Source: Achromobacter spanius
GTDB taxonomy: Bacteria > Pseudomonadota > Gammaproteobacteria > Burkholderiales > Burkholderiaceae_B
Assembly (NCBI RefSeq): GCF_002812705.1
Contig: NZ_CP025030.1
Coordinates: forward strand, 930,001 to 994,000
Length of the DNA stretch: 64,000 nt
Reading direction: 5' to 3'
This document shows positions 1 through 64,000 of this stretch, one piece after another. Every line of letters begins with the position of its first letter. Position 1 is the stretch's first letter. The notes below the pieces were generated by a model. It saw only the letters and a list, made by a program, of their open reading frames with translations. It was not told the origin of the DNA and made no database searches. Both the position numbers and the translations under genes were made by a program.

Positions 1-114
1 GACCCCGTGCCGTTCCTGATGTATCCCAACGGCGAGACCAGCGCGGGCCGCCTCGACAGCCTGGACGCGGACGGTTTCCGGTATCGGATCAGCGCGAAAC
101 CCGTGTCCGTCTGA
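1..114 (+). CDS. C-terminal fragment of an unrecognised protein
   Basis: An open frame enters from the left edge and stops at TGA 112-114, giving 37 residues that begin DPVPFLMYPNGETS. The codon usage is GC-rich and normal for the window, so it is probably the true end of a gene that starts upstream. I do not recognise the family. It converges on the selC/selB transcription unit, which lies on the opposite strand. Confidence 0.45.
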   Translation, partial: DPVPFLMYPNGETSAGRLDSLDADGFRYRISAKPVSV

Positions 115-149
115 GACGGCAAGACACGCCGCCTGGGTCAGAAAGGAGG

Positions 150-245
150 TGGCGGAAGGCAGCAGGAGTCGAACCTACCTGGGAACGTCTGACGCCCCCA
201 ACTGGGTTTGAAGCCCAGCCGTGCCGCCGGGCACGGATGCCTTCC
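150..245 (-). tRNA. selC: tRNA-Sec (selenocysteine tRNA, anticodon UCA)
   Basis: The minus strand folds into a 96-nt tRNA with the unusual 8-bp acceptor stem of selenocysteine tRNAs (GGAAGGCA pairs with TGCCTTCC), a G discriminator base and an encoded CCA end (150-152). The anticodon TCA is at 209-211, within a CTTCAAA loop closed by a GGG/CCC stem. There is a long variable arm and a normal T-loop (GGTTCGACTCC). It resembles E. coli selC closely in layout. It lies 37 nt after the stop of selB on the same strand, so selA, selB and selC probably form one unit. It carries selenocysteine to the UGA codon in fdoG. Confidence 0.96.
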
Positions 246-282
246 GTGGCGGACTGCCTATGATACCGGCTGCCGGCGAGTT

Positions 283-2241
283 TTACGTCGACTCTTGCCT
301 GGAGTCTTGCATCGGGTTTTGCATCCCCGCATACGCGCTTTCACCGCGCAGGAGGTGCGTGTCCCGCACGCGCCGGGTATAGCCGACGCGGTCGAAGAAT
401 TCCAGGATCTGGATGGCGCGCTTGCGCCCCAGCCCCGTGCGGTCGCGGAACACTGCGGCGTTCAGGCCCGGGGGCTGGGCGGCCAGTTCGGCGGCCAGGC
501 GCGCCAGTACGCGCACCTGGTCGCGGTGATAGAACAGGTCCTTCACCACTTGCGCGACCTCTCCGCGCCGCAGCAGCTTGCGCATCAGTTGCCGCACACG
601 CTCTTCAGGTTCGCCTTGCATGCGCGCCAGGTCCCGCACCCAGGGCGGATCGAATGCGCCGGCATCCAGCAGCGGCAACAAGCGCTGCGCCAGCGCGCTT
701 TCCTCGCCGGCCAGCGTGGCCGTGTGCGAAGGCAGATGCAGCCAGGGGCCGTTGCGCGCCACCCGACCATCGCGTTGCAGGTGGTCCAGCACCGCCGTCC
801 ACAAGGCATCCGATCCCACCGGCATGGCCATACGGCGCAGGCGCGCGCTATCCGGGCCGGGTTCGTCCGGCGCACTCTGATGAAAGCTCGCCAGCGCCTG
901 CTCCACGCGGCCGCGCAGCGCATCCCAATGGGCTGACCCGATCAGCGTGCGCGGGCCTTGCGCGTGGCGCGACTCGATCCACAAGGCGCCGTGCGGGGCT
1001 TCGATGTCTTGCACAGGCTTGCCGGTCAGGCGTTGCAAGGCCCCTTCGTCCAAGCCCAAGGGTGCATGCGCCAACACCGGGGGCAGCCCGCCGCCGTCCA
1101 GCATGTCGCACAGCGCCTGCAAGCCCTGCATGCGCGCCGCCGCGCGGCGCTTGCGGTCCGGTGCGTTGGGGTCCAGCACGCGGCCGCCACCCACCGTGCG
1201 GGTGGCCTGCGCGTTGCGCACAATGAAGCGGTCGCCGGGCATGGCGCACACCGGCTCGTCGAACACCAGTTGCACCCAGCCCGATTGCCCCGGCGCCAGC
1301 GTCTCCGCGCTCAGCGGCACCACGTGCGCCACCTGGCGCGCGGCGCCGATGTGCACGTGCAAGGGCGCCCAGGCACGCAAGGGCGCGTCGGCCGACGGCA
1401 GCAGGGTCAGCGCAACATCGACATGGCGCGACGGCAGGAAGCAACGCGCATCCGCGATCCAATCACCGCGTGAAATAGCCTGCTTGTCGATACCCGCCAG
1501 GTTCAAGGCGCAGCGCTGGCCGGCCGTGCCGGTGTCGCTGGGCTGGTTTTGCGCGTGGATGCTGCGGACCCGCACGCGCGTGCCGGCCGGCATCACGCGC
1601 AGGTCGGCGCTGTCGTCGCCCGCGCGCGCCTGACCCGAATGGGCCGTGCCCGTCACCACCGTGCCGTGGCCCGCCAGCGTGAAGACGCGGTCGACCGCCA
1701 GCCGGAACAGGCCATCGCTGCCCCGCCGCTGCAAATGTTCTGCCTGCGCGTGCAGGTAATGCTTGAGATCCGCCGTGCCGGCATCGTCGGCTTGCGCCGC
1801 GCAGACGGCGTATACGGGTGTGCCATCCAGGAACGTGCCGGCCGTGAGCGCGGCGATCTCGGCGCGCACGGCCGCCAGCCGCGCGGCGTCGGCGCGGTCG
1901 GCCTTCGTCAGCGCCACCGCGCCCTGGGCCACGCCCAACAGCGTCAGGATGGCCAGGTGCTCGCGCGTTTGCGGCATGACGCCGTCGTCCGCCGCCACCA
2001 CCAGCAGGCCGAAGTCGATGCCGCTGGCGCCGGCCGCCATCGTGTGCACCAGCTTTTCATGGCCGGGCACATCGATAAAGCCCAGCACGTCGCCGTTGGC
2101 AAGTGGCGTATAGGCGTAGCCGAGTTCGATGGAGATGCCGCGCGCCTTCTCTTCCTTGAGCCGGTCTGTGTCGACCCCGGTCAGGGCGCGCACCAGCGTG
2201 GTCTTGCCGTGGTCGATATGGCCCGCCGTGCCGATGATCAT
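283..2241 (-). CDS. selB: Selenocysteine-specific elongation factor SelB
   Basis: SelB delivers selenocysteyl-tRNA to UGA codons that are followed by a SECIS hairpin. The 652-residue protein begins [15 protein letters not shown], the P-loop of an EF-Tu-type GTPase. It also has DVPGHEK (G3) and TKAD (G4). EF-Tu-like beta-barrel domains follow, and then C-terminal winged-helix repeats that bind the SECIS RNA. The length is normal for SelB. The ATG at 2241 overlaps the selA stop at 2238, which implies translational coupling. selC follows 37 nt downstream. Confidence 0.96.
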
Positions 2242-3668
2242 GCCAGCGGCTCCGCCAGTTGCTCGACGAAGGCGGCTTCATCGCGCGCTTCCAGGCAGCG
2301 CAGGTCCAGCCACAAGGCGTCGTCGGCAATCCGGCCGATGACGGGCGTGGGCAAGCCGCGCAGTTGCGCTTCCAGCTTGTCCAGATGCCGGCCCGGCCGG
2401 CCGCTGCCGGTATAACGCGCCGCCAGGCCGAAGCTGGGCAATTGGTCCACGGGCAAGGCGCCGCTGCCGATCTGGCTGAACATGGGCACCGCCTCGACCG
2501 CGTAGTTCGCGCCCACCGCATGCGCCAGCACGGCGCGCAGCCGTTCGGCCTGCGGCTGGATGTCGCGCTGCGGCCGGGTCAGCAAGCGCAAGGTGGTCAG
2601 GCGCTGCGCCAGGAATTCCGGCGCGCGGTACAGGTTCAGCACGGGTTCCAGCGCCGCCAGCGTCAGCTTGCCGACACGCAATGCGCGCTTGAGCGGGTTC
2701 TTCTTGATCTTGCGGATCAGGTCGGCGCGGCCCACCAGCAAACCCGCTTGCGGCCCGCCCAGCAGCTTGTCGCCGCTGAAGGTGACCAGGTCCGCGCCCG
2801 CCGCGATGGTGTCGCGCACCGTGTCTTCGCGCGGCAGGCCGAACTGCGTCAGGTCCACCAGCGTGCCGCTGCCCAGGTCGACCGTGGCGGGCAGGCCCTT
2901 GGCATGCGCCAGCGCCGCCACCTCGGCCAAGCCGACGCTTTTGGTGAAGCCGGTGACGGCGTAGTTGCTGCAATGCACCTTCATCAGCATCGCGGTGCGC
3001 GGGCCGATGGCGCCGTCGTAGTCGGCGGCGTGGGTGCGGTTGGTGGTGCCGACTTCAACCAGCTTGGCGCCCGCGCGCTTCATGATGTCCGGAATGCGGA
3101 ACGCGCCGCCGATCTCGACGAGTTCACCGCGCGACACCACGACCTCGCGCCGGTCGGCCAGTGCGTTCAGCATCAGCAGCACGGCGGCGGCATTGTTGTT
3201 GACGACGGTGGCGGCTTCGGCGCCGGTCAGTTCGCATAGCAGCTCATCGACGAGATCGTCGCGGTCGCCGCGCCCGCCCGTGTCCAGGTCGAATTCCAGA
3301 TTGGCCGGCGTGGTCAGCGCGCGCATCACCGAGGCCACCGCTTCGTCGGGCAGCAGGGCGCGGCCCAGGTTGGTGTGCAGCACGGTGCCGGTCAGGTTGT
3401 AGACGGCGCGCAGGCGGGGCTGGGCGGCCTTGTTTAACGCCGCCGTGACGCGGGCCGCCACGGCGGCGGCTTCCAGTTCCGGGCGCATCAGGCCGCCCGC
3501 CAGCGCGCGTTGGCGCAAGGCGTCCAGGTCGCGCCGCAACGCCGCCACCACTTGCGTGCGGCCGTGCGTATCCAGGGCGGCGCGCAGGGCATCGGCGTTC
3601 AGCAGACGATCCAGCGGAGGAATATCCGAGGCCGCGGCCACGTCACCGCCTGACGGTTGCTGGGCCAT
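2238..3668 (-). CDS. selA: L-seryl-tRNA(Sec) selenium transferase SelA
   Basis: SelA is a PLP-dependent enzyme that turns seryl-tRNA(Sec) into selenocysteyl-tRNA(Sec) using selenophosphate. The 476-residue reading shows the family's PLP-lysine segment [12 protein letters not shown] and the GSGTLVDL and TNLGRALLP motifs. I chose the ATG at 3668 (MAQQPSGGD). It has a GAGGAA ribosome site 6 nt upstream, and this puts the start immediately after the fdhE stop at 3670. A longer frame reaches 3743 but would overlap fdhE and adds a non-conserved leader. It overlaps selB by 4 nt. Confidence 0.95.
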
Positions 3669-3669
3669 G

Positions 3670-4602
3670 CTATTCCTCGTTGCCATGCCACAACAGGGGG
3701 TTGCCGCTGGCACGCGAATAGCCGGCCTCGCCCACCAGCACATCCAGCATCAAGCTGGCCAGGTCATCGGCCACCGGCTCAACGTACAGGTCTTTGTCTT
3801 GATAGAAGATCTTGCGGTAGGTGTGGCAGTGGTCGCAGGTCTCGGCCTTGATGGCCGGCGAGCGGCCGTCGATAGCCTGATAGGCGACGGATTCCACGTC
3901 TTCACAGTGCGTGCACTTGACGCGCACCATGTGCCACTGCGTGGCGCACAGGCTGCAACACAGGTAGCGGTAGCCTTCGAATTGGCCGCCCACGCGCACC
4001 ACGCTGGCCACCGGCAGGCTGGCGCAGACGGGGCACACGCCAAAGGGGCTGACCACCGGCAATTGCTTGGCGTCGAAGCGGCTGGCCAGATCAGTCCAGT
4101 AGACCTGCAAAGCCGCCATCACGAAGGGCGCGGCGGCGCCGTCCACGCCCTGGTCCTGCTCGGACAACACGGCTTCGGCCAGGTCTTCCAAGGATTCGGG
4201 GTCTTCATCCACGGCACGGCGCAGCGCCGTACAGACTTCAATGGCTTCGGCCGGCACGCCCTGGCCGCGCGCCACGTCGTCGACCAGCCGCGCCAGAATG
4301 CCGCGCCACAGCGGGTCGCGCGGCCAGCCTACGGCCTGCAACGGCGGCATGGCATGGGCCTGCGCCAGCGCCAGCCGGTCTTCGGACGCACCGGGCGCGG
4401 CGCAGTCCTGCAAGGCACGGTGTTGAGCGTCAACCAGTTGTGCCATCAACAGCAGGTAATCCGCCACCGGGCTGTCTGAGGCCAGTTGCCGCAGGCGCGC
4501 GGCGCGCGTCGAAAAAACCGACCCGCGTTCAGGCAGGCTGACGCGGGGGATGACATTGTGGTCTAGCGCTTCGATCTCACCGCGCGGAAGAATTCGCTGC
4601 AA
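3670..4602 (-). CDS. fdhE: Formate dehydrogenase maturation protein FdhE
   Basis: FdhE is a cytoplasmic rubredoxin-like factor needed for active respiratory formate dehydrogenase. The C-terminal half carries the family's CxxC pairs (CPVC, CSLC, CTHC, CDHC), which bind iron. The open frame extends to 4962, but that extension has no FdhE character and covers the gap behind fdoI. A TTG at 4602, preceded at 6 nt by GGAG, gives a 310-residue protein; the E. coli protein has about 309. I therefore choose this rare start. It lies between fdoI and selA on the same strand, directly after a terminator-like hairpin that may attenuate transcription. Confidence 0.9.
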
Positions 4603-4625
4603 TTGCGTCTCCAAGAAAACAAACA

Positions 4626-4688
4626 CGGCTGCCAGCCTTCGTGCAAAGAAGGATAGCAGCCGTTGGCTACCCGGGGGCAAGCCCCCGG
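4626..4688 (-). terminator. Double hairpin between fdoI and fdhE
   Basis: Reading the minus strand after the fdoI stop, a GGGGGC/GCCCCC hairpin (4671-4688) is followed by a second one. In that one CGGCTGC pairs with GCAGCCG (4626-4662), with an inner CTTC/GAAG, and it runs into TGTTTGTTTT. This looks like an intrinsic terminator or attenuator between the structural genes and fdhE-selAB. Confidence 0.6.
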
Positions 4689-4703
4689 CGGGGCGGGCGA
4701 ACC

Positions 4704-5336
4704 CTATTTTTTGACTTGCTCGCGGAACCAGGCGCGGTGGTGTTTCCAGGCCCATCCCGCCGTCACGTAACCGCGCAGCATCGCCGTCAATGATCCCTTG
4801 ACCCAGATCGCCGCATAAATGTGCACGATGATCGAGCAGATCAACACCAGCGCGCTTACCGCGTGCACCACCGATGCGACCCGCACCACCCAGATCGGGA
4901 AATAGAACGCGAAAAACTCGCGCCAGATCACGATGCCGCTTGCGAACAAGCCCAGCATGCACAACACCAGCACATAGAAAAGCAGCTTCTGGCCGGCGTT
5001 GTACTTGCCGACTTCGGGCAGCTTTTCTTCGCGGTTCTCAACCACGTCGTTCAACTGCCTGAGCCACTGGCGGTCTGCCTTGGTCAGCATGTTGTGCCGC
5101 CACATGTGGCCGGCGAACACCACGAAGCACACGAACATCACCACCCCGATGATGGGGTGGAGAAAGCGCGTCCAGGGACCGCCCCCGAACAGGTTGGTGA
5201 GCCAATACATCGACGGGTGAAACAGCGCCAGCCCGGACAACGCCAACAGGATGAACGTGAAGGCGATGATCCAGTGGTTGGTGCGCTCGCCCGGCGAATA
5301 GCGCTTGATGCGGCGGTGATGGCGGTCTTCAGTCAT
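4704..5336 (-). CDS. fdoI: Formate dehydrogenase gamma subunit, cytochrome b556
   Basis: This is the membrane subunit of formate dehydrogenase-N/O. It binds two b hemes and passes electrons from the beta subunit to quinone. The 210-residue protein has about four hydrophobic helices (near residues 20-42, 55-75, 112-135 and 150-175). It has the family's [11 protein letters not shown] entry and heme-ligand histidines in NHW, LHP, GHMWRH and VHAV. The start at 5336 overlaps the fdoH stop by 8 nt, the usual tight coupling of these subunits. fdoI, fdnI and fdhI are alternative names; the sequence alone does not separate the -N and -O isoenzymes. Confidence 0.93.
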
Positions 5337-6228
5337 GACGCATCTCCTCTTCGGCGCGGCGTTCGTCTTCTTCCGAGACCTCGTTGCGGCCCACGCGGGC
5401 GTAGTGGAAGAAGCCCGCCAGGGCGGTCAGGGCCATCATGGCCACGCCCACCGGTTTAGCCAGACCCTTCCACAGCGACACCATGGGGCTGATGTGTGGG
5501 TCCTTGGGCAGGCCGTGATACAGCCCGGGCTGGTCAGCGTGATGCAGCACATACATGACGTGGGTGCCGCCCACGCCTTGCGGGTCGTACAGCCCCGCCT
5601 GGTCGAAGCCGCGCGACTTCAAGTCCACGATGCGCTCTTCGGCATGCTGCTTCATGTCTTCCTTGGTGCCGAAGACGATGGCGCCGGTGGGACAGGCCTT
5701 GACGCAGGCCGGCTCCTGGCCGACAGCCACGCGGTCGGAACACAAGGTGCACTTGTACGCCTTGTGGTCTTTCTTGGAGATGCGCGGCACGTTGAACGGG
5801 CAGCCTGTGATGCAGTAGCCGCAGCCAATACAGCTTTCCTCGTGGAAGTCCACGATGCCGTTGTTGTATTGGATGATGGCGCCCGGCGAGGGGCAGGCTT
5901 TCAAGCAGCCCGGATCCTCGCAGTGCATGCAGCCGTCTTTGCGGATCAGCCATTCCAGGTCGCCCGCGGGGTTCTCGTATTCCGAGAAGCGCATAACGGT
6001 CCAGGAATGCTCGGTCAGGTCGGCCGGGTTGTCGTAGACGCCGACGTTGGTGCCGATCTCGTCGCGCAGATCGTTCCATTCCATACAGGCGCTTTGGCAA
6101 GCCTTGCACCCGATGCACTTGGACACGTCGATCAGCTTGGCCACCGAACCCGTGATGGGCTCGCGAATGCCGGGCGGCGGCGTGGTGGTGGCGGAGCGCC
6201 GCTTGATGTCTAGGGATTGCATGGACAT
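5329..6228 (-). CDS. fdoH: Formate dehydrogenase beta subunit, four [4Fe-4S] clusters
   Basis: This is the electron-transfer subunit on the periplasmic face. The 299 residues carry four cysteine groups: [36 protein letters not shown] and the spaced CTLC...CVKACP. These are the four [4Fe-4S] sites that conduct electrons from the molybdenum subunit to FdoI. One C-terminal transmembrane helix (around residue 260, [14 protein letters not shown]) anchors it. It starts 11 nt after fdoG and overlaps fdoI, so the three subunits form one operon. Confidence 0.95.
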
Positions 6229-6238
6229 GTCGGTTCTC

Positions 6239-9200
6239 CTAAACCTTTTCGACCTTGACCAGGAACGACTTGAATTCCGGAGTCTGGGAATTGCCGTCGC
6301 CCACGAATGGGGTCAGGGTGTTGGCGAGGAAGCCGGGTTTGGCCAGGCCCACAAAGCCCCAGTGGATGGGTATGCCCACGTGGTGCACGGTCTTGCCCTC
6401 GATGGTCAGGGCGCGCAAGCGCTTGGTGACCAGCGCCACGGCCTTGATGTAGCCGCGGTTGGACGACACCTTGACCCGCGACCCGTTGGCAATGCCCAGT
6501 TCCTTGGCCAGCGCGTCGCCGATCTCCACGAATTGCTCCGGCTGGAGAATCGCGTTGATGCGGACGTTCTTGGTCCAGTAGTGGAAGTGCTCGGTCAGGC
6601 GATAGGTGGTGGCCACATAGGGGAAGTTTTCCACCGTGCCCATCGCGGCCAGGTCGTCCTTGAAGACGCGCGCGGCCGGGTTGCTGGTCACGCCCTTGGC
6701 CTTCGGGTACAGCGGGTTGTAGCCCAGTGGGGTTTCGAAGGGTTCGTAGTGTTCGGGGAACGGCCCTTCGGCCATGCCCGCCCGCGCGAAGAAGCGCGCC
6801 ACGCCCTCCGGGTTCATGATGAACGGCCCCATGCCGCCCGCGGGGTTCTCGTCGCCCTTGAAGTCGGGAATGTCGGCGCCCGCCCAGATCTTGCCGTTCC
6901 AGCCGATCAACCTGCGGCGCGGATCGAAGGGCTTGCCCGTCACATCGCAAGACGCGCGGTTGTACAGGATGCGGCGGTTGGCCGGCCAGGCCCAGGCCCA
7001 GTTCAGGGTCTGGCCGATGCCGGTGGGGTCGCTGTTGTCGCGCCGCGCCATCAGGTTGCCGCCGGGGCCCCAGGCGCCGGCGAAGATCCAACAGCCGCTG
7101 GCCGTGGAGCCGTCGTCGCGCAGTTCCGCAAAGCCCGCCAATTGCTCGCCCCCCTTGCGCATGACCTTGGTGGGGTCCTTGGGGTCGACCAGGTCCACCA
7201 GCGCACGGCCGGAATATTCCTTGGCCAGCTCCTCGGCGGTAGGGTTCTGCGGGTTGGCGTACGGCCAGGACAGGTTGACGATGGGGTCCGGATACTTGCC
7301 GCCTTCGTCCTGGTAGAGCTTGCGCAGGCGCGTGAAGATGAGCGACATGATTTCGATGTCGCTCTTGGCTTCGCCGGGGGGCTCGGCGCCCTTCCAGTGC
7401 CATTGCAACCAGCGCCCGGAGTTCACCAGCGCGCCATCTTCCTCGGCAAAACAGGTGGTGGGCAGGCGGAAGACTTCGGTCTGGATCTTGGACGGATCCA
7501 CATCGTTGAGCTCGCCTGCGTTGCGCCAGAATTCCGAGGTCTCGGTGACCAGCGGGTCCATGATGACCAGGTACTTCAGCTTGGCGAAGCCGTCGTTCAT
7601 CTTGGCCTTGTTGGGCGCGGCCGCCAGCGGGTTGAAGCCCTGCGCGATGTAGCCGTTCATCTTGCCCTGGACCATGAGCTCGTAGACCTGAAGCATGTCG
7701 TAGAGCTTGTCCAGCTTGGGCAGGTAGTCGAAAGCCCAGTTGTTTTCGGCCGTGGCGGCGTTGCCCCACCAGGCCTTCATCAGGCTGACGTGGAACTTGT
7801 TGTAGTTCTGCCAGTAGCTGAGCTGGTTGGGACGCAGCGGCTTTAACGTGCGGGTCTCGATGTACTTGGCGTAGTCCTGCTCGGGTTCGTTGGGCAGCGT
7901 CATGTAGCCCGGCAGCAGGTTCGACATCAGGCCCAGGTCGGTCAGGCCTTGAATGTTCGAGTGCCCACGCAGCGCGTTCATGCCGCCGCCGGCAATGCCG
8001 ATGTTGCCCAGCAACAGTTGCACCATGGCGCCGGTTCGGATGATCTGCGAACCGATGGAATGCTGCGTCCAACCCAGCGCGTACAGGATGGTGCCCGCGC
8101 GGTTGGGGCTGGCGGTGGACGCCAGCATCTCGCACACCTTCAGGAACTTGTCTTTCGGCGTGCCGCACACGCGCTCGACCATGTCTTCGGTGTAGCGCGA
8201 ATAGTGCTTCTTCATCAGCTGGTAGACGGTGCGCGGATGCGCCAGCGTGGGGTCCGTCTTGACGAAGCCGTCGTCGCCGCGCTCGTAGTCCCAGCTTGCC
8301 TTGTCGTACGTGCGCTTGTCGGCGTTGTAGCCCGAATACAGGCCCGCCTCGAACGCAAAATCCTCGCGCACGATGAAGGAAAAGTCGGTGTAGTTGCGCA
8401 CGTACTCGTGCTGGATCTTGTCGTTATCCAACAGGTACTTGATGACGCCACCCAGGAAGATGATGTCGGTGCCGGTGCGTATGGGCGCGTAGAAGTCCGC
8501 CACGGATGCCGAGCGCGTGAAGCGCGGATCCACAACGATCAGCTTCGCCTTGTTATGGGCCTTGGCTTCGGTTACCCACTTGAACCCGCACGGGTGGGCC
8601 TCGGCGGCATTGCCGCCCATGATCAACACTACGTCCGCGTTCTTGATGTCGACCCAATGATTCGTCATCGCTCCACGGCCAAACGTCGGGGCAAGACCTG
8701 CCACCGTCGGGCCGTGTCAGACACGTGCTTGATTGTCGAACGCCAACATCCCCATGCTGCGCACGGTCTTGTGCGTGATGTAGCCCACCTCGTTGCTGCT
8801 TGCCGAGGCGGCCAGCATGCCGGTGGTCAGCCACCGGTTAACTGTTTTGCCATCCGCGGTCTTCTCGACGAAGTTCGCGTCGCGGTCGGCTTTCATGAGT
8901 TTGGTGATGCGGGTGAGCGCGTCGTCCCACGACATCCGCTGCCATTTGTCCGACCCGGGAGCCCGGTATTCCGGGTACTTCAGGCGGTTGGGGCTGTGGA
9001 TGAAATCGATCAGCGCCGCACCCTTCGGACAGAGCGTGCCGCGGTTGACGGGGTGATCAGGGTCGCCCTCAATGTGCATGATGCTGGCGCGCGCGTTCTT
9101 GGACCCATCGCCCAGACCGTACATCAGCAAGCCACAGGCGACCGAACAGTAGGGACAGGTGTTGCGCGTTTCAGTCATGCGCGCAAGTTTGTACTGACGG

Positions 9201-9307
9201 ACCTCAGCCATGGCCGTGCCGGGGGCTACCCCCAGCAATGCCAGGCTGGAGCCTGCCAGGGTTGCACCTGTCACCTTGAAGAACTGGCGGCGATTCATGT
9301 TGACCAT
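6239..9307 (-). CDS. fdoG: Formate dehydrogenase alpha subunit, selenocysteine-containing
   Basis: This is the catalytic Mo/W-bis-MGD subunit that oxidises formate to CO2. It is one gene read through an in-frame TGA at 8717-8719, which encodes selenocysteine 197 of 1022 residues; E. coli FdoG has Sec196 of 1016. Upstream are a Tat signal ([10 protein letters not shown]), which sends the folded enzyme to the periplasm, and a [4Fe-4S] site (CPYCSVACG...CPKG). The Sec sits in [20 protein letters not shown], the canonical active site. I chose ATG 9307, with an AGGAG site, because it places the Tat motif at the N-terminus; an upstream in-frame ATG (9385) does not. Standard ORF callers would break this gene into two pieces. 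Confidence 0.96.
8674..8719 (-). promoter_or_regulatory. Bacterial SECIS element with its selenocysteine UGA codon
   Basis: Directly after the TGA (8717-8719) the transcript folds into a long hairpin. The outer stem pairs CACGGCC (8716-8710) with GGCCGTG (8680-8674). The upper stem pairs GGCA with UGCC, closes a GGUCU loop (8698-8694), and sits on a GG/CC pair with a single bulged U at 8703. That U is nucleotide 17 counted from the U of UGA. A bulged U17 and a GGUCU apical loop are the recognised SelB-binding features of E. coli fdhF/fdnG SECIS RNA. Confidence 0.95.
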
Positions 9308-9534
9308 GAAGCACTCCTCTCCTGGTGAATGAACAAGGCTGCTGGCTCGCCCAAAGCGGAAAAGCCCCACAGCCTTGAAGGACATTGCAAAAGTATATGC
9401 CTAAGGGGGACGCCCACGCCATGCATAACGCACGCTGCACTGCGGAAATGAAAGCGAAATGGAAGTTGTTCGCAGATTTTGGATCTTCTTGCGGCTGCTA
9501 CATTTCGCTTTCACTGCTGACCGTTGGAACACCG

Positions 9535-11034
9535 ATGCGCCGCCGCTTTGCCCGCTTTGCCCTCTCGGCTCTCTTGCTTGCCGGCTTGGCCTGGATGCCA
9601 ATCCCCACCGCCTACGCGGCCCCCGCGTCCGGCCAGCCCACGCCCGCCGCCGCCGCCACCGAAGCCGCGCATCAAGCGGCCATGGAGGGCTATCTGTACT
9701 TCTATCCGCTGGTCACGATGGACCTGACCCGGCGCCAGTTCACGCACCCATCGCAAGCAGACAAAGGCGCGGCCGCCAATACCTTCCTGCATGGCCGCAC
9801 GCTGCCCCAGGCCGGCGCCGTCGCGGCCTCGCCCTGGGCCAACCCCGACATGCTGCGCAGCACCGGCTGGGTGGACTTGACGGCCGGCCCCGTGGTGCTG
9901 TCGGTGCCCGACACGCAGGGCCGGCTGTCCACGCTGACACTGCTGGACATGTGGACGGACGTCTTCGCCACGCTGGGCCCGCGCAGCACCGGCACGGCCA
10001 TGTCCAACACCGTGATCGTGCCGCCCGGCTGGACGGGCACGCTGCCTTCGGGCATGGCGCGCATCGACGCACCCACCGCCCAAGCCTGGGCCAAAATCCT
10101 CATCCAGACCAACGGGCCCGCCGACACCGCCGCCGTCCACGCCTTGCAGGACGGCTACACGCTGACGCCGCTGTCGCAATGGAACCTGCCCGCGCAATCG
10201 CAGCGCGTGAAGTCCGACCCGAACCTGGACCTGAAGATCTCGGTGCGCGAACAGGTGGAATCGATGCCGACCGATGCCTTCTTCACCTACGCCGCCGCGC
10301 TGCTGCGCAAGCACCCGCCGCACGCCACCGACCAGCCGGTGCTGGCCATGCTGCGCCGGGTGGGATTGATACCCGGCAGGCCCTTTGACTTCGACAAGCT
10401 GGACCACCCCGCGAAGCAAGGCATGCGACGCGGCCTGCGCGCCGCGCGCGAGCGCATGACCGCCGCCTCGGGCGCCAGCTTGCGCAGCCTGAACGGGTGG
10501 CAGCAGGAGACGGCCAGCGTGGGCGTGTATGGCAACGCCTATCTGCGCCGCGCGCTGGCCGCCCAGGCACAACCCGGCGCCGGCCTGCCCGAAGACTTGT
10601 CCGTGCTGCTGCTGGCGGCCGACAGCCAGGGTGCACCCATTAATGGCGCGCACCACTACGTCATGCGTTTTGAAGCCGGGCAGTTGCCGCCCGCCGGCGC
10701 GTTGTGGTCGCTGGCGGCCTACGACGACCAGGGCATGCCGGTGGCAAATATCCTGAACCGGTATGCCCTGGGCGATCGCTCGCCCTTGCTTTACAACGCC
10801 GATGGCTCGCTCGAGCTGCACATCAGCCAGGCGCCGCCCCCGCCCGAGCAGCAGGCCAACTGGTTGCCGCTGCCGTCAATGGGGTCGGCAACCCTGCTGC
10901 TGCGCGTGTACGAACCGCGCCCCACGCTACTGGATGGCTTGTGGATACCGCCCGCGCTGGTGCGCAACGGGCCAGAGGCATTGCCCGACGCCGCGTCGCC
11001 GGTCGCGCAGGCGGCGCCCGCGAATAAACCCTAG
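9535..11034 (+). CDS. Exported DUF1254/DUF1214 family protein
   Basis: The 499-residue protein starts at ATG 9535 with a clear signal peptide (RRRFARFALSALLLAGLAW, cleavage near AYAAPA), so it should be periplasmic. The N-terminal half has the DUF1254 signature (AMEGYLYFYPLVTMDLTRRQ). The C-terminal half has the DUF1214 look (YVMRFEAGQLPPAGALWSLAAYD). The biochemical role of the pair is not established. The longer upstream open frame (from 9385) adds a region without a signal peptide and lies in the fdoG promoter region, so I rejected it. It is transcribed divergently from fdoG. Confidence 0.85.
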   Translation: MRRRFARFALSALLLAGLAWMPIPTAYAAPASGQPTPAAAATEAAHQAAMEGYLYFYPLVTMDLTRRQFTHPSQADKGAAANTFLHGRTLPQAGAVAASPWANPDMLRSTGWVDLTAGPVVLSVPDTQGRLSTLTLLDMWTDVFATLGPRSTGTAMSNTVIVPPGWTGTLPSGMARIDAPTAQAWAKILIQTNGPADTAAVHALQDGYTLTPLSQWNLPAQSQRVKSDPNLDLKISVREQVESMPTDAFFTYAAALLRKHPPHATDQPVLAMLRRVGLIPGRPFDFDKLDHPAKQGMRRGLRAARERMTAASGASLRSLNGWQQETASVGVYGNAYLRRALAAQAQPGAGLPEDLSVLLLAADSQGAPINGAHHYVMRFEAGQLPPAGALWSLAAYDDQGMPVANILNRYALGDRSPLLYNADGSLELHISQAPPPPEQQANWLPLPSMGSATLLLRVYEPRPTLLDGLWIPPALVRNGPEALPDAASPVAQAAPANKP

Positions 11035-11111
11035 GACGCGCCCTGTTGTCGGCACCATGACAGCCACTGCCGCTACCATAGGCGTTTTATTTTTAGTGAT
11101 GAGCGCCCGCC

Positions 11112-11612
11112 ATGGACGACGCCTTTAGCCACCAATTGTCGATGACCATCCTGATGACGCCGGACATGGCGAATTTTTCAGGAAACGTCCACGGCGGAAC
11201 CATCCTGAAGTACCTGGACCAGGTGGCCTACGCCTGTGCCAGCCGGTACGCCGGCCAATACGTGGTGACGCTGTCCGTGGATCAGGTGGTGTTTCGCGAA
11301 CCCATCCACGTGGGCGAATTGGTGACTTTCCTGGCGGCCGTGAACTACACCGGGCGCACGTCGATGGAGATCGGCATCAAGGTCGTTACCGAAGACATCC
11401 GCCAGAAGCTCGTGCGCCACACCAACAGTTGTTATTTCACGATGGTGGCGGTGGACGACAAGGGCGCTCCCACGGCCGTGCCCCCGCTGGCCCCGCGCAA
11501 CCTGGAAGAAAGGCAGCGTTTCGAAGCCGCTCGCCTGCGCCGCGAACTGCGCCAGGAAATGGAACGCCGCCACGACGAGATCAAGCGCGAAACCACGCAC
11601 GACGCGGCGTAG
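11112..11612 (+). CDS. Hotdog-fold acyl-CoA thioesterase (YciA/ACOT type)
   Basis: The 166 residues contain one hotdog domain with the motif NFSGNVHGGTILKYLDQVAYACASRY and the later SVDQVVFREPIHVGELV. These are typical of cytosolic acyl-CoA hydrolases of the YciA/BFIT group. A short hydrophilic, charged C-terminal tail (residues 133-166) follows the domain. The protein probably hydrolyses acyl-CoA thioesters; the chain-length preference cannot be read from sequence. It stands alone on the plus strand. Confidence 0.85.
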   Translation: MDDAFSHQLSMTILMTPDMANFSGNVHGGTILKYLDQVAYACASRYAGQYVVTLSVDQVVFREPIHVGELVTFLAAVNYTGRTSMEIGIKVVTEDIRQKLVRHTNSCYFTMVAVDDKGAPTAVPPLAPRNLEERQRFEAARLRRELRQEMERRHDEIKRETTHDAA

Positions 11613-11660
11613 GCCGGATCCGTCGCGCGCATTCATCCTTCGCGCGACGTCAGATCGCGA

Positions 11661-12668
11661 TCAGGCCCGCTCCGCCGCCCCCGGAGGCGCGGGCGGCACG
11701 GACGCCGGCTCGCGGTCACGCCCCACCATGCGCTTCAATCCCAGCCATTGCTGGGACCAGAATCCGCGGCCGTAGTCGCGTCCGCCCAATTCGGCCTGTT
11801 GGTCGTGGATGCCCGTGGGGCCGTAGCCGACGCCGAAGCGGGCGGTGCGAAACAGCACGTCCCAGATGGGGAACAGCGCGGCGAAGTTATAGCCGCCGAC
11901 GGGGCCAGGCGTGGATGCGTCGTAGGCAATGGAATGGTGGTGCCGATGAAAGCGCGGGCTGACCAGCAAGCGTTCGCCCAAGGCGCCAAAGTGCATGCGC
12001 AGGTTTGCGTGCGACAGGCTCTGCGCCAATTGGGTAATGGCCACCACCACCACGAACTGCGCGGGCGGCACGCCCACCAGTTGCGACACGAACACGACCA
12101 GCACGTCGCGCAGCATGTCGTCCAGCAGATGGTTGCGGTCGTCGCTCCAGACGGTCATCTGGCGCTGGCTGTGATGCACGGCGTGCAGCGCCCATAGCCA
12201 GCCAAAGCGATGTTGCGCGCGATGGTAGAAGTAGTCGACCGCGTCGAACAGCAGCAGATAGATGATCAGGCTGACCCAGGCTTTGTCCGTGACGCCGGGC
12301 CAGTACTGGTCAAGCTGGAACGGCGCGAAGCCCCACACGTGCAACTGCCCGAACACACTGTCCCAGAACGGATCGATGGTGAAGAACAGCGCCAGCCGGA
12401 AAACGCCCAGCCGGTGGATCAAGGTATAGAGCACGTCGATGCCGATCTGGCGGCGGTCGGTAACGGGCTCGACCGGCCGCAGGCGTTGCAGCGGGCCAAG
12501 CACCAGCACCAGCACGGCTACCTGCACCAGCCCGACCAGCAGCCACATGGTGGCGTCGTAGCCGTCCTCGATGAGGTTGCTCATGCCCAGGTGAAACAGC
12601 GCGGGCTGGATCAGGGTTTCGAAGAGCCACTGCTGGCAGGCTCCGAAGAATTGGCTAAGCGTGTCCAT
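11661..12668 (-). CDS. Sterol desaturase / fatty acid hydroxylase family membrane protein
   Basis: The 335-residue membrane protein carries the histidine clusters of the di-iron fatty-acid-hydroxylase superfamily: HRAQH, HAVHHS and, later, FHRHHHS. Several hydrophobic helices flank them. It probably hydroxylates or desaturates a lipid; bacterial members act on various substrates and a sterol is not implied. ATG 12668 lies 3 nt from the stop of the upstream deacetylase gene (12671), so the two are probably co-translated. A longer frame to 12731 would overlap that gene. Confidence 0.82.
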   Translation of the reverse strand: MDTLSQFFGACQQWLFETLIQPALFHLGMSNLIEDGYDATMWLLVGLVQVAVLVLVLGPLQRLRPVEPVTDRRQIGIDVLYTLIHRLGVFRLALFFTIDPFWDSVFGQLHVWGFAPFQLDQYWPGVTDKAWVSLIIYLLLFDAVDYFYHRAQHRFGWLWALHAVHHSQRQMTVWSDDRNHLLDDMLRDVLVVFVSQLVGVPPAQFVVVVAITQLAQSLSHANLRMHFGALGERLLVSPRFHRHHHSIAYDASTPGPVGGYNFAALFPIWDVLFRTARFGVGYGPTGIHDQQAELGGRDYGRGFWSQQWLGLKRMVGRDREPASVPPAPPGAAERA

Positions 12669-12670
12669 GA

Positions 12671-13462
12671 TCAATGATGCGTGGCGATCCAATCGCGATA
12701 GGCGGGGTTCTTGTCCAGGGTGGCGAAACAATAGCCCTTCTGTTGCAGGCCCACAATCAGGGGCTCAAGCACGGCGGGGGCCCAGGGGTCCTGGCGCGAC
12801 CAGATACCCAGGTGCGCCAGCAGGATGTCGCCCGGCTTGATGGTGCGCAGGGCCTGGTCCAGCAGCTTCGCGTTGGGGAATTTGTCGCTGGGCAGTTCAT
12901 CGCCCAGGAAACCGGCAGGCGACCAGCCCACGTGTTCGTAGCCACATGCCTTCGCGGCCTTGAGCAAGGCGGGCGAGGTCTTGCCGCCCGGCGCGCGGTA
13001 CAGCGGCAGCATGGTGGCGCCGGTCATCTGATGGAAGCGGGTGGCGGAGCGCTTGATTTCGGCGCAGTACTGTTCGGCCGACATTTCAGCGCGCTTGCCG
13101 GTGTTGGGGCCGGCGCTGGGCTTCACGCGGAATTTGCCGCCGGGCAGGTCGCCCTGCCAGTAGACGTGATCGTAGGTGTGCGAGGCAAACGCATGGCCTT
13201 CCGCCACGCGCGCCTTCCACCAGGGCGCCCACACGTCGTCCAGGCTTGCGCCGTCGGTCTTGGTGCGTTCGTTGGCCAGGAAGAAAGTGACCTTCACCTG
13301 ATGGCGCGCCAGCACGTCAGCGATCAGCGGCGCCACGCCCATGTGACCGGTATCAAAGGTCAGGTAGACCGGCTTGTCGCAGGTCGTCGGGGCCGCGGCA
13401 TTTGCCATCGGAACGGCGAATGCCAGCGCGGCGGCGAGCAGGCTCCTAACGGGTTGGAGCAT
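12671..13462 (-). CDS. Exported polysaccharide deacetylase (NodB domain)
   Basis: The 263-residue protein has a signal peptide (LLAAALAFAVPMANAAA) and a NodB-homology domain. The metal-site motif 1 is TFDTGH, a variant of TFDDG. The SHxxxH motif is SHTYDH and the RxPxG motif is RAPGGK; LLAHLG is near the end. It should remove acyl groups from an N-acetylated polysaccharide in the periplasm or at the surface. The start overlaps the end of the YncE-like gene by 17 nt, and the stop abuts the sterol-desaturase-family gene. The substitution of the second Asp in motif 1 by Thr is worth noting. Confidence 0.86.
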   Translation of the reverse strand: MLQPVRSLLAAALAFAVPMANAAAPTTCDKPVYLTFDTGHMGVAPLIADVLARHQVKVTFFLANERTKTDGASLDDVWAPWWKARVAEGHAFASHTYDHVYWQGDLPGGKFRVKPSAGPNTGKRAEMSAEQYCAEIKRSATRFHQMTGATMLPLYRAPGGKTSPALLKAAKACGYEHVGWSPAGFLGDELPSDKFPNAKLLDQALRTIKPGDILLAHLGIWSRQDPWAPAVLEPLIVGLQQKGYCFATLDKNPAYRDWIATHH

Positions 13463-14435
13463 GATTCAACGTCCATACGCCGTGCGGCGATTTTCCTACG
13501 GGAACTTGCTGCACGACCTTCTTCTGTTCCAGATCCACCACGGTCAGCTTGCGCGCCCAGCGCGACGTCACCAGCAGCGTCTTGCCGTCGGCCAGGATGT
13601 CCATGCAGTCCGGGCCGCCCGGCACGGCGAAGGTGTCGGTGACGGTCAGCGTCAGCATGTCGATGCGGCTGATGGTGTTGGCGGTGCGGTTGCTGACGAA
13701 CAAGTGATGCTTGTCGCCCTGCGCGCGAAAGGCGTGCGCGCCGGCCCCGGTGGGGATGCGCTTGACCAGCTTGGCGGGGCCGTGGCTGACGTCATAGGCT
13801 TCCACGAAGGGATCACCCGTCAGTGCCACCAGCAGGGTTTTCTGGTCGGGCGTCAGGAACACGTCGGCCGGCGTCTTGCCGACCGACACCGTCCACTTCG
13901 GTGTCTGCGTGGCCAGGTCGATGGCAATCAGTTGATCGCTGTCCTGCAAGGTGACGTAGGCCGTGGTGCTGCTTTTGTCGATCATGATGTGGCTGGGCGT
14001 CTTGCCCGCCTGCACGCGCTTGACCAGTTTCAGTTCCGCGCCCGGATGCTGCGGCTCCCAGGCGTAGATGTCGATATGGTCCAGCCGGTTGGCGGCGGTG
14101 ACGAACCACTTCATGTCCGGCGAAAACTGCAACTGATAGGGGTCGACGATATCCGTCAGGGTGCGCTGCACCTCGCCTGTCTTCGGATCCATCATGGTGA
14201 TGGTGTTGCCCGTCGCGTTGGCCACCATCAGCGACTTTTCGTCGGGCGTCAGGTACAGGTGGTGCGGTTCCTTGCCGGTGGGTACCCGTCGCAGTTCTTT
14301 GTAGGACACCGGGTCGACGATGCTGACATTGGCGTCCAGGGAATTCAGGACAAAAATCGGCGCGGAAGCCGCCGCTGCGCTAAGCGCCATCCCTACGCCG
14401 GCCAGGGCGTAGCGGACAAAATGCAAGGGGTTCAA
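13446..14435 (-). CDS. Periplasmic YncE-like beta-propeller protein
   Basis: The 329 residues start with a signal sequence (residues 1-24, ending SAAAASA). They then contain about seven repeats of the YncE/40-residue type (for example VSIVDPVSYKELRRVPTGKEPHHLYLTPDEKSLMVANATGNTI). Such propellers bind ligands or DNA or scaffold proteins; no catalytic motif is visible. It is the first gene of an overlapping trio with a deacetylase and a membrane hydroxylase-like protein, suggesting a joint envelope-modifying task. Confidence 0.82.
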   Translation of the reverse strand: MNPLHFVRYALAGVGMALSAAAASAPIFVLNSLDANVSIVDPVSYKELRRVPTGKEPHHLYLTPDEKSLMVANATGNTITMMDPKTGEVQRTLTDIVDPYQLQFSPDMKWFVTAANRLDHIDIYAWEPQHPGAELKLVKRVQAGKTPSHIMIDKSSTTAYVTLQDSDQLIAIDLATQTPKWTVSVGKTPADVFLTPDQKTLLVALTGDPFVEAYDVSHGPAKLVKRIPTGAGAHAFRAQGDKHHLFVSNRTANTISRIDMLTLTVTDTFAVPGGPDCMDILADGKTLLVTSRWARKLTVVDLEQKKVVQQVPVGKSPHGVWTLNHAPTR

Positions 14436-14602
14436 TTTAAAGGTCCGGCGAAGAAGGATCGGGCACCGATCCCGGTGCTCGCCATTTTATGCACACGCAC
14501 CTTTCAAAAGGGCATCAGGCGAGGGCGTGCGCGCATTCGCTTGCGCCTGTTGCGACTCAGCAACAACCCCCGCCCGCACCGCCCCCTATAAATGCCAAAA
14601 AC

Positions 14603-15475
14603 TCATTTGGTGTCAGCGGGTTGCGCGTCGGCCTCGACCCAGTTGCCGTTGTCGATATCGCGATCGCGCAGCGACGCCGCGCGCGTGGCGGACGAGGGTC
14701 CAAGGTCGGCCTCGCGCACCCCACCCTGCGGGCCGATGACGAAGGTGCCAACGCCCGTCTGCCCGTAACGCGCGGGCCATGCCACGATGCGGTAGGCCGT
14801 GCCGTCGTCGCCCGGCAGGATTTTGTAGCGATACCCGTAATACGCATCGGCCACCGGCACCTCCGGACCCATGACCAGCGCGTCGGGGCCCAGGGCTTGC
14901 GGCGGGGCGCCGGGCACTTCCGGCCAGTACAGGCCATCCATGGCGCCGGGGCGGCTGACCAGGCGGCTGGCGTAGCGGCCTTGCCCCACGCCTTGCTGGT
15001 AACGGGTTTGCGCGGCCTGCAACTCCTGCAAGGTATCAATGGCGGTCAATTCGTTGCGGCCGATTGCGCGGCGCTGAAGTTCGGCCTTGCCTGCCACCGG
15101 GTCAAACCGCCAGCCCTTGCCCGCGCTTACGATGGGCACGGGCAGCGTCCAGCCGGACTCGCCCACGGCCAGCCAGGAGCTGCCGACGTCGGTGATGACC
15201 TCGTGCTTCTTGGACCAGGCCGCCAGGAAGCGGTAGATGTCGTCTTGCGCCACCCCGCCCGGCACAAGCTGATTGTGGTTCGGCCCCAGTACCTTCGCCA
15301 TGGCAGCGGGATCGCTGGTGGCCAGGGCGTCGGCAAAGGCGTCGGCCGCGGCCTCGGGGGTGGGATACACGCTTTGCGCCGCCAGCGGCGCGGCCAGCCC
15401 CAGTGCCAGCAGTGTCGCCGCGCCCAAGGCACGGGCACGAATCCAGGCATTCGTCATGAAAGCTCCCTTGTCCAT
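14603..15475 (-). CDS. Exported DUF2950 family protein
   Basis: The 290-residue protein has a signal peptide (ALGAATLLALGLAAPLAAQS). Its body is typical of DUF2950: WLAVGESGWTLPVPIVSAGKGWRFDP, RRAIGRNELTAIDTL and YGYRYKIL. DUF2950 genes usually sit beside DUF3300 genes, as here. I chose ATG 15475. A GGAGG ribosome site overlaps the stop of the DUF3300 gene (15480), so translation is probably coupled. An alternative ATG at 15457 also has a GGGAG site. The function is unknown. Confidence 0.85.
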   Translation of the reverse strand: MDKGAFMTNAWIRARALGAATLLALGLAAPLAAQSVYPTPEAAADAFADALATSDPAAMAKVLGPNHNQLVPGGVAQDDIYRFLAAWSKKHEVITDVGSSWLAVGESGWTLPVPIVSAGKGWRFDPVAGKAELQRRAIGRNELTAIDTLQELQAAQTRYQQGVGQGRYASRLVSRPGAMDGLYWPEVPGAPPQALGPDALVMGPEVPVADAYYGYRYKILPGDDGTAYRIVAWPARYGQTGVGTFVIGPQGGVREADLGPSSATRAASLRDRDIDNGNWVEADAQPADTK

Positions 15476-15479
15476 GGTG

Positions 15480-16931
15480 CTACCTCCGGCCGCCGCGATG
15501 ACCGCCGCCGCCCGCGTGTCCGCCGCCGCCGCGAGGGGTGCCACCGCCGCCCCGGCTCATGTCGCTTCGGTGACTTTGCTGGCGCATGCGGTCGCCGTTG
15601 CCGGAATCGCGTAGCGCGTTATTGCTGTTGGCCGAGCGGGCACGGTTGCGGGCGGCGCTTTCATCCGCGCGCTGGCGCTGGGCCGCGGCCTGATGGTCCT
15701 GCGTGGACACGCTTGAAGAGCGCGGGCTGGAGGTGCCGCTGTGGGTGCCGGTCTGTGTGCTGCGCGCCCCTTGACCCTCTTGCCGTCCCGCCGCGCCTTG
15801 GCCATTACGGCCCGCCGCAGCTTGGCCACCACGGTCCGCACCCTGGCCGCCACGGTCAGCGGCGCCCTGGCCACGGTCAGCGCCCTGACCACGCCCTGCG
15901 CCTGGTTGTGAATGGCCCGCAATGGGCTCCCCGGTGCGCCCCTCGAACGACTGTGCCGCGCGATCGCGCGCCACGTCTCGTGAATTCGCCGCGGGTGGGG
16001 CGCCGCCAACACGTCCGCCCTGTCCAGCCTGGCCTTGCCGCTGACCCGCCTGCCGGTCCTGCAAGCCCGCCTGCCGTTGGCTATCGAAGCGCTGACGGTT
16101 GGCCTGGTCCGCATAAGGCGTGTTGCCACGGTTCTGTGGGTTGTGCTCCCAGGACACATTGTTGTTGCGGGCGTTGTCGATGCGCTGATTGACGTTGACG
16201 TTGTTGTACCGGTTGACGTCGATGTCGACGTCGTTGCTTCCCCAGTTAAAGCCGCCCCACATCGAATTCACCGCCGCCACGCCCAAGCCAAAGCCAATGC
16301 CGGACACCAGCGCGGTCCCAAAGACGGACCCGGGCGGCGGCGGGTAGTAGTAAGGCGGGTAGGAAGGATAGGCCCACGCCCCGTAGACCACGGTGGGGTT
16401 GTAACTGGGCACGTAGACCACCTGCGGATCAGCCGGTTCGATCACAACCACTGTCTTGTCGTTGGTGGTGTTGGTGGTGACCGTTTGCTGCGGCGTGCTT
16501 TTCAGGTTGCCGGCCTTTTGCGCCTGCGTGCGCAAGCGCTGAACCGAATCCATCACGGCGTCCGGCTGCGCCAGGAAGGCATCGCCCACGGACTTCACCC
16601 AATCGGGCTGGCGGCCCATCATGTCCATGACGGAAGGGAACGCCACCAGTGATTTCACGCTGGGGTCCCAGGCCTCGCCTTCAACGGCCTTGACCGCCTG
16701 GTCACCTGATTCAGAGGTGTGCGCCGCCGACCACTTGGCGGCGGCGGCGACGTCGTCGGGGTACGTGGCCCCCATGAGGATTTGCGACAGCAATGAATCG
16801 GGATACAGCGCCACCGGCGCCATCAACTGATCCAATTGGCCGTTGTCCAGCTTGGTTTGCGCCGCCGCGGGCATGCAGACTGCCAGCCCCAGACACAAAC
16901 AAGCAATTAACCACTCTTGCAGTCGACGCAT
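15480..16931 (-). CDS. Exported DUF3300 protein with low-complexity Gln/Gly/Arg tail
   Basis: The 483-residue protein starts at ATG 16931 (GGAG 8 nt upstream) with a signal peptide (LIACLCLGLAVCMPAAAQ). The N-terminal domain (LDQLMAPVALYPDSLLSQILMGATYP) defines DUF3300. A proline/tyrosine stretch (SYPPYYYPPPPGS) and a glycine-rich segment follow. The last 200 residues are an imperfect GQGADRGGQ-type repeat and a GGGG/histidine/arginine end. It should be an envelope protein of unknown role. It is translationally linked to the DUF2950 gene downstream. Confidence 0.85.
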   Translation of the reverse strand: MRRLQEWLIACLCLGLAVCMPAAAQTKLDNGQLDQLMAPVALYPDSLLSQILMGATYPDDVAAAAKWSAAHTSESGDQAVKAVEGEAWDPSVKSLVAFPSVMDMMGRQPDWVKSVGDAFLAQPDAVMDSVQRLRTQAQKAGNLKSTPQQTVTTNTTNDKTVVVIEPADPQVVYVPSYNPTVVYGAWAYPSYPPYYYPPPPGSVFGTALVSGIGFGLGVAAVNSMWGGFNWGSNDVDIDVNRYNNVNVNQRIDNARNNNVSWEHNPQNRGNTPYADQANRQRFDSQRQAGLQDRQAGQRQGQAGQGGRVGGAPPAANSRDVARDRAAQSFEGRTGEPIAGHSQPGAGRGQGADRGQGAADRGGQGADRGGQAAAGRNGQGAAGRQEGQGARSTQTGTHSGTSSPRSSSVSTQDHQAAAQRQRADESAARNRARSANSNNALRDSGNGDRMRQQSHRSDMSRGGGGTPRGGGGHAGGGGHRGGRR

Positions 16932-17137
16932 GAACCGTTCTCCGTGATGCAACGCATGAAGCTGAAAGCCACGAGGGAACTGCCGGATAACGCGCTGTCA
17001 ATATATGCCCATCGCCGGGGCATGGGAAGCCCCGGCGCCGCGCGCCTCGTCCTTTTGCGGGACTGGATTGCCGGCAGGGCCAGGCCTATACTGATTTCGC
17101 CGTTGCTCGACATTCCTTTTCCTAAAGGAGAGGCAAC

Positions 17138-17575
17138 ATGTACAGGCACTTGCTCATCGCCGTGGATGGCTCCCTGCTGTCCGAATCGGCATTCAAGCGC
17201 GCGCTGGTTTTCGCCAAGGAAATGGGCGCAACCATCACGCTTATCCGCGCTATTCCGGAGGACCATCTGCTGGTTCACCAGGCTGAAATGCTGGGCACCA
17301 CGCAAACGCATCACACCGACCAGACGCGCAAGAACGCGGAAAACTACCTGAACGGTCTTGAAATGGAAGCCCGCCACGCGCTGGTGCCGTGCAATTGTGT
17401 CGTGCTGGTCAACGACCACCCGCACGAGGCCATCGTGGAAACCGCGAAGGGCCAGGGGTGCGACCTGATCATCATGGGGTCGCACGGGCGTCACGGCATG
17501 ACGGGCTTTCTGCTGGGTAGTGAAACGCAGCGCGTGCTGGCCAAGACGCGGCTGCCCGTGCTGGTGTTCCGCTAG
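17138..17575 (+). CDS. Universal stress protein (UspA family)
   Basis: This single-domain 145-residue Usp starts MYRHLLIAVDGS. The ATP-binding type glycine motif GSHGRHGMTGFLLGSETQRVL is intact, so it probably belongs to the nucleotide-binding subgroup. The start has a strong AAAGGAGAGG ribosome site. It stands alone on the plus strand between DUF3300 and the oxidoreductase cluster. Confidence 0.92.
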   Translation: MYRHLLIAVDGSLLSESAFKRALVFAKEMGATITLIRAIPEDHLLVHQAEMLGTTQTHHTDQTRKNAENYLNGLEMEARHALVPCNCVVLVNDHPHEAIVETAKGQGCDLIIMGSHGRHGMTGFLLGSETQRVLAKTRLPVLVFR

Positions 17576-17590
17576 GGCGCGGTGTGGCGT

Positions 17591-17635
17591 GGCCTGACGC
17601 GGCCCGGCCTGACGCGGCCCGGCCTGACGCGGCTC
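17591..17635. repeat. Three-copy 15-bp tandem repeat
   Basis: The unit GGCCTGACGCGGCCC is repeated head to tail between the universal stress gene and the convergent reductase gene. The last unit is altered. It is short and intergenic. Confidence 0.75.
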
Positions 17636-17667
17636 GACCGAGCTCCCAGGCCGGACGTCCTTTGCCG

Positions 17668-18678
17668 TCAGCCCGCCGGCTCCAGCGCGTGCTGGAAGGT
17701 GAAGCTGTCTGCGTAGATGTGGTCCAGGCTGGCGCCGCGTCCGGCCAGCACGTGCTTGGCGTCTTGAATCATGGCGGGTGCGCCGCACAGGTAGATCGCG
17801 TGTTCGGAAAGGTCGTCGTGGTCTTGCGCCACGGCGTCCTGCACATGGCCGCGCCGCCCCTGCCAGCTTGCGTCCGCGCGCGACAGCACCGGCACGAAAT
17901 TGAATTCGTACAAGCGCCCCGCCCAGCCCGCGATTTCGTCTTGCAGATACAGGTCCGCCTGCGTGCGCATGCCCCAATACAGGGTCACGGGCGGGCAGTC
18001 TTCCTTGTCCAGCAAGGATTCCAGGATGGCCTTGATCGGCGCGATGCCGGTGCCCGTGGCCACCATGATGAGCGGGCGCCAATCTTCCTCGTGGTAACTG
18101 AACACGCCCAACGGCGCCTCGATCGTCAAGGCCGCACCGGCCTGCGCCTGGCCCAGCCATTGGTCGGTGTAGCGGCCACCGGGAATACGACGCACATGGA
18201 AGTCGACCATCCCATCCGAGGGCACGGACGCCATCGAGAAACTGCGCGTTTCACCATCCGGCAGCAGCACGTTCATGTACTGGCCCGGCACATAGTCCAA
18301 CCCGCCGTCGGGCAGCGCCAACGTCAGGTGGATGATGTCGTCCGTGTAGGCGTCGATGCGGTGCACGGTGGCGGCCAGTTGGCGCGGCTCGGGAAACACC
18401 TGGCGGCTGCTGGGCACGCTGATGCATAGATCGCTTTCGGCGCGCGCCTGGCAGGCCAGCGCGTAGCCCTCGGCAGCTTCCTCCGGCGTCAACGCCATCG
18501 GGAATTCGTCATAGCGCACCGCGCCGGATTCCAGCTTGATGCGGCAGGTGCCGCAGCCGCCGAACGTACATTCGTGCGGCAGCTTCACCGCCGCGCGTTC
18601 GGCGGCGTCCAGCAGCGATTCGTCGGCGCCGGCGACGAAGGCGGCGCCGGTCTGCAGGATGTGCACGCGGTATGCCAT
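17668..18678 (-). CDS. Flavin- and [2Fe-2S]-containing oxygenase reductase
   Basis: The 336-residue protein is built like phenol or benzoate oxygenase reductases and CDP-glucoseen reductase. Residues 1-95 are a plant-type ferredoxin domain (cysteines in ECTFGGCGTC and ALACQ). A FAD domain follows with RSFSMAS, then an NAD(P)H domain with GTGIAPIKA and LCGAPAMI. It should pass electrons from NAD(P)H to an oxygenase. The natural partner in this cluster is the HDO-fold protein at 25262-25993 with its ferredoxins. It is the last gene of the aldehyde dehydrogenase operon. Confidence 0.9.
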   Translation of the reverse strand: MAYRVHILQTGAAFVAGADESLLDAAERAAVKLPHECTFGGCGTCRIKLESGAVRYDEFPMALTPEEAAEGYALACQARAESDLCISVPSSRQVFPEPRQLAATVHRIDAYTDDIIHLTLALPDGGLDYVPGQYMNVLLPDGETRSFSMASVPSDGMVDFHVRRIPGGRYTDQWLGQAQAGAALTIEAPLGVFSYHEEDWRPLIMVATGTGIAPIKAILESLLDKEDCPPVTLYWGMRTQADLYLQDEIAGWAGRLYEFNFVPVLSRADASWQGRRGHVQDAVAQDHDDLSEHAIYLCGAPAMIQDAKHVLAGRGASLDHIYADSFTFQHALEPAG

Positions 18679-18690
18679 GACGGGCCTCGC

Positions 18691-19170
18691 TTATTTCTTG
18701 ATGTCGGCCTGCACCAGCACTTTCATGCCGCGCGGCTCCAGCAGTTCGGCCAAGGCCGCCAACGCAGCCAGGCCCGCCTGCGTGTCCTGTTCACCATTGC
18801 CGCCGCTCAAGCCCACGCCGCCGATCACCTCGTCATTCACCACGATGGGAAAGCCGCCCACGAACACGGCGAACTTGCCGTCAAAGCTCCATTGGATGCC
18901 GAACGCTTCGTTGCCGGGCAGCGCGGGTCCGTTGGGCGGCGTGTTGAACAGATGCGTCGAACGCTTGTGGCCGGCGGCGGTAAAGGCCTTGTTCCAGGCG
19001 ATTTGCGGGCCGGTGATGCGCGCGCCATCCATGCGTTCCAAGGCGATGGGATAGCCGCCGTCGTCCACGATGCAAATGGATTCCAGCACCCCGATGGCTT
19101 CGGACTTGGCCATGGCCGCACGCACCATCACGCGCGCTTCTTCCAGTTCCAAGCGGTAAATCTGTTTCAT
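18691..19170 (-). CDS. GlcG/HbpS-like protein (DUF336)
   Basis: The 159-residue protein matches the GlcG/HbpS fold: LELEEARVMVRAAMAKSEAIG, then VDDGGYPIALERMDGA, then PIVVNDEVIGGVGLSGGNGEQD. Members are found beside glycolate, propanediol and other catabolic genes; some bind heme. The precise role is unknown. It lies between the aldehyde dehydrogenase and reductase genes, in the same orientation with short gaps, so it is probably part of their operon. Confidence 0.85.
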   Translation of the reverse strand: MKQIYRLELEEARVMVRAAMAKSEAIGVLESICIVDDGGYPIALERMDGARITGPQIAWNKAFTAAGHKRSTHLFNTPPNGPALPGNEAFGIQWSFDGKFAVFVGGFPIVVNDEVIGGVGLSGGNGEQDTQAGLAALAALAELLEPRGMKVLVQADIKK

Positions 19171-19204
19171 AGTCGTAGCCTCTTCAGTGATTGATCGCGC
19201 GCGC

Positions 19205-20665
19205 TCAGCCGGCGCGGTAGATGGTTTTGATTTGCGTGTAGAACTCCAGGCCCACGCGGCCGGATTCCCGGAACGTGGACGTGCTGGAATGCTTCAAGCC
19301 GCCAAACGGCGCGTTGATCAGGTTGCCGGTGGTGGTGCGGTTGATCTTCACCGTGCCCGCCTGGATGTCGCGCGCGAATCGATGTGCGTAGCGCGCGTCG
19401 GTGGTGGCGATGGCGGCGGACAGGCCGTATTCGGTGTCGTTGGCCTTGGCGATGGCGTCGTCATAGCCGTCGACTTCAATCAGCGCAATCACCGGCCCGA
19501 AGATCTCTTCGCGCGCGATGCGCATTTGCTGGGTCACGTCGGTGAAAAGCGCGGGCGTGACGTAGTAGCCGCCGTCAAAGCCTGGGCCGGTCAATTGCTC
19601 GCCGCCGCACAGGTGCGTGGCCTCTTCCTTGCCGATCGCCACGTAGCTCAGCACGTTGTCCAACTGCTTGCGAGTGGCCAGCGGCCCCAAGTCAAAGTTG
19701 CCTTCCAGGCCATTGCCGATGGTCAGCGCCTTGACGCGCGCCACCAGTTTTTCGGTGAACGCCTGGCGCACCTTGGCATCCACCAGCACGCGGCTGGTAC
19801 CCGTGCAGGCCTGGCCGCTTAGCGAAAAGCCGCCTTTCACCGCCAGGTCCACGGCGCGGTCCATGTCGGCGTCGGCCAGCACGATCAGCGGGTTCTTGCC
19901 GCCCAGTTCCATCTGCGTGCGCGTCGTCAGGCCGGCGCTGCGGTGGATCTGTTCGCCCGCGGCGGTGGACCCGGTGAACGAGATGGCGCGCACGGCCGGC
20001 GCGCTGGTGATGGCGGCGCCCACCGCCGCCGCCGGGCCGATCACCAGGTTCAGCACGCCCGCCGGCAAGCCGGCCTGCACAAAGGCTTCGGTCAGGCGGT
20101 AGCCCGATAGCGGCGCGTCGGACGACGGCTTGAATACCACCGTGTTGCCGGCGATGAGCGCGGGCGCGATCTTGCGGGCCGGGATGGAAATGGGAAAGTT
20201 CCACGGCGAGATCACGGCCGCCACGCCCAGCGGTTCGCGCTGGCTGTAAACCACCATGTCCGGGTCATCGTTGACGAAGGTTTCGCCAGTAAAGCTCTGA
20301 CCTTCGACGGCATAGAAACGGATCGTTTGCGCCGAACGCAGCACTTCGTCCTTGGCCAGGTTCAGGCCCTTGCCCTCTTCGCGCGTCAGTTCGCGGGCGA
20401 ATTGGTCCGCGTGGTCTTCCAGGTACTGCGCCGCGCGAAACAGAATGGCCGCGCGCTTCGAGATCGGCATGTCGCGCCAGGCGGCAAAGGCGGCATCGGC
20501 CGCCTGCACCGCGCGCCGCGCGTCGTCGGCGTCCGATACCGGGAAGTTGCCCACGATGTCGCTGGTGTCGGCCGGGTTGATGTTGGGGGCCGTGCGGCCG
20601 GTGGCGCTGGGCACCCAGGCGCCGCCGATATGGTTCATGAAGGTTTGCTGCGAAAGATCGTCCAC
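19205..20665 (-). CDS. NAD(P)-dependent aldehyde dehydrogenase
   Basis: This is a 486-residue aldehyde dehydrogenase with all the key motifs: PWNFP, FTGSTAAGE for cofactor binding, ELGGKNP with the general-base Glu, and GQACTGTSRV with the nucleophilic Cys. EEIFGPV is near the end. It resembles salicylaldehyde, vanillin and oxoglutarate-semialdehyde dehydrogenases, so it probably oxidises an aldehyde intermediate. I prefer the GTG start at 20665 (AGGA 9 nt upstream). ATG 20638 is an alternative but has no ribosome site. A TTGTATAC motif lies about 70 nt upstream. Confidence 0.9.
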   Translation of the reverse strand: MDDLSQQTFMNHIGGAWVPSATGRTAPNINPADTSDIVGNFPVSDADDARRAVQAADAAFAAWRDMPISKRAAILFRAAQYLEDHADQFARELTREEGKGLNLAKDEVLRSAQTIRFYAVEGQSFTGETFVNDDPDMVVYSQREPLGVAAVISPWNFPISIPARKIAPALIAGNTVVFKPSSDAPLSGYRLTEAFVQAGLPAGVLNLVIGPAAAVGAAITSAPAVRAISFTGSTAAGEQIHRSAGLTTRTQMELGGKNPLIVLADADMDRAVDLAVKGGFSLSGQACTGTSRVLVDAKVRQAFTEKLVARVKALTIGNGLEGNFDLGPLATRKQLDNVLSYVAIGKEEATHLCGGEQLTGPGFDGGYYVTPALFTDVTQQMRIAREEIFGPVIALIEVDGYDDAIAKANDTEYGLSAAIATTDARYAHRFARDIQAGTVKINRTTTGNLINAPFGGLKHSSTSTFRESGRVGLEFYTQIKTIYRAG

Positions 20666-20730
20666 GGAAGCGCTTCCTATGCCGGTACGGGAGTGGCCCG
20701 AAATGGGGCGTCTGAGGTAATTTCTGAACA

Positions 20731-20738
20731 TTGTATAC
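20731..20738 (-). promoter_or_regulatory. Candidate GntR-regulator site (TTGTATAC)
   Basis: TTGTATAC lies upstream of the aldehyde dehydrogenase operon. The 6-bp core GTATAC is palindromic and recurs before three other units of this cluster (22409-22414, 22567-22572, 26056-26061). Such AT-rich palindromes are typical targets of GntR/FCD repressors. Confidence 0.5.
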
Positions 20739-20783
20739 TTTAATCTCTAGCGATCGATACGTGAAAACCCCAGCCACGCCGTG

Positions 20784-20806
20784 AAAAAGGGGCCAACAGG
20801 CCCCTT
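20784..20806 (-). terminator. Intrinsic terminator of the permease gene
   Basis: On the minus strand AAGGGGCC pairs with GGCCCCTT across a 4-nt loop and is followed by TTTTT. It lies 27 nt behind the stop of the permease gene at 20833. Confidence 0.85.
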
Positions 20807-20832
20807 CGTGGTTGGCGTGGGTGCGGCCCCGG

Positions 20833-22365
20833 TCAACTCCAGATCAGCACCGCGCAGATGGTGGACACGGATAGCGCCAGCACTACCGGCAGCAGCAGCG
20901 CCCGCACCAGCGACAACACGTTCACGCGGGCAAAGCCTGCCACCGCAATCAACGAAGACCACGCGATCAGCGTGCCGCCACCCGTCCACACCGCTCCCAT
21001 CTGGCCCACCGCGGCGAGCGTCGCGGGGTCCACGCCCACCACCGGACCCAGCGCGCCGGACAAGGTGCCGGTGAGCGGCAGCCCGGCGAAACCGGACCCG
21101 TCGATGCCGGTGATCATGCCAACCAGCAAGACGCCGAACGCGACCAGGAAGTGGTTTTCGGGAATCAGGTGCTGACCGGCCGAGATCACTTCGAACAGCA
21201 GCCCAGGGGCCTGCGCCTGCGGCACGCCCAGGATCTGCGCCGCCGTTTCGTTCGCGCCGATGAAGAAGAAACCGGCAATCGGCAGGACCGATCCCATGGC
21301 CTTGAAGGCAAACACGAAGCCGTCCGTCACATGTTCGGGGCACACGTCCAGCATCTTGCGCGGGCCTTCGGCGGCCAGTGTCACCAGCATCATCACCACG
21401 AAGGCGACGCCGCCCACCAGCGCCGCCGCGTCGCCGCCGCGCAAGGCGGGCAGGGTCGGGAACAGCCGGGGCAGCACCATCACGCCGATCACCGCCAGGA
21501 AGGCCAGCGGCGTCACCACGGCGAAGGTCTTGGACCAGCGCACCCGGCGCCGTTCTTCCTCGCTGACGGTGGGGCCGCTGGGCAAGGCCGGGTCGGCGCC
21601 CATGGTGCCGCGCGCGAGCTCCGCCTTGTCGAACGAGCCGGATTGCTCGATGCGCGCCAGGCTGCCGTCCTGGGCACGCGCCTGCCAGGCGTCCAACAAC
21701 CCCGCGTTGGCGGGCACGATGTGCTTGCGGATCAACAGATAGGCCGCGGTCAGCGCCACGGCGCCGGTGATCAGCGACAACACCAGCGCACGGTCGGCCA
21801 CCACGGCCGCGCTGACCGCCGCGCCCGCCGCCTTGGCGCTGATGCTGGGTGCCACGCCAATCACATAGTCCGACGACAAGGCCATGCCCTGGCCGGCGAT
21901 GGCAATCGCCATGGCGCCTGCCAGGGGCGGCAAGCCGGCGGCGATGGCCGCGGGCAGCAAGATGGCCGACACCAGCGGCACGGCGGGCGTAGGCCAGAAG
22001 AACAGCGAGATCACATAGGTACAGAGCGCGATGATGATGAACGACGAATGGCCGCCCCGCATCACGCGCCGAAACGGCTGCACCATGCGCACGTCCGCCT
22101 GCAAGGTCTTCAGGGAATTCAGCAGGGCGGTCATGAACGTGATGACCAGGAAGATGTTGAACAATTCCTTGGCCGCCACGAAGCTGGCGGAAAAGATGCC
22201 GATCAATGCGCTGATCGGATTGCCGGTAATGGCCAGCACCACCAGAAAGGTGCCGATTACCGATGGCACCACCACGTTGGCCCGCAAAATCATCGTCAGG
22301 ATGATGGCGGCCACGCTGATCAGATATATCCAGTGAGCAGCAGTGAGCACGACGTCCGCTTGCAT
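20833..22365 (-). CDS. Multi-span permease, ion-transporter-like, substrate unknown
   Basis: The 510-residue protein is almost wholly hydrophobic with about 11-13 membrane helices. It has two glycine-rich re-entrant-like segments (GIDGSGFAGLPLTG and VWTGGGTLIAWSS) and no ATP-binding motif. This resembles organic-acid carriers of the ion-transporter superfamily, but I cannot name the family firmly. It is probably the uptake system for the cluster's substrate. A GTATAC motif (22409-22414) precedes it, and it has its own terminator. Confidence 0.7.
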   Translation of the reverse strand: MQADVVLTAAHWIYLISVAAIILTMILRANVVVPSVIGTFLVVLAITGNPISALIGIFSASFVAAKELFNIFLVITFMTALLNSLKTLQADVRMVQPFRRVMRGGHSSFIIIALCTYVISLFFWPTPAVPLVSAILLPAAIAAGLPPLAGAMAIAIAGQGMALSSDYVIGVAPSISAKAAGAAVSAAVVADRALVLSLITGAVALTAAYLLIRKHIVPANAGLLDAWQARAQDGSLARIEQSGSFDKAELARGTMGADPALPSGPTVSEEERRRVRWSKTFAVVTPLAFLAVIGVMVLPRLFPTLPALRGGDAAALVGGVAFVVMMLVTLAAEGPRKMLDVCPEHVTDGFVFAFKAMGSVLPIAGFFFIGANETAAQILGVPQAQAPGLLFEVISAGQHLIPENHFLVAFGVLLVGMITGIDGSGFAGLPLTGTLSGALGPVVGVDPATLAAVGQMGAVWTGGGTLIAWSSLIAVAGFARVNVLSLVRALLLPVVLALSVSTICAVLIWS

Positions 22366-22407
22366 GCGTGATTCCCCTTGTGACGTGGCTGTTAGGTCGC
22401 CACAATC

Positions 22408-22414
22408 GGTATAC
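22408..22414 (-). promoter_or_regulatory. Candidate GntR-regulator site (GGTATAC)
   Basis: A GTATAC core followed by an AT-rich tract lies about 45 nt upstream of the permease start at 22365, at promoter distance. Confidence 0.45.
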
Positions 22415-22566
22415 TATATTTCGTTTGGAGGCATACCAATCGAAATATGCAGTGCCTAGGGAAACCGATAATTCTGAAAATTCCATGAATACCGCTTAGA
22501 AATTACGGGTTTACCCTGAATTTCGAACGGGATATTCATTGCGATCAAAATCAACCCTCGACTATC

Positions 22567-22572
22567 GTATAC
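22567..22572 (+). promoter_or_regulatory. Candidate GntR-regulator site (GTATAC)
   Basis: CGTATACAAG lies 17 nt before the start of the TSUP transporter. It shares its core with the other cluster sites and overlaps the expected start region of transcription. Confidence 0.45.
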
Positions 22573-22589
22573 AAGAAAAGGCCTAGGCC

Positions 22590-23330
22590 ATGTCCACCCT
22601 GTCTTTCCCTGATTTCTGGCAGTACGCCGCCATGGCCGTGGTGGTGTTTGGCGCCGCTGTGGCGCAGGGCGTGGGCGGTATCGGCTTTGCGATGTTCGCG
22701 GCCCCGGTGGCGGCAATGTTCTTTCCGCAACTGGCTCCCGGCCCCCTGCTGACGCTGGGCGGCTTCATTTCACTGTTGACCGCCTTGCGCGAACGGGCCT
22801 TTATCGACTGGTCCAACGTGTCGTACGCCTTGGCCGGCCGCGCGGTCGGCACGCTGCTGGCCATCTATGCAATGGCGCGCTTTGCCCCGCAGACCCTGGG
22901 CGTGCTGTTCGCCGGCATGATCCTGGTGGCCGTGGCGCTAAGCGTGGCGGGCTTGCGCTTTACCGCCACGCCGGGCCGGGTGTCCGGGGCCGGCGTGGCC
23001 TCCGGCATCATGGGGACGATGACGTCGGTGGGCGCCCCGCCCATCGCCATCGTGTTGCAGCACACCACGCCGCCGCAATTGCGGGCCACGCTGGGCGTGG
23101 TGCTGTTCCTGGGGTCGATTTTCTCGCTGGCCATGCTGGCGCTGGCCAAGCGCTACACGGGCTACCACCTGGGGCTGGCGCTTAGCCTGGCGCCGTTCCT
23201 GCTGGCCGGTTTTGTCGTGTCCAACCGCTTGCGCACGCTGCTGCCACCGCAAGCCGTGCGCGGCGTGCTGCTGGCGGCGTGCGCGCTGGGCGCGGTGGGC
23301 GTGCTTGCCAAATCCTTCTGGGGGGCCTGA
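22590..23330 (+). CDS. TSUP (TauE/SafE) family membrane transporter
   Basis: The 246-residue membrane protein has about 7-8 hydrophobic helices in two internally similar halves. The motif GVGGIGFAMFAAPVAAMFFPQLAPGPLLTLGG in the first half is typical of TauE/SafE exporters. Known members move sulfite, sulfoacetate or other organic anions. It starts just after a GTATAC motif and precedes the GntR gene on the same strand, so it should belong to the catabolic cluster. No strong ribosome site is visible. Confidence 0.85.
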   Translation: MSTLSFPDFWQYAAMAVVVFGAAVAQGVGGIGFAMFAAPVAAMFFPQLAPGPLLTLGGFISLLTALRERAFIDWSNVSYALAGRAVGTLLAIYAMARFAPQTLGVLFAGMILVAVALSVAGLRFTATPGRVSGAGVASGIMGTMTSVGAPPIAIVLQHTTPPQLRATLGVVLFLGSIFSLAMLALAKRYTGYHLGLALSLAPFLLAGFVVSNRLRTLLPPQAVRGVLLAACALGAVGVLAKSFWGA

Positions 23331-23395
23331 TGCGCCGCGTCGATGCCTGGTCCGCCGCACCGGCTTGCCGTCGCGGCATTCGGCTACACCCGGTA

Positions 23396-23413
23396 ATACA
23401 ATGCGGACTGTAT
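23396..23413 (+). promoter_or_regulatory. Inverted repeat before the GntR gene (ATACA-N8-TGTAT)
   Basis: ATACA at 23396-23400 and TGTAT at 23409-23413 form a spaced inverted repeat related to the TTGTATAC sites. It lies 24 nt before the preferred GntR start, a position fitting autoregulation. It is weaker than the other sites. Confidence 0.35.
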
Positions 23414-23436
23414 CCATTAATCCATATCTGCTCGCC

Positions 23437-24153
23437 ATGACCACTTCTCCCGTCAGCCCGCAAGCCGTAGAGACGCTGTCTTCCGCCCCGCTGAAGATCG
23501 GCGAGCAGCATCCGCAGTTATTCGCCGTTATCCGGGACAAGCTGCGCGAACGCATCCTCAGCGGGGAATTCACCCCCGGTGACCGCTTGGTGGAAGGCCG
23601 CTTGTCCGAAGAAATGGGCGTATCGCGCATCCCCGTGCGCGAAGCGCTGCGCGCCCTGGCCGCCGAAGGGCTGGTCACCATCGAGCCGCGCCGTGGCGCG
23701 TCGGTATCGGTGCTGTCCGATGCCATCGCCTACGACATGGTGGAAGTGCGCGCCACGCTGGAAGGGCTGAACGCCAAGCTGGCGGCGCAACGCCGCGACG
23801 CCAAAACCGTGGAACGCTTGCAGGAATTCCTGCGCGAAGGCACCGAGGCCGCGCGCGGCGAGCAGTTGGACAAGTTCCTGGCGCTGAACTCCCAGTTTCA
23901 CGAAATGCTGGCCACCATTGCCGGCAACGTGGTGCTGACGGATCTGATGCGCTCGCTGCGTGACCGCACGGCGCTCTTGTTCGCGCCCAGCAACATGCAT
24001 CGCGCCAAGGCGAATTGGGATGAACATTCGCAGATCTTGAATGCCGTGATCGCGGGCAATGGCGACCTGGCCGCCTTGCTGGCCAGCCAGCATGTGCACA
24101 ACGCGGCCAAGGCCTACACAGACGCCCAGCAGCCGCACGACGCGGCTGACTGA
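23437..24153 (+). CDS. GntR-family regulator with FCD ligand domain
   Basis: The 238-residue protein has an N-terminal winged helix (residues about 30-95, with LSEEMGVSRIPVREALRALAAEGLV). An all-helical FCD domain follows whose metal or ligand residues are visible (NSQFHEML, DEHSQILNAVIAGN, QHVHNAA). FCD regulators usually repress catabolic genes until an organic acid binds. I chose ATG 23437; an in-frame ATG at 23401 would fall inside an inverted repeat. It is the only regulator in the cluster and so the likely reader of the GTATAC sites. Confidence 0.9.
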   Translation: MTTSPVSPQAVETLSSAPLKIGEQHPQLFAVIRDKLRERILSGEFTPGDRLVEGRLSEEMGVSRIPVREALRALAAEGLVTIEPRRGASVSVLSDAIAYDMVEVRATLEGLNAKLAAQRRDAKTVERLQEFLREGTEAARGEQLDKFLALNSQFHEMLATIAGNVVLTDLMRSLRDRTALLFAPSNMHRAKANWDEHSQILNAVIAGNGDLAALLASQHVHNAAKAYTDAQQPHDAAD

Positions 24154-24174
24154 TCAGTCAAATAAAAGGCGACA

Positions 24175-24192
24175 GCGCAACGGGCGTTGCGC
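24175..24192. terminator. Hairpin between convergent gntR and ferredoxin genes
   Basis: GCGCAAC pairs with GTTGCGC across a GGGC loop between two convergent genes. No long T-run follows, so it may be a weak bidirectional terminator. Confidence 0.45.
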
Positions 24193-24200
24193 CCGCCATG

Positions 24201-24551
24201 TCAGGCGGAGGGCACCGACGCGTCGGCCGCGTCTGACGCCACCCCCACCACCACGCCCTTGCCGTTCTGCACCACCCACGACACCTTCACGTCGCCGGTC
24301 ACAAAGGTCTGGCAGGCCATGCGGTAGCCGGCTTCGAAGTCTTCGGGACGCAGGTGCTTGCGTTCCTTGGGCTTGATCGCGTCAGTGTGTTCCAGGCCTT
24401 CCTCGATACGGCACTTGCAGGTGCCGCACAGGCCGCCCCCGCACTTGAAGGGGATGCCGCCCTTTTCCTTGAGCGAGACGCGCAGCAGGTTGCTGTTCTC
24501 AGGCGCCGTGGCGACCTTGCCGCCGTTCGAGACGAATGTAATCTGAACCAT
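24201..24551 (-). CDS. [2Fe-2S] ferredoxin (first of two in the cluster)
   Basis: The 116-residue plant-type ferredoxin has cluster cysteines in FKCGGGLCGTCKC and YRMACQ. A C-terminal extension of about 20 residues rich in Val, Ala and Asp follows the domain. It ends the operon headed by the HDO-fold gene. It probably shuttles electrons between the reductase (17668-18678) and the oxygenase. Confidence 0.9.
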   Translation of the reverse strand: MVQITFVSNGGKVATAPENSNLLRVSLKEKGGIPFKCGGGLCGTCKCRIEEGLEHTDAIKPKERKHLRPEDFEAGYRMACQTFVTGDVKVSWVVQNGKGVVVGVASDAADASVPSA

Positions 24552-24557
24552 GTTTTT

Positions 24558-24884
24558 TCAATGCCTTGCGACGGTGGCGGCGGGGCGCAGCGTCAAGGTG
24601 GATTCCATGCTGCCAAAGCGGGTCAGGTGGGCAAGTTCCTTGCGGGCCGCCTCCACCGACGTGAATGTCTCCAGAAACTTGGCGGGCACGCGGTTGACGA
24701 CATAGGGAGGAGTTTCTTCCGTCACGACCAGGCGCGTATCGCCGTGCAGCCGCGCGATGCAGAACACGGCCAAGGCCCGCCCGTAGAACTCGTAGTCATA
24801 CGTTTCGATGATGTCGACGTCGTCGCCGACCTCGGTGCGGAACACGCCGGGCTTGGACGTCAGGATTACGTACACGGCATCCAT
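24558..24884 (-). CDS. Conserved small protein of the oxygenase operon, unknown function
   Basis: The 108-residue protein (MDAVYVILTSKPG...) starts 4 nt after the stop of the upstream ferredoxin and ends 6 nt before the next, so it is in the same operon. It is soluble with no cysteine pairs, signal or membrane segment. I do not recognise the family. Its place between two ferredoxins suggests an accessory or effector subunit of the oxygenase, but that is inference. The longer frame (to 25022) only overlaps the ferredoxin gene. Confidence 0.75.
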   Translation of the reverse strand: MDAVYVILTSKPGVFRTEVGDDVDIIETYDYEFYGRALAVFCIARLHGDTRLVVTEETPPYVVNRVPAKFLETFTSVEAARKELAHLTRFGSMESTLTLRPAATVARH

Positions 24885-24888
24885 GGCG

Positions 24889-25188
24889 CTATGCCTCCCC
24901 GTCCTGAACCAGCTCGACATCGTTGTTGAGCCATAGTTGGCAGGCCAGTCGATAGCCCTGGTCAATGCGATCGCCCAACTGCTTCTTCTCTTTCCAGTTG
25001 ACCGGCGGCAGATGCTCGGCACCCGCCAGCACGCGGCACGCGCACTTGGCGCACTTGCCCATGCCGCATTCGTAGCGCAGATGCGGATACGGAAACTGCT
25101 TGATGCCGGCCCGCACCACCAGATTGGTGTTGTCCTTCACCACGTCGGTGTAGGTCTGGCCGCCTTTATGAAATACAACGGTAGGCAT
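24889..25188 (-). CDS. [2Fe-2S] ferredoxin (second of two in the cluster)
   Basis: The 99-residue ferredoxin has the cysteine pattern YECGMGKCAKCAC...YRLACQ. It is directly downstream of the HDO-fold gene. It differs clearly from the 116-residue ferredoxin in the same operon, so the two are probably not a recent duplication and may serve different steps. Confidence 0.9.
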   Translation of the reverse strand: MPTVVFHKGGQTYTDVVKDNTNLVVRAGIKQFPYPHLRYECGMGKCAKCACRVLAGAEHLPPVNWKEKKQLGDRIDQGYRLACQLWLNNDVELVQDGEA

Positions 25189-25261
25189 GAGTCTGTCGTC
25201 CAGGAACTGCGGGCCGCGCGCCGCGCCTGCGCGGCGCGGCTTCGGCGAACATCAATAACAA

Positions 25262-25993
25262 TCAGGCGGCCAGGCCGAGTTCGGGCAGCTTGATCTCGTG
25301 CTGCACGTAATCGGTGTAAAGCGCCGTGGTGTACAGCAGCCGCATCTGGGCTCCGATTTCGCAGATCTTCAGGCAGCGCTGTTGCAGGTCGACCGTGTTC
25401 GCGTGTTCCAGCACGATTTGATAACCGCGTTCACCGTGGATCTCGTCGGACACGATGTGCAGGTCGAAGAATTCCACTTCTTCGTCGGTGAAGCCGTACT
25501 TCTCGCGCAGCGTGGGCGTCTGCTTGCGGTAGATGGACGGCACCTGCGATTCCAGGCCGACCACCAGGCCCGCCACCGCCACGATGGGGTCTTCGCGCAT
25601 GGCCACGGCATAACACCAGCTTTGCAGCGCGCGCGTGGTGGGCGACATGTTGTCCGGGTTGGTGACCCGTTCGCGCGTGGTGCCGCAGGCTTCGGCAAAG
25701 CGGATCAGCAGGTCGGTATGGCGGTCGCCGCCGATCTCTTCTTCATACATATTGGCCAGCAGGAAGTCCTTGGCCTCGGTATAGGTGTCGGGCGTGCGGG
25801 CGTAGAGATACCCCAGGTAGTCCGCGAACGGACCCACGTAGTGGTAGTGGTTCTCGGCCCAGCGCGACAGATGTTCGCGGCTGAGCTTGCCTTCGGCCCA
25901 GGCAATGGAAAAGGGCGACGCATTGGCGCTCTTGCCCTTGATCGCGTTTTCCAACGCGGTACGGAATTCATCTCGGTTCATCAGTTCTGCCAT
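25262..25993 (-). CDS. Heme-oxygenase-like di-metal oxidase (HDO / TenA-PqqC fold)
   Basis: The 243-residue all-helical protein belongs to the TenA/PqqC/HDO superfamily. The six metal ligands of HDO enzymes can be read out: E85 and H92 (EEIGGDRH), E148 (VGLES), and H179, D183 and H186 (LHIVSDEIH). In family members such as CADD, the E-x6-H, E, H-x3-D-x2-H spacing binds a di-iron site that cleaves or hydroxylates small substrates. Plain TenA and PqqC lack this set. It heads the operon with two ferredoxins. A TTGTATAC site is about 60 nt upstream and a GGAG ribosome site precedes ATG 25993. The substrate is unknown. Confidence 0.82.
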   Translation of the reverse strand: MAELMNRDEFRTALENAIKGKSANASPFSIAWAEGKLSREHLSRWAENHYHYVGPFADYLGYLYARTPDTYTEAKDFLLANMYEEEIGGDRHTDLLIRFAEACGTTRERVTNPDNMSPTTRALQSWCYAVAMREDPIVAVAGLVVGLESQVPSIYRKQTPTLREKYGFTDEEVEFFDLHIVSDEIHGERGYQIVLEHANTVDLQQRCLKICEIGAQMRLLYTTALYTDYVQHEIKLPELGLAA

Positions 25994-26053
25994 GACGCGC
26001 TCCAGTCCAGTAGGGAGGGATACCAGGCTGGTTTAGCCCGGGCATGTTGAACA

Positions 26054-26061
26054 TTGTATAC
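26054..26061 (-). promoter_or_regulatory. Candidate GntR-regulator site (TTGTATAC)
   Basis: This is identical over 8 bp to the site at 20731-20738, and even the preceding bases (ACA) match. It lies about 61 nt upstream of the HDO gene start, so both main operons of the cluster share it. Confidence 0.55.
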
Positions 26062-26230
26062 CGTCTACTGTTTTGAACTGCTAGGGCAATCCCGAAGACG
26101 CCACAAAGAAAAGGGGCCGGAGCTCTTTAAATCAAGGGGTTGCGGGAAGGTGGGGCGACAGGAGGCTGGGTGGACGACATCGCGCGCGCTGAGTACAATG
26201 AATACATTATCAATGCAATACGGAAATACC

Positions 26231-26446
26231 ATGAATACCCGCCACCCTCTGGGAGACGCCCCCATCGGTCAGCAACTGCTGACGCATTACGCCCGCCGCG
26301 ATGCGGTGCGCCACGCCACGCCCCTGTTCCCGTCGTCCTGGGCTGAACTGTTTGCCCCGTTCCGCAGCGCTCGCCTGCAACCGCTGCGCGCAGCAGCGCC
26401 CACGGTTCGTCGGCACGACGACGAACCGGTGTGTCAGACAGGTTGA
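26231..26446 (+). CDS. Small hypothetical protein (71 aa)
   Basis: The short ORF MNTRHPLGDAPIGQQLLTHYARRD... follows an AT-rich, promoter-like stretch (26190-26230) that contrasts with the GC-rich surroundings. It is basic and proline/arginine-rich with no recognisable domain. The reading is plausible but unproven; the start has no clear ribosome site. Confidence 0.35.
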   Translation: MNTRHPLGDAPIGQQLLTHYARRDAVRHATPLFPSSWAELFAPFRSARLQPLRAAAPTVRRHDDEPVCQTG

Positions 26447-26520
26447 AGCATTGCTGACCGGGTAGCGTTGCCCCCGGTCGCCGCACCGGGGAGTCTGCCC
26501 CGGCTGTTGCGCTGTGCCGC

Positions 26521-26952
26521 CTAGCGGCGCGCGCGCAGGCTGGCCCGCATCCGGGCATCTTGCAGAGACGCCGCGTGTTGGCGGCGTTCATTGGCGCCGG
26601 CCAGCATCAGCACCACCACGAATCCCACGGTGTAGGCCAGCACGTCCCACCAATCGGGCACGCTGCCCAGCACCACGCGCAGCACCGGCTGCTGGATCTG
26701 CCAGCCGTACAGCCGCGCCAGGTATTGGCAGAATTCGACCGCGTAGCCCGTCAACAGGGCTGCCACCGCCAGCGGCAACACGCGCGCCCGGATGAACGTG
26801 CGGTACAGCAGAAACGCCCAAGCCACCGCCACCACGTCGCCCACGAACCCGCGCAGGAACGGATAGGGCGCGCCATACAGGGCAATCACCGCCAACAGCG
26901 CGGTTATGGCAAGCAGGGCGGCAAAGGCGCGCCCGTTGAAAGTCAGGGTCAT
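26521..26952 (-). CDS. DUF2809 small membrane protein
   Basis: The 143-residue protein has about four transmembrane helices (FAALLAITALLAVIALYG; FVGDVVAVAWAFLLYRTF; VLPLAVAALLTGYAVEFCQYL; DVLAYTVGFVVVLMLAG). The Y-x3-FLRGFVGD and VPDWWDVLAYTVG patterns are typical of DUF2809. The family is related to VanZ-type proteins and has no proven role. ATG 26952 was chosen because the extension to 27042 is hydrophilic and unconserved in look. Confidence 0.8.
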   Translation of the reverse strand: MTLTFNGRAFAALLAITALLAVIALYGAPYPFLRGFVGDVVAVAWAFLLYRTFIRARVLPLAVAALLTGYAVEFCQYLARLYGWQIQQPVLRVVLGSVPDWWDVLAYTVGFVVVLMLAGANERRQHAASLQDARMRASLRARR

Positions 26953-27302
26953 GGTGGGATACGGCTGAGGGTGAAAGGACAACGTACGGCGCGAACTTGC
27001 CTGGCGTTTCGGGGAGCTAAGCCCGGCAACGCGGGCAGGCACGCTCAGAGCACCGGGCAGCGTACTCGAAATCCGAGGGAAAACCCGGAAACAGAGATCG
27101 CGTATCCGTCACCAAAAGTTATCCCGTGTTGTCCACCGGCTATCCACCGCCTATCCACTGGCTATCCACCCCCTATCCACCGGCTTGCCCACATAGTTAT
27201 CCACCGCTCGGCCCCCTGCACGGCCGAGGGCTTCGGGCGTACCATTGTTCACCACGCAGTGCCCCCGCTTGCCCCCTGATCCCATGAATCGCAAGGCCGT
27301 CG
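26953..27302. other. 350-nt gene-free stretch before the recombinase-like gene
   Basis: No convincing gene lies here. The left part is featureless and the right part holds the 11-bp-phased DnaA-box-like array described separately. Confidence 0.6.
27119..27205. repeat. Phased array of DnaA-box-like nonamers (tATCCACc)
   Basis: Nonamers close to the DnaA box TTATCCACA start at 27119 (TTATCCCGT), 27129 (TTGTCCACC), 27140, 27151, 27162 and 27173 (CTATCCACC or -T), and 27197 (TTATCCACC). From 27129 to 27173 the spacing is exactly 11 bp, about one helical turn. All have the same orientation. The array lies about 100 nt upstream of the gene at 27303. Confidence 0.8.
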
Positions 27303-29420
27303 ATGCTTACCTCTCTTTGGCGCAAATGGCAGGCCGCGCGCCACGGCGGACCGCAGTTGGACGTGATACTGGCCAGTGCCGATCCGGACGCGCCGCTGGC
27401 AGACCGCAATTTGTGGATGCTGGATTTGTGCCGCTGGCTTGACCGCCCGGCTCCCGTCGCGTCGCCGCGCCATAGCAAAACCGCCGACACCGCCGACGCC
27501 ACCGACCCTGACCCCACGGCAAGCGCACGCTACCCGCAGCACACGCGCCTGCGTTACCTGCTGCACGTGCTGGAACACACCCCCGAGCGCGCCGCGCGTG
27601 TCGGCGCCACCTTGCGTTCACTGGTTGCCGACAACGACCCTACCTCGCTGCTGTGCGACACGGGCGTGGCCGCCCACCCCGGCTTCTGGAACGAGTTCTG
27701 GAACCGCGTGCAGACGCGCCTGTTGCCGCCGCCCCCCACTCGCGGCGACATGTCCGGCCTGTTCTCGCTGATGTTCCGCGGTAGCGGCAACGCGGAATGG
27801 ATCGACGCACTGGACGACGACACGCTGGCCCGCATGCGCGCCGTGTTCCGCGCGGGCGACGCCATGGCCACCCCGGCGGCGCCTGCCGTCGATCCGTTTC
27901 CGCCAAGCATCGAACAGGCCCTGATCAACAGTATCCAGGTGCTGGTCAGCCAGGTGCGCGCCACCGGCCTGAGCCAGGACATTCGATCTCGCCTGCCGGG
28001 TCCTGTCGAGGACTCGCCGTTCTTTGCGCTGGCCCCCGCCGTGGCCGACCTCTGTGACAGCACGCCCGACACGCCCCCCGAGGTCTTCGCGCGCCGCTTG
28101 AACATGTTCCGCGCGCTGCTGGACGGTTGCCGCATGACCGCGCAAGGCGTGTATGACGAGCTTGCAGAAAACGGCGTGTCGGTCGACGTCGTGTTTCAGA
28201 TTGAACGCATGAAGCTGCGCCTGGCGCGCATCGAACTGCTGCTGGGCGTATGGGTGGATCCGACCCCGCGTCATAAATTCGTACAGCTGACCACGGAGCT
28301 GATCCGGTCCACCCAGGCGCGCAACAGCATCCGCCACCTGGTGGCCTCGGCCTTCGCGCAACTGGCGCGCCGGGTCATGGAACGCACCGCCCAAACCGGC
28401 GAACACTACATCGCGCGTGACACCATCGAATACCTGGCGATGCTGAAAGCCTCGCTGGGCGGCGGCTTCGTCATGGTGTTCACGGTGTACTTGAAATTCT
28501 TCATCACGTCGGCGCACCTGGACAAGCTCCTGGAAGGGCTGTTGGCGGCGCTGAACTACGCGGGCGGATTCCTGGTGATCCACTTTGCGCATTTCACGCT
28601 GGCCACCAAGCAGCCCGCCATGACCGGGCCCGCGCTGGCCCACCGCCTGGACGACTCCCACACACCGGAGGGTCGCGACGCCTTCCTGGACGACACGCTG
28701 GCGATGCTGCGATCCAACGCCGCCGCCATCGCGGGCAACCTGGCGGTCGTGTTCCCGCTGGCCCTGGCCGTGCAATGGGTGGCGGTCCATGCGCTGGACC
28801 GGCCGCTGATCAACGCGGACAAGGCAGAGGAAACGCTGGCGTCGTTCTCGATCTGGGGCGCGACCCCGCTCTACGCCGCCGTCACCGGCGTGCTGCTGTG
28901 GCTGTCCAGCCTGATCGCCGGGTGGGCCGACAACTGGTTCGCGCTGCATCGCGTCCACGACGTAATGGCCTACAGCCGCCGGGCGCGGCACCTGTTTGGC
29001 CCGCGCGGCGCGTTGCGATGGGCCGGCTTCTGGCAACGCAACATCTCCGGCATCGCGGCCAACGTGTCCTTGGGCCTGATGCTGGGCTTGGGGCCGGCCA
29101 TCGTCGAACTGCTCGGCGCACATGTGGAGGCGCGCCACGTGACGCTCAGCGCCGGCCAGCTTGGCACGGTGATCGCCACGCTGGGTTGGGACATCGTGCA
29201 TACCCAGGGGTTCTGGCTGGCCGTGGCCGGCATTGCCGCCACGGGTCTGCTGAACGTGGCGGTCAGCTTTGCGCTGGCCTTCAATGTGGCGCTGCGTTCA
29301 CGCGACCTGCGTCGCGGCGACCGCAGTTCGCTGTCGGCCGGCGTGCGTCAGCGCATCTGGCAGCGGCCCGCCACACTCTTCTGGCCGGTCAAGCCCCGGC
29401 CCGCACCCAAGCAGACCTGA
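27303..29420 (+). CDS. COG4389-type 'site-specific recombinase' membrane protein
   Basis: The 705-residue protein has a long soluble N-terminal half and about six membrane helices after residue 390 (KASLGGGFVMVFTVYLKFFI and others). It matches the look of the family named 'site-specific recombinase' (Gcr, gonococcal). It carries no serine- or tyrosine-recombinase motifs, so recombinase activity is doubtful. A membrane role is as likely. The phased DnaA-box-like array stands in its upstream region. ATG 27303 is at the left end of the frame; the ribosome site is weak. Confidence 0.78.
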   Translation: MLTSLWRKWQAARHGGPQLDVILASADPDAPLADRNLWMLDLCRWLDRPAPVASPRHSKTADTADATDPDPTASARYPQHTRLRYLLHVLEHTPERAARVGATLRSLVADNDPTSLLCDTGVAAHPGFWNEFWNRVQTRLLPPPPTRGDMSGLFSLMFRGSGNAEWIDALDDDTLARMRAVFRAGDAMATPAAPAVDPFPPSIEQALINSIQVLVSQVRATGLSQDIRSRLPGPVEDSPFFALAPAVADLCDSTPDTPPEVFARRLNMFRALLDGCRMTAQGVYDELAENGVSVDVVFQIERMKLRLARIELLLGVWVDPTPRHKFVQLTTELIRSTQARNSIRHLVASAFAQLARRVMERTAQTGEHYIARDTIEYLAMLKASLGGGFVMVFTVYLKFFITSAHLDKLLEGLLAALNYAGGFLVIHFAHFTLATKQPAMTGPALAHRLDDSHTPEGRDAFLDDTLAMLRSNAAAIAGNLAVVFPLALAVQWVAVHALDRPLINADKAEETLASFSIWGATPLYAAVTGVLLWLSSLIAGWADNWFALHRVHDVMAYSRRARHLFGPRGALRWAGFWQRNISGIAANVSLGLMLGLGPAIVELLGAHVEARHVTLSAGQLGTVIATLGWDIVHTQGFWLAVAGIAATGLLNVAVSFALAFNVALRSRDLRRGDRSSLSAGVRQRIWQRPATLFWPVKPRPAPKQT

Positions 29421-29486
29421 TGCCGCATTAGAATCAGTCCCTTGATGCCGGACGCCCCGCCCGCACGCCTCGCCATGTAGCTGCCC

Positions 29487-30905
29487 ATGCTCCCGTTCTC
29501 CCGCAATACCGTCTATCCGGCAGGCGCCGGCCTGCCCGCCTCGGAACGTCTTGGCGCCTTGCTCGCCGTCATGTTGGCCGTGTGCATGGCAAGCCTGGAC
29601 ACGGCGATCGCCAACACGGCGCTGCCCACCATCGCGCGTGACCTGCAGGCCAGCGACGCCGGGTCGATCTGGGTCATCAGCGGCTATCAACTCGCCATGG
29701 TGGCCGGGCTGCTGCCCGCCGCCGCGCTGGGCGAAATCCTGGGGCATCGGCGCGTGTACATGGTGGGGCTGGTGGTGTTCACCCTGTCGTCGCTTGCCTG
29801 TGGCCTGGCGCCGTCCCTGCCCACGCTGGTGGTGGCGCGGATTCTGCAAGGGCTGGGCGCGGCCGGCGTCATGAGCGTGAACGGCGCCTTGCTGCGCTTT
29901 ATCTACCCGTCATCCATGCTGGGACGCGGCCTGGGCTTGAACGCGATGGTGGTGGGCTTGTCGTTCGCGGCAGGCCCGACCGCCGCGTCCGCCATCCTGT
30001 TGCTGGGCTCCTGGCACTGGCTGTTTCTGATCAACGTGCCGATCGGCATCCTGGCCGCGGTGCTGGGCCTGCGCGGCCTGCCCGAAACCGAGCGCGCGCC
30101 GCACGGCTTTGATGGCATTGCCGCCGTGCTGTGCGCGTTGACGCTGGGCCTGTTCGTCTTGGGATCCAATGAACTGGCGCATGGCGCGCCCTGGCCGCGC
30201 GTCACGCTGGAATGGGGCGGCGCCATCGCCAGCCTGTGGCTGCTGATGCGGCGCCAGGCCGGCCACCCGGCGCCCATCCTGGCGGTTGACCTGCTGCGGC
30301 GCCCCTTGTTCGCGCTGTCCGCCGCCACCGCCGTCTGCGCCTTCGCCGCGCAGGGGCTGGCGTTTGTATCGCTGCCGTTCATGTTGCAGACCGTGCTGGG
30401 CTATAGCCAGGTGCACACCGGCTTTCTGATTACGCCGTGGCCGGTGGTTGTGGCCTTCATGGCTCCGATCGCGGGCCGGCTGTCCGACCGCTATCCCGCC
30501 GGCATCCTCGGCGGCGTCGGCCTGGCCTTGCTGGCCTTGGGCATGGTGCTGCTGGCGCTGCTGCCAGCCGCACCCTCCGCGTGGGATATCTGCTGGCGCA
30601 TGGCCATCTGCGGCGCCGGTTTCGGTTTTTTCCAATCGCCCAATCTGCGGGCCATCATGACGTCGGCACCGGCGTCCCGGGCGGGCGGCGCCAGCGGCAT
30701 GATCGGCACCGTGCGGCTGCTGGGCCAGGCGTCCGGCGCGGCACTGGTTGCGGCGTGCTTTCACGTGTCCACCACGCACGGCGCGGTGACCGCCTTGTGG
30801 CTGGGCGGCCTGTGCGCCGCCCTGGCCTGCATCGCCAGCTTTTCGCGCTTGCGCTTTGACGCGTCGGAACCGATCGCATGCCCCGCGCCGCGGTCCATGA
30901 AATAG
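29487..30905 (+). CDS. MFS drug exporter, 14-helix DHA2 family
   Basis: The 472-residue protein has about 14 transmembrane helices. The DHA2 signatures are SLDTAIANTALPTIA in helix 1, GHRRVYMVG between helices 2 and 3, and LQGLGAAGVMSVNGALL in motif C-like order. It resembles EmrB/QacA/SmvA exporters for toxic cations or biocides. It stands alone, with no EmrA-type adaptor nearby, so it probably acts in the inner membrane alone. Confidence 0.85.
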   Translation: MLPFSRNTVYPAGAGLPASERLGALLAVMLAVCMASLDTAIANTALPTIARDLQASDAGSIWVISGYQLAMVAGLLPAAALGEILGHRRVYMVGLVVFTLSSLACGLAPSLPTLVVARILQGLGAAGVMSVNGALLRFIYPSSMLGRGLGLNAMVVGLSFAAGPTAASAILLLGSWHWLFLINVPIGILAAVLGLRGLPETERAPHGFDGIAAVLCALTLGLFVLGSNELAHGAPWPRVTLEWGGAIASLWLLMRRQAGHPAPILAVDLLRRPLFALSAATAVCAFAAQGLAFVSLPFMLQTVLGYSQVHTGFLITPWPVVVAFMAPIAGRLSDRYPAGILGGVGLALLALGMVLLALLPAAPSAWDICWRMAICGAGFGFFQSPNLRAIMTSAPASRAGGASGMIGTVRLLGQASGAALVAACFHVSTTHGAVTALWLGGLCAALACIASFSRLRFDASEPIACPAPRSMK

Positions 30906-30937
30906 CATCCAAATCGCAACAATGTTGCGGCATCTAT

Positions 30938-30970
30938 CGATATATTCGTCGAACGGACCGATATATTCGT
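30938..30970. repeat. Direct repeat CGATATATTCGT, 21 bp apart
   Basis: Two perfect 12-bp copies, at 30938-30949 and 30959-30970, lie two helical turns apart in the short gap before the chemoreceptor gene. They may be a regulator-binding site. Confidence 0.7.
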
Positions 30971-31053
30971 AAGTTGTGAAACAGTTGCTAAATATCCGCT
31001 AAGCGGCGTCGTTCTCCGTAGTGCAGCACTCGCTGTATATCGGACGACTCGCT

Positions 31054-32652
31054 ATGACACAGTTATTGAAAGACATCACGATCCGACGCATGATCCAGTG
31101 CACCCTGCTCGCCATCAGCGCGCTGGTCATGGGCTTGTCAGCCATCAGCGTCAACGGATTACGCAGCGCCGGGGAAGCGCTTGCCACCAGCGGCGACCTG
31201 CTCCACGAGGTTTCGGCGCTATCCCGCGTCAACGACCAGATCATGCGCGCCCGCCTGCGCTTGTCGCGGCAATTGGAATATGCCGCCGAAGGCCAGGCCG
31301 CCAAGGCGGCCGAAGAAGGCCGCAGCATCGACAGCGCGCTTGCCGAAGCGCGCAAGCACCAGGCCGTCTTTGTTGAGTTGGCCCTCAAGGACGCCCCCGA
31401 CACCATCCTGCAACCCATGCAAACGGGCTTTGACGCGCTGGTCAACGGCGGCATCGCGGTGCAGCGCCAGCACCTGGAAGCGGGCGACATCGCACGGGCG
31501 CGCGAGCACGCCGCCACCGCCGTGGTGTCGGCCAGCCGCGCGTTCGGCAAGAGCATGGAAAACTACGAAGCCTATGCAAAGGACCGCGAAACGCAGTTGT
31601 GGGCGGACGCCGCCACCAAGCGCCAACAGGCCTATATCAGCATGGGCACCGTGCTGGGCATCTGCCTGTTGCTGCTGTTGCTGGGCGACCGCTACGTGGT
31701 GGTGTTCGTGCGACGCCCGCTGGACCAGGTCAAAGCGCACTTTCAACGCATCGCCGGCGGCGACCTGACCGCGCCTATTCCGCTCTACGGCGGCAACTGC
31801 GTCGGGCAGCTGATTCCCTATATGCAGGAGATGCAGACCAGCCTGGTGCACACCGTACATGCCGTGCGCGAGGGTGTGGTCGAGATCAACGCGGGTTCCA
31901 GCGAAATCGCGGCCGGCAACCAGGACCTGTCCAGCCGCACCGAACAGCAGGCCGCGTCCCTGGAAGAAACGGCCGCCAGCATGGAACAGTTGCTGTCCAC
32001 CGTGACAAGCAACGCCGAGAACGCCCGCCAGGCCAACCAGATGGCGGCCACCGCCAGCCAGGTGGTGCAGCGCGGCGGCATGGCCGTGCAGGAAGCGGTG
32101 AGCACCATGCGCGAAATTGCGCAGGATTCGGGCCGCATCGAAGACATCGTCGGCGTTATCGACGGCATTGCCTTCCAGACCAACATCCTGGCGCTGAACG
32201 CGGCGGTCGAAGCCGCGCGCGCGGGCGAGGAAGGCAAGGGCTTTGCCGTGGTGGCCGCCGAAGTTCGGTCGCTGGCGCAGCGCAGCGCCGGTGCCGCGAA
32301 AGAGATCAAGCAACTGCTCTCGGCATCCAGCGCCACGGTGCAGGCCGGCTCGGCGCAGGTCGAAGCGGCCGGGCGCACCATGCAGGAAATCCTTGAGACC
32401 ATCGAACGCCTGACGCTGCTGGTCAATGACATTGCCACGGCGTCGCAGGAGCAGGTGACGGGCATCGACCAGGTCAACACCGCCGTGAATCAGATGGACC
32501 AGGTCACGCAGCAGAACGCCGCGCTGGTGGAAGAAGCCGCCGCGGCCGCCTCGTCGCTGGAAACCCAGGCCCAACGCCTGCAAGGCGCCGTCAGCGCGTT
32601 CCGCCTGCCGACGCTGATCCAGGATCAGCGGCAGATGGCTATCGCGGCCTGA
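31054..32652 (+). CDS. Methyl-accepting chemotaxis protein
   Basis: The 532-residue chemoreceptor has an N-terminal helix (residues about 12-30). A periplasmic four-helix-bundle sensor follows (to about 190), then a second helix ([16 protein letters not shown]) and a HAMP domain ([19 protein letters not shown]). The signalling hairpin is intact ([28 protein letters not shown]). There is no NWETF-type C-terminal pentapeptide. I chose ATG 31054 because it places the first helix correctly. The ligand is unknown; the neighbouring hut genes on the other strand are only suggestive. Confidence 0.92.
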
Positions 32653-32689
32653 CGGGAAAGGGGCGGCGCTGGCCTGAACCCAGACGGCT

Positions 32690-33907
32690 TCAGGCCAGCG
32701 CCGCCACCTCCACCAGCGCGCCGTGACGGATCACGCGCTTCGGGATATCCCCGCCGATCCAGTACGCCAGCTCAGCCGGATGCCCCACGCGCCACGCGAC
32801 AAAGTCCGCCACCTTGCCGGGTTCCAGCGCACCGTGCGTGGCATGCAGGCCCAGCGCGCGCGCCGCGTTCACCGTGGCGCCCGCCAAGGCCTCTTCCGGT
32901 GTCATCTTGAACAGCGTGCACGCCATGCTCAGCATCAAGCGCAGCGACAGCACGGGCGACGTGCCCGGATTCAGGTCGGTTGAAATGGCAATGGGCACGC
33001 CGTGGCGGCGCAGCAGGTCCAAGGGCGGCAACTGCGTTTCGCGCAGCGCATAGAACGCGCCCGGCAACAACACCGCCACGGTGCCGGCGTCGGCCATCGC
33101 CCGCACATCGCTTTCGGTCAGGTATTCCAGATGGTCCGCCGACAAGGCCCCATAGCGGGCGGCCAGCGTCGCGCCATGCAGAGAAGACAATTGCTCGGCA
33201 TGCAGCTTCACGGGCAGGTCCAGATGCTTTGCTGCCTGGAACACCCGTTCAACCTGCTCGGGCGAAAACGCCAGATGCTCGCAGAACGCATCGACCGCAT
33301 CAATCAGCCCTTCGGCCGCCAGCACCGGCAGCATGCGCCGCGCCACTTCGTCGATGTAGTCATCCGACCGCCCCGCGAATTCCGGTGGCAGCGCGTGCGC
33401 GGCCAGACAGGTGGCCTGCACGGTCATCGGCAGTGTCTGCCCCAAACGCCGCGCCACGCGCAGCATCTTGCGTTCATTGGGCAGGTCCAGGCCGTAGCCC
33501 GACTTGACCTCCACCGTGGTCACGCCATCTTGCAGCAGATGCAGCGCGCGTTGGCGGGCGCTGACATACAGCGCGTCTTCGGACGCCTCGCGCGTGGCGC
33601 GCACCGTGCTGGCGATGCCGCCGCCTTGGGCTGCAATCGTTGCGTAGTCCACGCCTTGCAGCCGCTGTTCGAATTCCTTGCCGCGGTTGCCGCCAAAGAC
33701 CAGGTGCGTGTGGCAGTCGATAAGCCCGGGGGTCACCCACGCGCCGCCCAGGTCGTGTTCATGCGCCGCATCCACCGGCGGCAGGTCCGTTTCGTGGCCG
33801 ATCCATTCGATGCGGTCGGCTTGGGTCACGATGGCCGCGCCTTCAATCACCGAATAGGCGCCTCCCGCCATGGTGGCGGCGTGGCAATGTCGCCAGATCT
33901 GTCTCAT
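32690..33907 (-). CDS. hutI: Imidazolonepropionase HutI
   Basis: This enzyme hydrolyses 4-imidazolone-5-propionate to N-formiminoglutamate, step 3 of histidine breakdown. The 405-residue amidohydrolase shows the metal motif [14 protein letters not shown]. It also has [26 protein letters not shown] and the late [13 protein letters not shown] 33907 has AAGGAG at 7 nt; the ATG at 33913 is too close to it. It is the last gene of the hut cluster and converges on the chemoreceptor. Confidence 0.95.
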
Positions 33908-33965
33908 GCACATACTCCTTGAAACCGGCGCCGCGCCACCGGGAGTGGCGGGCGCCGTGCTCGGT

Positions 33966-34000
33966 CAGTCGGACCTATCAGTCCGATCCATCAGTCGGAC
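33966..34000. repeat. Competing hairpin repeats at the permease stop
   Basis: CAGTCGGAC occurs at 33966-33974 and 33992-34000, and its inverse GTCCGAT lies at 33981-33987, so two alternative hairpins can form. The second copy contains the stop codon of the permease gene. There is no T-run. Confidence 0.5.
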
Positions 34001-35397
34001 CCCTGCGCCACCGGCACCGGGATGCCGCCGCTGGGACCGCGCGGCAGGACCAGGTAGCGGTACGCCACGCACAGCAACGCGATCCACACCGCGCCCACGA
34101 CCAAGGCCATCTGCGTGCGCGGAAAATACCCCAGCACCGCGATCACGAACACCAGGAATGCAATCGCCAGCAGCGGCCCGATCGGCCAGAAGGGCACCGG
34201 GAACTTCAAGTCGGCGACTTCCGCAGGACTCATCTTGCGCCGCATCGCCACCTGCGACAACAGAATCATCAACCACACCCACACGGTCGCGAAGGTGGCA
34301 ATCGACGCGATCAACACGAACACGTCTTCGGGTATCAAATAGTTCAGCAGCACGCCCAGCAGCAGCGCCACGGTCATCACCACCACCGTCATCCACGGCA
34401 CGCCGGATTTGGACACCGCCGCGAAGCCGCGCGGCGCCTGGCCCTGGCGGGCCATGCCGTAGAGCATGCGGCCCGCGCCGAAGATGTCGCTGTTGATGGC
34501 CGACACGGCGGCCGAGATCACCACGATATTCAAAATGGTGGCCGCCGACTTGATGCCCAGCCCGTCAAAGATCTGCACGAAGGGGCTGCCCTGGCTGCCG
34601 ATCTGCGTCCACGGAAAAATGGACATCAGCACGAACAACGTCAGCACATAGAACAGCAAAATGCGCAGGGGCACCGCATTGATGGCGCGCGGGATGGTGC
34701 GACCGGGGTCCTTGGCTTCGCCCGCCGTGATGCCGATGATCTCGATGCCGCCAAAAGCAAACACCACCACCGCCAGCGACGCGATCAGCCCGCCCACGCC
34801 GTTGGGCATGAAGCCGCCGTGCTCCCACAGGTTATGCACACCCGTCGCCGCGCTGTCCACATTCAAGCCGAAGCCGAACAGCATGATGCCCAAGCCGCCG
34901 GCAATCATGGCGATAATCGCGCCCACCTTCAGCAACGACAGCCAGAATTCCAGTTCACCAAACACCTTGACCGAACACAGGTTGATGGCGCCGATGAAGA
35001 ACACGATGGACAGCACCCAGATCCAGCGCGGCACGTCCGGGTACCAGAACCCCATGTACAAACCGAAGGCGGTCACGTCGGCGAGGCAGACGATGATCAT
35101 CTCGAAGGCATACGTCCACCCCGTCAAAAATCCCGCGATGGGGCCGAGGTAGCTGGTGGCGTACTGCCCGAAGGACCCGGACACGGGGTTTCTGACCGCC
35201 ATTTCCCCCAACGCGCGCATCACCATGTACACAGCCGCGCCGGCAATCAGATAGGCGATCAGCACCGACGGGCCGGCGTCCTGGATGGCCTTGGCCGACC
35301 CGTAGAACAGGCCCGTGCCGATGGCCGATCCCAATGCCATGAAGCGTATGTGCCTGGCGTTGAGCCCCCGTTTCAAATCCTGCGTTTCAGCTTGCAT
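33991..35397 (-). CDS. APC-family amino acid permease, probable histidine uptake
   Basis: The 468-residue permease has about 12 transmembrane helices. Its N-terminus, [29 protein letters not shown], is typical of the ProY/AroP amino-acid transporter subfamily. Its position between hutH and hutI suggests histidine or urocanate uptake, but this is inferred from context. It is the second of two permeases in the cluster. Confidence 0.88.
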
Positions 35398-35512
35398 TTC
35401 CGTCTCCGTACTTGTTATAGGCGTGCAGCATCACGCCGTGCGAGCGCCTTCTACGGGCGCGTACGCACAGCGCGGGAATGCGGCCGTCAGACGCCGGCCG
35501 CAAGGGAAAAAA

Positions 35513-37042
35513 TCAAAAACTGGGCAACAGCCCCGCGGGCATCAGCCCGTTCAAGACCTGCGCCGATATCAGGCTGCTGGCGGCGGCGATATCCGGCGCG
35601 AAGAAGCGGTCTTCTTCGTAGTGCGGCACTTGCTCGCGCAACACGCGGCGCGCCTGTTCAAGCTGGGGTGACGTCTTCAAGCCTTCGCGGAAGTCCAGCC
35701 CCTGGCACGCGCCCAGCCATTCGATGGCCAGGATGTCGCGCACGTTGTCGGCCATCGCCCAGAGCCGCTTGCCGGCGTTGGGCGCCATCGATACGTGGTC
35801 TTCCTGGTTGGCCGACGTGGGCATGCTGTCCACGCTGGCCGGATGCGCCAGCGCCTTGTTGTCGCTGGCCAGCGCGGCGGCGGTCACCTGCGCAATCATG
35901 AAGCCCGAATTCACGCCGCCCTTGGCGACCAGGAACGGCGGCAACTGCGACATGTGCTTGTCCATCATCAGCGCAATGCGCCGTTCGGACAGCGCGCCGA
36001 TCTCGGCCAGGGCCAAGGCCAGGTTGTCCGCCACCATGGCCACGGGTTCCGCATGGAAGTTGCCGCCCGAGATCACGTCGCCCTGGGACACGAACACCAG
36101 CGGGTTGTCCGACACGGCGTTGGATTCAATTTGCAGCACATGCGCCGCGTGGCGGATCTGCGTCAGGCAGGCGCCCATGACCTGGGGCTGGCAGCGCAGG
36201 GAATAGGGGTCCTGCACCTTTTCACAATCGGCGTGCGAATGGCCGACTTCGCTGTCCTGGCCCAGCAGGTCGCGATAGACGCCGGCCACGGCGATCTGGC
36301 CCGGCTGGCCGCGCGCGGCGTGAATGCGCGCATCGAAGGGCACCCGCGAACCCAGCATGGCTTCCACGCTGAGGCTGCCGCACACCAGCCCGGCCGCCAT
36401 CATGTCTTCGGCGTCGAACAAGCCGCGCAGGGCGTAGGCCGTGGACACCTGCGTGCCGTTCAACAGCGCCAGCCCTTCCTTGGCCGCCAGCGTCAGCGGC
36501 ACCAGGCCGGCGCGCGCCAACGCTTCCTGCGCGGGCAACCACTCGCCTTGATAGCGCGCGCGGCTTTCGCCCAGCAGCACGATGGACATATGCGCCAACG
36601 GCGCCAGGTCACCCGAGGCGCCCACCGAGCCTTTTAGCGGTATATGCGGATAAACGCCCGCGTTCACCATCGCGATCAGGCTGTCGATAACGTGGCGGCG
36701 GATACCGGAATAGCCACGCGCCAGGCTGTTGATCTTCAAGACCATGATCAGCCGCACCATGGCGTCATCCAGGGGCTCGCCCACGCCCGCCGCGTGCGAG
36801 CGCACCAGCGAACTTTGCAGCGCTTCGAGGTCTTCGCGCGCGATCTTGGTGGATGCCAACAAGCCAAAGCCCGTGTTGATGCCATACACCGTGCGGCCCT
36901 CGGCGATCAGGCGCTCGACGGTCGCCACGCTGGCGTCGATGGCGTCCGCCGCGCCCGCATCCAGCGTCAAGCGGACCGGCTCTTGATAGACGCGCCGCAA
37001 ATCGGCCAAGGTGAGGTGGCCGGGTTTCAAGTGCAATTCCAT
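35513..37042 (-). CDS. hutH: Histidine ammonia-lyase HutH
   Basis: HutH removes ammonia from histidine to give urocanate, step 1 of the pathway. The 509-residue protein has the MIO-forming Ala-Ser-Gly in [14 protein letters not shown], and [20 protein letters not shown] and [14 protein letters not shown] 37042 ([10 protein letters not shown]) has AGGAG 7 nt upstream. The 48-residue extension of the frame runs into the permease gene and was rejected. Confidence 0.96.
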
Positions 37043-37098
37043 TTTTTTCTCCTGCGCCGGTGCTTCGGCGTCTTGCAATGGGGTGGTCAGGCCGGCCG

Positions 37099-38499
37099 TC
37101 ATGCCGGCGCGTGCGCCGCAAGCCGCGTATCGCGGTGGGCAAATAGGTAATAAAGAATGCTGGGAACGATCAGGCCGATGATCCACGAGATGTCCACGCC
37201 ACCCAGGCGTTCGACCATCGGGCCCGTATAAAGCTTGGTCGAAATGAACGGCATCTGCACCAAAACGCCGAAGGCGTAGACCAGGATGCCGGGCAGGTTC
37301 CAGCGGCCATAGCGGCCGTTGGGGTCGGACAGCGCCGCCACGTCATAGCGTTCACGATTCACAAAGTAGTAGTCCACCAGGTTCACCGCGCTCCAGGGCA
37401 CGAAGAAGGCCAGGAGGAACAGGATGAAGGACTTGAATGCGTTCAGGAAGGAATGCTGGCCCACCAAGGCCACCGCCGTGGCGGCGCCCACGATCAGCAA
37501 CACGGCCACCGCGCGCTGGCGCCGCGTAATGTCGACATGCCCGCGAAACCCGCTGACGATCGTCGCGATGCCCATGAAGCTGCCGTAGGAGTTCAATGTC
37601 GATATCGTGACCTTGCCGAATGCAATGCTGAAGTACAGCAGCGCCGCCATCGTGCCCGTGCCGCCCAGGCCCACGATGTAGGCGACTTCCCGCCCCGCGA
37701 ACTGCCCGGCCGACATTGCCGCGGCCAGCACGCCCAGCACCATGGCAATCTGCGCACCCAGCACCGAACCCAGCCCTACCGCCAGGAACGTCTTCACCGA
37801 CGACGTCGAACTGGGCAGGTAGCGCGAGTAGTCGGCCACATAAGGCCCATAGGCAATCTGCCAGGACGCGGCCAGCGACACGGCAAGCAGGAACGGCCCC
37901 CACGCAAAATGCCGGATCTGCAGCAACTGGCCTACATCGCCCACGGCGATGACGCGGCTGAACAGGTACACGAACGCGATCAAACCGAACACGGTGGCGA
38001 TGCGCCCGATGATATGGATGACCCGATAGCCAAACAGCGTGGCCACCACGATGACGGACGCGAATATCAGGATGCCGATGGTGTCGCTCACGCCGAACAA
38101 CTGCCCCAGCGCCTGGCCCGACAACACCGTGCCCGTGGCCGTGAAGCCCAGGTACATCAGGCACACCAGCACGATGGGTATCGCCGCGCCATACACGCCG
38201 AACTGCACGCGGCTGGAGATCATCTGCGGCAAGCCCAGCTTCGGCCCCTGCGCCGCATGCAGCGCCATCACCACACCGCCCAGCACCTGTCCGATGAACA
38301 GCCCGATCAAGGACCAGAACACGTCGCCGCCCAGCACCACCGCCAGCGCGCCCGTGACAATGGCGGTGATCTGAAGGTTGGCGCCCATCCACAGCGTGAA
38401 CTGGCTGTAGAGCTTGCCGTGCCGCTCGGACGCCGGAATGTAGTCGATGGAACGCCGCTCGATAAGCGGCGTGGAACCTGCCTCGCTTGCCTGCACCAT
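37099..38499 (-). CDS. NCS1-family permease in the hut cluster
   Basis: The 466-residue protein has about 12 helices and NCS1 signatures ([42 protein letters not shown]-like [13 protein letters not shown]). NCS1 carriers move nucleobases, hydantoins and related heterocycles. In a hut cluster the likely cargo is urocanate, imidazole compounds or histidine itself. The gene is between hutU and hutH on the same strand. The substrate is not visible in the sequence. Confidence 0.86.
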
Positions 38500-38582
38500 C
38501 GCGTTGTCTCGTGGGTGGCGTGGGGCCGATCGTTGCCGGTCGCGGCCCCACGCGGGTTGGCGGAATTGAAACCGGTGTGGCC

Positions 38583-40262
38583 TTAGCGCTTACCCGTGAC
38601 CATGGGCAGGTTCAGCCCCTGCTCTTTTGCGCAGTCGATGGCGATGTCGTACCCCGCGTCCGCATGCCGCATCACGCCCGTTGCCGGGTCGTTGGTCAGT
38701 ACGCGGGCGATGCGCTCGGCGGCCTCGTCGGTGCCGTCGCACACCACGACCATGCCGGAGTGCTGCGAGAACCCCATGCCCACGCCGCCGCCATGGTGCA
38801 GCGACACCCAGGTGGCGCCGCTGGCGGTGTTCAACAAGGCGTTCAACAAGGGCCAGTCGGACACGGCGTCCGAGCCGTCGCGCATGGATTCGGTTTCGCG
38901 GTTGGGGCTGGCGACCGACCCGGAATCCAGATGGTCACGGCCGATGACGACGGGCGCGGACAGTTCGCCCGAACGGACCATTTCATTGAAGGCCAGGCCC
39001 AGCTTCGCGCGTTCGCCCAGGCCCACCCAGCAGATGCGCGCCGGCAGGCCCTGGAAGCTGATGCGCTCGCGCGCCATGGCCAGCCAACGGTGCAGGTGCT
39101 CGTCGTTCGGAATCAGTTCCTTGACCTTGGCGTCGGTCTTGTAGATGTCTTGCGGGTCGCCGGACAGCGCGGCCCAGCGGAACGGGCCCACGCCCCGGCA
39201 GAAAAGCGGCCGGATGTAGGCGGGCACGAAGCCGGGGAAGTCAAAGGCGTCGGCCACGCCTTCTTCCTTGGCCATCTGGCGGATGTTGTTGCCGTAGTCG
39301 AAGGTGGGAATGCCCTGGCGCTTGAACGCCAGCATGGCCTGCACGTGGACGGCCATCGACTGCTTGGCGGCCTTGATGACGGCGGCGGGCTCGCGCTTGG
39401 CGCGTTCGCGGTATTCCTGCCAGGTCCAGCCGGCGGGCAGATAGCCGTTGAGCGGGTCGTGCGCGCTGGTCTGGTCCGTGACCATGTCGGGCTTGACGCC
39501 ACGACGCACCAGTTCGGGCAGGATGTCGGCGGCGTTGCCGCAAAGCGCGATCGACACCGCGCGGCCTTCCTTGGTGTACGCGGCAATGCGCGCCAGCGCG
39601 TCGTCCAGGTCGGTGGCCTGTTCATCCACATAGCGGGTGCGCAGGCGGAAGTCGATGCTGGTCTGCTGGCATTCGATGTTCAGGGAACATGCACCCGCCA
39701 AAGTGGCGGCCAGCGGCTGCGCGCCGCCCATGCCGCCCAGGCCCGCCGTCAGCACCCAGCGGCCGGTCAGGTTGCCGCCGTAGTGCTGGCGGCCGGCTTC
39801 CACAAAGGTTTCGTAGGTGCCTTGCACGATGCCCTGGCTGCCGATGTAGATCCAGCTGCCCGCCGTCATCTGGCCGTACATGGCCAAGCCCTTGGCGTCC
39901 AGTTCGTTGAAGTGTTCCCAGGTGGCCCAGTGCGGCACCAGGTTGGAGTTGGCGATCAGCACGCGCGGCGCATTGGCATGGGTCTTGAACACGCCTACCG
40001 GCTTGCCCGACTGCACCAGCAAGGTTTCGTCGTCGTTCAGGTTGGTAAGCGATTCAACGATCTTGTCATAGCAATCCCAGTTGCGCGCGGCACGGCCGAT
40101 GCCGCCGTACACCACCAGTTCCTTGGGGTTCTCGGCAACGTCCGGATCCAGGTTGTTCATCAACATCCGCAACGGCGCTTCGGTCAGCCAGCTCTTGGCG
40201 GTCAGCTTATTGCCGCGCGCGGCACGGATCACGACATCGCGGTATCGGTTCGATTGGTCCAA
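38583..40262 (-). CDS. hutU: Urocanate hydratase HutU
   Basis: HutU converts urocanate to imidazolonepropionate, step 2 of the pathway. The 559-residue protein has [13 protein letters not shown], the NAD-site glycine run [17 protein letters not shown], and [12 protein letters not shown]. The frame extends to 40301, but a TTG at 40262 with AAGGAG at 6 nt gives the family length. The upstream ATG would add 13 unconserved residues. This is a second rare-start call in the window. A HutC-type palindrome lies about 75 nt upstream. Confidence 0.95.
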
Positions 40263-40682
40263 GAGAGTCTCCTTGATCAGTTCGGCCGCGAAGTACCCCA
40301 CGCAGCGGTTGCCCGCATCATAGGACGCCTAGGGTTGTATATACAAGCCTAGATAAGCGAAATTTTAGTAGGGGAATACCCGGATGGGTGGGGAGTGTTG
40401 TGGGGTCGGCTGATTGATGGGTTACGCGCGATCCGCAAGCGGGTTCTTGTCGTTGTTTTTTCGCGCTTCACCCATCCTGCGGGCATGTAGGATGGGTGAA
40501 GCGCGCATGACTCAAGGCAAGAATCCAAACGCACAACGCGCGAAACCCATCAGGCAGCGTTGGGTTCTAAACACGATTCGCCACAACGCAATCGCGTTCT
40601 ATACGAAATCGGCTACAGCGCAGGCGCTGCTTGATGGGTTACGCGCGATCCGCAGTCGGGCTCTTTTCATTGTTTGTTCGCG
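40263..40682. other. 420-nt gene-free stretch between hutU and hutD
   Basis: It holds the HutC-type operator (40335-40346) and two copies of a dispersed repeat (40414-40540 and 40630-40700). I see no gene in it. Confidence 0.75.
40335..40346 (-). promoter_or_regulatory. HutC-type operator (perfect palindrome TTGTATATACAA)
   Basis: This perfect 12-bp palindrome contains TGTA-N2-TACA, the core of HutC sites in Pseudomonas. It lies about 75 nt upstream of the hutU start. It is the only such perfect site I found in the cluster, so transcription of hutU and the genes downstream is probably controlled here. Confidence 0.75.
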
Positions 40683-40700
40683 CTACACCCATCCTACGGG
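40414..40700. repeat. Dispersed intergenic repeat, two copies, with a 17-bp inverted repeat
   Basis: The string TGATGGGTTACGCGCGATCC starts near 40415 and again near 40632, and similarity continues on both sides. Copy 1 contains perfect 17-bp inverted arms (CGCGCTTCACCCATCCT, 40462-40478, and its complement, 40489-40505). Copy 2 reaches the 3' end of hutD. The pattern CCCATCCTACGGGC is typical of intergenic repeat families in beta-proteobacteria. Confidence 0.8.
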
Positions 40701-41272
40701 CGTTAGCTCGATCACGCACGCATCGACTTCGCCTTCCAGGCGGTATTCCACCAACTCCACCGGCCCATCACTGTGCAGGCAGTCATATCGTGACGGCAGC
40801 GCGTGTTTCTCACCATCCACCCGCACCACCAACTCACTGCCCGCGTTCAGCACCAGCACGGCGGGCGCGGCGCTATGGAACACCAACGGCCCCGACGCCC
40901 ATTGCAGGCGCGCCTGATAGCGCTGGGGTGCATAGATCAAGTTGAAATCCCGGATCGCCCCATCCAGCAATCGGCAATCCACCCGCGCATCCCCCGGGAA
41001 TGCGTAGGCCTGGCGTGACGTCAACGGCGTTTGCTCTCGGCCATCAACCGTCAACTGAATTCCCTGGCCTTCAAGCACGGTGATAACCCGCTGATAGCCA
41101 TTGAACGCCGAAAACCCCCCATCCTGCGCCACATCGGCAATCGACAAGCGCCACTCAAACGCAGCGCTGCTGTCTCCAGGATGGCGGGCGACCTCTTGCG
41201 TGGTGCCTCCGCCGTTCTTCCACGGCATGCGCGGATAATCGGCGGCTTGATACAAACGGATGTTGCGCGCTG

Positions 41273-41276
<4 letters not shown>
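40683..41276 (-). CDS. hutD: HutD family protein
   Basis: The 197-residue cupin-like HutD protein has the core PRMPWKNGGGTTQEVARHP and SAAFEWRLSIADVAQDGGFSAF. HutD is known as a component of hut operons, proposed to limit metabolite build-up; the mechanism is unproven. ATG 41276 overlaps the hutC stop at 41273 (ATGA). The last residues (LTPVGWV) and stop are encoded by the dispersed repeat, so the C-terminus may differ from relatives. Confidence 0.92.
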
Positions 41277-43571
<2,295 letters not shown>

Positions 43572-43627
43572 ACGCCGCGTCCGTCGCGGCATAAAAAAAG
43601 GTCCGACGCATTCCGTGCGTGAACTGA

Positions 43628-43668
43628 CCCCCGAAAGTTGGAGATATATCCAACCTTCGGGGGTTTTT
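43628..43668 (+). terminator. Hairpin plus T-run inside the left end of the IS
   Basis: CCCCCGAA and GTTGGA in the left inverted repeat pair with TCCAAC and TTCGGGGG, with one unpaired A (43636) and C (43655), followed by TTTTT (43664-43668). This stops transcription entering the element from frmA before the transposase start at 43671. Confidence 0.75.
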
Positions 43669-43670
43669 AC

Positions 43671-44201
43671 ATGGCGAAGTACGACGAGCGTTTTAAGGTC
43701 AAGGTGGTCAAGGACTACCTGTCAGGCTCACTGGGTTTCAAAGCTGTGGCAGCGGTTCACGGCCTTAGGCACGCAACCGTTGAGCGGTGGGTGAACGGCT
43801 ATCGCGAGCACGGTGTCTCGGGCTTGCGCCGCAAGGGCGCAAGCTATGACCAGGCCTTCAAGCTGAAGGTGCTCAAGCGGATGTGGCAGAAGCACTGGTC
43901 ACAGGCCAAGACAGCGGTGGTGTTCGACATTCGCAGCGCGGCGCACATCGGTAAGTGGGCACGCCAGTATGATGCAGGGGGTATCGACGCACTGCGTTCC
44001 CGTCGAAAGGGGCCCCGCATGACCATGAGCAACAAGCCACCCAAGCCTACCTCCTCGGTCGCTGAACTGGACGACAAGCAGATCATTGCTCGGCAGAACA
44101 AGGAGTTGATCCTGCTGCGCGCCGAGGTCGCGTACTTAAAAAAACTCGATGCCTTGATCCAGGAAAAGCGTGCGGCTGCGCAGAAAAAGCGCAAGTCGTG
44201 A
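43671..44201 (+). CDS. IS3-family transposase, OrfA (DNA-binding part)
   Basis: The 176-residue OrfA (MAKYDERFKVKVVKDYLSG...) contains two helix-turn-helix regions (near residues 10-50 and 60-110). A basic, leucine-zipper-like C-terminus (QNKELILLRAEVAYLKKLDAL) follows, as in IS150-type OrfA. It overlaps orfB by 4 nt in the -1 frame. Runs of A near 44137 and 44183 could support frameshifting to make the fused transposase. I chose ATG 43671 because the frame start at 43638 lies in the inverted repeat. Confidence 0.9.
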   Translation: MAKYDERFKVKVVKDYLSGSLGFKAVAAVHGLRHATVERWVNGYREHGVSGLRRKGASYDQAFKLKVLKRMWQKHWSQAKTAVVFDIRSAAHIGKWARQYDAGGIDALRSRRKGPRMTMSNKPPKPTSSVAELDDKQIIARQNKELILLRAEVAYLKKLDALIQEKRAAAQKKRKS

Positions 44202-45034
44202 CTGGATTAAGGCAACAACATCCGCTGTCAGCCTTGCTCCAAGTGGCAGGTCTGGCATCGAGCACTTACTACTACCAAGTGAAGATGGCCCAGGTCGCTG
44301 ATCGGCATGCCACCCTCAAGGCCAGCATCGGCAAGACCTACGTGTACCACCAGGGACGCTATGGCTACCGGCGCATCACGGCCGCGCTGTGCCAAGCCGG
44401 GCAGCATGTGAACCACAAGACGGTACAAAAACTGATGCAAGTGCTAGGACTGAGGTCCGTGGTACGACCGAAGAAATATCGCTCCTATCGGGGCCAGGAG
44501 GGCCGTGTGGCGCCTAATCTGTTAGCGCGCCAGTTCGATGCCGACAGGCCGAACCAGAAATGGGTCACCGATGTGACGGAATTCAATGTGCGTGGCCAGA
44601 AGCTGTACCTGTCGCCCGTCATGGACCTCTACAACGGCGAAATCGTGGCTTACCAGACCAGTCTGCGGCCCATGTTCCAGCTAGTTGGCGCTATGCTGAA
44701 AAAGGCGCTCATGCGGCTCAAACCCGCCGACCACCCGATGCTGCACTCTGACCAGGGGTGGCACTACCAGCAGCCTCAATACCGGCACATGCTGGCCACT
44801 CGATCAATAACACAGAGCATGTCACGCAAGGGAAACTGCCTGGACAATGCCGCCATGGAAAGCTTCTTCGGCACATTAAAGGCCGAGTTCTTCTACCCGA
44901 ACCGCTTCGAGACCATCGAACAGTTGCAGGCCGGCATACGTCTGTACATCCGTTACTACAATTACGAACGCATCAAGCTCAAGCTAAAAGGCCTGAGTCC
45001 GGTTCAGTACCGAACTCAGGCCTTCGGCCCTTAG
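44198..45034 (+). CDS. IS3-family transposase, OrfB (DDE catalytic part)
   Basis: OrfB is a retroviral-integrase-type core. The DDE triad lies in WVTDVTEF, LHSDQGWHY and NAAMESFFGTLKAEF, with the usual 35-residue spacing to Glu. The 278-residue frame starts at GTG 44198, overlapping the orfA stop. It may be made alone or as an OrfAB fusion by -1 frameshift. Confidence 0.92.
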   Translation: MTGLRQQHPLSALLQVAGLASSTYYYQVKMAQVADRHATLKASIGKTYVYHQGRYGYRRITAALCQAGQHVNHKTVQKLMQVLGLRSVVRPKKYRSYRGQEGRVAPNLLARQFDADRPNQKWVTDVTEFNVRGQKLYLSPVMDLYNGEIVAYQTSLRPMFQLVGAMLKKALMRLKPADHPMLHSDQGWHYQQPQYRHMLATRSITQSMSRKGNCLDNAAMESFFGTLKAEFFYPNRFETIEQLQAGIRLYIRYYNYERIKLKLKGLSPVQYRTQAFGP

Positions 45035-45104
45035 CTTCTGACTCTCCAACTTCTGGGGGTCAGTTCAGCGCCGGACCTTTTTCATGACACCCGCAAGACC
45101 GCGA

Positions 45105-46250
45105 TCAGGACGTCAGGCCGAATCGCCGGACCGGCGTCCTGCCCTCCAGATACACCTGCTCGGTCTCACCCACAAACTGGGCCAGCGAAAACTCCCGCAG
45201 CGCGGTGTTGCGGGCGTCTTCGCCCATCCGCGCGAGGATGCCGCGGTCGTTCAGGATGGCGGACACGGTCGTCATGACGTTGCTTACCGCTCCGGGGGCC
45301 ACCACCCAGCCGTTGCGGCCGTCGGTGACGTTCTCGGTCAGCCCGCCCACCTTGCTGACGATGACCGGCTTGCCGGCCGCCATCATTTCGCGGCAGGCGA
45401 ATGAAATCGTCTCCAGCCGGGACGACAAGACAAAACCCACATCCATCGCGGCCAGGACGGGGCGGACGTCGTCGAGCAGCCCCGTGAACACCACTTGATG
45501 CGTCATGGCCAGATCGGCCACGCGCTGGCGCTGTTCCGCATCGGGTTCCTTGCCGGCAATCAGAATCACGACCTGGTCGCGCTGATGCTCGGGCAGGAGC
45601 GACACAGCCGTCACCATGTCCAGCCAATTCTTGTAGGACGCGGTGCCCGCATTGCTGCCGATCACGAAGCGGCGCCGCAAGCCCTCGGGCAACAGCGCGG
45701 CGCGTGCCTGCGCGGCTTGTTCGGGGGTCGCCGGCTGGTACTTCTGCGTATCCACGCCGTTGAGCACCACCCGCAGGTCTTCGTCGCGGTACACCGATTC
45801 CTTCATGCGCCGGAACGTGTGGCCGCAGACGCAGATGACGCGGTTGGTGCCCCACTTGGCCCGCACGCGCACGCCCAGGCTCTTGGCGCTGCGGTCGTTA
45901 TGCTGCGTGTAAACGATGAACGGGCGCTTGGCGCCCATGCCCACGGCGGCCAGCATGCAAAGACGGTGATCGGCCGAGCCGTTCACGTGAATGACGTCGA
46001 ACCGTTCCTTGCGCAACAACGTGCGCAGGCGGTGCAAGGCGCCCAATTGCTGGAAGGGCCGGCCCTTGAATTCCAGGTCGATCGAATGCACGCCGGGCAA
46101 GGCGTCCGCTTCGGCCAGCAGACGGCTGCCGCGCGGCGCGGCAACCGTGATCTGGGCACGCTGGCGCAGCATGCGCGCCAAGGACATGACGTAGGTGGTA
46201 TGACCGCCCCCATCGCCCTGGTGGAAGTTGGTGTAGAGAATTTTCATCAT
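45105..46250 (-). CDS. GT4-type glycosyltransferase
   Basis: The 381-residue glycosyltransferase (GT-B, GT4 family) has an N-terminal HQGDGGGHTTYVMSLARML acceptor-side motif. The C-terminal donor site contains SRLETISFACREMMAAGKPVI, an E-x7-E-like motif. It probably adds a sugar to LPS or another surface glycan. It starts in an ATGATG at 46250/46247 that overlaps the stop of the GT42-like gene, so the two are translated together. ATG 46250 is preferred over the 46313 frame start, which lies in the neighbouring gene. Confidence 0.88.
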   Translation of the reverse strand: MMKILYTNFHQGDGGGHTTYVMSLARMLRQRAQITVAAPRGSRLLAEADALPGVHSIDLEFKGRPFQQLGALHRLRTLLRKERFDVIHVNGSADHRLCMLAAVGMGAKRPFIVYTQHNDRSAKSLGVRVRAKWGTNRVICVCGHTFRRMKESVYRDEDLRVVLNGVDTQKYQPATPEQAAQARAALLPEGLRRRFVIGSNAGTASYKNWLDMVTAVSLLPEHQRDQVVILIAGKEPDAEQRQRVADLAMTHQVVFTGLLDDVRPVLAAMDVGFVLSSRLETISFACREMMAAGKPVIVSKVGGLTENVTDGRNGWVVAPGAVSNVMTTVSAILNDRGILARMGEDARNTALREFSLAQFVGETEQVYLEGRTPVRRFGLTS

Positions 46251-47257
46251 GAAAGGCCTGAAAGCCGTTGCGGGGATGGCGGAGATTCCCCTTGATTGAG
46301 CAAACAGCTCCAATGACGCTTTTCGAATACGTCGTCGCCCAGGCGGCTGTCGACCGACAGGTTGTAGACCTTGACGCCACGCTCGGCCAACAGGCGGCTG
46401 GCCTGCCGGAACGCGGGTTCGATGTGTCCGGCAAACTGCCGGTCCAGCGCGGTGGCCAACTGCGCGCCGGGTTGTTCATAAAAACGCGGACCCGCCGAGG
46501 CGGTCAGGTCCAGGCCATGCAGGTACAGCGTGCGAGCGCCCATCCAGGCCAACAGTTGCAGGGCCGTGTAGGCGACGGTACCGCCACCGAAAAGCCCGCG
46601 CGCCGGGTTCAAGCTGAAGCCGTGCGCGTGCTGGGGGTTGTGGGCGTCGAACAGCACCAGCTCGGGGTCTGTGGCCAACTGCGCCTCCAGCTCGTCCGGC
46701 TGCGCGCGCGGTTGCAGCGCACGTTGATGCACTTCCTCGAACAGCGCGATGCGGCAGCGGACTGCCTTCGCATCGAACAGGAACGAGATCCAGCGATACA
46801 CCTCGGGCGTCACGAACAGCAGCAGGTCCTGCGACAGCACATCGGCCACCAGATCGCGCCGACGCTTGACGAAGCCCGCATCCAGCATCGCGTAGTAATG
46901 AAAGCGCAACGTCGGATGCGCGCGTTGCAGCGCGATGGATCCGTTCACCCCCATGACGGTGCCCAGACGGCACCGCGCGTAGTCGATCTGGGCAACCGAG
47001 GGGCCGCTAAGAATCAGGTGTGCGTCGCCGCGTATGTCTTGCGGCACCTGCGCCATCGGCAGCGTCGCCGGGCCACGCACACCAACCAGGTCGCACGCCA
47101 CCAGTCGTTCGCGGCCGTCGCGGCGCACCTTCACTAGCGGCCACAGCGTCTCGTTGTGCCGATAGGCCCCGTCTCGGGTATAGCGGTATAGATAGCGAAA
47201 GCCCTTGGTCAAAGGACGCGAGCGAAGCAGACGAGGAACGAGGGCAAAACGGGTCAT
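46247..47257 (-). CDS. GT42/MAF-like glycan biosynthesis protein
   Basis: The 336-residue protein has features of Campylobacter-type sialyltransferases and related Rossmann proteins. LILSGPSVAQIDYARC resembles the GNGPSLKEIDY motif, VNGSIALQ follows, and FGGGTVAYTALQLLAWMGARTLYLHGLDL resembles the SG/GID motif. It probably acts on an LPS or capsule glycan, or as a Kdo-type transferase; the donor is unknown. It precedes the GT4 gene on the same strand with an overlap. The assignment rests on motif resemblance only. Confidence 0.6.
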   Translation of the reverse strand: MTRFALVPRLLRSRPLTKGFRYLYRYTRDGAYRHNETLWPLVKVRRDGRERLVACDLVGVRGPATLPMAQVPQDIRGDAHLILSGPSVAQIDYARCRLGTVMGVNGSIALQRAHPTLRFHYYAMLDAGFVKRRRDLVADVLSQDLLLFVTPEVYRWISFLFDAKAVRCRIALFEEVHQRALQPRAQPDELEAQLATDPELVLFDAHNPQHAHGFSLNPARGLFGGGTVAYTALQLLAWMGARTLYLHGLDLTASAGPRFYEQPGAQLATALDRQFAGHIEPAFRQASRLLAERGVKVYNLSVDSRLGDDVFEKRHWSCLLNQGESPPSPQRLSGLS

Positions 47258-47597
47258 GAATGGTGCCGCTGAAAGCGCGGCGAAACCTTACGAGGCGCTG
47301 ATTCTACGCAGCCGCTTCCCGTCCCAGGCGCTTAGAAACATTTGAGATGTAACAACGTGGAATGGGTGCATTCGCCCCCTATTTTTGGGCGTGCACCGCG
47401 CGGAAAGCCTCCTTCCCACATAGCGGAACGGAGGTGGCCGAATGCGCCGAATCGGCACCATTTCCGTGCATCGGCACCATGCATGTCGTACTAAACCCGT
47501 TGCGCGCAGTGCCCACCGCGCTGGTACCTTCCATTACCATTTGCGCCAAAGCGATAGGCAATTGCAAGCGACTTTCCTGCAAGGCGATCCGGCCCCG
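47258..47597. other. 340-nt gene-free stretch upstream of the GT42-like gene
   Basis: It lies between the 3' end of the ureohydrolase gene and the start of the GT42-like gene. I see no convincing gene, repeat or terminator in it. It must hold the GT operon promoter, but I could not place one. Confidence 0.6.
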
Positions 47598-48644
47598 TCA
47601 GCCCGCGTGCCGAATGCTGATCAGGCTGAGAATTTCGAACAGAATTTGCGCCCCCGCGTGCGCCGTGTTCGCCGTGGCGTCATAGGCGGGCGCCACTTCG
47701 ACCACGTCGCCACCAATGATGTTGATGCCGGCCAGCCCGCGCAATATCGCCTGCGCTTCGCGCACCGTCACGCCCCCGACCTCTGGCGTGCCCGTGCCCG
47801 GCGCGAAGGCGGGGTCCAGGCAATCGATATCGAAGGAGACATACACGGGCGTGTCGCCAACGACGTCGCGGGCGCGCGCGATGATGCCGGGCAAACCCAC
47901 GCGCGCGATGTCTTCCGCATGCACCACCGTCATGCCGGATTCATACGAGAATTCCCACAGGTATTCCGCCGACCCTCGAATACCGATCTGGATGGTGCGG
48001 GTGGGGTCCAGCACGCCGTCCAGCACTGCCTGGCGGAACGGGCCACCATGATGGAAGCGGCTGCCGTCGAACGGCCCGCCCGTGTCGCAATGCGCGTCAA
48101 AGTGGATCAGCGACACCGGCTCGCGCTGGCCAAGCGCGCGCAGGATCGGCAGCGTGACGGAGTGGTCGCCGCCCACCGACACGGGAATGACGCCCGCCGC
48201 CTGGATCTGGGCATAGGCGCTTTCGATATCTTCGTGCGATTGCTCCAGGCTGAAGCGGCTGCGCATGGGCACGTCGCCAATGTCGGCCACGCGCAGGTCG
48301 CGCGTGGGGGTACAGCGCAGCACGTGGTTGTATGGGCCGACTCGTTCAATGGCGCGCAAGGCGCGCGGCCCGAAGCGGCAACCGCTGCGGTTGCTGGCGC
48401 CCAGGTCCATCGGTACGCCGGCCAGCGCCACCTGCAGGTCGCCGAAGTCGGGCGACTGCCAGTCGATGTATCGCGCGGGCGCGTCCAGCAAGGTGGGCAT
48501 GCCGGCATAGGGCGCGCTGCGCGTGCCGCTGTTGTCGATGATGTTCGCGGCCACCGCCCGAAAGTGGGCGTCATGGATGGAGGCTTCGTTGTCGCCGCCA
48601 AAGCGGGCGCGCAGCGCCGCGAGGCGTTCCGGGGTAAAGCTCAT
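47598..48644 (-). CDS. Ureohydrolase (agmatinase / guanidinobutyrase family)
   Basis: The 348-residue enzyme hydrolyses a guanidino compound to urea and an amine. The manganese-site motifs are GGDHSVT, HFDAHCDT and SFDIDCLDPAFAPGTGTPEVGG. The FHHGGPFRQAVLDG loop favours guanidinobutyrate or guanidinopropionate over arginine, but I would not fix the substrate. ATG 48644 is the family start; the 231-codon upstream extension overlaps the symporter gene. It pairs with the sodium symporter upstream and is not the HutG of the hut pathway by context. Confidence 0.88.
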   Translation of the reverse strand: MSFTPERLAALRARFGGDNEASIHDAHFRAVAANIIDNSGTRSAPYAGMPTLLDAPARYIDWQSPDFGDLQVALAGVPMDLGASNRSGCRFGPRALRAIERVGPYNHVLRCTPTRDLRVADIGDVPMRSRFSLEQSHEDIESAYAQIQAAGVIPVSVGGDHSVTLPILRALGQREPVSLIHFDAHCDTGGPFDGSRFHHGGPFRQAVLDGVLDPTRTIQIGIRGSAEYLWEFSYESGMTVVHAEDIARVGLPGIIARARDVVGDTPVYVSFDIDCLDPAFAPGTGTPEVGGVTVREAQAILRGLAGINIIGGDVVEVAPAYDATANTAHAGAQILFEILSLISIRHAG

Positions 48645-48724
48645 GTTGTATTCCTGAACAGGGGTAGATAAGGTGGGGTCGATAAAGCGGCGCCGATGGG
48701 TTGGCGCCACGAGATGCGCCGGGA

Positions 48725-50128
48725 TCAGTCGGCATCCGCCGGCGCCGCCGCGGGCTGGCCATAAGGCGCGCCGGCGCGTCCCATCAGGCTGATCAGCACG
48801 AAGCTGGCCGCGCTGGCCGCCAGCGCCGCGTAGATCGGCGAGTTCGCCGCCAGGCCGTCCTTGACCATGAAGATGATCGCGGCCACGCAGCCCAGCAACA
48901 TGCTGGCAACGGCCCCGGCCGTGGTCGCGCGGCGCCAGTAGATGGCGCCCAACAAGGGCACGAGCATGCCGCCCACCAACAGGTTGTAGGCGCAGGTCAG
49001 CGCGCTGAGCACGTCGTCGACCACCAGCGCAATGCCCACCGCCGACAGCGCCGCCAGCAGCGTGATCACGCGGTGCACGCGCAGGTCCTTGAAAGACCGC
49101 CCGCCACGCAGGGCCGGCAGCAGGTCTTCGGCCAGTACCGTGGCCGTGGCCAGCATCGTGGCGCTGGCGGTCGACATCATGGCCGCCAGCGCCGCGGCGA
49201 TGACCAGCCCGCGTATGCCGTCCGGCAACTGCGATTGCACGATGGCCGCGAAGGCGTTGTTGGCGTTTTCCAAACCGGGAAGCAGCACCTGTGCCGTCAT
49301 GCCTATCAAGGCGCCGACCAGGCCGTAGACAATGCAATACAAGCCGGCGGCGGTGCCCGCCACGCGCGCCACGCGCTCATCGCGGGCGGTGAACACGCGC
49401 TGCCATATCTCCTGGCCGATCAGGATGCCCAGGAAGTAAATGACGAAGTACGTGATGATCGTGCTCCAACCAATCGAGGTCAGGTCGAAGCTGGCGGCGG
49501 GCAGGCGGGCGACAAGTTCGTCCCAGCCCCCGACCCGCATCAGACAGATGGGCAGCAACACGAACATCAGCCCCACCGTCTTGATCACGAACTGGACAAT
49601 GTCGGTCAGCGTCAGCGACCACATGCCGCCCAGCGCCGAATACACCGCGACAATGCCGCCGCCCACCACCACCGCTACCCAGAACGGCAGGTCGAACAGC
49701 ACTTCCATCACCGTGCCGATGGCGATGACGGACGTGGCCGCCAGCATCAGCGCATAGGCCATCATCACCAAGGCGCTGACGTGCTTGGCGCCGGTGCTGA
49801 ACCGCCGTTCCAGGATCTGCGTCACGGTAAAGATGCGCAGTTTCAGCAAGGGCTTGGCCAGCACCCGGTTCAGCACGATGATGCCCAGGCCCAGCGCCCC
49901 GCATAGCCAGAACCCCGACAGGCCGTAGGTATACCCCAGCCGCACCGTGCCCACCGTGCTGGCGCCGCCCAGCACGGTGGCGGCCATGGTGCCCATGTAC
50001 AGGCCCGGCCCCAGGTTGCGGCCCGCCACCAGATAGTCTTCATGCGTCTTCGCGCGCCGCATGCCAAACCAGCCCAGCAGCAGCATCGCCGCCAGGTAAA
50101 TCGCGATCACGGCGATATCCAGGATCAT
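48725..50128 (-). CDS. Sodium:solute symporter (SSS family)
   Basis: The 467-residue membrane protein has about 13 helices and SSS signatures: AGRNLGPGLYMGTMAATVLGGASTVGT, and GGMWSLTLTDIVQFVIKTVGL. It takes up a small solute with sodium. It is 80 nt upstream of the ureohydrolase on the same strand, so the cargo is probably a guanidino compound or polyamine. ATG 50128 has a GAGGAGG site at 8 nt; the frame start 50188 does not. Confidence 0.9.
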   Translation of the reverse strand: MILDIAVIAIYLAAMLLLGWFGMRRAKTHEDYLVAGRNLGPGLYMGTMAATVLGGASTVGTVRLGYTYGLSGFWLCGALGLGIIVLNRVLAKPLLKLRIFTVTQILERRFSTGAKHVSALVMMAYALMLAATSVIAIGTVMEVLFDLPFWVAVVVGGGIVAVYSALGGMWSLTLTDIVQFVIKTVGLMFVLLPICLMRVGGWDELVARLPAASFDLTSIGWSTIITYFVIYFLGILIGQEIWQRVFTARDERVARVAGTAAGLYCIVYGLVGALIGMTAQVLLPGLENANNAFAAIVQSQLPDGIRGLVIAAALAAMMSTASATMLATATVLAEDLLPALRGGRSFKDLRVHRVITLLAALSAVGIALVVDDVLSALTCAYNLLVGGMLVPLLGAIYWRRATTAGAVASMLLGCVAAIIFMVKDGLAANSPIYAALAASAASFVLISLMGRAGAPYGQPAAAPADAD

Positions 50129-50354
50129 GTCCGTAGCCTCCTCACTTCCTACGCTAAAAAAACAACGACTCACATAGAAGTGATTCACTGCCGTTGCTTG
50201 CTATCGCCGCGACCGGCCGCCTTGTTTTGTGCAGGACATCTCGTTCAACCTGCCCGACGTTCCTGTGGATAATAGAAATGACGCCATCGCCGTTCCATAT
50301 TTACTTCGAACTGCAAACATCGATGGATATCAACGTTTGATAGGTACTAACCCT

Positions 50355-51311
50355 ATGCTTTCTCAAGTTTCTGATCTTGATATCCGCTTGATCCGCGTCT
50401 TCCTCGCCATCGTCGACGCGGGCGGCTTGTCGGCCGCACAAGAAATACTGGGCGTCGGCCAGTCCACCATCAGCAGCCAGTTGGCCACCCTGGAAACCCG
50501 GCTTGACTTCAGGCTGTGCGAACGCGGACGCGGGGGCTTTCGGCTCACGGCGAAAGGGCAGCGCTTTGAAAGACTGGCGCGTGGCGCGGTCGCCTCGCTG
50601 AACGACTTCAGCGCACAGGCACGCAACATGCATCGGCAGTTGGTGGGCGACCTGACGCTGGGCTTGATAGGAGACGCCACGATGGCGCACAACGTGCGTG
50701 TCGGACACGCCATTGCCAGCTTTCGTCAACGGGACGAAGCCGTTCGCTTATCAGTACTGATCCGGGGACCGCGCGAGCTGGAGGAATTGCTGTTGAAGGA
50801 CGACATACAGATCGCCGTGGGCTACTTCCTGCATCGTGTCCCCATGCTGGAGTACACCCCGCTGTTCCAGGAGCGCCAGGTGGCGTACTGTGGCGCGACG
50901 CATCCGCTGGCTGCGCGCGCGGGCCGCGTCACGGTCGATGACGTGGCCGATGCCGACTGGACCTGGCGCACCTATCCCCTGCCGGAAGCCTCGTTCACCG
51001 GCCGCCCCCGGCGCATCACCTCGCAAGCCGACAACATGGAAGCCGCCGCGATGTTGATCCTGTCCGGCGCGCATCTGGGGTATTTGCCCGAGCACTTCGC
51101 CGCGCCCTATGTCACAGCCGGCTTGCTGCATGCGCTGGACGCAAACACCTTTCACTACGAGGTGGACATCAGCATGGTTGCCAAGAAGCGCCGCTACCTG
51201 AACGACATCACGGTCGCGTTCATGGAAGACATCAGCAAAGCGATGGGGGTACAGGGCCAGGCAGGCGACGCCATGGCGGCCCCCGCACAGCACGAGCGCA
51301 CCGCCTTCTGA
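50355..51311 (+). CDS. LysR-family regulator
   Basis: The 318-residue LysR protein has an N-terminal winged helix (residues about 8-66, LIRVFLAIVDAGGLSAAQEILGVGQSTISSQLATLE). A substrate-binding domain follows. It is divergent from the symporter-ureohydrolase pair, so it probably senses their substrate. ATG 50355 lies just before the HTH; the longer frame from 50229 adds an unconserved leader. Confidence 0.9.
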   Translation: MLSQVSDLDIRLIRVFLAIVDAGGLSAAQEILGVGQSTISSQLATLETRLDFRLCERGRGGFRLTAKGQRFERLARGAVASLNDFSAQARNMHRQLVGDLTLGLIGDATMAHNVRVGHAIASFRQRDEAVRLSVLIRGPRELEELLLKDDIQIAVGYFLHRVPMLEYTPLFQERQVAYCGATHPLAARAGRVTVDDVADADWTWRTYPLPEASFTGRPRRITSQADNMEAAAMLILSGAHLGYLPEHFAAPYVTAGLLHALDANTFHYEVDISMVAKKRRYLNDITVAFMEDISKAMGVQGQAGDAMAAPAQHERTAF

Positions 51312-51350
51312 TATTGTTCCCACGAGCCCTTCTTTTTTCACCAACGCCCC

Positions 51351-52457
51351 ATGCCTCTACGCCCCGACTCCCCCGCCTTGCAGGACGCCATCGCCGACGC
51401 CATCAGCACGGCCACGCGCGGCGCGGGCCGCGTGAACATCCTGATCGCGGGCAAGACGGGGGTAGGCAAAAGCACGCTGATCAACGCGGTGTTCCGGGGC
51501 GAACTGGCCAAGACCGGGGCGGGCAAACCCGTCACCCAGACCACCCAGGAATACACCAAGGCCGGTCACCCGCTGACCATCATCGACACGCGCGGCCTGG
51601 AAGTCAGCGACTACGCGCGCTCGCGCCAGCAGTTGACGGACCTGATCCAGGAACGCTCCGCGTCCGACGACCAGGACAAGCACCTGCACGTGGCCTGGCT
51701 TTGCATCCAGGACAGCAGCCATCGCGTGGAAGACGCCGAGATCGAGCTTGCCGACATGCTGGCCAACGCCGGCATCCCGGTGGTGGTGGTGCTGACCAAG
51801 GCCCGCAAGAACAGCGCGTTCGTCGAGCAGGCGCGCGCCCTGCTGCCGCGCGCCAAGCAAGTGGTGGCGGTGCGGGCGCTGCCGGAATGGATCGAGGAAC
51901 TGGACGCGGAACTGCCGCCGATGGGCCTGGACAAGCTGATCGAGGTCACGGCCGAGTACATCCCGGAGTCACAGCAGCGGGCCTACGCCAACGCACTGTC
52001 CACCCGCAACAAGAAGGCCCTGGAAGTAAAAAAAAAGCGGGCTGAGATAGAGGTCAACGTGGCCGCCGGCCTGGCCGCGTCGGCCGCCGCCGCGCCCATT
52101 CCGTTTTCCGATGCCTTCGCGCTGGTGCCGATCCAGGTGGGCATGATCGCCAAGATCGGCATCACCTTCGGCATGGAACTGGACACCGCCGCCATCACCA
52201 CGCTGGTGACATCCACACTGGGCGCCTCGGCCGCCACGCTGATCGGCCGGTCAGTCGTGTCGGGCATGCTGAAGTTCATACCCGGCGCGGGCAGCGCCGT
52301 GGGCGGCACCATCGCCGCCACCACCGCCGGCGCCATCACCAAGCTGCTGGGCAATGCCTACGTGGCGGTGCTGTACGACTTTTGCCAGAAGAACCCGGGC
52401 AAGGACATCGACATCGGCATGATCGCGCAGGCACTCAAGCAGCGGGTAAAGCTCTAA
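51351..52457 (+). CDS. Membrane-associated GTPase with DUF697-like C-terminus
   Basis: The 368-residue protein has a Ras-like GTPase: P-loop GKTGVGKST at residues 34-42, switch Thr at 64-65 (VTQTT), G3 DTRG at 79-82, and TKAR (149-152) at the G4 place where NKxD is usual. A helical, alanine-rich C-terminal half with two hydrophobic stretches (residues about 230-270 and 300-340) suggests membrane contact, as in YcjX/DUF697 and dynamin-like proteins. The role is unknown. It stands alone after the LysR gene. Confidence 0.8.
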   Translation: MPLRPDSPALQDAIADAISTATRGAGRVNILIAGKTGVGKSTLINAVFRGELAKTGAGKPVTQTTQEYTKAGHPLTIIDTRGLEVSDYARSRQQLTDLIQERSASDDQDKHLHVAWLCIQDSSHRVEDAEIELADMLANAGIPVVVVLTKARKNSAFVEQARALLPRAKQVVAVRALPEWIEELDAELPPMGLDKLIEVTAEYIPESQQRAYANALSTRNKKALEVKKKRAEIEVNVAAGLAASAAAAPIPFSDAFALVPIQVGMIAKIGITFGMELDTAAITTLVTSTLGASAATLIGRSVVSGMLKFIPGAGSAVGGTIAATTAGAITKLLGNAYVAVLYDFCQKNPGKDIDIGMIAQALKQRVKL

Positions 52458-52713
52458 GCCTCGGCGCGTTCGCATCCCTACGCGCAGGCATGCCCGCAAC
52501 GCGCGCGCAACGTGCCCGCATGCAATGAATTGCTTTTTCACGACATCATTCGTTAGATTTGCGCCTTTTCGGGCGCTCGGCTTAACTATCGTCCGTCATA
52601 CGACGTAAAGCCGTATATCCCTCAGTCTTTTTGCGGGACGACCCACGCAGGCAAACGCAAGCGCAATCGCAAGCACCAACGCCCCGCGGCGGGGTCGGCT
52701 CCCGTCACATCCA

Positions 52714-54798
52714 ATGATCATCGACAACTCCGACGTCATGTACCGGCATCTTGTGCAGGGTGTCGTCGACTACGCCATCTACATGCTGCATCCGGACGGC
52801 ACCGTCGCCAACTGGAACGCCGGGGCGCAACGCGCCAAGGGCTACACACAGGAAGAAATCGTCGGCAAGAACTTCGCTTGCTTCTACAGCGAAGCAGACC
52901 AGGCGTCGGGCCTGCCGCAACGCGGACTGGCCACCGCCCGCGAACAAGGCCGCTTTGAAGCTGAAGGGTGGCGGGTCCGCAAGGACGGCACGCTGTTCTG
53001 GGCCAACGTGGTGATCGATGCCATCCACGACGACCAGGGCGCGCTGCTGGGCTTTGCCAAAGTCACGCGGGACATCACCGAACGGCGTGAACGCGAACAG
53101 CAGCTTGTCCGCGCCAAAGAGCTGGCCGAGCACTACAACACCGAGCTGGCCTCGCTGTCGAGCTTCCTGGACGCCGTGGTGTCGCACATCCCGTCGTGCG
53201 TGCTGGTGCTGGATGCCGTGTCGCGCAACATCCTGCTGGCCAACCGCCAGGCCGAAACCACGTTCGGCGCCACCCGCGCCGACATGTTGGGCAAGACTGC
53301 CCAGCAATGCCTGCCCGCGCCGGTCTGCGAATTTTTCGACCGCCTGACCAACGATGCCCTGCGCACGGACGGCGCGCTGCGCGAAGCCGAAGAAGAACTG
53401 GTCACCGCGCGCGGCCTGCGCACCTTGCGCACGCGCACGCTGGTGTTCCACAGCAGCGACCCGCGCTCGCGCTACGCGCTCTTGATCTCCGACGACGTCA
53501 CCGACGAAAACGCGGCCCACGCGCAGGTGCGCTACATGGCGCACCACGACACGCTGACCGGCATGCCCAACCGCCGGCTGTTTCGCGAACAACTGCTCAA
53601 GGCGCTGCAAAACCGCGCCGCCGACCGCCGCACCGCCGTGCTGTGCCTGGACCTGGACAACTTCAAGAGCGTGAACGATACGCTGGGCCACCCCTGCGGC
53701 GACGAGCTGCTGCGCCTGTTCGCCAAGCGCCTGCCCAAGGTGCTGCGCGAGCAGGACACGCTTGCCCGGCTGGGTGGCGACGAATTCGCCGTGGTGCTGC
53801 CCAACATCGGCCAGCAAGAAGATGTGCGCAAGCTGGTCGACCGCTTGATCGAGGCGGTGCGCCAGCCTTTCGAGGTGGACGGCCATACCGTGCCCGTTAC
53901 CGTCAGCATCGGCATCGCGCTGGCCGAAACGCCGGACTACACGGCTGACCACCTGCTGCGCTACGCCGACATGGCGCTGTATGAAGCCAAGCGCAACGGG
54001 CGCAACCGCCTGGCGTTCTTCGAACCGGAAATGGAAGCCGCCGCGCTCAAGCGCCATGAAATCGAGATGGACCTGCGCCAGGCCATCATGGGGCAGCAGT
54101 TTCAATTGCATTACCAGCCCATCCTGGATGCCAGCCATGTCCGCATCGTGGGCCGCGAGGCGCTGATGCGTTGGCAGCATCCGGTGAAGGGCCTGATCAT
54201 GCCCGACGACTTCATCCCCATCGCCGAAGAGACCGGGCTGATCCACGAGCTGGGCGCCTTCACCCTGCACGAGGCGTGCGCCGAAGCCATGCGCTGGGAC
54301 GACCACGAAACCGTGGCGGTCAACCTGTCGGCCACCCAGTTCACCAACAGCGCGCTGGTGTCGCTGGTGGAGTCGGCCCTGTCCAATTCCGGCCTGCCCG
54401 CGTGGCGCCTGGAACTGGAGATTACCGAGTCGGTGCTGCTGGCGAACTCCGCCACCAACCTGAGCACCCTGAACCGCCTGAAGGCGCTGGGCGTGAAGGT
54501 GGCGCTGGACGACTTCGGCACCGGCTATTCATCGCTGGGCTATCTGCGGTCGTTCGACTTCGACAAGATCAAAATCGACAAGTCGTTCACGCAAGATGTG
54601 GAATCCAGCAAGGAAGCGCTGGCCATCATCCGCGCCATCAACGGCATCGGGCGCAGCCTGGACATTCCCACCACCGCCGAAGGCGTGGAAACCGCCGCGC
54701 AACTGGAGCGGCTGACCCAAGAGGGCTGCTCGCACTTCCAGGGCTATCTGCTGGGCCGTCCGGTGTCGCACGAAACGCCGCCGGACGACGCGACGTAG
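52714..54798 (+). CDS. PAS-PAS-GGDEF-EAL cyclic-di-GMP signalling protein
   Basis: The 694-residue protein has a PAS domain (residues about 15-125), a second PAS (about 150-260), a GGDEF domain and an EAL domain. GGDEF is intact at 355-359 and an inhibitory RxxD site (REQD) lies 5 residues before it. EAL is intact (E482-A483-L484), with the later DDFGTGYSSL. Both synthesis and breakdown of cyclic-di-GMP are therefore possible. It has no membrane segment, so it senses something in the cytoplasm. It lies alone on the plus strand. Confidence 0.93.
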   Translation: MIIDNSDVMYRHLVQGVVDYAIYMLHPDGTVANWNAGAQRAKGYTQEEIVGKNFACFYSEADQASGLPQRGLATAREQGRFEAEGWRVRKDGTLFWANVVIDAIHDDQGALLGFAKVTRDITERREREQQLVRAKELAEHYNTELASLSSFLDAVVSHIPSCVLVLDAVSRNILLANRQAETTFGATRADMLGKTAQQCLPAPVCEFFDRLTNDALRTDGALREAEEELVTARGLRTLRTRTLVFHSSDPRSRYALLISDDVTDENAAHAQVRYMAHHDTLTGMPNRRLFREQLLKALQNRAADRRTAVLCLDLDNFKSVNDTLGHPCGDELLRLFAKRLPKVLREQDTLARLGGDEFAVVLPNIGQQEDVRKLVDRLIEAVRQPFEVDGHTVPVTVSIGIALAETPDYTADHLLRYADMALYEAKRNGRNRLAFFEPEMEAAALKRHEIEMDLRQAIMGQQFQLHYQPILDASHVRIVGREALMRWQHPVKGLIMPDDFIPIAEETGLIHELGAFTLHEACAEAMRWDDHETVAVNLSATQFTNSALVSLVESALSNSGLPAWRLELEITESVLLANSATNLSTLNRLKALGVKVALDDFGTGYSSLGYLRSFDFDKIKIDKSFTQDVESSKEALAIIRAINGIGRSLDIPTTAEGVETAAQLERLTQEGCSHFQGYLLGRPVSHETPPDDAT

Positions 54799-55010
54799 GG
54801 CGTTACGAGGCTTTCAGGGTTAGCGGGGGTCGGATCAAAACAGGGGCCGACCCCTCATTTGCGCCCCCCGCCTGACTACCCGCGGACCTATACTTTTCAA
54901 ATCATCGGGTGCGCTGTGACGCGCCATCCTGCCCGGTGCCTGCTACTACGCCGCGCGTCGGATATTCCATCGCGCAAGCCGCCCCCGGGCCGCTGCGCAG
55001 GGAGCCCATC

Positions 55011-55223
55011 ATGAGCCGCAAATACATCGATTGCCGCGAATACCCAAGCGAGCTGAACTGCTCGGTGGCCTTGGTCGCGGATACCGACGACGAACTGCTG
55101 GAAGCCGCCGTGCAGCACGCCACGACCGTACACAAACATGCCAACACGCCGGAGCTACGGACTCTGCTGAAAGGCATGTTCCACGACGGCACACCCTCGG
55201 TCGAGACGCCCCCGCCCGCGTGA
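55011..55223 (+). CDS. DUF1059 family small protein
   Basis: The 70-residue protein (MSRKYIDCREYPSELNCSVALVADTDDELLEAAVQHATTVH) matches the DUF1059 pattern with two cysteines and a histidine-rich helix. It has no known function. A GGGAG ribosome site precedes ATG 55011; the 34-codon upstream extension (from 54909) has no such site. Confidence 0.8.
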   Translation: MSRKYIDCREYPSELNCSVALVADTDDELLEAAVQHATTVHKHANTPELRTLLKGMFHDGTPSVETPPPA

Positions 55224-55324
55224 TCGCCGAGAGCTACGCGCCATCGACTACGCGCGTCAACTAAGGCTCTTCAACTACTGGCCGTCAACAACGGGGCCGT
55301 CAACCAAGCGCCGTAGCCACGCCT

Positions 55325-56374
55325 TCAACCCGCGCCACCCGTCGTGACGCGGGTTGCCGCGCGCACCACGTCGAACAGGTTCTTGGGGTCTTGCAATTGC
55401 GGCGCCACTTCAATGCGGGTGCCCACGCCCAGCCGGGCAGCGCTGTCGCGCAGCCAGCGCAGCGCCGAAAAGTCCTCCAGCGCGAATCCCACCGAATCAA
55501 AGATGGTCACGTCGGACGCGCTCTGGCGGCCGTCCGCCTGGCCCGTCAGCACACGCCACAATTCCGTCACCGGGAAATCCGCGGGCATCTGCTGCAAGTC
55601 ACCTTCAATGCGGGTCTGCGGTTCGTATTCAACGAACACCGGGCCCATCTTCAACACATCGGCATGCAGCTCGGTCTTGCCGGGGCAATCGCCGCCCAAG
55701 GCATTGATGTGCATGCCCGGCTCGACCATGTCGGCGCAAAGAATCGTGGCGTAGGCCTTGTCGGCCGTCACGGTAGTGACGATGTCCACGCCCTTGACGG
55801 CCTGGGCGGTGCCATCAAAGCGGACGACGCGCAAGGACGGCGCGACGGCGGCCAGGTTGGCTTGCAGCTTGCGGGTGGCGTCTTCGTCCACGTCGTACAC
55901 GTGCAGCGTGTCGATGCCCAGCACGGTGTGGAAAGCCAGCGCCTGGAATTCGGCTTGCGCGCCGTTGCCGATCAGGGCCATCGACCGCGAATCCGGCCGC
56001 GCCAATGCCCGCGCGGCCAAGGCAGAGGTGACAGCGGTGCGCAGGGCGGTGGTCAGCGTCAGTTCGCTGATCAGCAGCGGCTCACCCGTGTTGACTTGCG
56101 CCAGCGCGCCGAAGGCCATCACGGTGGATAGGCCGGCATGCGGATTATTGGGGTGGCCATTCACGAACTTGAAGCTGTAGAGCTCGTGGTCGGCGGTGGG
56201 CATCAATTCGATGACGCCGTTGGGGGAATGGCTGGCGACGCGCGCGCACTTGTCGAATTCCTGCCATCGCAAAAAGTCCGCCAGCACGTAGTCGAGCAGT
56301 TCGGTGTAGACCTTTTGCGAGCCTTGCAAGGCCATGATGTTGGCCACATCCGACGTCGTGAGCAGTGTCGTCAT
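55325..56374 (-). CDS. Ornithine cyclodeaminase / mu-crystallin family protein
   Basis: The 349-residue Rossmann-fold protein has the family motifs KFVNGHPNNP, the cofactor motif GNGAQAEFQALAFH, and INALGGDCPGKTELH. Members convert ornithine to proline or reduce cyclic imines. It is divergent from an Lrp-type regulator, so amino-acid control is likely. ATG 56374 has an in-frame T-rich stretch upstream but no obvious longer start. Confidence 0.9.
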   Translation of the reverse strand: MTTLLTTSDVANIMALQGSQKVYTELLDYVLADFLRWQEFDKCARVASHSPNGVIELMPTADHELYSFKFVNGHPNNPHAGLSTVMAFGALAQVNTGEPLLISELTLTTALRTAVTSALAARALARPDSRSMALIGNGAQAEFQALAFHTVLGIDTLHVYDVDEDATRKLQANLAAVAPSLRVVRFDGTAQAVKGVDIVTTVTADKAYATILCADMVEPGMHINALGGDCPGKTELHADVLKMGPVFVEYEPQTRIEGDLQQMPADFPVTELWRVLTGQADGRQSASDVTIFDSVGFALEDFSALRWLRDSAARLGVGTRIEVAPQLQDPKNLFDVVRAATRVTTGGAG

Positions 56375-56498
56375 TTTTTTCTCCCCAAGTTATGGAAAGG
56401 AAATTCTGGCTGATGCCCAAATCAATTCATAGTGACAACATTCCACACGAAACGCTAAGATTCTGGCATTCCGACAGCCATGATTAGCACTTTTTGCA

Positions 56499-56924
56499 AT
56501 GGACACGCTAGACCAAAGCCTGCTTGGGCTGCTGCGCGCGAACGCCCGCCTGTCGATCGCCACCCTGGCCAAGAAACTGGACGTGTCGCGCGGCACCATC
56601 GATAACCGCATCCGCAAGCTGGAAGAGCGGGGCATCATCGTTGGTCATACCGTGCGGCTGCGCCCCGAAGCTGAAACCGACGACATCGTGGCGTGGATGA
56701 GCATCGCCGTAGAAGGCCACGAAACCCGCAAGATCGTGAACTTGCTGATGGGTGAGCCCGCCGTGGCGGGCCTGCATGACACGAACGGGCGTTGGGACTT
56801 GCTGGCGGAACTGCGCGTGCCCACCATCGACCAGTTGTCCGAAGTGCTGGACCGGCTGCGCACCCTCAAAGGCATCTCGGCCACCGAGACCAGCATTCAC
56901 TTGAAGACCTTCAAGGCCATCTGA
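56499..56924 (+). CDS. Lrp/AsnC-family regulator
   Basis: The 141-residue protein has an N-terminal winged helix (LLRANARLSIATLAKKLDVSRGTIDNRIRKLEERGII). A RAM-type ligand domain follows (GHETRKIVNLLMGEPAVAGLHDTNGRWDLLAEL). It shares a 124-nt intergenic region with the divergent cyclodeaminase, which it probably regulates in response to ornithine or another amino acid. Confidence 0.93.
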   Translation: MDTLDQSLLGLLRANARLSIATLAKKLDVSRGTIDNRIRKLEERGIIVGHTVRLRPEAETDDIVAWMSIAVEGHETRKIVNLLMGEPAVAGLHDTNGRWDLLAELRVPTIDQLSEVLDRLRTLKGISATETSIHLKTFKAI

Positions 56925-56977
56925 GCGCGCTATCCGGGCTTCGGGCTGCGCGTGCGGGAGTCGGACCCCAAAAGCGC

Positions 56978-57012
56978 AACCGGGCGGGCAGGGTTGCCCC
57001 GCCCGCCCGGTT
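56978..57012. terminator. Bidirectional terminator between lrp-like gene and giant adhesin
   Basis: AACCGGGCGGGC (56978-56989) is perfectly complementary to GCCCGCCCGGTT (57001-57012). It stands between two convergent genes and is very GC-rich. Confidence 0.85.
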
Positions 57013-57030
57013 CTCCCTGTCACCAGGGCC

Positions 57031-60000
57031 TTAGTCCAGCAGGTCCATCAAGGCAGCATCCTCCGCGTCGTGCTGCCGGGCCGCTTGCGCCAACTGCTGC
57101 GCGAACGATGCTCCCGCCAACCTGACCGGCTCGGCTGCCGCTGCCCGGGGCGTGGTGTCGGGTGAGGTTTCCGGACGCAAGGCGGCACCCGCCGAGCCAC
57201 GTTGTTCACGCAGCTCGCCAGACAGGAAGTCGATCGTGACAAGCCGGTCGACCACTGCTCCAGACGCCGAGCGCTGCGTCAATCGGAGAGTCAGCGCTTC
57301 CACGCCTGCCGGACGATTGATCAAAAAGAGCCCTCGTCCATCCGCCCGCACCCAAGCCGGCAGTGGAGCACCGTTGGCCAGCGTGACGCTCATGCCGTCC
57401 GCGCCTGCCCCTGCGTTGATGATGATCAGCAACTGGTCGCCACGCCCCAGCAGATCCAGCTGCAATCCGCCACCCAGCGGCAAGGACGACAACACCGACT
57501 GACCGCCTTCCAGCCCGCCGCCCAAGGCGGACCCCAGCAGTTGGTGCAAGCCGCTGCGCGTCCCCATATCGCCGTTGCCGTTCAGCGGCGAAATATCGTT
57601 GACCGCTTGCAGGACCGCGCCAGAGGCCCCGAAGGAAGCCACATGATCAAGGCTGTCGACTCCATTGACCGCCCGCGACACCGCGCCATCCGGATGCAGC
57701 AGATCCGCGGTGCCGTTCAGTGAACCCAGGCCATTCACCGTTTGGATCAGCACCGAATCCGCCTCGCCTGCGCGAGCCAGACCGCCGTTGCCACTCGTGT
57801 CCAAGGCGCCGGCCCCCGGCAGCGGAACCCGACGAAGCTCCTCTTCCTCCGTAAACACAGGTGTCGAGTTGGACAGCCTGATCGTCGCTTCGGTTACACC
57901 GCCGTTGCCGTCGCCGACCGTGTAGCGCACGACCAGCTCGCCCACGAAGTTCGCCAACGGGGTGAAGACATAGCTGCCGTCGGCCCGTACCAACAACGTT
58001 CCCCGGCCCGGGATCACGATCGGCGTGCCGACGGGCGTGCTTCCGGCCACCCCGTCCACGCTGACCTCGATGACGCGCAAGGGGTCGCCTTCGGAATCCG
58101 ACGCGCCGGCCAGCAAGCCCTGGTCAGCCGGCACGTCCACGCCGTCACCCAGCGGCAAGCTCACAGATCCTCCCGGCACGATCGGACTATCGTTCACGGC
58201 CGTCACATTCACCGTAACGGTCGCCGTCTCGGTGACGCCACCCGCAGTCACGGTGTAGGTGAAGTTCGTGGTGCCGTTGTAGTTGGCCGAAGGCGTGAAG
58301 TCCAAGGTGCCATCGGCACGCAGCGTCACCAGACCGTTGGCGACCGCGACCGGGGTTCCCGCCACCACGGCCGACCCATCAATGGCCGTAATGACGTGGG
58401 TGGCGTTCTCGAAGGTGTTGTTGGCCTGAACCGCGATATTGACCGTTGTATCTTCGTTGGTCGTCACCGTGTCGTGGTCGATGTCCACAATCGCCCCGAC
58501 GGTCACGTTCACCACCGTTCGCACCGAGCCGCCGCTGCTATCGGTAATCGTGACCACGAAGCGGTCGTTGCCGTGGAAATCGCCGATGGCCGTGTAGACG
58601 TAGTCTCCCGTCGCGGCATTCAGCGTCACCACACCGTGGGCCGGCAAGGTGGTCATCGAGTACTGCACCGGTTCACCGTCCGAATCCAGCGCCTCCACGC
58701 GTCCGGCGACCGATGTGTCCTCCGTTGTCGGTACGCCGTACTCGCCCGTGGCGGGGTTCAACACCTGGCCGCCAATCCGGACATCCACCAAGATGGGTAC
58801 GTCGTTGATCGAGGTGACGTTGACCGTGGCCGTCGCGGTCTCGGTGACGCCCCCCGAGGTCACGGTGTAGGTGAAGCTGGTTGAACCGTGATACTGCGAG
58901 GCCGGCAGGAAGTCCAGGGTGCCGTCGGCCTTCAGCGTGACCGAACCGTTGGCGACTGCCACGGGCGTGCCCACCACGATGGCGTTGCCGTCGATGGCCG
59001 AGATGATGCGCCCGGCGTTCTCGAAGCTGTCGTTGCCGAGCACCGCGATGTTGACCGTGGTGTCCTCGTTGGTCGTGATCGTGTCGTCGGCAACATCCGC
59101 CACGGCTGCCACGGTCACCGTCACGGTCGACAAGCTGATGTTGCCCATGCCGTCGTCGATGCTGATGATGAAGCTGTCGGTACCGTAGTAATCCGCCGTC
59201 GGTGTGTAGGTGTAGGCACCCGTCACCGGATCCACCGTGACCACACCGTGCGTGGCCGGAGCATCCACCCCATAAGCCAGCGTGTCACCGTCGCCATCGA
59301 CCGCCGAGACCTGGCCATTGAAGGCCGTGTCTTCAACGGTGCTGACCGCGTAGTTGCCCGTGGCCGGATCAAACGTCTGACCGGGGACCGCGGGGTCCAC
59401 CATCGTCGGCACATCCGCCACGGCGGTCACGGTGACCGTCACGGTCGCCGTCTCCACCGCGCCGCCAGACGTCACGGTGTAGGTGAAGCTGGTCGAACCG
59501 TTGTAGTTCGCGGCCGGGGCGAAGTCCAAGGTGCCGTCGGCCTTCAGCGTGACCGAACCGTTGGCGACCGCGACCGGCGTACCGACCACGACGGCGTTGC
59601 CGTCGATGGTCGTGATGCTGCGCCCGGCGTTCTCGAAGCTGTCGTTGCCGAGCACCGCGATGTTGACCGTCGTGTCTTCATTGGTCGTGATCGTGTCGCT
59701 GGTGATGTCCACCATGGCGGCCACCGTCACGGTCACCGTCGACAGGCTGATGTTGCCCGTGCCGTCGTCGATGCTGATGATGAAGCTGTCGGCACCGTAG
59801 TAGTCCGCCGTCGGCGTGTAGGTGTACGCGCCCGTTGCCGAGTCAACCGTGACCGTGCCATGGGTCGCCGGGGTGTTCACCCCATAAGTCAGGGTGTCAC
59901 CGTCGCCATCCACCGCCGAGACCTGGCCATTGACGGCCATGTCTTCAACGGTGCTGACCGCATAGTTGCCGGTGGCCGGGTCAAAGGTCTGACCGGGAAC

Positions 60001-63000
60001 AGCGGGATCTACCGTCATGGGTACGTCGGCGACTGCCGTCACGGTCACCGTGACGCTTGCCGACTCGGTGACGCCACCCGAGGTCACCGTGTACGTGAAG
60101 CTGGTCGAGCCGTTGTAGTCGGTAGCCGGGGCGAAGTCCAAGGTGCCGTCGGGTTTCAGGGTGACCGAGCCGTTGGCGACCGCGACCGGCGTACCCACCA
60201 CCGCCGCAATGCCGTCGATGGCGGTGATGCTGCGTCCGGCGTTCTCGAAGCTGTCGTTGCCGAGCACCGCGATGTTGACCGTCGTGTCTTCGGTGGTCGT
60301 GATCGTGTCGCTGGCGACGTCCACCACCGCCGCAACCGTCACGCTCACCGTCGACTGCGTCACGTTGCCTTCGCCATCGTCAATGCTGATGATGAAGTTG
60401 TCGCTGCCGTTGTAGTCGGCCGTCGGTGTGTAGGTGTAGGCGCCAGTTGCTGCGTCGACCGTCACTGAGCCATGCGTCGGCACCGCGCCCACGCTGTAGG
60501 TCAGCGTGTCGCCATCGCCATCCACCGCCAAGACCTGGCCGCTTACCGCCGCGTCTTCAGTCGTGCTGACGGCGTAGTTGCCGGTGGCCGGATCGAAGGT
60601 TTGGCCAGGCACTGCCGGGTCTACCGGCATCGGCACATCCACCACGGCGGTGACCGTCACCGTAACGGTCGCCGTCTCGGTGGCGCCGCCAGACGTCACG
60701 GTATAGGTGAAACTGGTCGAGCCGTTGTAGTTCGCGGCCGGCGCGAAGTCCAAGGTGCCGTCGGCCTTCAGCGTGACCGAACCGTTGGCGACCGCGACCG
60801 GGATGTCCACCAAGATGGCATTGCCGTCGATGGCCGTGATGCTGCGTCCGGCGTTCTCGAAGCTGTCGTTGCCCACTACCGCGATGTTGACCGGGGTGTC
60901 TTCATTGGTCGTGACCGTGTCGTTGGCGATATCCACCACGGCGGCCACTGTCACCGTCACCGTCGACAAGCTGATGTTGCCCATGCCGTCGTCGATGCTG
61001 ATGATGAAGCTGTCTGTACCGTAGTAGTCGGCCGTTGGCGTGTAGGTGTAGGCGCCCGTCACCGGATCCACCGTCACCATGCCGTGCGTTGCCGGGGTAT
61101 CCACCCCATAAGTCAGCGGGTCTCCGTCGCCGTCGACCGCGGAGACCTGGCCGTTGAAGGCCCCGTCCTCGTTCAGGTTGATTGCGTAGTTGCCCGTGGC
61201 CGGATCAAAGGTTTGACCGGGAATCGCAGGGTCGACCGTCACTGGCACATCCGCCACCGCCGTCACGGTCACCGTAACCGTTGCCGTCTCCACCGCACCA
61301 CCAGACGTCACGGTGTAGGTGAAGCTGGTCGGGCCGTTGAAGTCCGTTGTCGGCGTGAAGTCCAAGGAGCCGTCGGCTTTCAGCGTGACCGAGCCGTTGG
61401 CGACCGCGACCGGCGTACCGACCATGACTGCAATGCCGTCGATGGCCGTGATGCTGCGCCCGGCGTTCTCGAAGCTGTCGTTGCCGACCACGGCGAGGTT
61501 GACCGTCGTGTCCTCGTTGGTGGTGATCGCGTCGTTGTCGATGTCGACCACTGCCGCGACCGTGACGCTTACCGTCGACTGCGTCACGTTGCCTTCGCCG
61601 TCATCGATGCTGATGATGAAGCTGTCAGCACCGTAGTAGTCGGCCGTCGGCGTGTAGGTGTACGCGCCCGTTGCCGGGTCAACCGCCACCATGCCATGCA
61701 GCGCCGGGTTGCTTACGCCATAAGTCAGCGTGTCACCATCGCCATCCACAGCCGAGACCTGGCCAGTGAAGGCGCCGTCCTCGTTCAGACTGATTGCATA
61801 GTTGCCCGTGGCCGCGTCAAAGGTTTGACCGGGGACGGCAGGATCCACCGTCGTCGGTACGTCAGCCACCGCGGTGACAGTCACCGTGACCGTTGCCGTC
61901 TCGGTGGCGCCACCTGAGGTCACCGTATACGTGAAGCTTGTCGGACCGTTGAAGTCCGTGGTCGGTGTGAAGTCCAAGGTGCCATCGGCCTTCAAGGTGA
62001 CCGAGCCGTTGGCAACCGCGACCGGCGTACCCACCAAGACAGCGTTGCCGTCGATGGCCGTGATGGCGCGTCCGGCGTTCTCGAAGCTGTCGTTGCCGAC
62101 GACTGCGATATTGACCGTCGTGTCTTCATTGGTCGTGATCGCATCGTTGGCGATATCCACCACCGCCGCCACCGTCACACTGATCGTCGACAGGATGACG
62201 TTGCCCTCGCCGTCATCGATGCTGATGATGAAGCTGTCGGCACCGTAGTAGTCGGCCGTCGGGATGTAGGTGTACACACCCGTTGCCGAATCCACCGTCA
62301 CCATGCCGTGCGTCGCGGGGTTGTTAACTCCATAAACCAGCGTATCGCCGTCGCCATCCACCGCCGAAACCTGTCCTGTGAAGGCCCCGTCTTCGTTCAG
62401 GCTGATCGCGTAGTTGCCGGTGGCCGGGTCAAAGACCTGACCCGGGACCGCCGGATCCATCGCTACCGGCGCATCAGCCACCGAGGTGACGGTGATGGTG
62501 ACGGTTGCCGTCTCGGTGGCGCCACCTGACGTTACCGTGTACGTGAAGCTGGTCGAGCCGTTGTAGTTCGCAGCCGGGGCGAAGTCCAAGGTGCCGTCGG
62601 CCTTCAACGTCACAGAACCGTTGGCAACCGCGACCGGCGTACCGACCATGACTGCGTTGCCGTCGATGGCCGTGATGCTGCGACCGGCATTCTCGAAGCT
62701 GTCATTGCCGATCACCGCGATGTTGACCGTCGTGTCTTCATTGGTTGTGATCGTGTCGTCGGCAATATCCGCCACGGCGGCCACGGTCACCGTCACCGTC
62801 GACAAGCTGATGTTGCCCGTGCCGTCGTCGATGCTGATGATGAAGCTGTCGGCACCGTAGTAGTCGGCCGTCGGCGTGTACGTGTACGCGCCCGTTGCCG
62901 AATCAACCGCCACCATGCCATGCAGCGCCGGGGTGTTTACGCCAAAAGTCAGCGGGTCACCGTCACCATCAACCGCCGAGACCTCGCCAGTGAAGGCGCC

Positions 63001-64000
63001 GTCCTCATTCAGGCTGATTGCATAGTTGCCGGTAGCCGGGTCAAAGGTTTGACCGGGTACTGCCGGGTCGACCATCATCGGCACGTCAGCCACCGCGGTG
63101 ACGGTCACCGTGACGCTTGCCGTCTCGGTGGCGCCACCTGAGGTCACCGTATACGTGAAGCTTGTCGGACCGTTGAAGTCCGTGGTCGGTGTGAAGTCCA
63201 AGGTGCCGTCGGCTTTCAGAGTGACCGAGCCGTTGGCGACCGCGACCGGCGTGCCCACCACGATGGCGTTGCCGTCGATCGCCGTGATGGCGCGTCCGGC
63301 GTTCTCGAAGGTGTCGTTGCTGACTACCGCGATATTGACCGTCGTGTCTTCATCGGTCGTGATCGTGTCGTTGGCGATATCCACCACCGCCGCCACCGTC
63401 ACACTGATCGTCGACAGGATGACGTTGCCCTCGCCGTCATCGATGCTGATGATGAAGCTGTCGGCACCGTAGTAATCCGCCGTCGGGGTGTACGTGTAGG
63501 CGCCCGTTGCCGGGTCAACCGTCACCGCGCCGTGCGTCGCCGGGGTGTTCACCCCATACACCAGCGTGTCTCCATCGCCATCAACCGCCGAGACCTGGCC
63601 AGTGAAGGCGCCGTCCTCGTTCAGGCTGATTGCATAGTTGCCCGTGGCCGGGTCAAAGGTTTGACCGGGGACCGCAGGATCCACCGTCGTCGGTACATCG
63701 GCCACCGCCGTGACGGTGATCGTGACTGTTGCCGTCTCGGTGGCGCCACCTGACGTTACCGTGTACGTGAAACTGGTCGAACCGTTGTAGTTCAAGGCCG
63801 GCGCAAAGTCCAAGGTGCCGTCGGCCTTCAACGTCACAGAACCGTTGCTGACCAGGACCGGCGTCCCCACCACCACCGCGTTGCCATCAATGGCCGTGAT
63901 GGCGCGACCCGCGTTCTCGAAGCTGTCGTTGCCGAGCACGGCGATGTTGACCGTGGTGTCCTCGGCGGTCATGACGGTGTCGTTGGCGATATCCACCACC
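57031..64000 (-). CDS. Giant repetitive surface or secreted protein, C-terminal 2322 residues
   Basis: The frame runs off the right edge without a start, so only the C-terminal end is seen. Most of it is a chain of cadherin-like or bacterial Ig-like domains of two alternating types: NEDTTVN...NDSFENAG...ITAIDGNA, and VPGQTFDPATGNYAIS...DGDGDTL...YYGADSFIISIDDGEGN. Such modules bind calcium and form long rods in adhesins. The last 370 residues are a different cap. It has an Ig-like segment, a leucine/glycine segment and a short alanine-rich end (EDAALMDLLD), and no nonapeptide RTX motifs or cell-wall anchor. Secretion is probably type I or outer-membrane linked, but this is uncertain without the N-terminus. 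Confidence 0.85.
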   Translation of the reverse strand, partial: VVDIANDTVMTAEDTTVNIAVLGNDSFENAGRAITAIDGNAVVVGTPVLVSNGSVTLKADGTLDFAPALNYNGSTSFTYTVTSGGATETATVTITVTAVADVPTTVDPAVPGQTFDPATGNYAISLNEDGAFTGQVSAVDGDGDTLVYGVNTPATHGAVTVDPATGAYTYTPTADYYGADSFIISIDDGEGNVILSTISVTVAAVVDIANDTITTDEDTTVNIAVVSNDTFENAGRAITAIDGNAIVVGTPVAVANGSVTLKADGTLDFTPTTDFNGPTSFTYTVTSGGATETASVTVTVTAVADVPMMVDPAVPGQTFDPATGNYAISLNEDGAFTGEVSAVDGDGDPLTFGVNTPALHGMVAVDSATGAYTYTPTADYYGADSFIISIDDGTGNISLSTVTVTVAAVADIADDTITTNEDTTVNIAVIGNDSFENAGRSITAIDGNAVMVGTPVAVANGSVTLKADGTLDFAPAANYNGSTSFTYTVTSGGATETATVTITVTSVADAPVAMDPAVPGQVFDPATGNYAISLNEDGAFTGQVSAVDGDGDTLVYGVNNPATHGMVTVDSATGVYTYIPTADYYGADSFIISIDDGEGNVILSTISVTVAAVVDIANDAITTNEDTTVNIAVVGNDSFENAGRAITAIDGNAVLVGTPVAVANGSVTLKADGTLDFTPTTDFNGPTSFTYTVTSGGATETATVTVTVTAVADVPTTVDPAVPGQTFDAATGNYAISLNEDGAFTGQVSAVDGDGDTLTYGVSNPALHGMVAVDPATGAYTYTPTADYYGADSFIISIDDGEGNVTQSTVSVTVAAVVDIDNDAITTNEDTTVNLAVVGNDSFENAGRSITAIDGIAVMVGTPVAVANGSVTLKADGSLDFTPTTDFNGPTSFTYTVTSGGAVETATVTVTVTAVADVPVTVDPAIPGQTFDPATGNYAINLNEDGAFNGQVSAVDGDGDPLTYGVDTPATHGMVTVDPVTGAYTYTPTADYYGTDSFIISIDDGMGNISLSTVTVTVAAVVDIANDTVTTNEDTPVNIAVVGNDSFENAGRSITAIDGNAILVDIPVAVANGSVTLKADGTLDFAPAANYNGSTSFTYTVTSGGATETATVTVTVTAVVDVPMPVDPAVPGQTFDPATGNYAVSTTEDAAVSGQVLAVDGDGDTLTYSVGAVPTHGSVTVDAATGAYTYTPTADYNGSDNFIISIDDGEGNVTQSTVSVTVAAVVDVASDTITTTEDTTVNIAVLGNDSFENAGRSITAIDGIAAVVGTPVAVANGSVTLKPDGTLDFAPATDYNGSTSFTYTVTSGGVTESASVTVTVTAVADVPMTVDPAVPGQTFDPATGNYAVSTVEDMAVNGQVSAVDGDGDTLTYGVNTPATHGTVTVDSATGAYTYTPTADYYGADSFIISIDDGTGNISLSTVTVTVAAMVDITSDTITTNEDTTVNIAVLGNDSFENAGRSITTIDGNAVVVGTPVAVANGSVTLKADGTLDFAPAANYNGSTSFTYTVTSGGAVETATVTVTVTAVADVPTMVDPAVPGQTFDPATGNYAVSTVEDTAFNGQVSAVDGDGDTLAYGVDAPATHGVVTVDPVTGAYTYTPTADYYGTDSFIISIDDGMGNISLSTVTVTVAAVADVADDTITTNEDTTVNIAVLGNDSFENAGRIISAIDGNAIVVGTPVAVANGSVTLKADGTLDFLPASQYHGSTSFTYTVTSGGVTETATATVNVTSINDVPILVDVRIGGQVLNPATGEYGVPTTEDTSVAGRVEALDSDGEPVQYSMTTLPAHGVVTLNAATGDYVYTAIGDFHGNDRFVVTITDSSGGSVRTVVNVTVGAIVDIDHDTVTTNEDTTVNIAVQANNTFENATHVITAIDGSAVVAGTPVAVANGLVTLRADGTLDFTPSANYNGTTNFTYTVTAGGVTETATVTVNVTAVNDSPIVPGGSVSLPLGDGVDVPADQGLLAGASDSEGDPLRVIEVSVDGVAGSTPVGTPIVIPGRGTLLVRADGSYVFTPLANFVGELVVRYTVGDGNGGVTEATIRLSNSTPVFTEEEELRRVPLPGAGALDTSGNGGLARAGEADSVLIQTVNGLGSLNGTADLLHPDGAVSRAVNGVDSLDHVASFGASGAVLQAVNDISPLNGNGDMGTRSGLHQLLGSALGGGLEGGQSVLSSLPLGGGLQLDLLGRGDQLLIIINAGAGADGMSVTLANGAPLPAWVRADGRGLFLINRPAGVEALTLRLTQRSASGAVVDRLVTIDFLSGELREQRGSAGAALRPETSPDTTPRAAAAEPVRLAGASFAQQLAQAARQHDAEDAALMDLLD
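58200..64000 (-). repeat. Tandem 612-bp (204-residue) repeats inside the giant protein
   Basis: The anchor CGGCGTTCTCGAAGCTGTCG and its neighbours recur at exact 612-bp steps (for example 59021, 59633, 60245 and onwards). The NEDTT anchor occurs ten times in the visible part; the copy nearest the C-terminus is degenerate. Units keep the 612-bp length but differ by point changes, for example ADDT, NDAI, NDTV and SDTI in the same slot. Confidence 0.9.

What the first reader, a model, noticed from the sequence alone, without database searches (positions are those of the whole stretch)
17668..26061. Candidate new oxidative catabolic system built on an HDO-fold oxygenase
A 243-residue heme-oxygenase-like protein with the complete E85-H92-E148-H179-D183-H186 ligand pattern heads an operon with two dissimilar [2Fe-2S] ferredoxins and a 108-residue protein of unknown family. 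A flavin/[2Fe-2S] reductase, aldehyde dehydrogenase and GlcG-like protein form a second operon. A permease and a TSUP transporter complete the set. Known HDO enzymes (CADD, SznF, UndA, BesC type) act on small amine, acid or amino-acid substrates and need reductant. Here all parts for supply, oxidation and follow-up of an aldehyde are present. I know of no described pathway with this set.
Basis: partly seen in the sequence, partly recalled or inferred. Interest (0 to 1): 0.9.

Follow-up and report, generated by a model that had tools for sequence, protein, structure and literature searches.

The report
Iron-oxygenase catabolic gene regulon
A set of about ten genes, found in scattered bacteria, pairs a little-known type of oxygen-using iron enzyme with its own electron-supply proteins and an importer, and probably lets the cell feed on some small compound that is not yet identified.

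Summary
The window (an Achromobacter-like genome) carries a 243-residue heme-oxygenase-fold protein with all six expected metal ligands, two [2Fe-2S] ferredoxins around a 108-residue orphan, a BenC-like reductase, an aldehyde dehydrogenase, a GlcG-like protein, a permease of no Pfam family, a TSUP transporter and a GntR/FCD regulator. In the 79 closest loci fetched (of 494 relatives) ferredoxin-orphan-ferredoxin recurs in 76 and all ten genes in 50, despite shuffled gene order. I also find a shared palindrome, GTATAC, before the oxygenase (71 of 79), permease (73 of 73) and TSUP (47 of 56) genes, and before lineage-specific amidase and ABC-importer operons. So this looks like one regulon. The oxygenase is closest to CADD/pABA synthase but lacks that enzyme's two sacrificial residues. 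Best reading: a GntR-controlled catabolic pathway begun by a diiron HDO fed by its own reductase and ferredoxins; the nearest precedent is the biosynthetic pair MboA/MboB. The substrate is unknown; accessory amide hydrolases point weakly to an amide or N-containing compound. My searches found no paper describing it. No chemistry, metal or electron flow has been shown. New variant of a known kind.

The parts
25262..25993 (-). HDO-fold oxygenase candidate, 243 aa, ligands E85 H92 E148 H179 D183 H186
24889..25188 (-). Ferredoxin 1, 99 aa, plant-type [2Fe-2S] (C41, C46, C49, C83 by sequence)
   Evidence: found in 77 of 79 loci
24558..24884 (-). 108-aa orphan family (U108), between the two ferredoxins in 76 of 76 loci that have all three
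   Evidence: (no family)
24201..24551 (-). Ferredoxin 2, 116 aa, [2Fe-2S] (C37, C42, C45, C80 by sequence)
23437..24153 (+). GntR/FCD regulator (start inferred; ORF open from 23212)
22590..23330 (+). TSUP (TauE/SafE family) transporter
20833..22365 (-). 510-aa permease of no Pfam family
19205..20665 (-). Aldehyde dehydrogenase (ORF listing start 20731; probable start GTG 20665)
18691..19170 (-). GlcG/HbpS-like protein, 159 aa
17668..18678 (-). BenC/AntC-like reductase (Fer2 + FAD + NAD domains)
26056..26061 (.). GTATAC site before the HDO operon
22567..22572 (.). GTATAC site before TSUP
22409..22414 (.). GTATAC site before the permease
20733..20738 (.). GTATAC site before the aldehyde dehydrogenase operon; shares the 14-mer KGTATACAATGTTC with the HDO promoter, the only two matches in the genome with up to 1 mismatch

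Best explanation
This is one catabolic regulon controlled by the GntR/FCD protein through GTATAC sites. The permease imports a small organic compound. The HDO, with a dinuclear iron (or Fe/Mn) site, activates O2 and oxidises it. Electrons come from NAD(P)H through the BenC-like reductase and one or both ferredoxins; U108 probably couples or docks these proteins. The product or a hydrolysis product is an aldehyde that the aldehyde dehydrogenase turns into an acid; GlcG handles an intermediate, and TSUP exports an anion. In other lineages an amidase, an isochorismatase-type amidohydrolase with an ABC importer, or a GGT-like hydrolase joins, which suggests an amide-linked or N-containing substrate. 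Shown: gene content, conservation, co-occurrence, shared site, predicted fold, ligand set. Inferred: metal, O2 chemistry, electron path, aldehyde, substrate class, regulator-site pairing.
For: HDO fold and ligands. Redox genes: Fdx1-U108-Fdx2 contiguous, same strand and order in 76 of 76 loci that have all three. Of the three loci that lack a complete set, the genome of one (L040) keeps the trio elsewhere, in L127, with a GTATAC 41 nt upstream; that of L080 has U108 in two pieces on two contigs; that of L046 gave no match. Regulon: GTATAC is the commonest of 64 palindromic hexamers in the 200 nt upstream of HDO (71 of 79), permease (73 of 73) and TSUP (47 of 56). It precedes the amidase in 22 of 23 loci and the ABC binding-protein gene in 7 of 7. 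In the 27 Achromobacter loci, 107 of 140 GTATAC lie at four promoters: HDO, permease and TSUP 27 each, ALDH 26. The regulator matches the NanR model (78.5 bits, cut-off 260) and PhnR-type more strongly (129 bits, cut-off 271.5); NanR binds a GGTATA repeat (start of abstract of PMC8012715). Catabolic setting: importers, hydrolases and ALDH; no biosynthetic genes recognised among the recurring neighbours. Distant relatives (29-46%) lie among UbiD, isochorismatase, Asp/Glu racemase, SDR and importer genes in several of the 6 neighbourhoods I could read of 7 fetched (some labels by eye).
Against: No experiment or metal data. ALDH (69 of 79) and reductase (66 of 79) are not in every locus, and some of these matches are as low as 46% and 31% identity and may be paralogs, so an aldehyde product is not compelled. 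In the genomes of three loci without a good reductase match (L042, L077, L078) the best reductase relatives are only 29%, 37% and 39% identical, so the electron donor there is open. GTATAC partly resembles a -10 element. The amide hydrolases are absent from the Achromobacter locus, and the loci compared were chosen as the closest relatives.
Confidence: 0.6

Rival explanations
1. The HDO cleaves a C-S bond: a sulfonate desulfonase giving aldehyde plus sulfite, with TSUP exporting sulfite and the ABC importer bringing in the sulfonate.
For: TSUP is of the TauE/SafE family; the ABC binding protein of some loci is SsuA-like; aldehyde plus sulfite would use both ALDH and TSUP.
Against: TSUP was not found in 23 of 52 non-Achromobacter loci (some loci are cut by contig ends); no sulfite oxidase or reductase gene was recognised among recurring neighbours; SsuA and TauA scores are far below their cut-offs (75.2 of 163.5 and 35.9 of 304.25); TSUP and NMT1-type proteins serve many anions (recalled).
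Confidence: 0.1
2. The HDO is a self-sacrificing p-aminobenzoate synthase like CADD, so the cluster serves cofactor synthesis.
Against: The sacrificial Tyr27 and donor Lys152 of CADD (PMC11965152, passages) are Ser29 and Gln158 here; Y141 and Y170 are L147 and F175 (alignment). NCBIfam CADD score 99.6 against cut-off 200. Importers and hydrolases are not expected.
Confidence: 0.03
3. The HDO-fold protein is a metal-free PqqC/TenA-type enzyme.
Against: All six ligand positions invariant in 27 sequences; PqqC score 51.7 against cut-off 240; linked redox genes.
Confidence: 0.07
4. The system makes or detoxifies a specialised metabolite instead of feeding growth.
For: The review presents HDOs as enzymes of natural-product biosynthesis (PMC13108848, abstract, sections 4 and 11, passages); patchy and partly plasmid-borne spread also suits detoxification.
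Against: Importers, ALDH and amide hydrolases share the promoter site; no carrier, ligase or product-export gene was recognised among recurring neighbours.
Confidence: 0.15

Closest known systems
MboA/MboB of mangotoxin biosynthesis
   Same: An HDO with a dedicated NAD(P)H, flavin and Fe2S2 reductase in its gene cluster; its authors say it may be the first characterised dedicated HDO-redox partner pair (PMC13185094, passages)
   Different: Biosynthetic, one reductase; acts on a tripeptide. Here there are importers, two ferredoxins, an orphan protein and a catabolic setting. Sequences were not compared.
CADD / NePabS p-aminobenzoate synthases
   Same: Same fold and six aligned ligand positions; closest by sequence and structure
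   Different: Sacrificial Tyr and Lys absent here (Ser29, Gln158)
Soluble methane and toluene monooxygenases (multicomponent diiron monooxygenases)
   Same: Would work alike if true: reductase and/or ferredoxin, small extra protein, diiron oxygenase (recalled)
   Different: Their oxygenase is ferritin-like (recalled; ferritin-like diiron oxygenases contrasted with HDOs in PMC13108848 section 4); here it has the heme-oxygenase fold
Rut pyrimidine pathway
   Same: Oxygenase, reductase, isochorismatase-type amidohydrolase (RutB-like in some loci), alpha/beta hydrolase in others, permease (pathway recalled)
   Different: RutA is a flavin enzyme (recalled); here the oxygenase is an HDO, and the hydrolases are not universal

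Membership tests
HDO superfamily | Heme-oxygenase-like helical bundle | tested here: met
HDO superfamily | Three His and three carboxylate ligands (3H/3C) | tested here: met
   E85 H92 E148 H179 D183 H186 invariant in 27 of 27 sequences and aligned to CADD residues; 3H/3C definition from PMC13108848 section 4. Geometry in the model not measured.
HDO superfamily | Binds a dimetal cofactor and activates O2 | not testable with these tools
   needs protein
CADD-type pABA synthase | Sacrificial Tyr27 and amino-donor Lys152 | tested here: not met
   Ser29 and Gln158 at these positions (residues named in PMC11965152)
CADD-type pABA synthase | NCBIfam TIGR04305 cut-off 200 bits | tested here: not met
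   99.6 bits
PqqC | NCBIfam TIGR02111 cut-off 240 bits | tested here: not met
   51.7 bits
MboA/MboB-type HDO with dedicated redox partner | Reductase with Fe2S2, flavin and NAD domains encoded near the HDO | tested here: met
   Red 17668-18678 has Fer2, FAD_binding_6 and NAD_binding_1; a match lies near the HDO in 66 of 79 loci, some as low as 31% identity
MboA/MboB-type HDO with dedicated redox partner | Reductase needed for HDO turnover | not testable with these tools
   needs reconstitution
Bacterial multicomponent monooxygenases | Ferritin-like diiron hydroxylase | tested here: not met
   Heme-oxygenase fold instead
Bacterial multicomponent monooxygenases | Small effector/coupling protein | tested here: inconclusive
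   U108 has no family and no PDB profile match better than E 1.1; its structure was not predicted

The most novel reading that the evidence does not exclude
A multicomponent diiron monooxygenase built on the heme-oxygenase fold: reductase, two distinct ferredoxins, a new coupling protein (U108) and an HDO oxygenase together opening an amide or N-heterocycle. As far as my searches reach it would be the first dimetal HDO known in catabolism, starting an undescribed pathway that has spread by horizontal transfer through several proteobacterial classes, with a permease of no known Pfam family.
Probability: 0.3. Interest if true: 0.87.

Novelty: new variant of a known kind. Interest (0 to 1): 0.7.

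Why it matters
A 2026 review counts about a dozen validated HDOs and presents them in biosynthesis (PMC13108848, abstract and section 4), and a dedicated redox partner was reported only in 2026 (PMC13185094, passages). An HDO with a linked electron chain, importer and promoter site would tie the family to bacterial nutrition and give a route to deorphanise it: the regulator, the amidase and the ABC binding protein each should report the substrate. The HDO is unusually conserved (median 89% identity in the 52 loci outside Achromobacter, against 50% for U108 and 58% for the reductase, loci chosen by HDO similarity), which suggests a tightly constrained reaction.

Tried and rejected
Substrate from homology: ALDH, isochorismatase, GGT and OCD relatives matched only models below their cut-offs, and the amidase passed one generic amidase model; PDB matches named broad families. 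Permease: no Pfam up to E 1 and no PDB profile match up to E 10. U108: no Pfam or NCBIfam match and no useful PDB match. Literature: searches returned no paper; searches listed none that describes the cluster, judged from titles and abstract starts, on the site, gave general GntR papers; (passages) showed that the C. metallidurans genome paper mentions an ornithine cyclodeaminase of a siderophore cluster. Library: open-licence PubMed Central only. Mirror-tree correlations were not used: no control for species relatedness. The GC-rich hairpin between HDO and Fdx1 folds no better than shuffles (z -1.38, 20 of 200 as good). The ornithine-cyclodeaminase partner of other lineages is not in this locus; the three matches in the genome are 24-32% identical. 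The rows come only from chains Foldseek ranked highest; absence of a family there means nothing. My gene caller found only one ORF in L121, so that neighbourhood was not read.

Alternative reading of GTATAC: it overlaps a -10-like TATAC(A/T), so it could be promoter rather than operator. The 64-palindrome comparison and its presence before unrelated accessory operons favour an operator overlapping the -10, but do not prove it. The divergent permease and TSUP genes share upstream DNA in some loci, so their counts are not independent.
Full report
What is there. The window lies in a 6.43 Mb single-contig genome; the nearest named relatives are Achromobacter. On the minus strand an operon reads HDO (25262-25993), Fdx1 (24889-25188), U108 (24558-24884), Fdx2 (24201-24551). 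A plus-strand pair, TSUP (22590-23330) and GntR/FCD (about 23437-24153), meets it tail to tail. The permease (20833-22365) is divergent from TSUP. A second minus-strand operon reads ALDH, GlcG, reductase down to 17668. Operon limits are inferred from spacing and strand.

Conservation and co-occurrence. A scan of species genomes gave 494 relatives; only the best were kept, as 79 distinct loci at 86% identity or more, 27 of them counted as Achromobacter. Within up to 10 kb on either side, Fdx1 is in 77 of 79, U108 and Fdx2 in 76 each, GlcG and GntR in 76 each, permease in 73, ALDH in 69, reductase in 66 and TSUP in 56. Some loci end at contig edges, and the weakest ALDH (46%) and reductase (31%) matches may be paralogs. 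Fdx1-U108-Fdx2 stand on one strand in that order in 76 of 76. Gene order around them differs between lineages. Of the three loci without a complete trio, the genome of L040 has it elsewhere (L127) with a GTATAC 41 nt before Fdx1; that of L080 has U108 in two pieces on two contigs; that of L046, whose HDO lies 539 nt from a contig end, gave no match. In 398 Pseudomonadota genomes the HDO (87% or more) and U108 mark the same 4 genomes; a fifth, with a 46% relative, lacks U108 and has other neighbours. In 300 Burkholderiales, 7 carry the HDO at 81% or more and 2 others only a 31-32% relative. In 385 Alphaproteobacteria one carries it, and 11 carry relatives with best matches of 29-46%. At the E limit used (1e-20) no match between 46% and 81% appeared in these three searches. 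Median identity in the 52 loci outside Achromobacter is 89% for HDO, 81% GlcG, 76% Fdx1, 75% permease, 72% ALDH and Fdx2, 61% GntR, 58% reductase, 53% TSUP, 50% U108.

A shared site. The hexamer GTATAC lies before each of the four transcription units in the window (nine occurrences in the 64 kb in all). In 84 loci (79 plus five fetched later) it is found in the 250 nt upstream of HDO in 76 of 84, permease 78 of 78, TSUP 48 of 57, GntR 37 of 75 and ALDH 35 of 74 (9 of these 35 outside Achromobacter), but 0 of 82 for Fdx2, 0 of 67 for the reductase, 3 of 81 for GlcG, 7 of 81 for U108 and 12 of 82 for Fdx1, as expected for genes mostly inside operons. The average over the same loci, these sites included, is 0.07 per region. 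Among all 64 palindromic hexamers it is the commonest before HDO (71 of 79; next 24), permease (73 of 73; next 24) and TSUP (47 of 56; next 24); outside Achromobacter the figures are 44 of 52, 46 of 46 and 20 of 29. In the 27 Achromobacter loci 107 of 140 occurrences lie at the HDO, permease, TSUP and ALDH promoters. There the HDO and ALDH sites share GTATACAATGTTC; in the whole genome the 14-mer KGTATACAATGTTC with up to one mismatch occurs only at these two places, and the reversed control pattern nowhere. In other lineages the site precedes an amidase gene, followed by an MFS gene, in 22 of 23 loci, and an ABC binding-protein gene in 7 of 7; in six of these seven an isochorismatase-type hydrolase cluster member is present. 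It lies before the ornithine-cyclodeaminase gene in 9 of 41 and the GGT-like gene in 1 of 8, and before no MFS (0 of 22) or alpha/beta-hydrolase (0 of 3) gene. NanR, an FCD regulator whose model the cluster's GntR matches below cut-off, binds GGTATA repeats (start of abstract of PMC8012715), which makes GntR the likely binder. The caveat is that TATAC(A/T) resembles a -10 box.

Accessory genes and spread. Co-clustered in some lineages are an ornithine-cyclodeaminase-family protein (37 loci; closest PDB entry 3hdj), GGT-like hydrolases, a DUF1028 protein, alpha/beta hydrolases or esterases, ABC or MFS importers and a porin. Two loci hold two HDO copies (L034, L073). Plasmid or megaplasmid copies occur in Cupriavidus and Caballeronia (6 records); downstream of the Caballeronia pSBC2-4 copy, on a mobilizable plasmid, lie two transposase genes. 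With the patchy distribution this suggests horizontal spread.

How it probably works. The importers, hydrolases and ALDH within one regulon say catabolism. The HDO is the best candidate for the first oxidative step. The reductase and two ferredoxins give a path from NAD(P)H; MboA needs such a partner, MboB, for its second oxidation (PMC13185094, passages). Against this, the genomes of three loci without a good reductase match hold only reductase relatives at 29-39%, so the donor may vary. U108, between the two ferredoxins wherever all three were found and, in the 398-genome sample, present only with this HDO, is the candidate coupling protein; that is inference. The amide hydrolases that share the site, and the isochorismatase, hydantoinase-like and racemase neighbours of some distant HDO relatives (hydantoinase-like by eye), make an amide or N-containing substrate somewhat more likely than others. 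A sulfonate is possible because of TSUP and the SsuA-like binding protein, but is weaker. I cannot name the compound.

Literature. The 2026 review (PMC13108848; [quoted passage not shown] the word ferredoxin does not occur in its main text. My ten searches over open-licence PubMed Central found no description of this cluster; subscription papers and preprints outside that library were not searched.

Verdict. A conserved, apparently coregulated system with an HDO and linked electron-transfer genes; a new variant of a known kind on present evidence, of high interest because the substrate should be searchable through three independent sensors (regulator, binding protein, amidase).

Noticed in passing
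window 150-9385: A tRNA-Sec gene beside genes that look like selB and selA and a formate-dehydrogenase operon; gene labels by eye from sequence starts.
   Followed up: no
window 32690-41414: Genes that look like a histidine-utilisation (hut) operon; labels by eye from sequence starts.
   Followed up: no
window 55325-56374: A distant ornithine-cyclodeaminase-family gene (32% to the partner of other lineages) next to a gene that looks like an Lrp/AsnC regulator.
   Followed up: partly
L085:8929-10563: A 44-46% HDO relative stands divergently beside a 277-aa protein with a Rieske domain and no clear ring-hydroxylase catalytic domain; it could be another HDO redox partner.
   Followed up: partly
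L119, L120: HDO relatives at 38-39% lie with isochorismatases, Asp/Glu racemases, a UbiD-type decarboxylase and SDRs, a layout that recalls pyridine-ring catabolism (Pfam for three L119 genes, the rest by eye).
   Followed up: partly
L124: Two HDO relatives in tandem, and a third at 3221-3874, beside genes that look like CoxS/CoxL and a TRAP transporter (labels by eye).
   Followed up: no
L123:8736-9746: A gene with two cupin stretches (gentisate-dioxygenase-like by recall) divergent from an HDO relative.
   Followed up: no
window 25185-25265: GC-rich inverted repeat between HDO and Fdx1; folds no better than shuffled sequence.
   Followed up: yes
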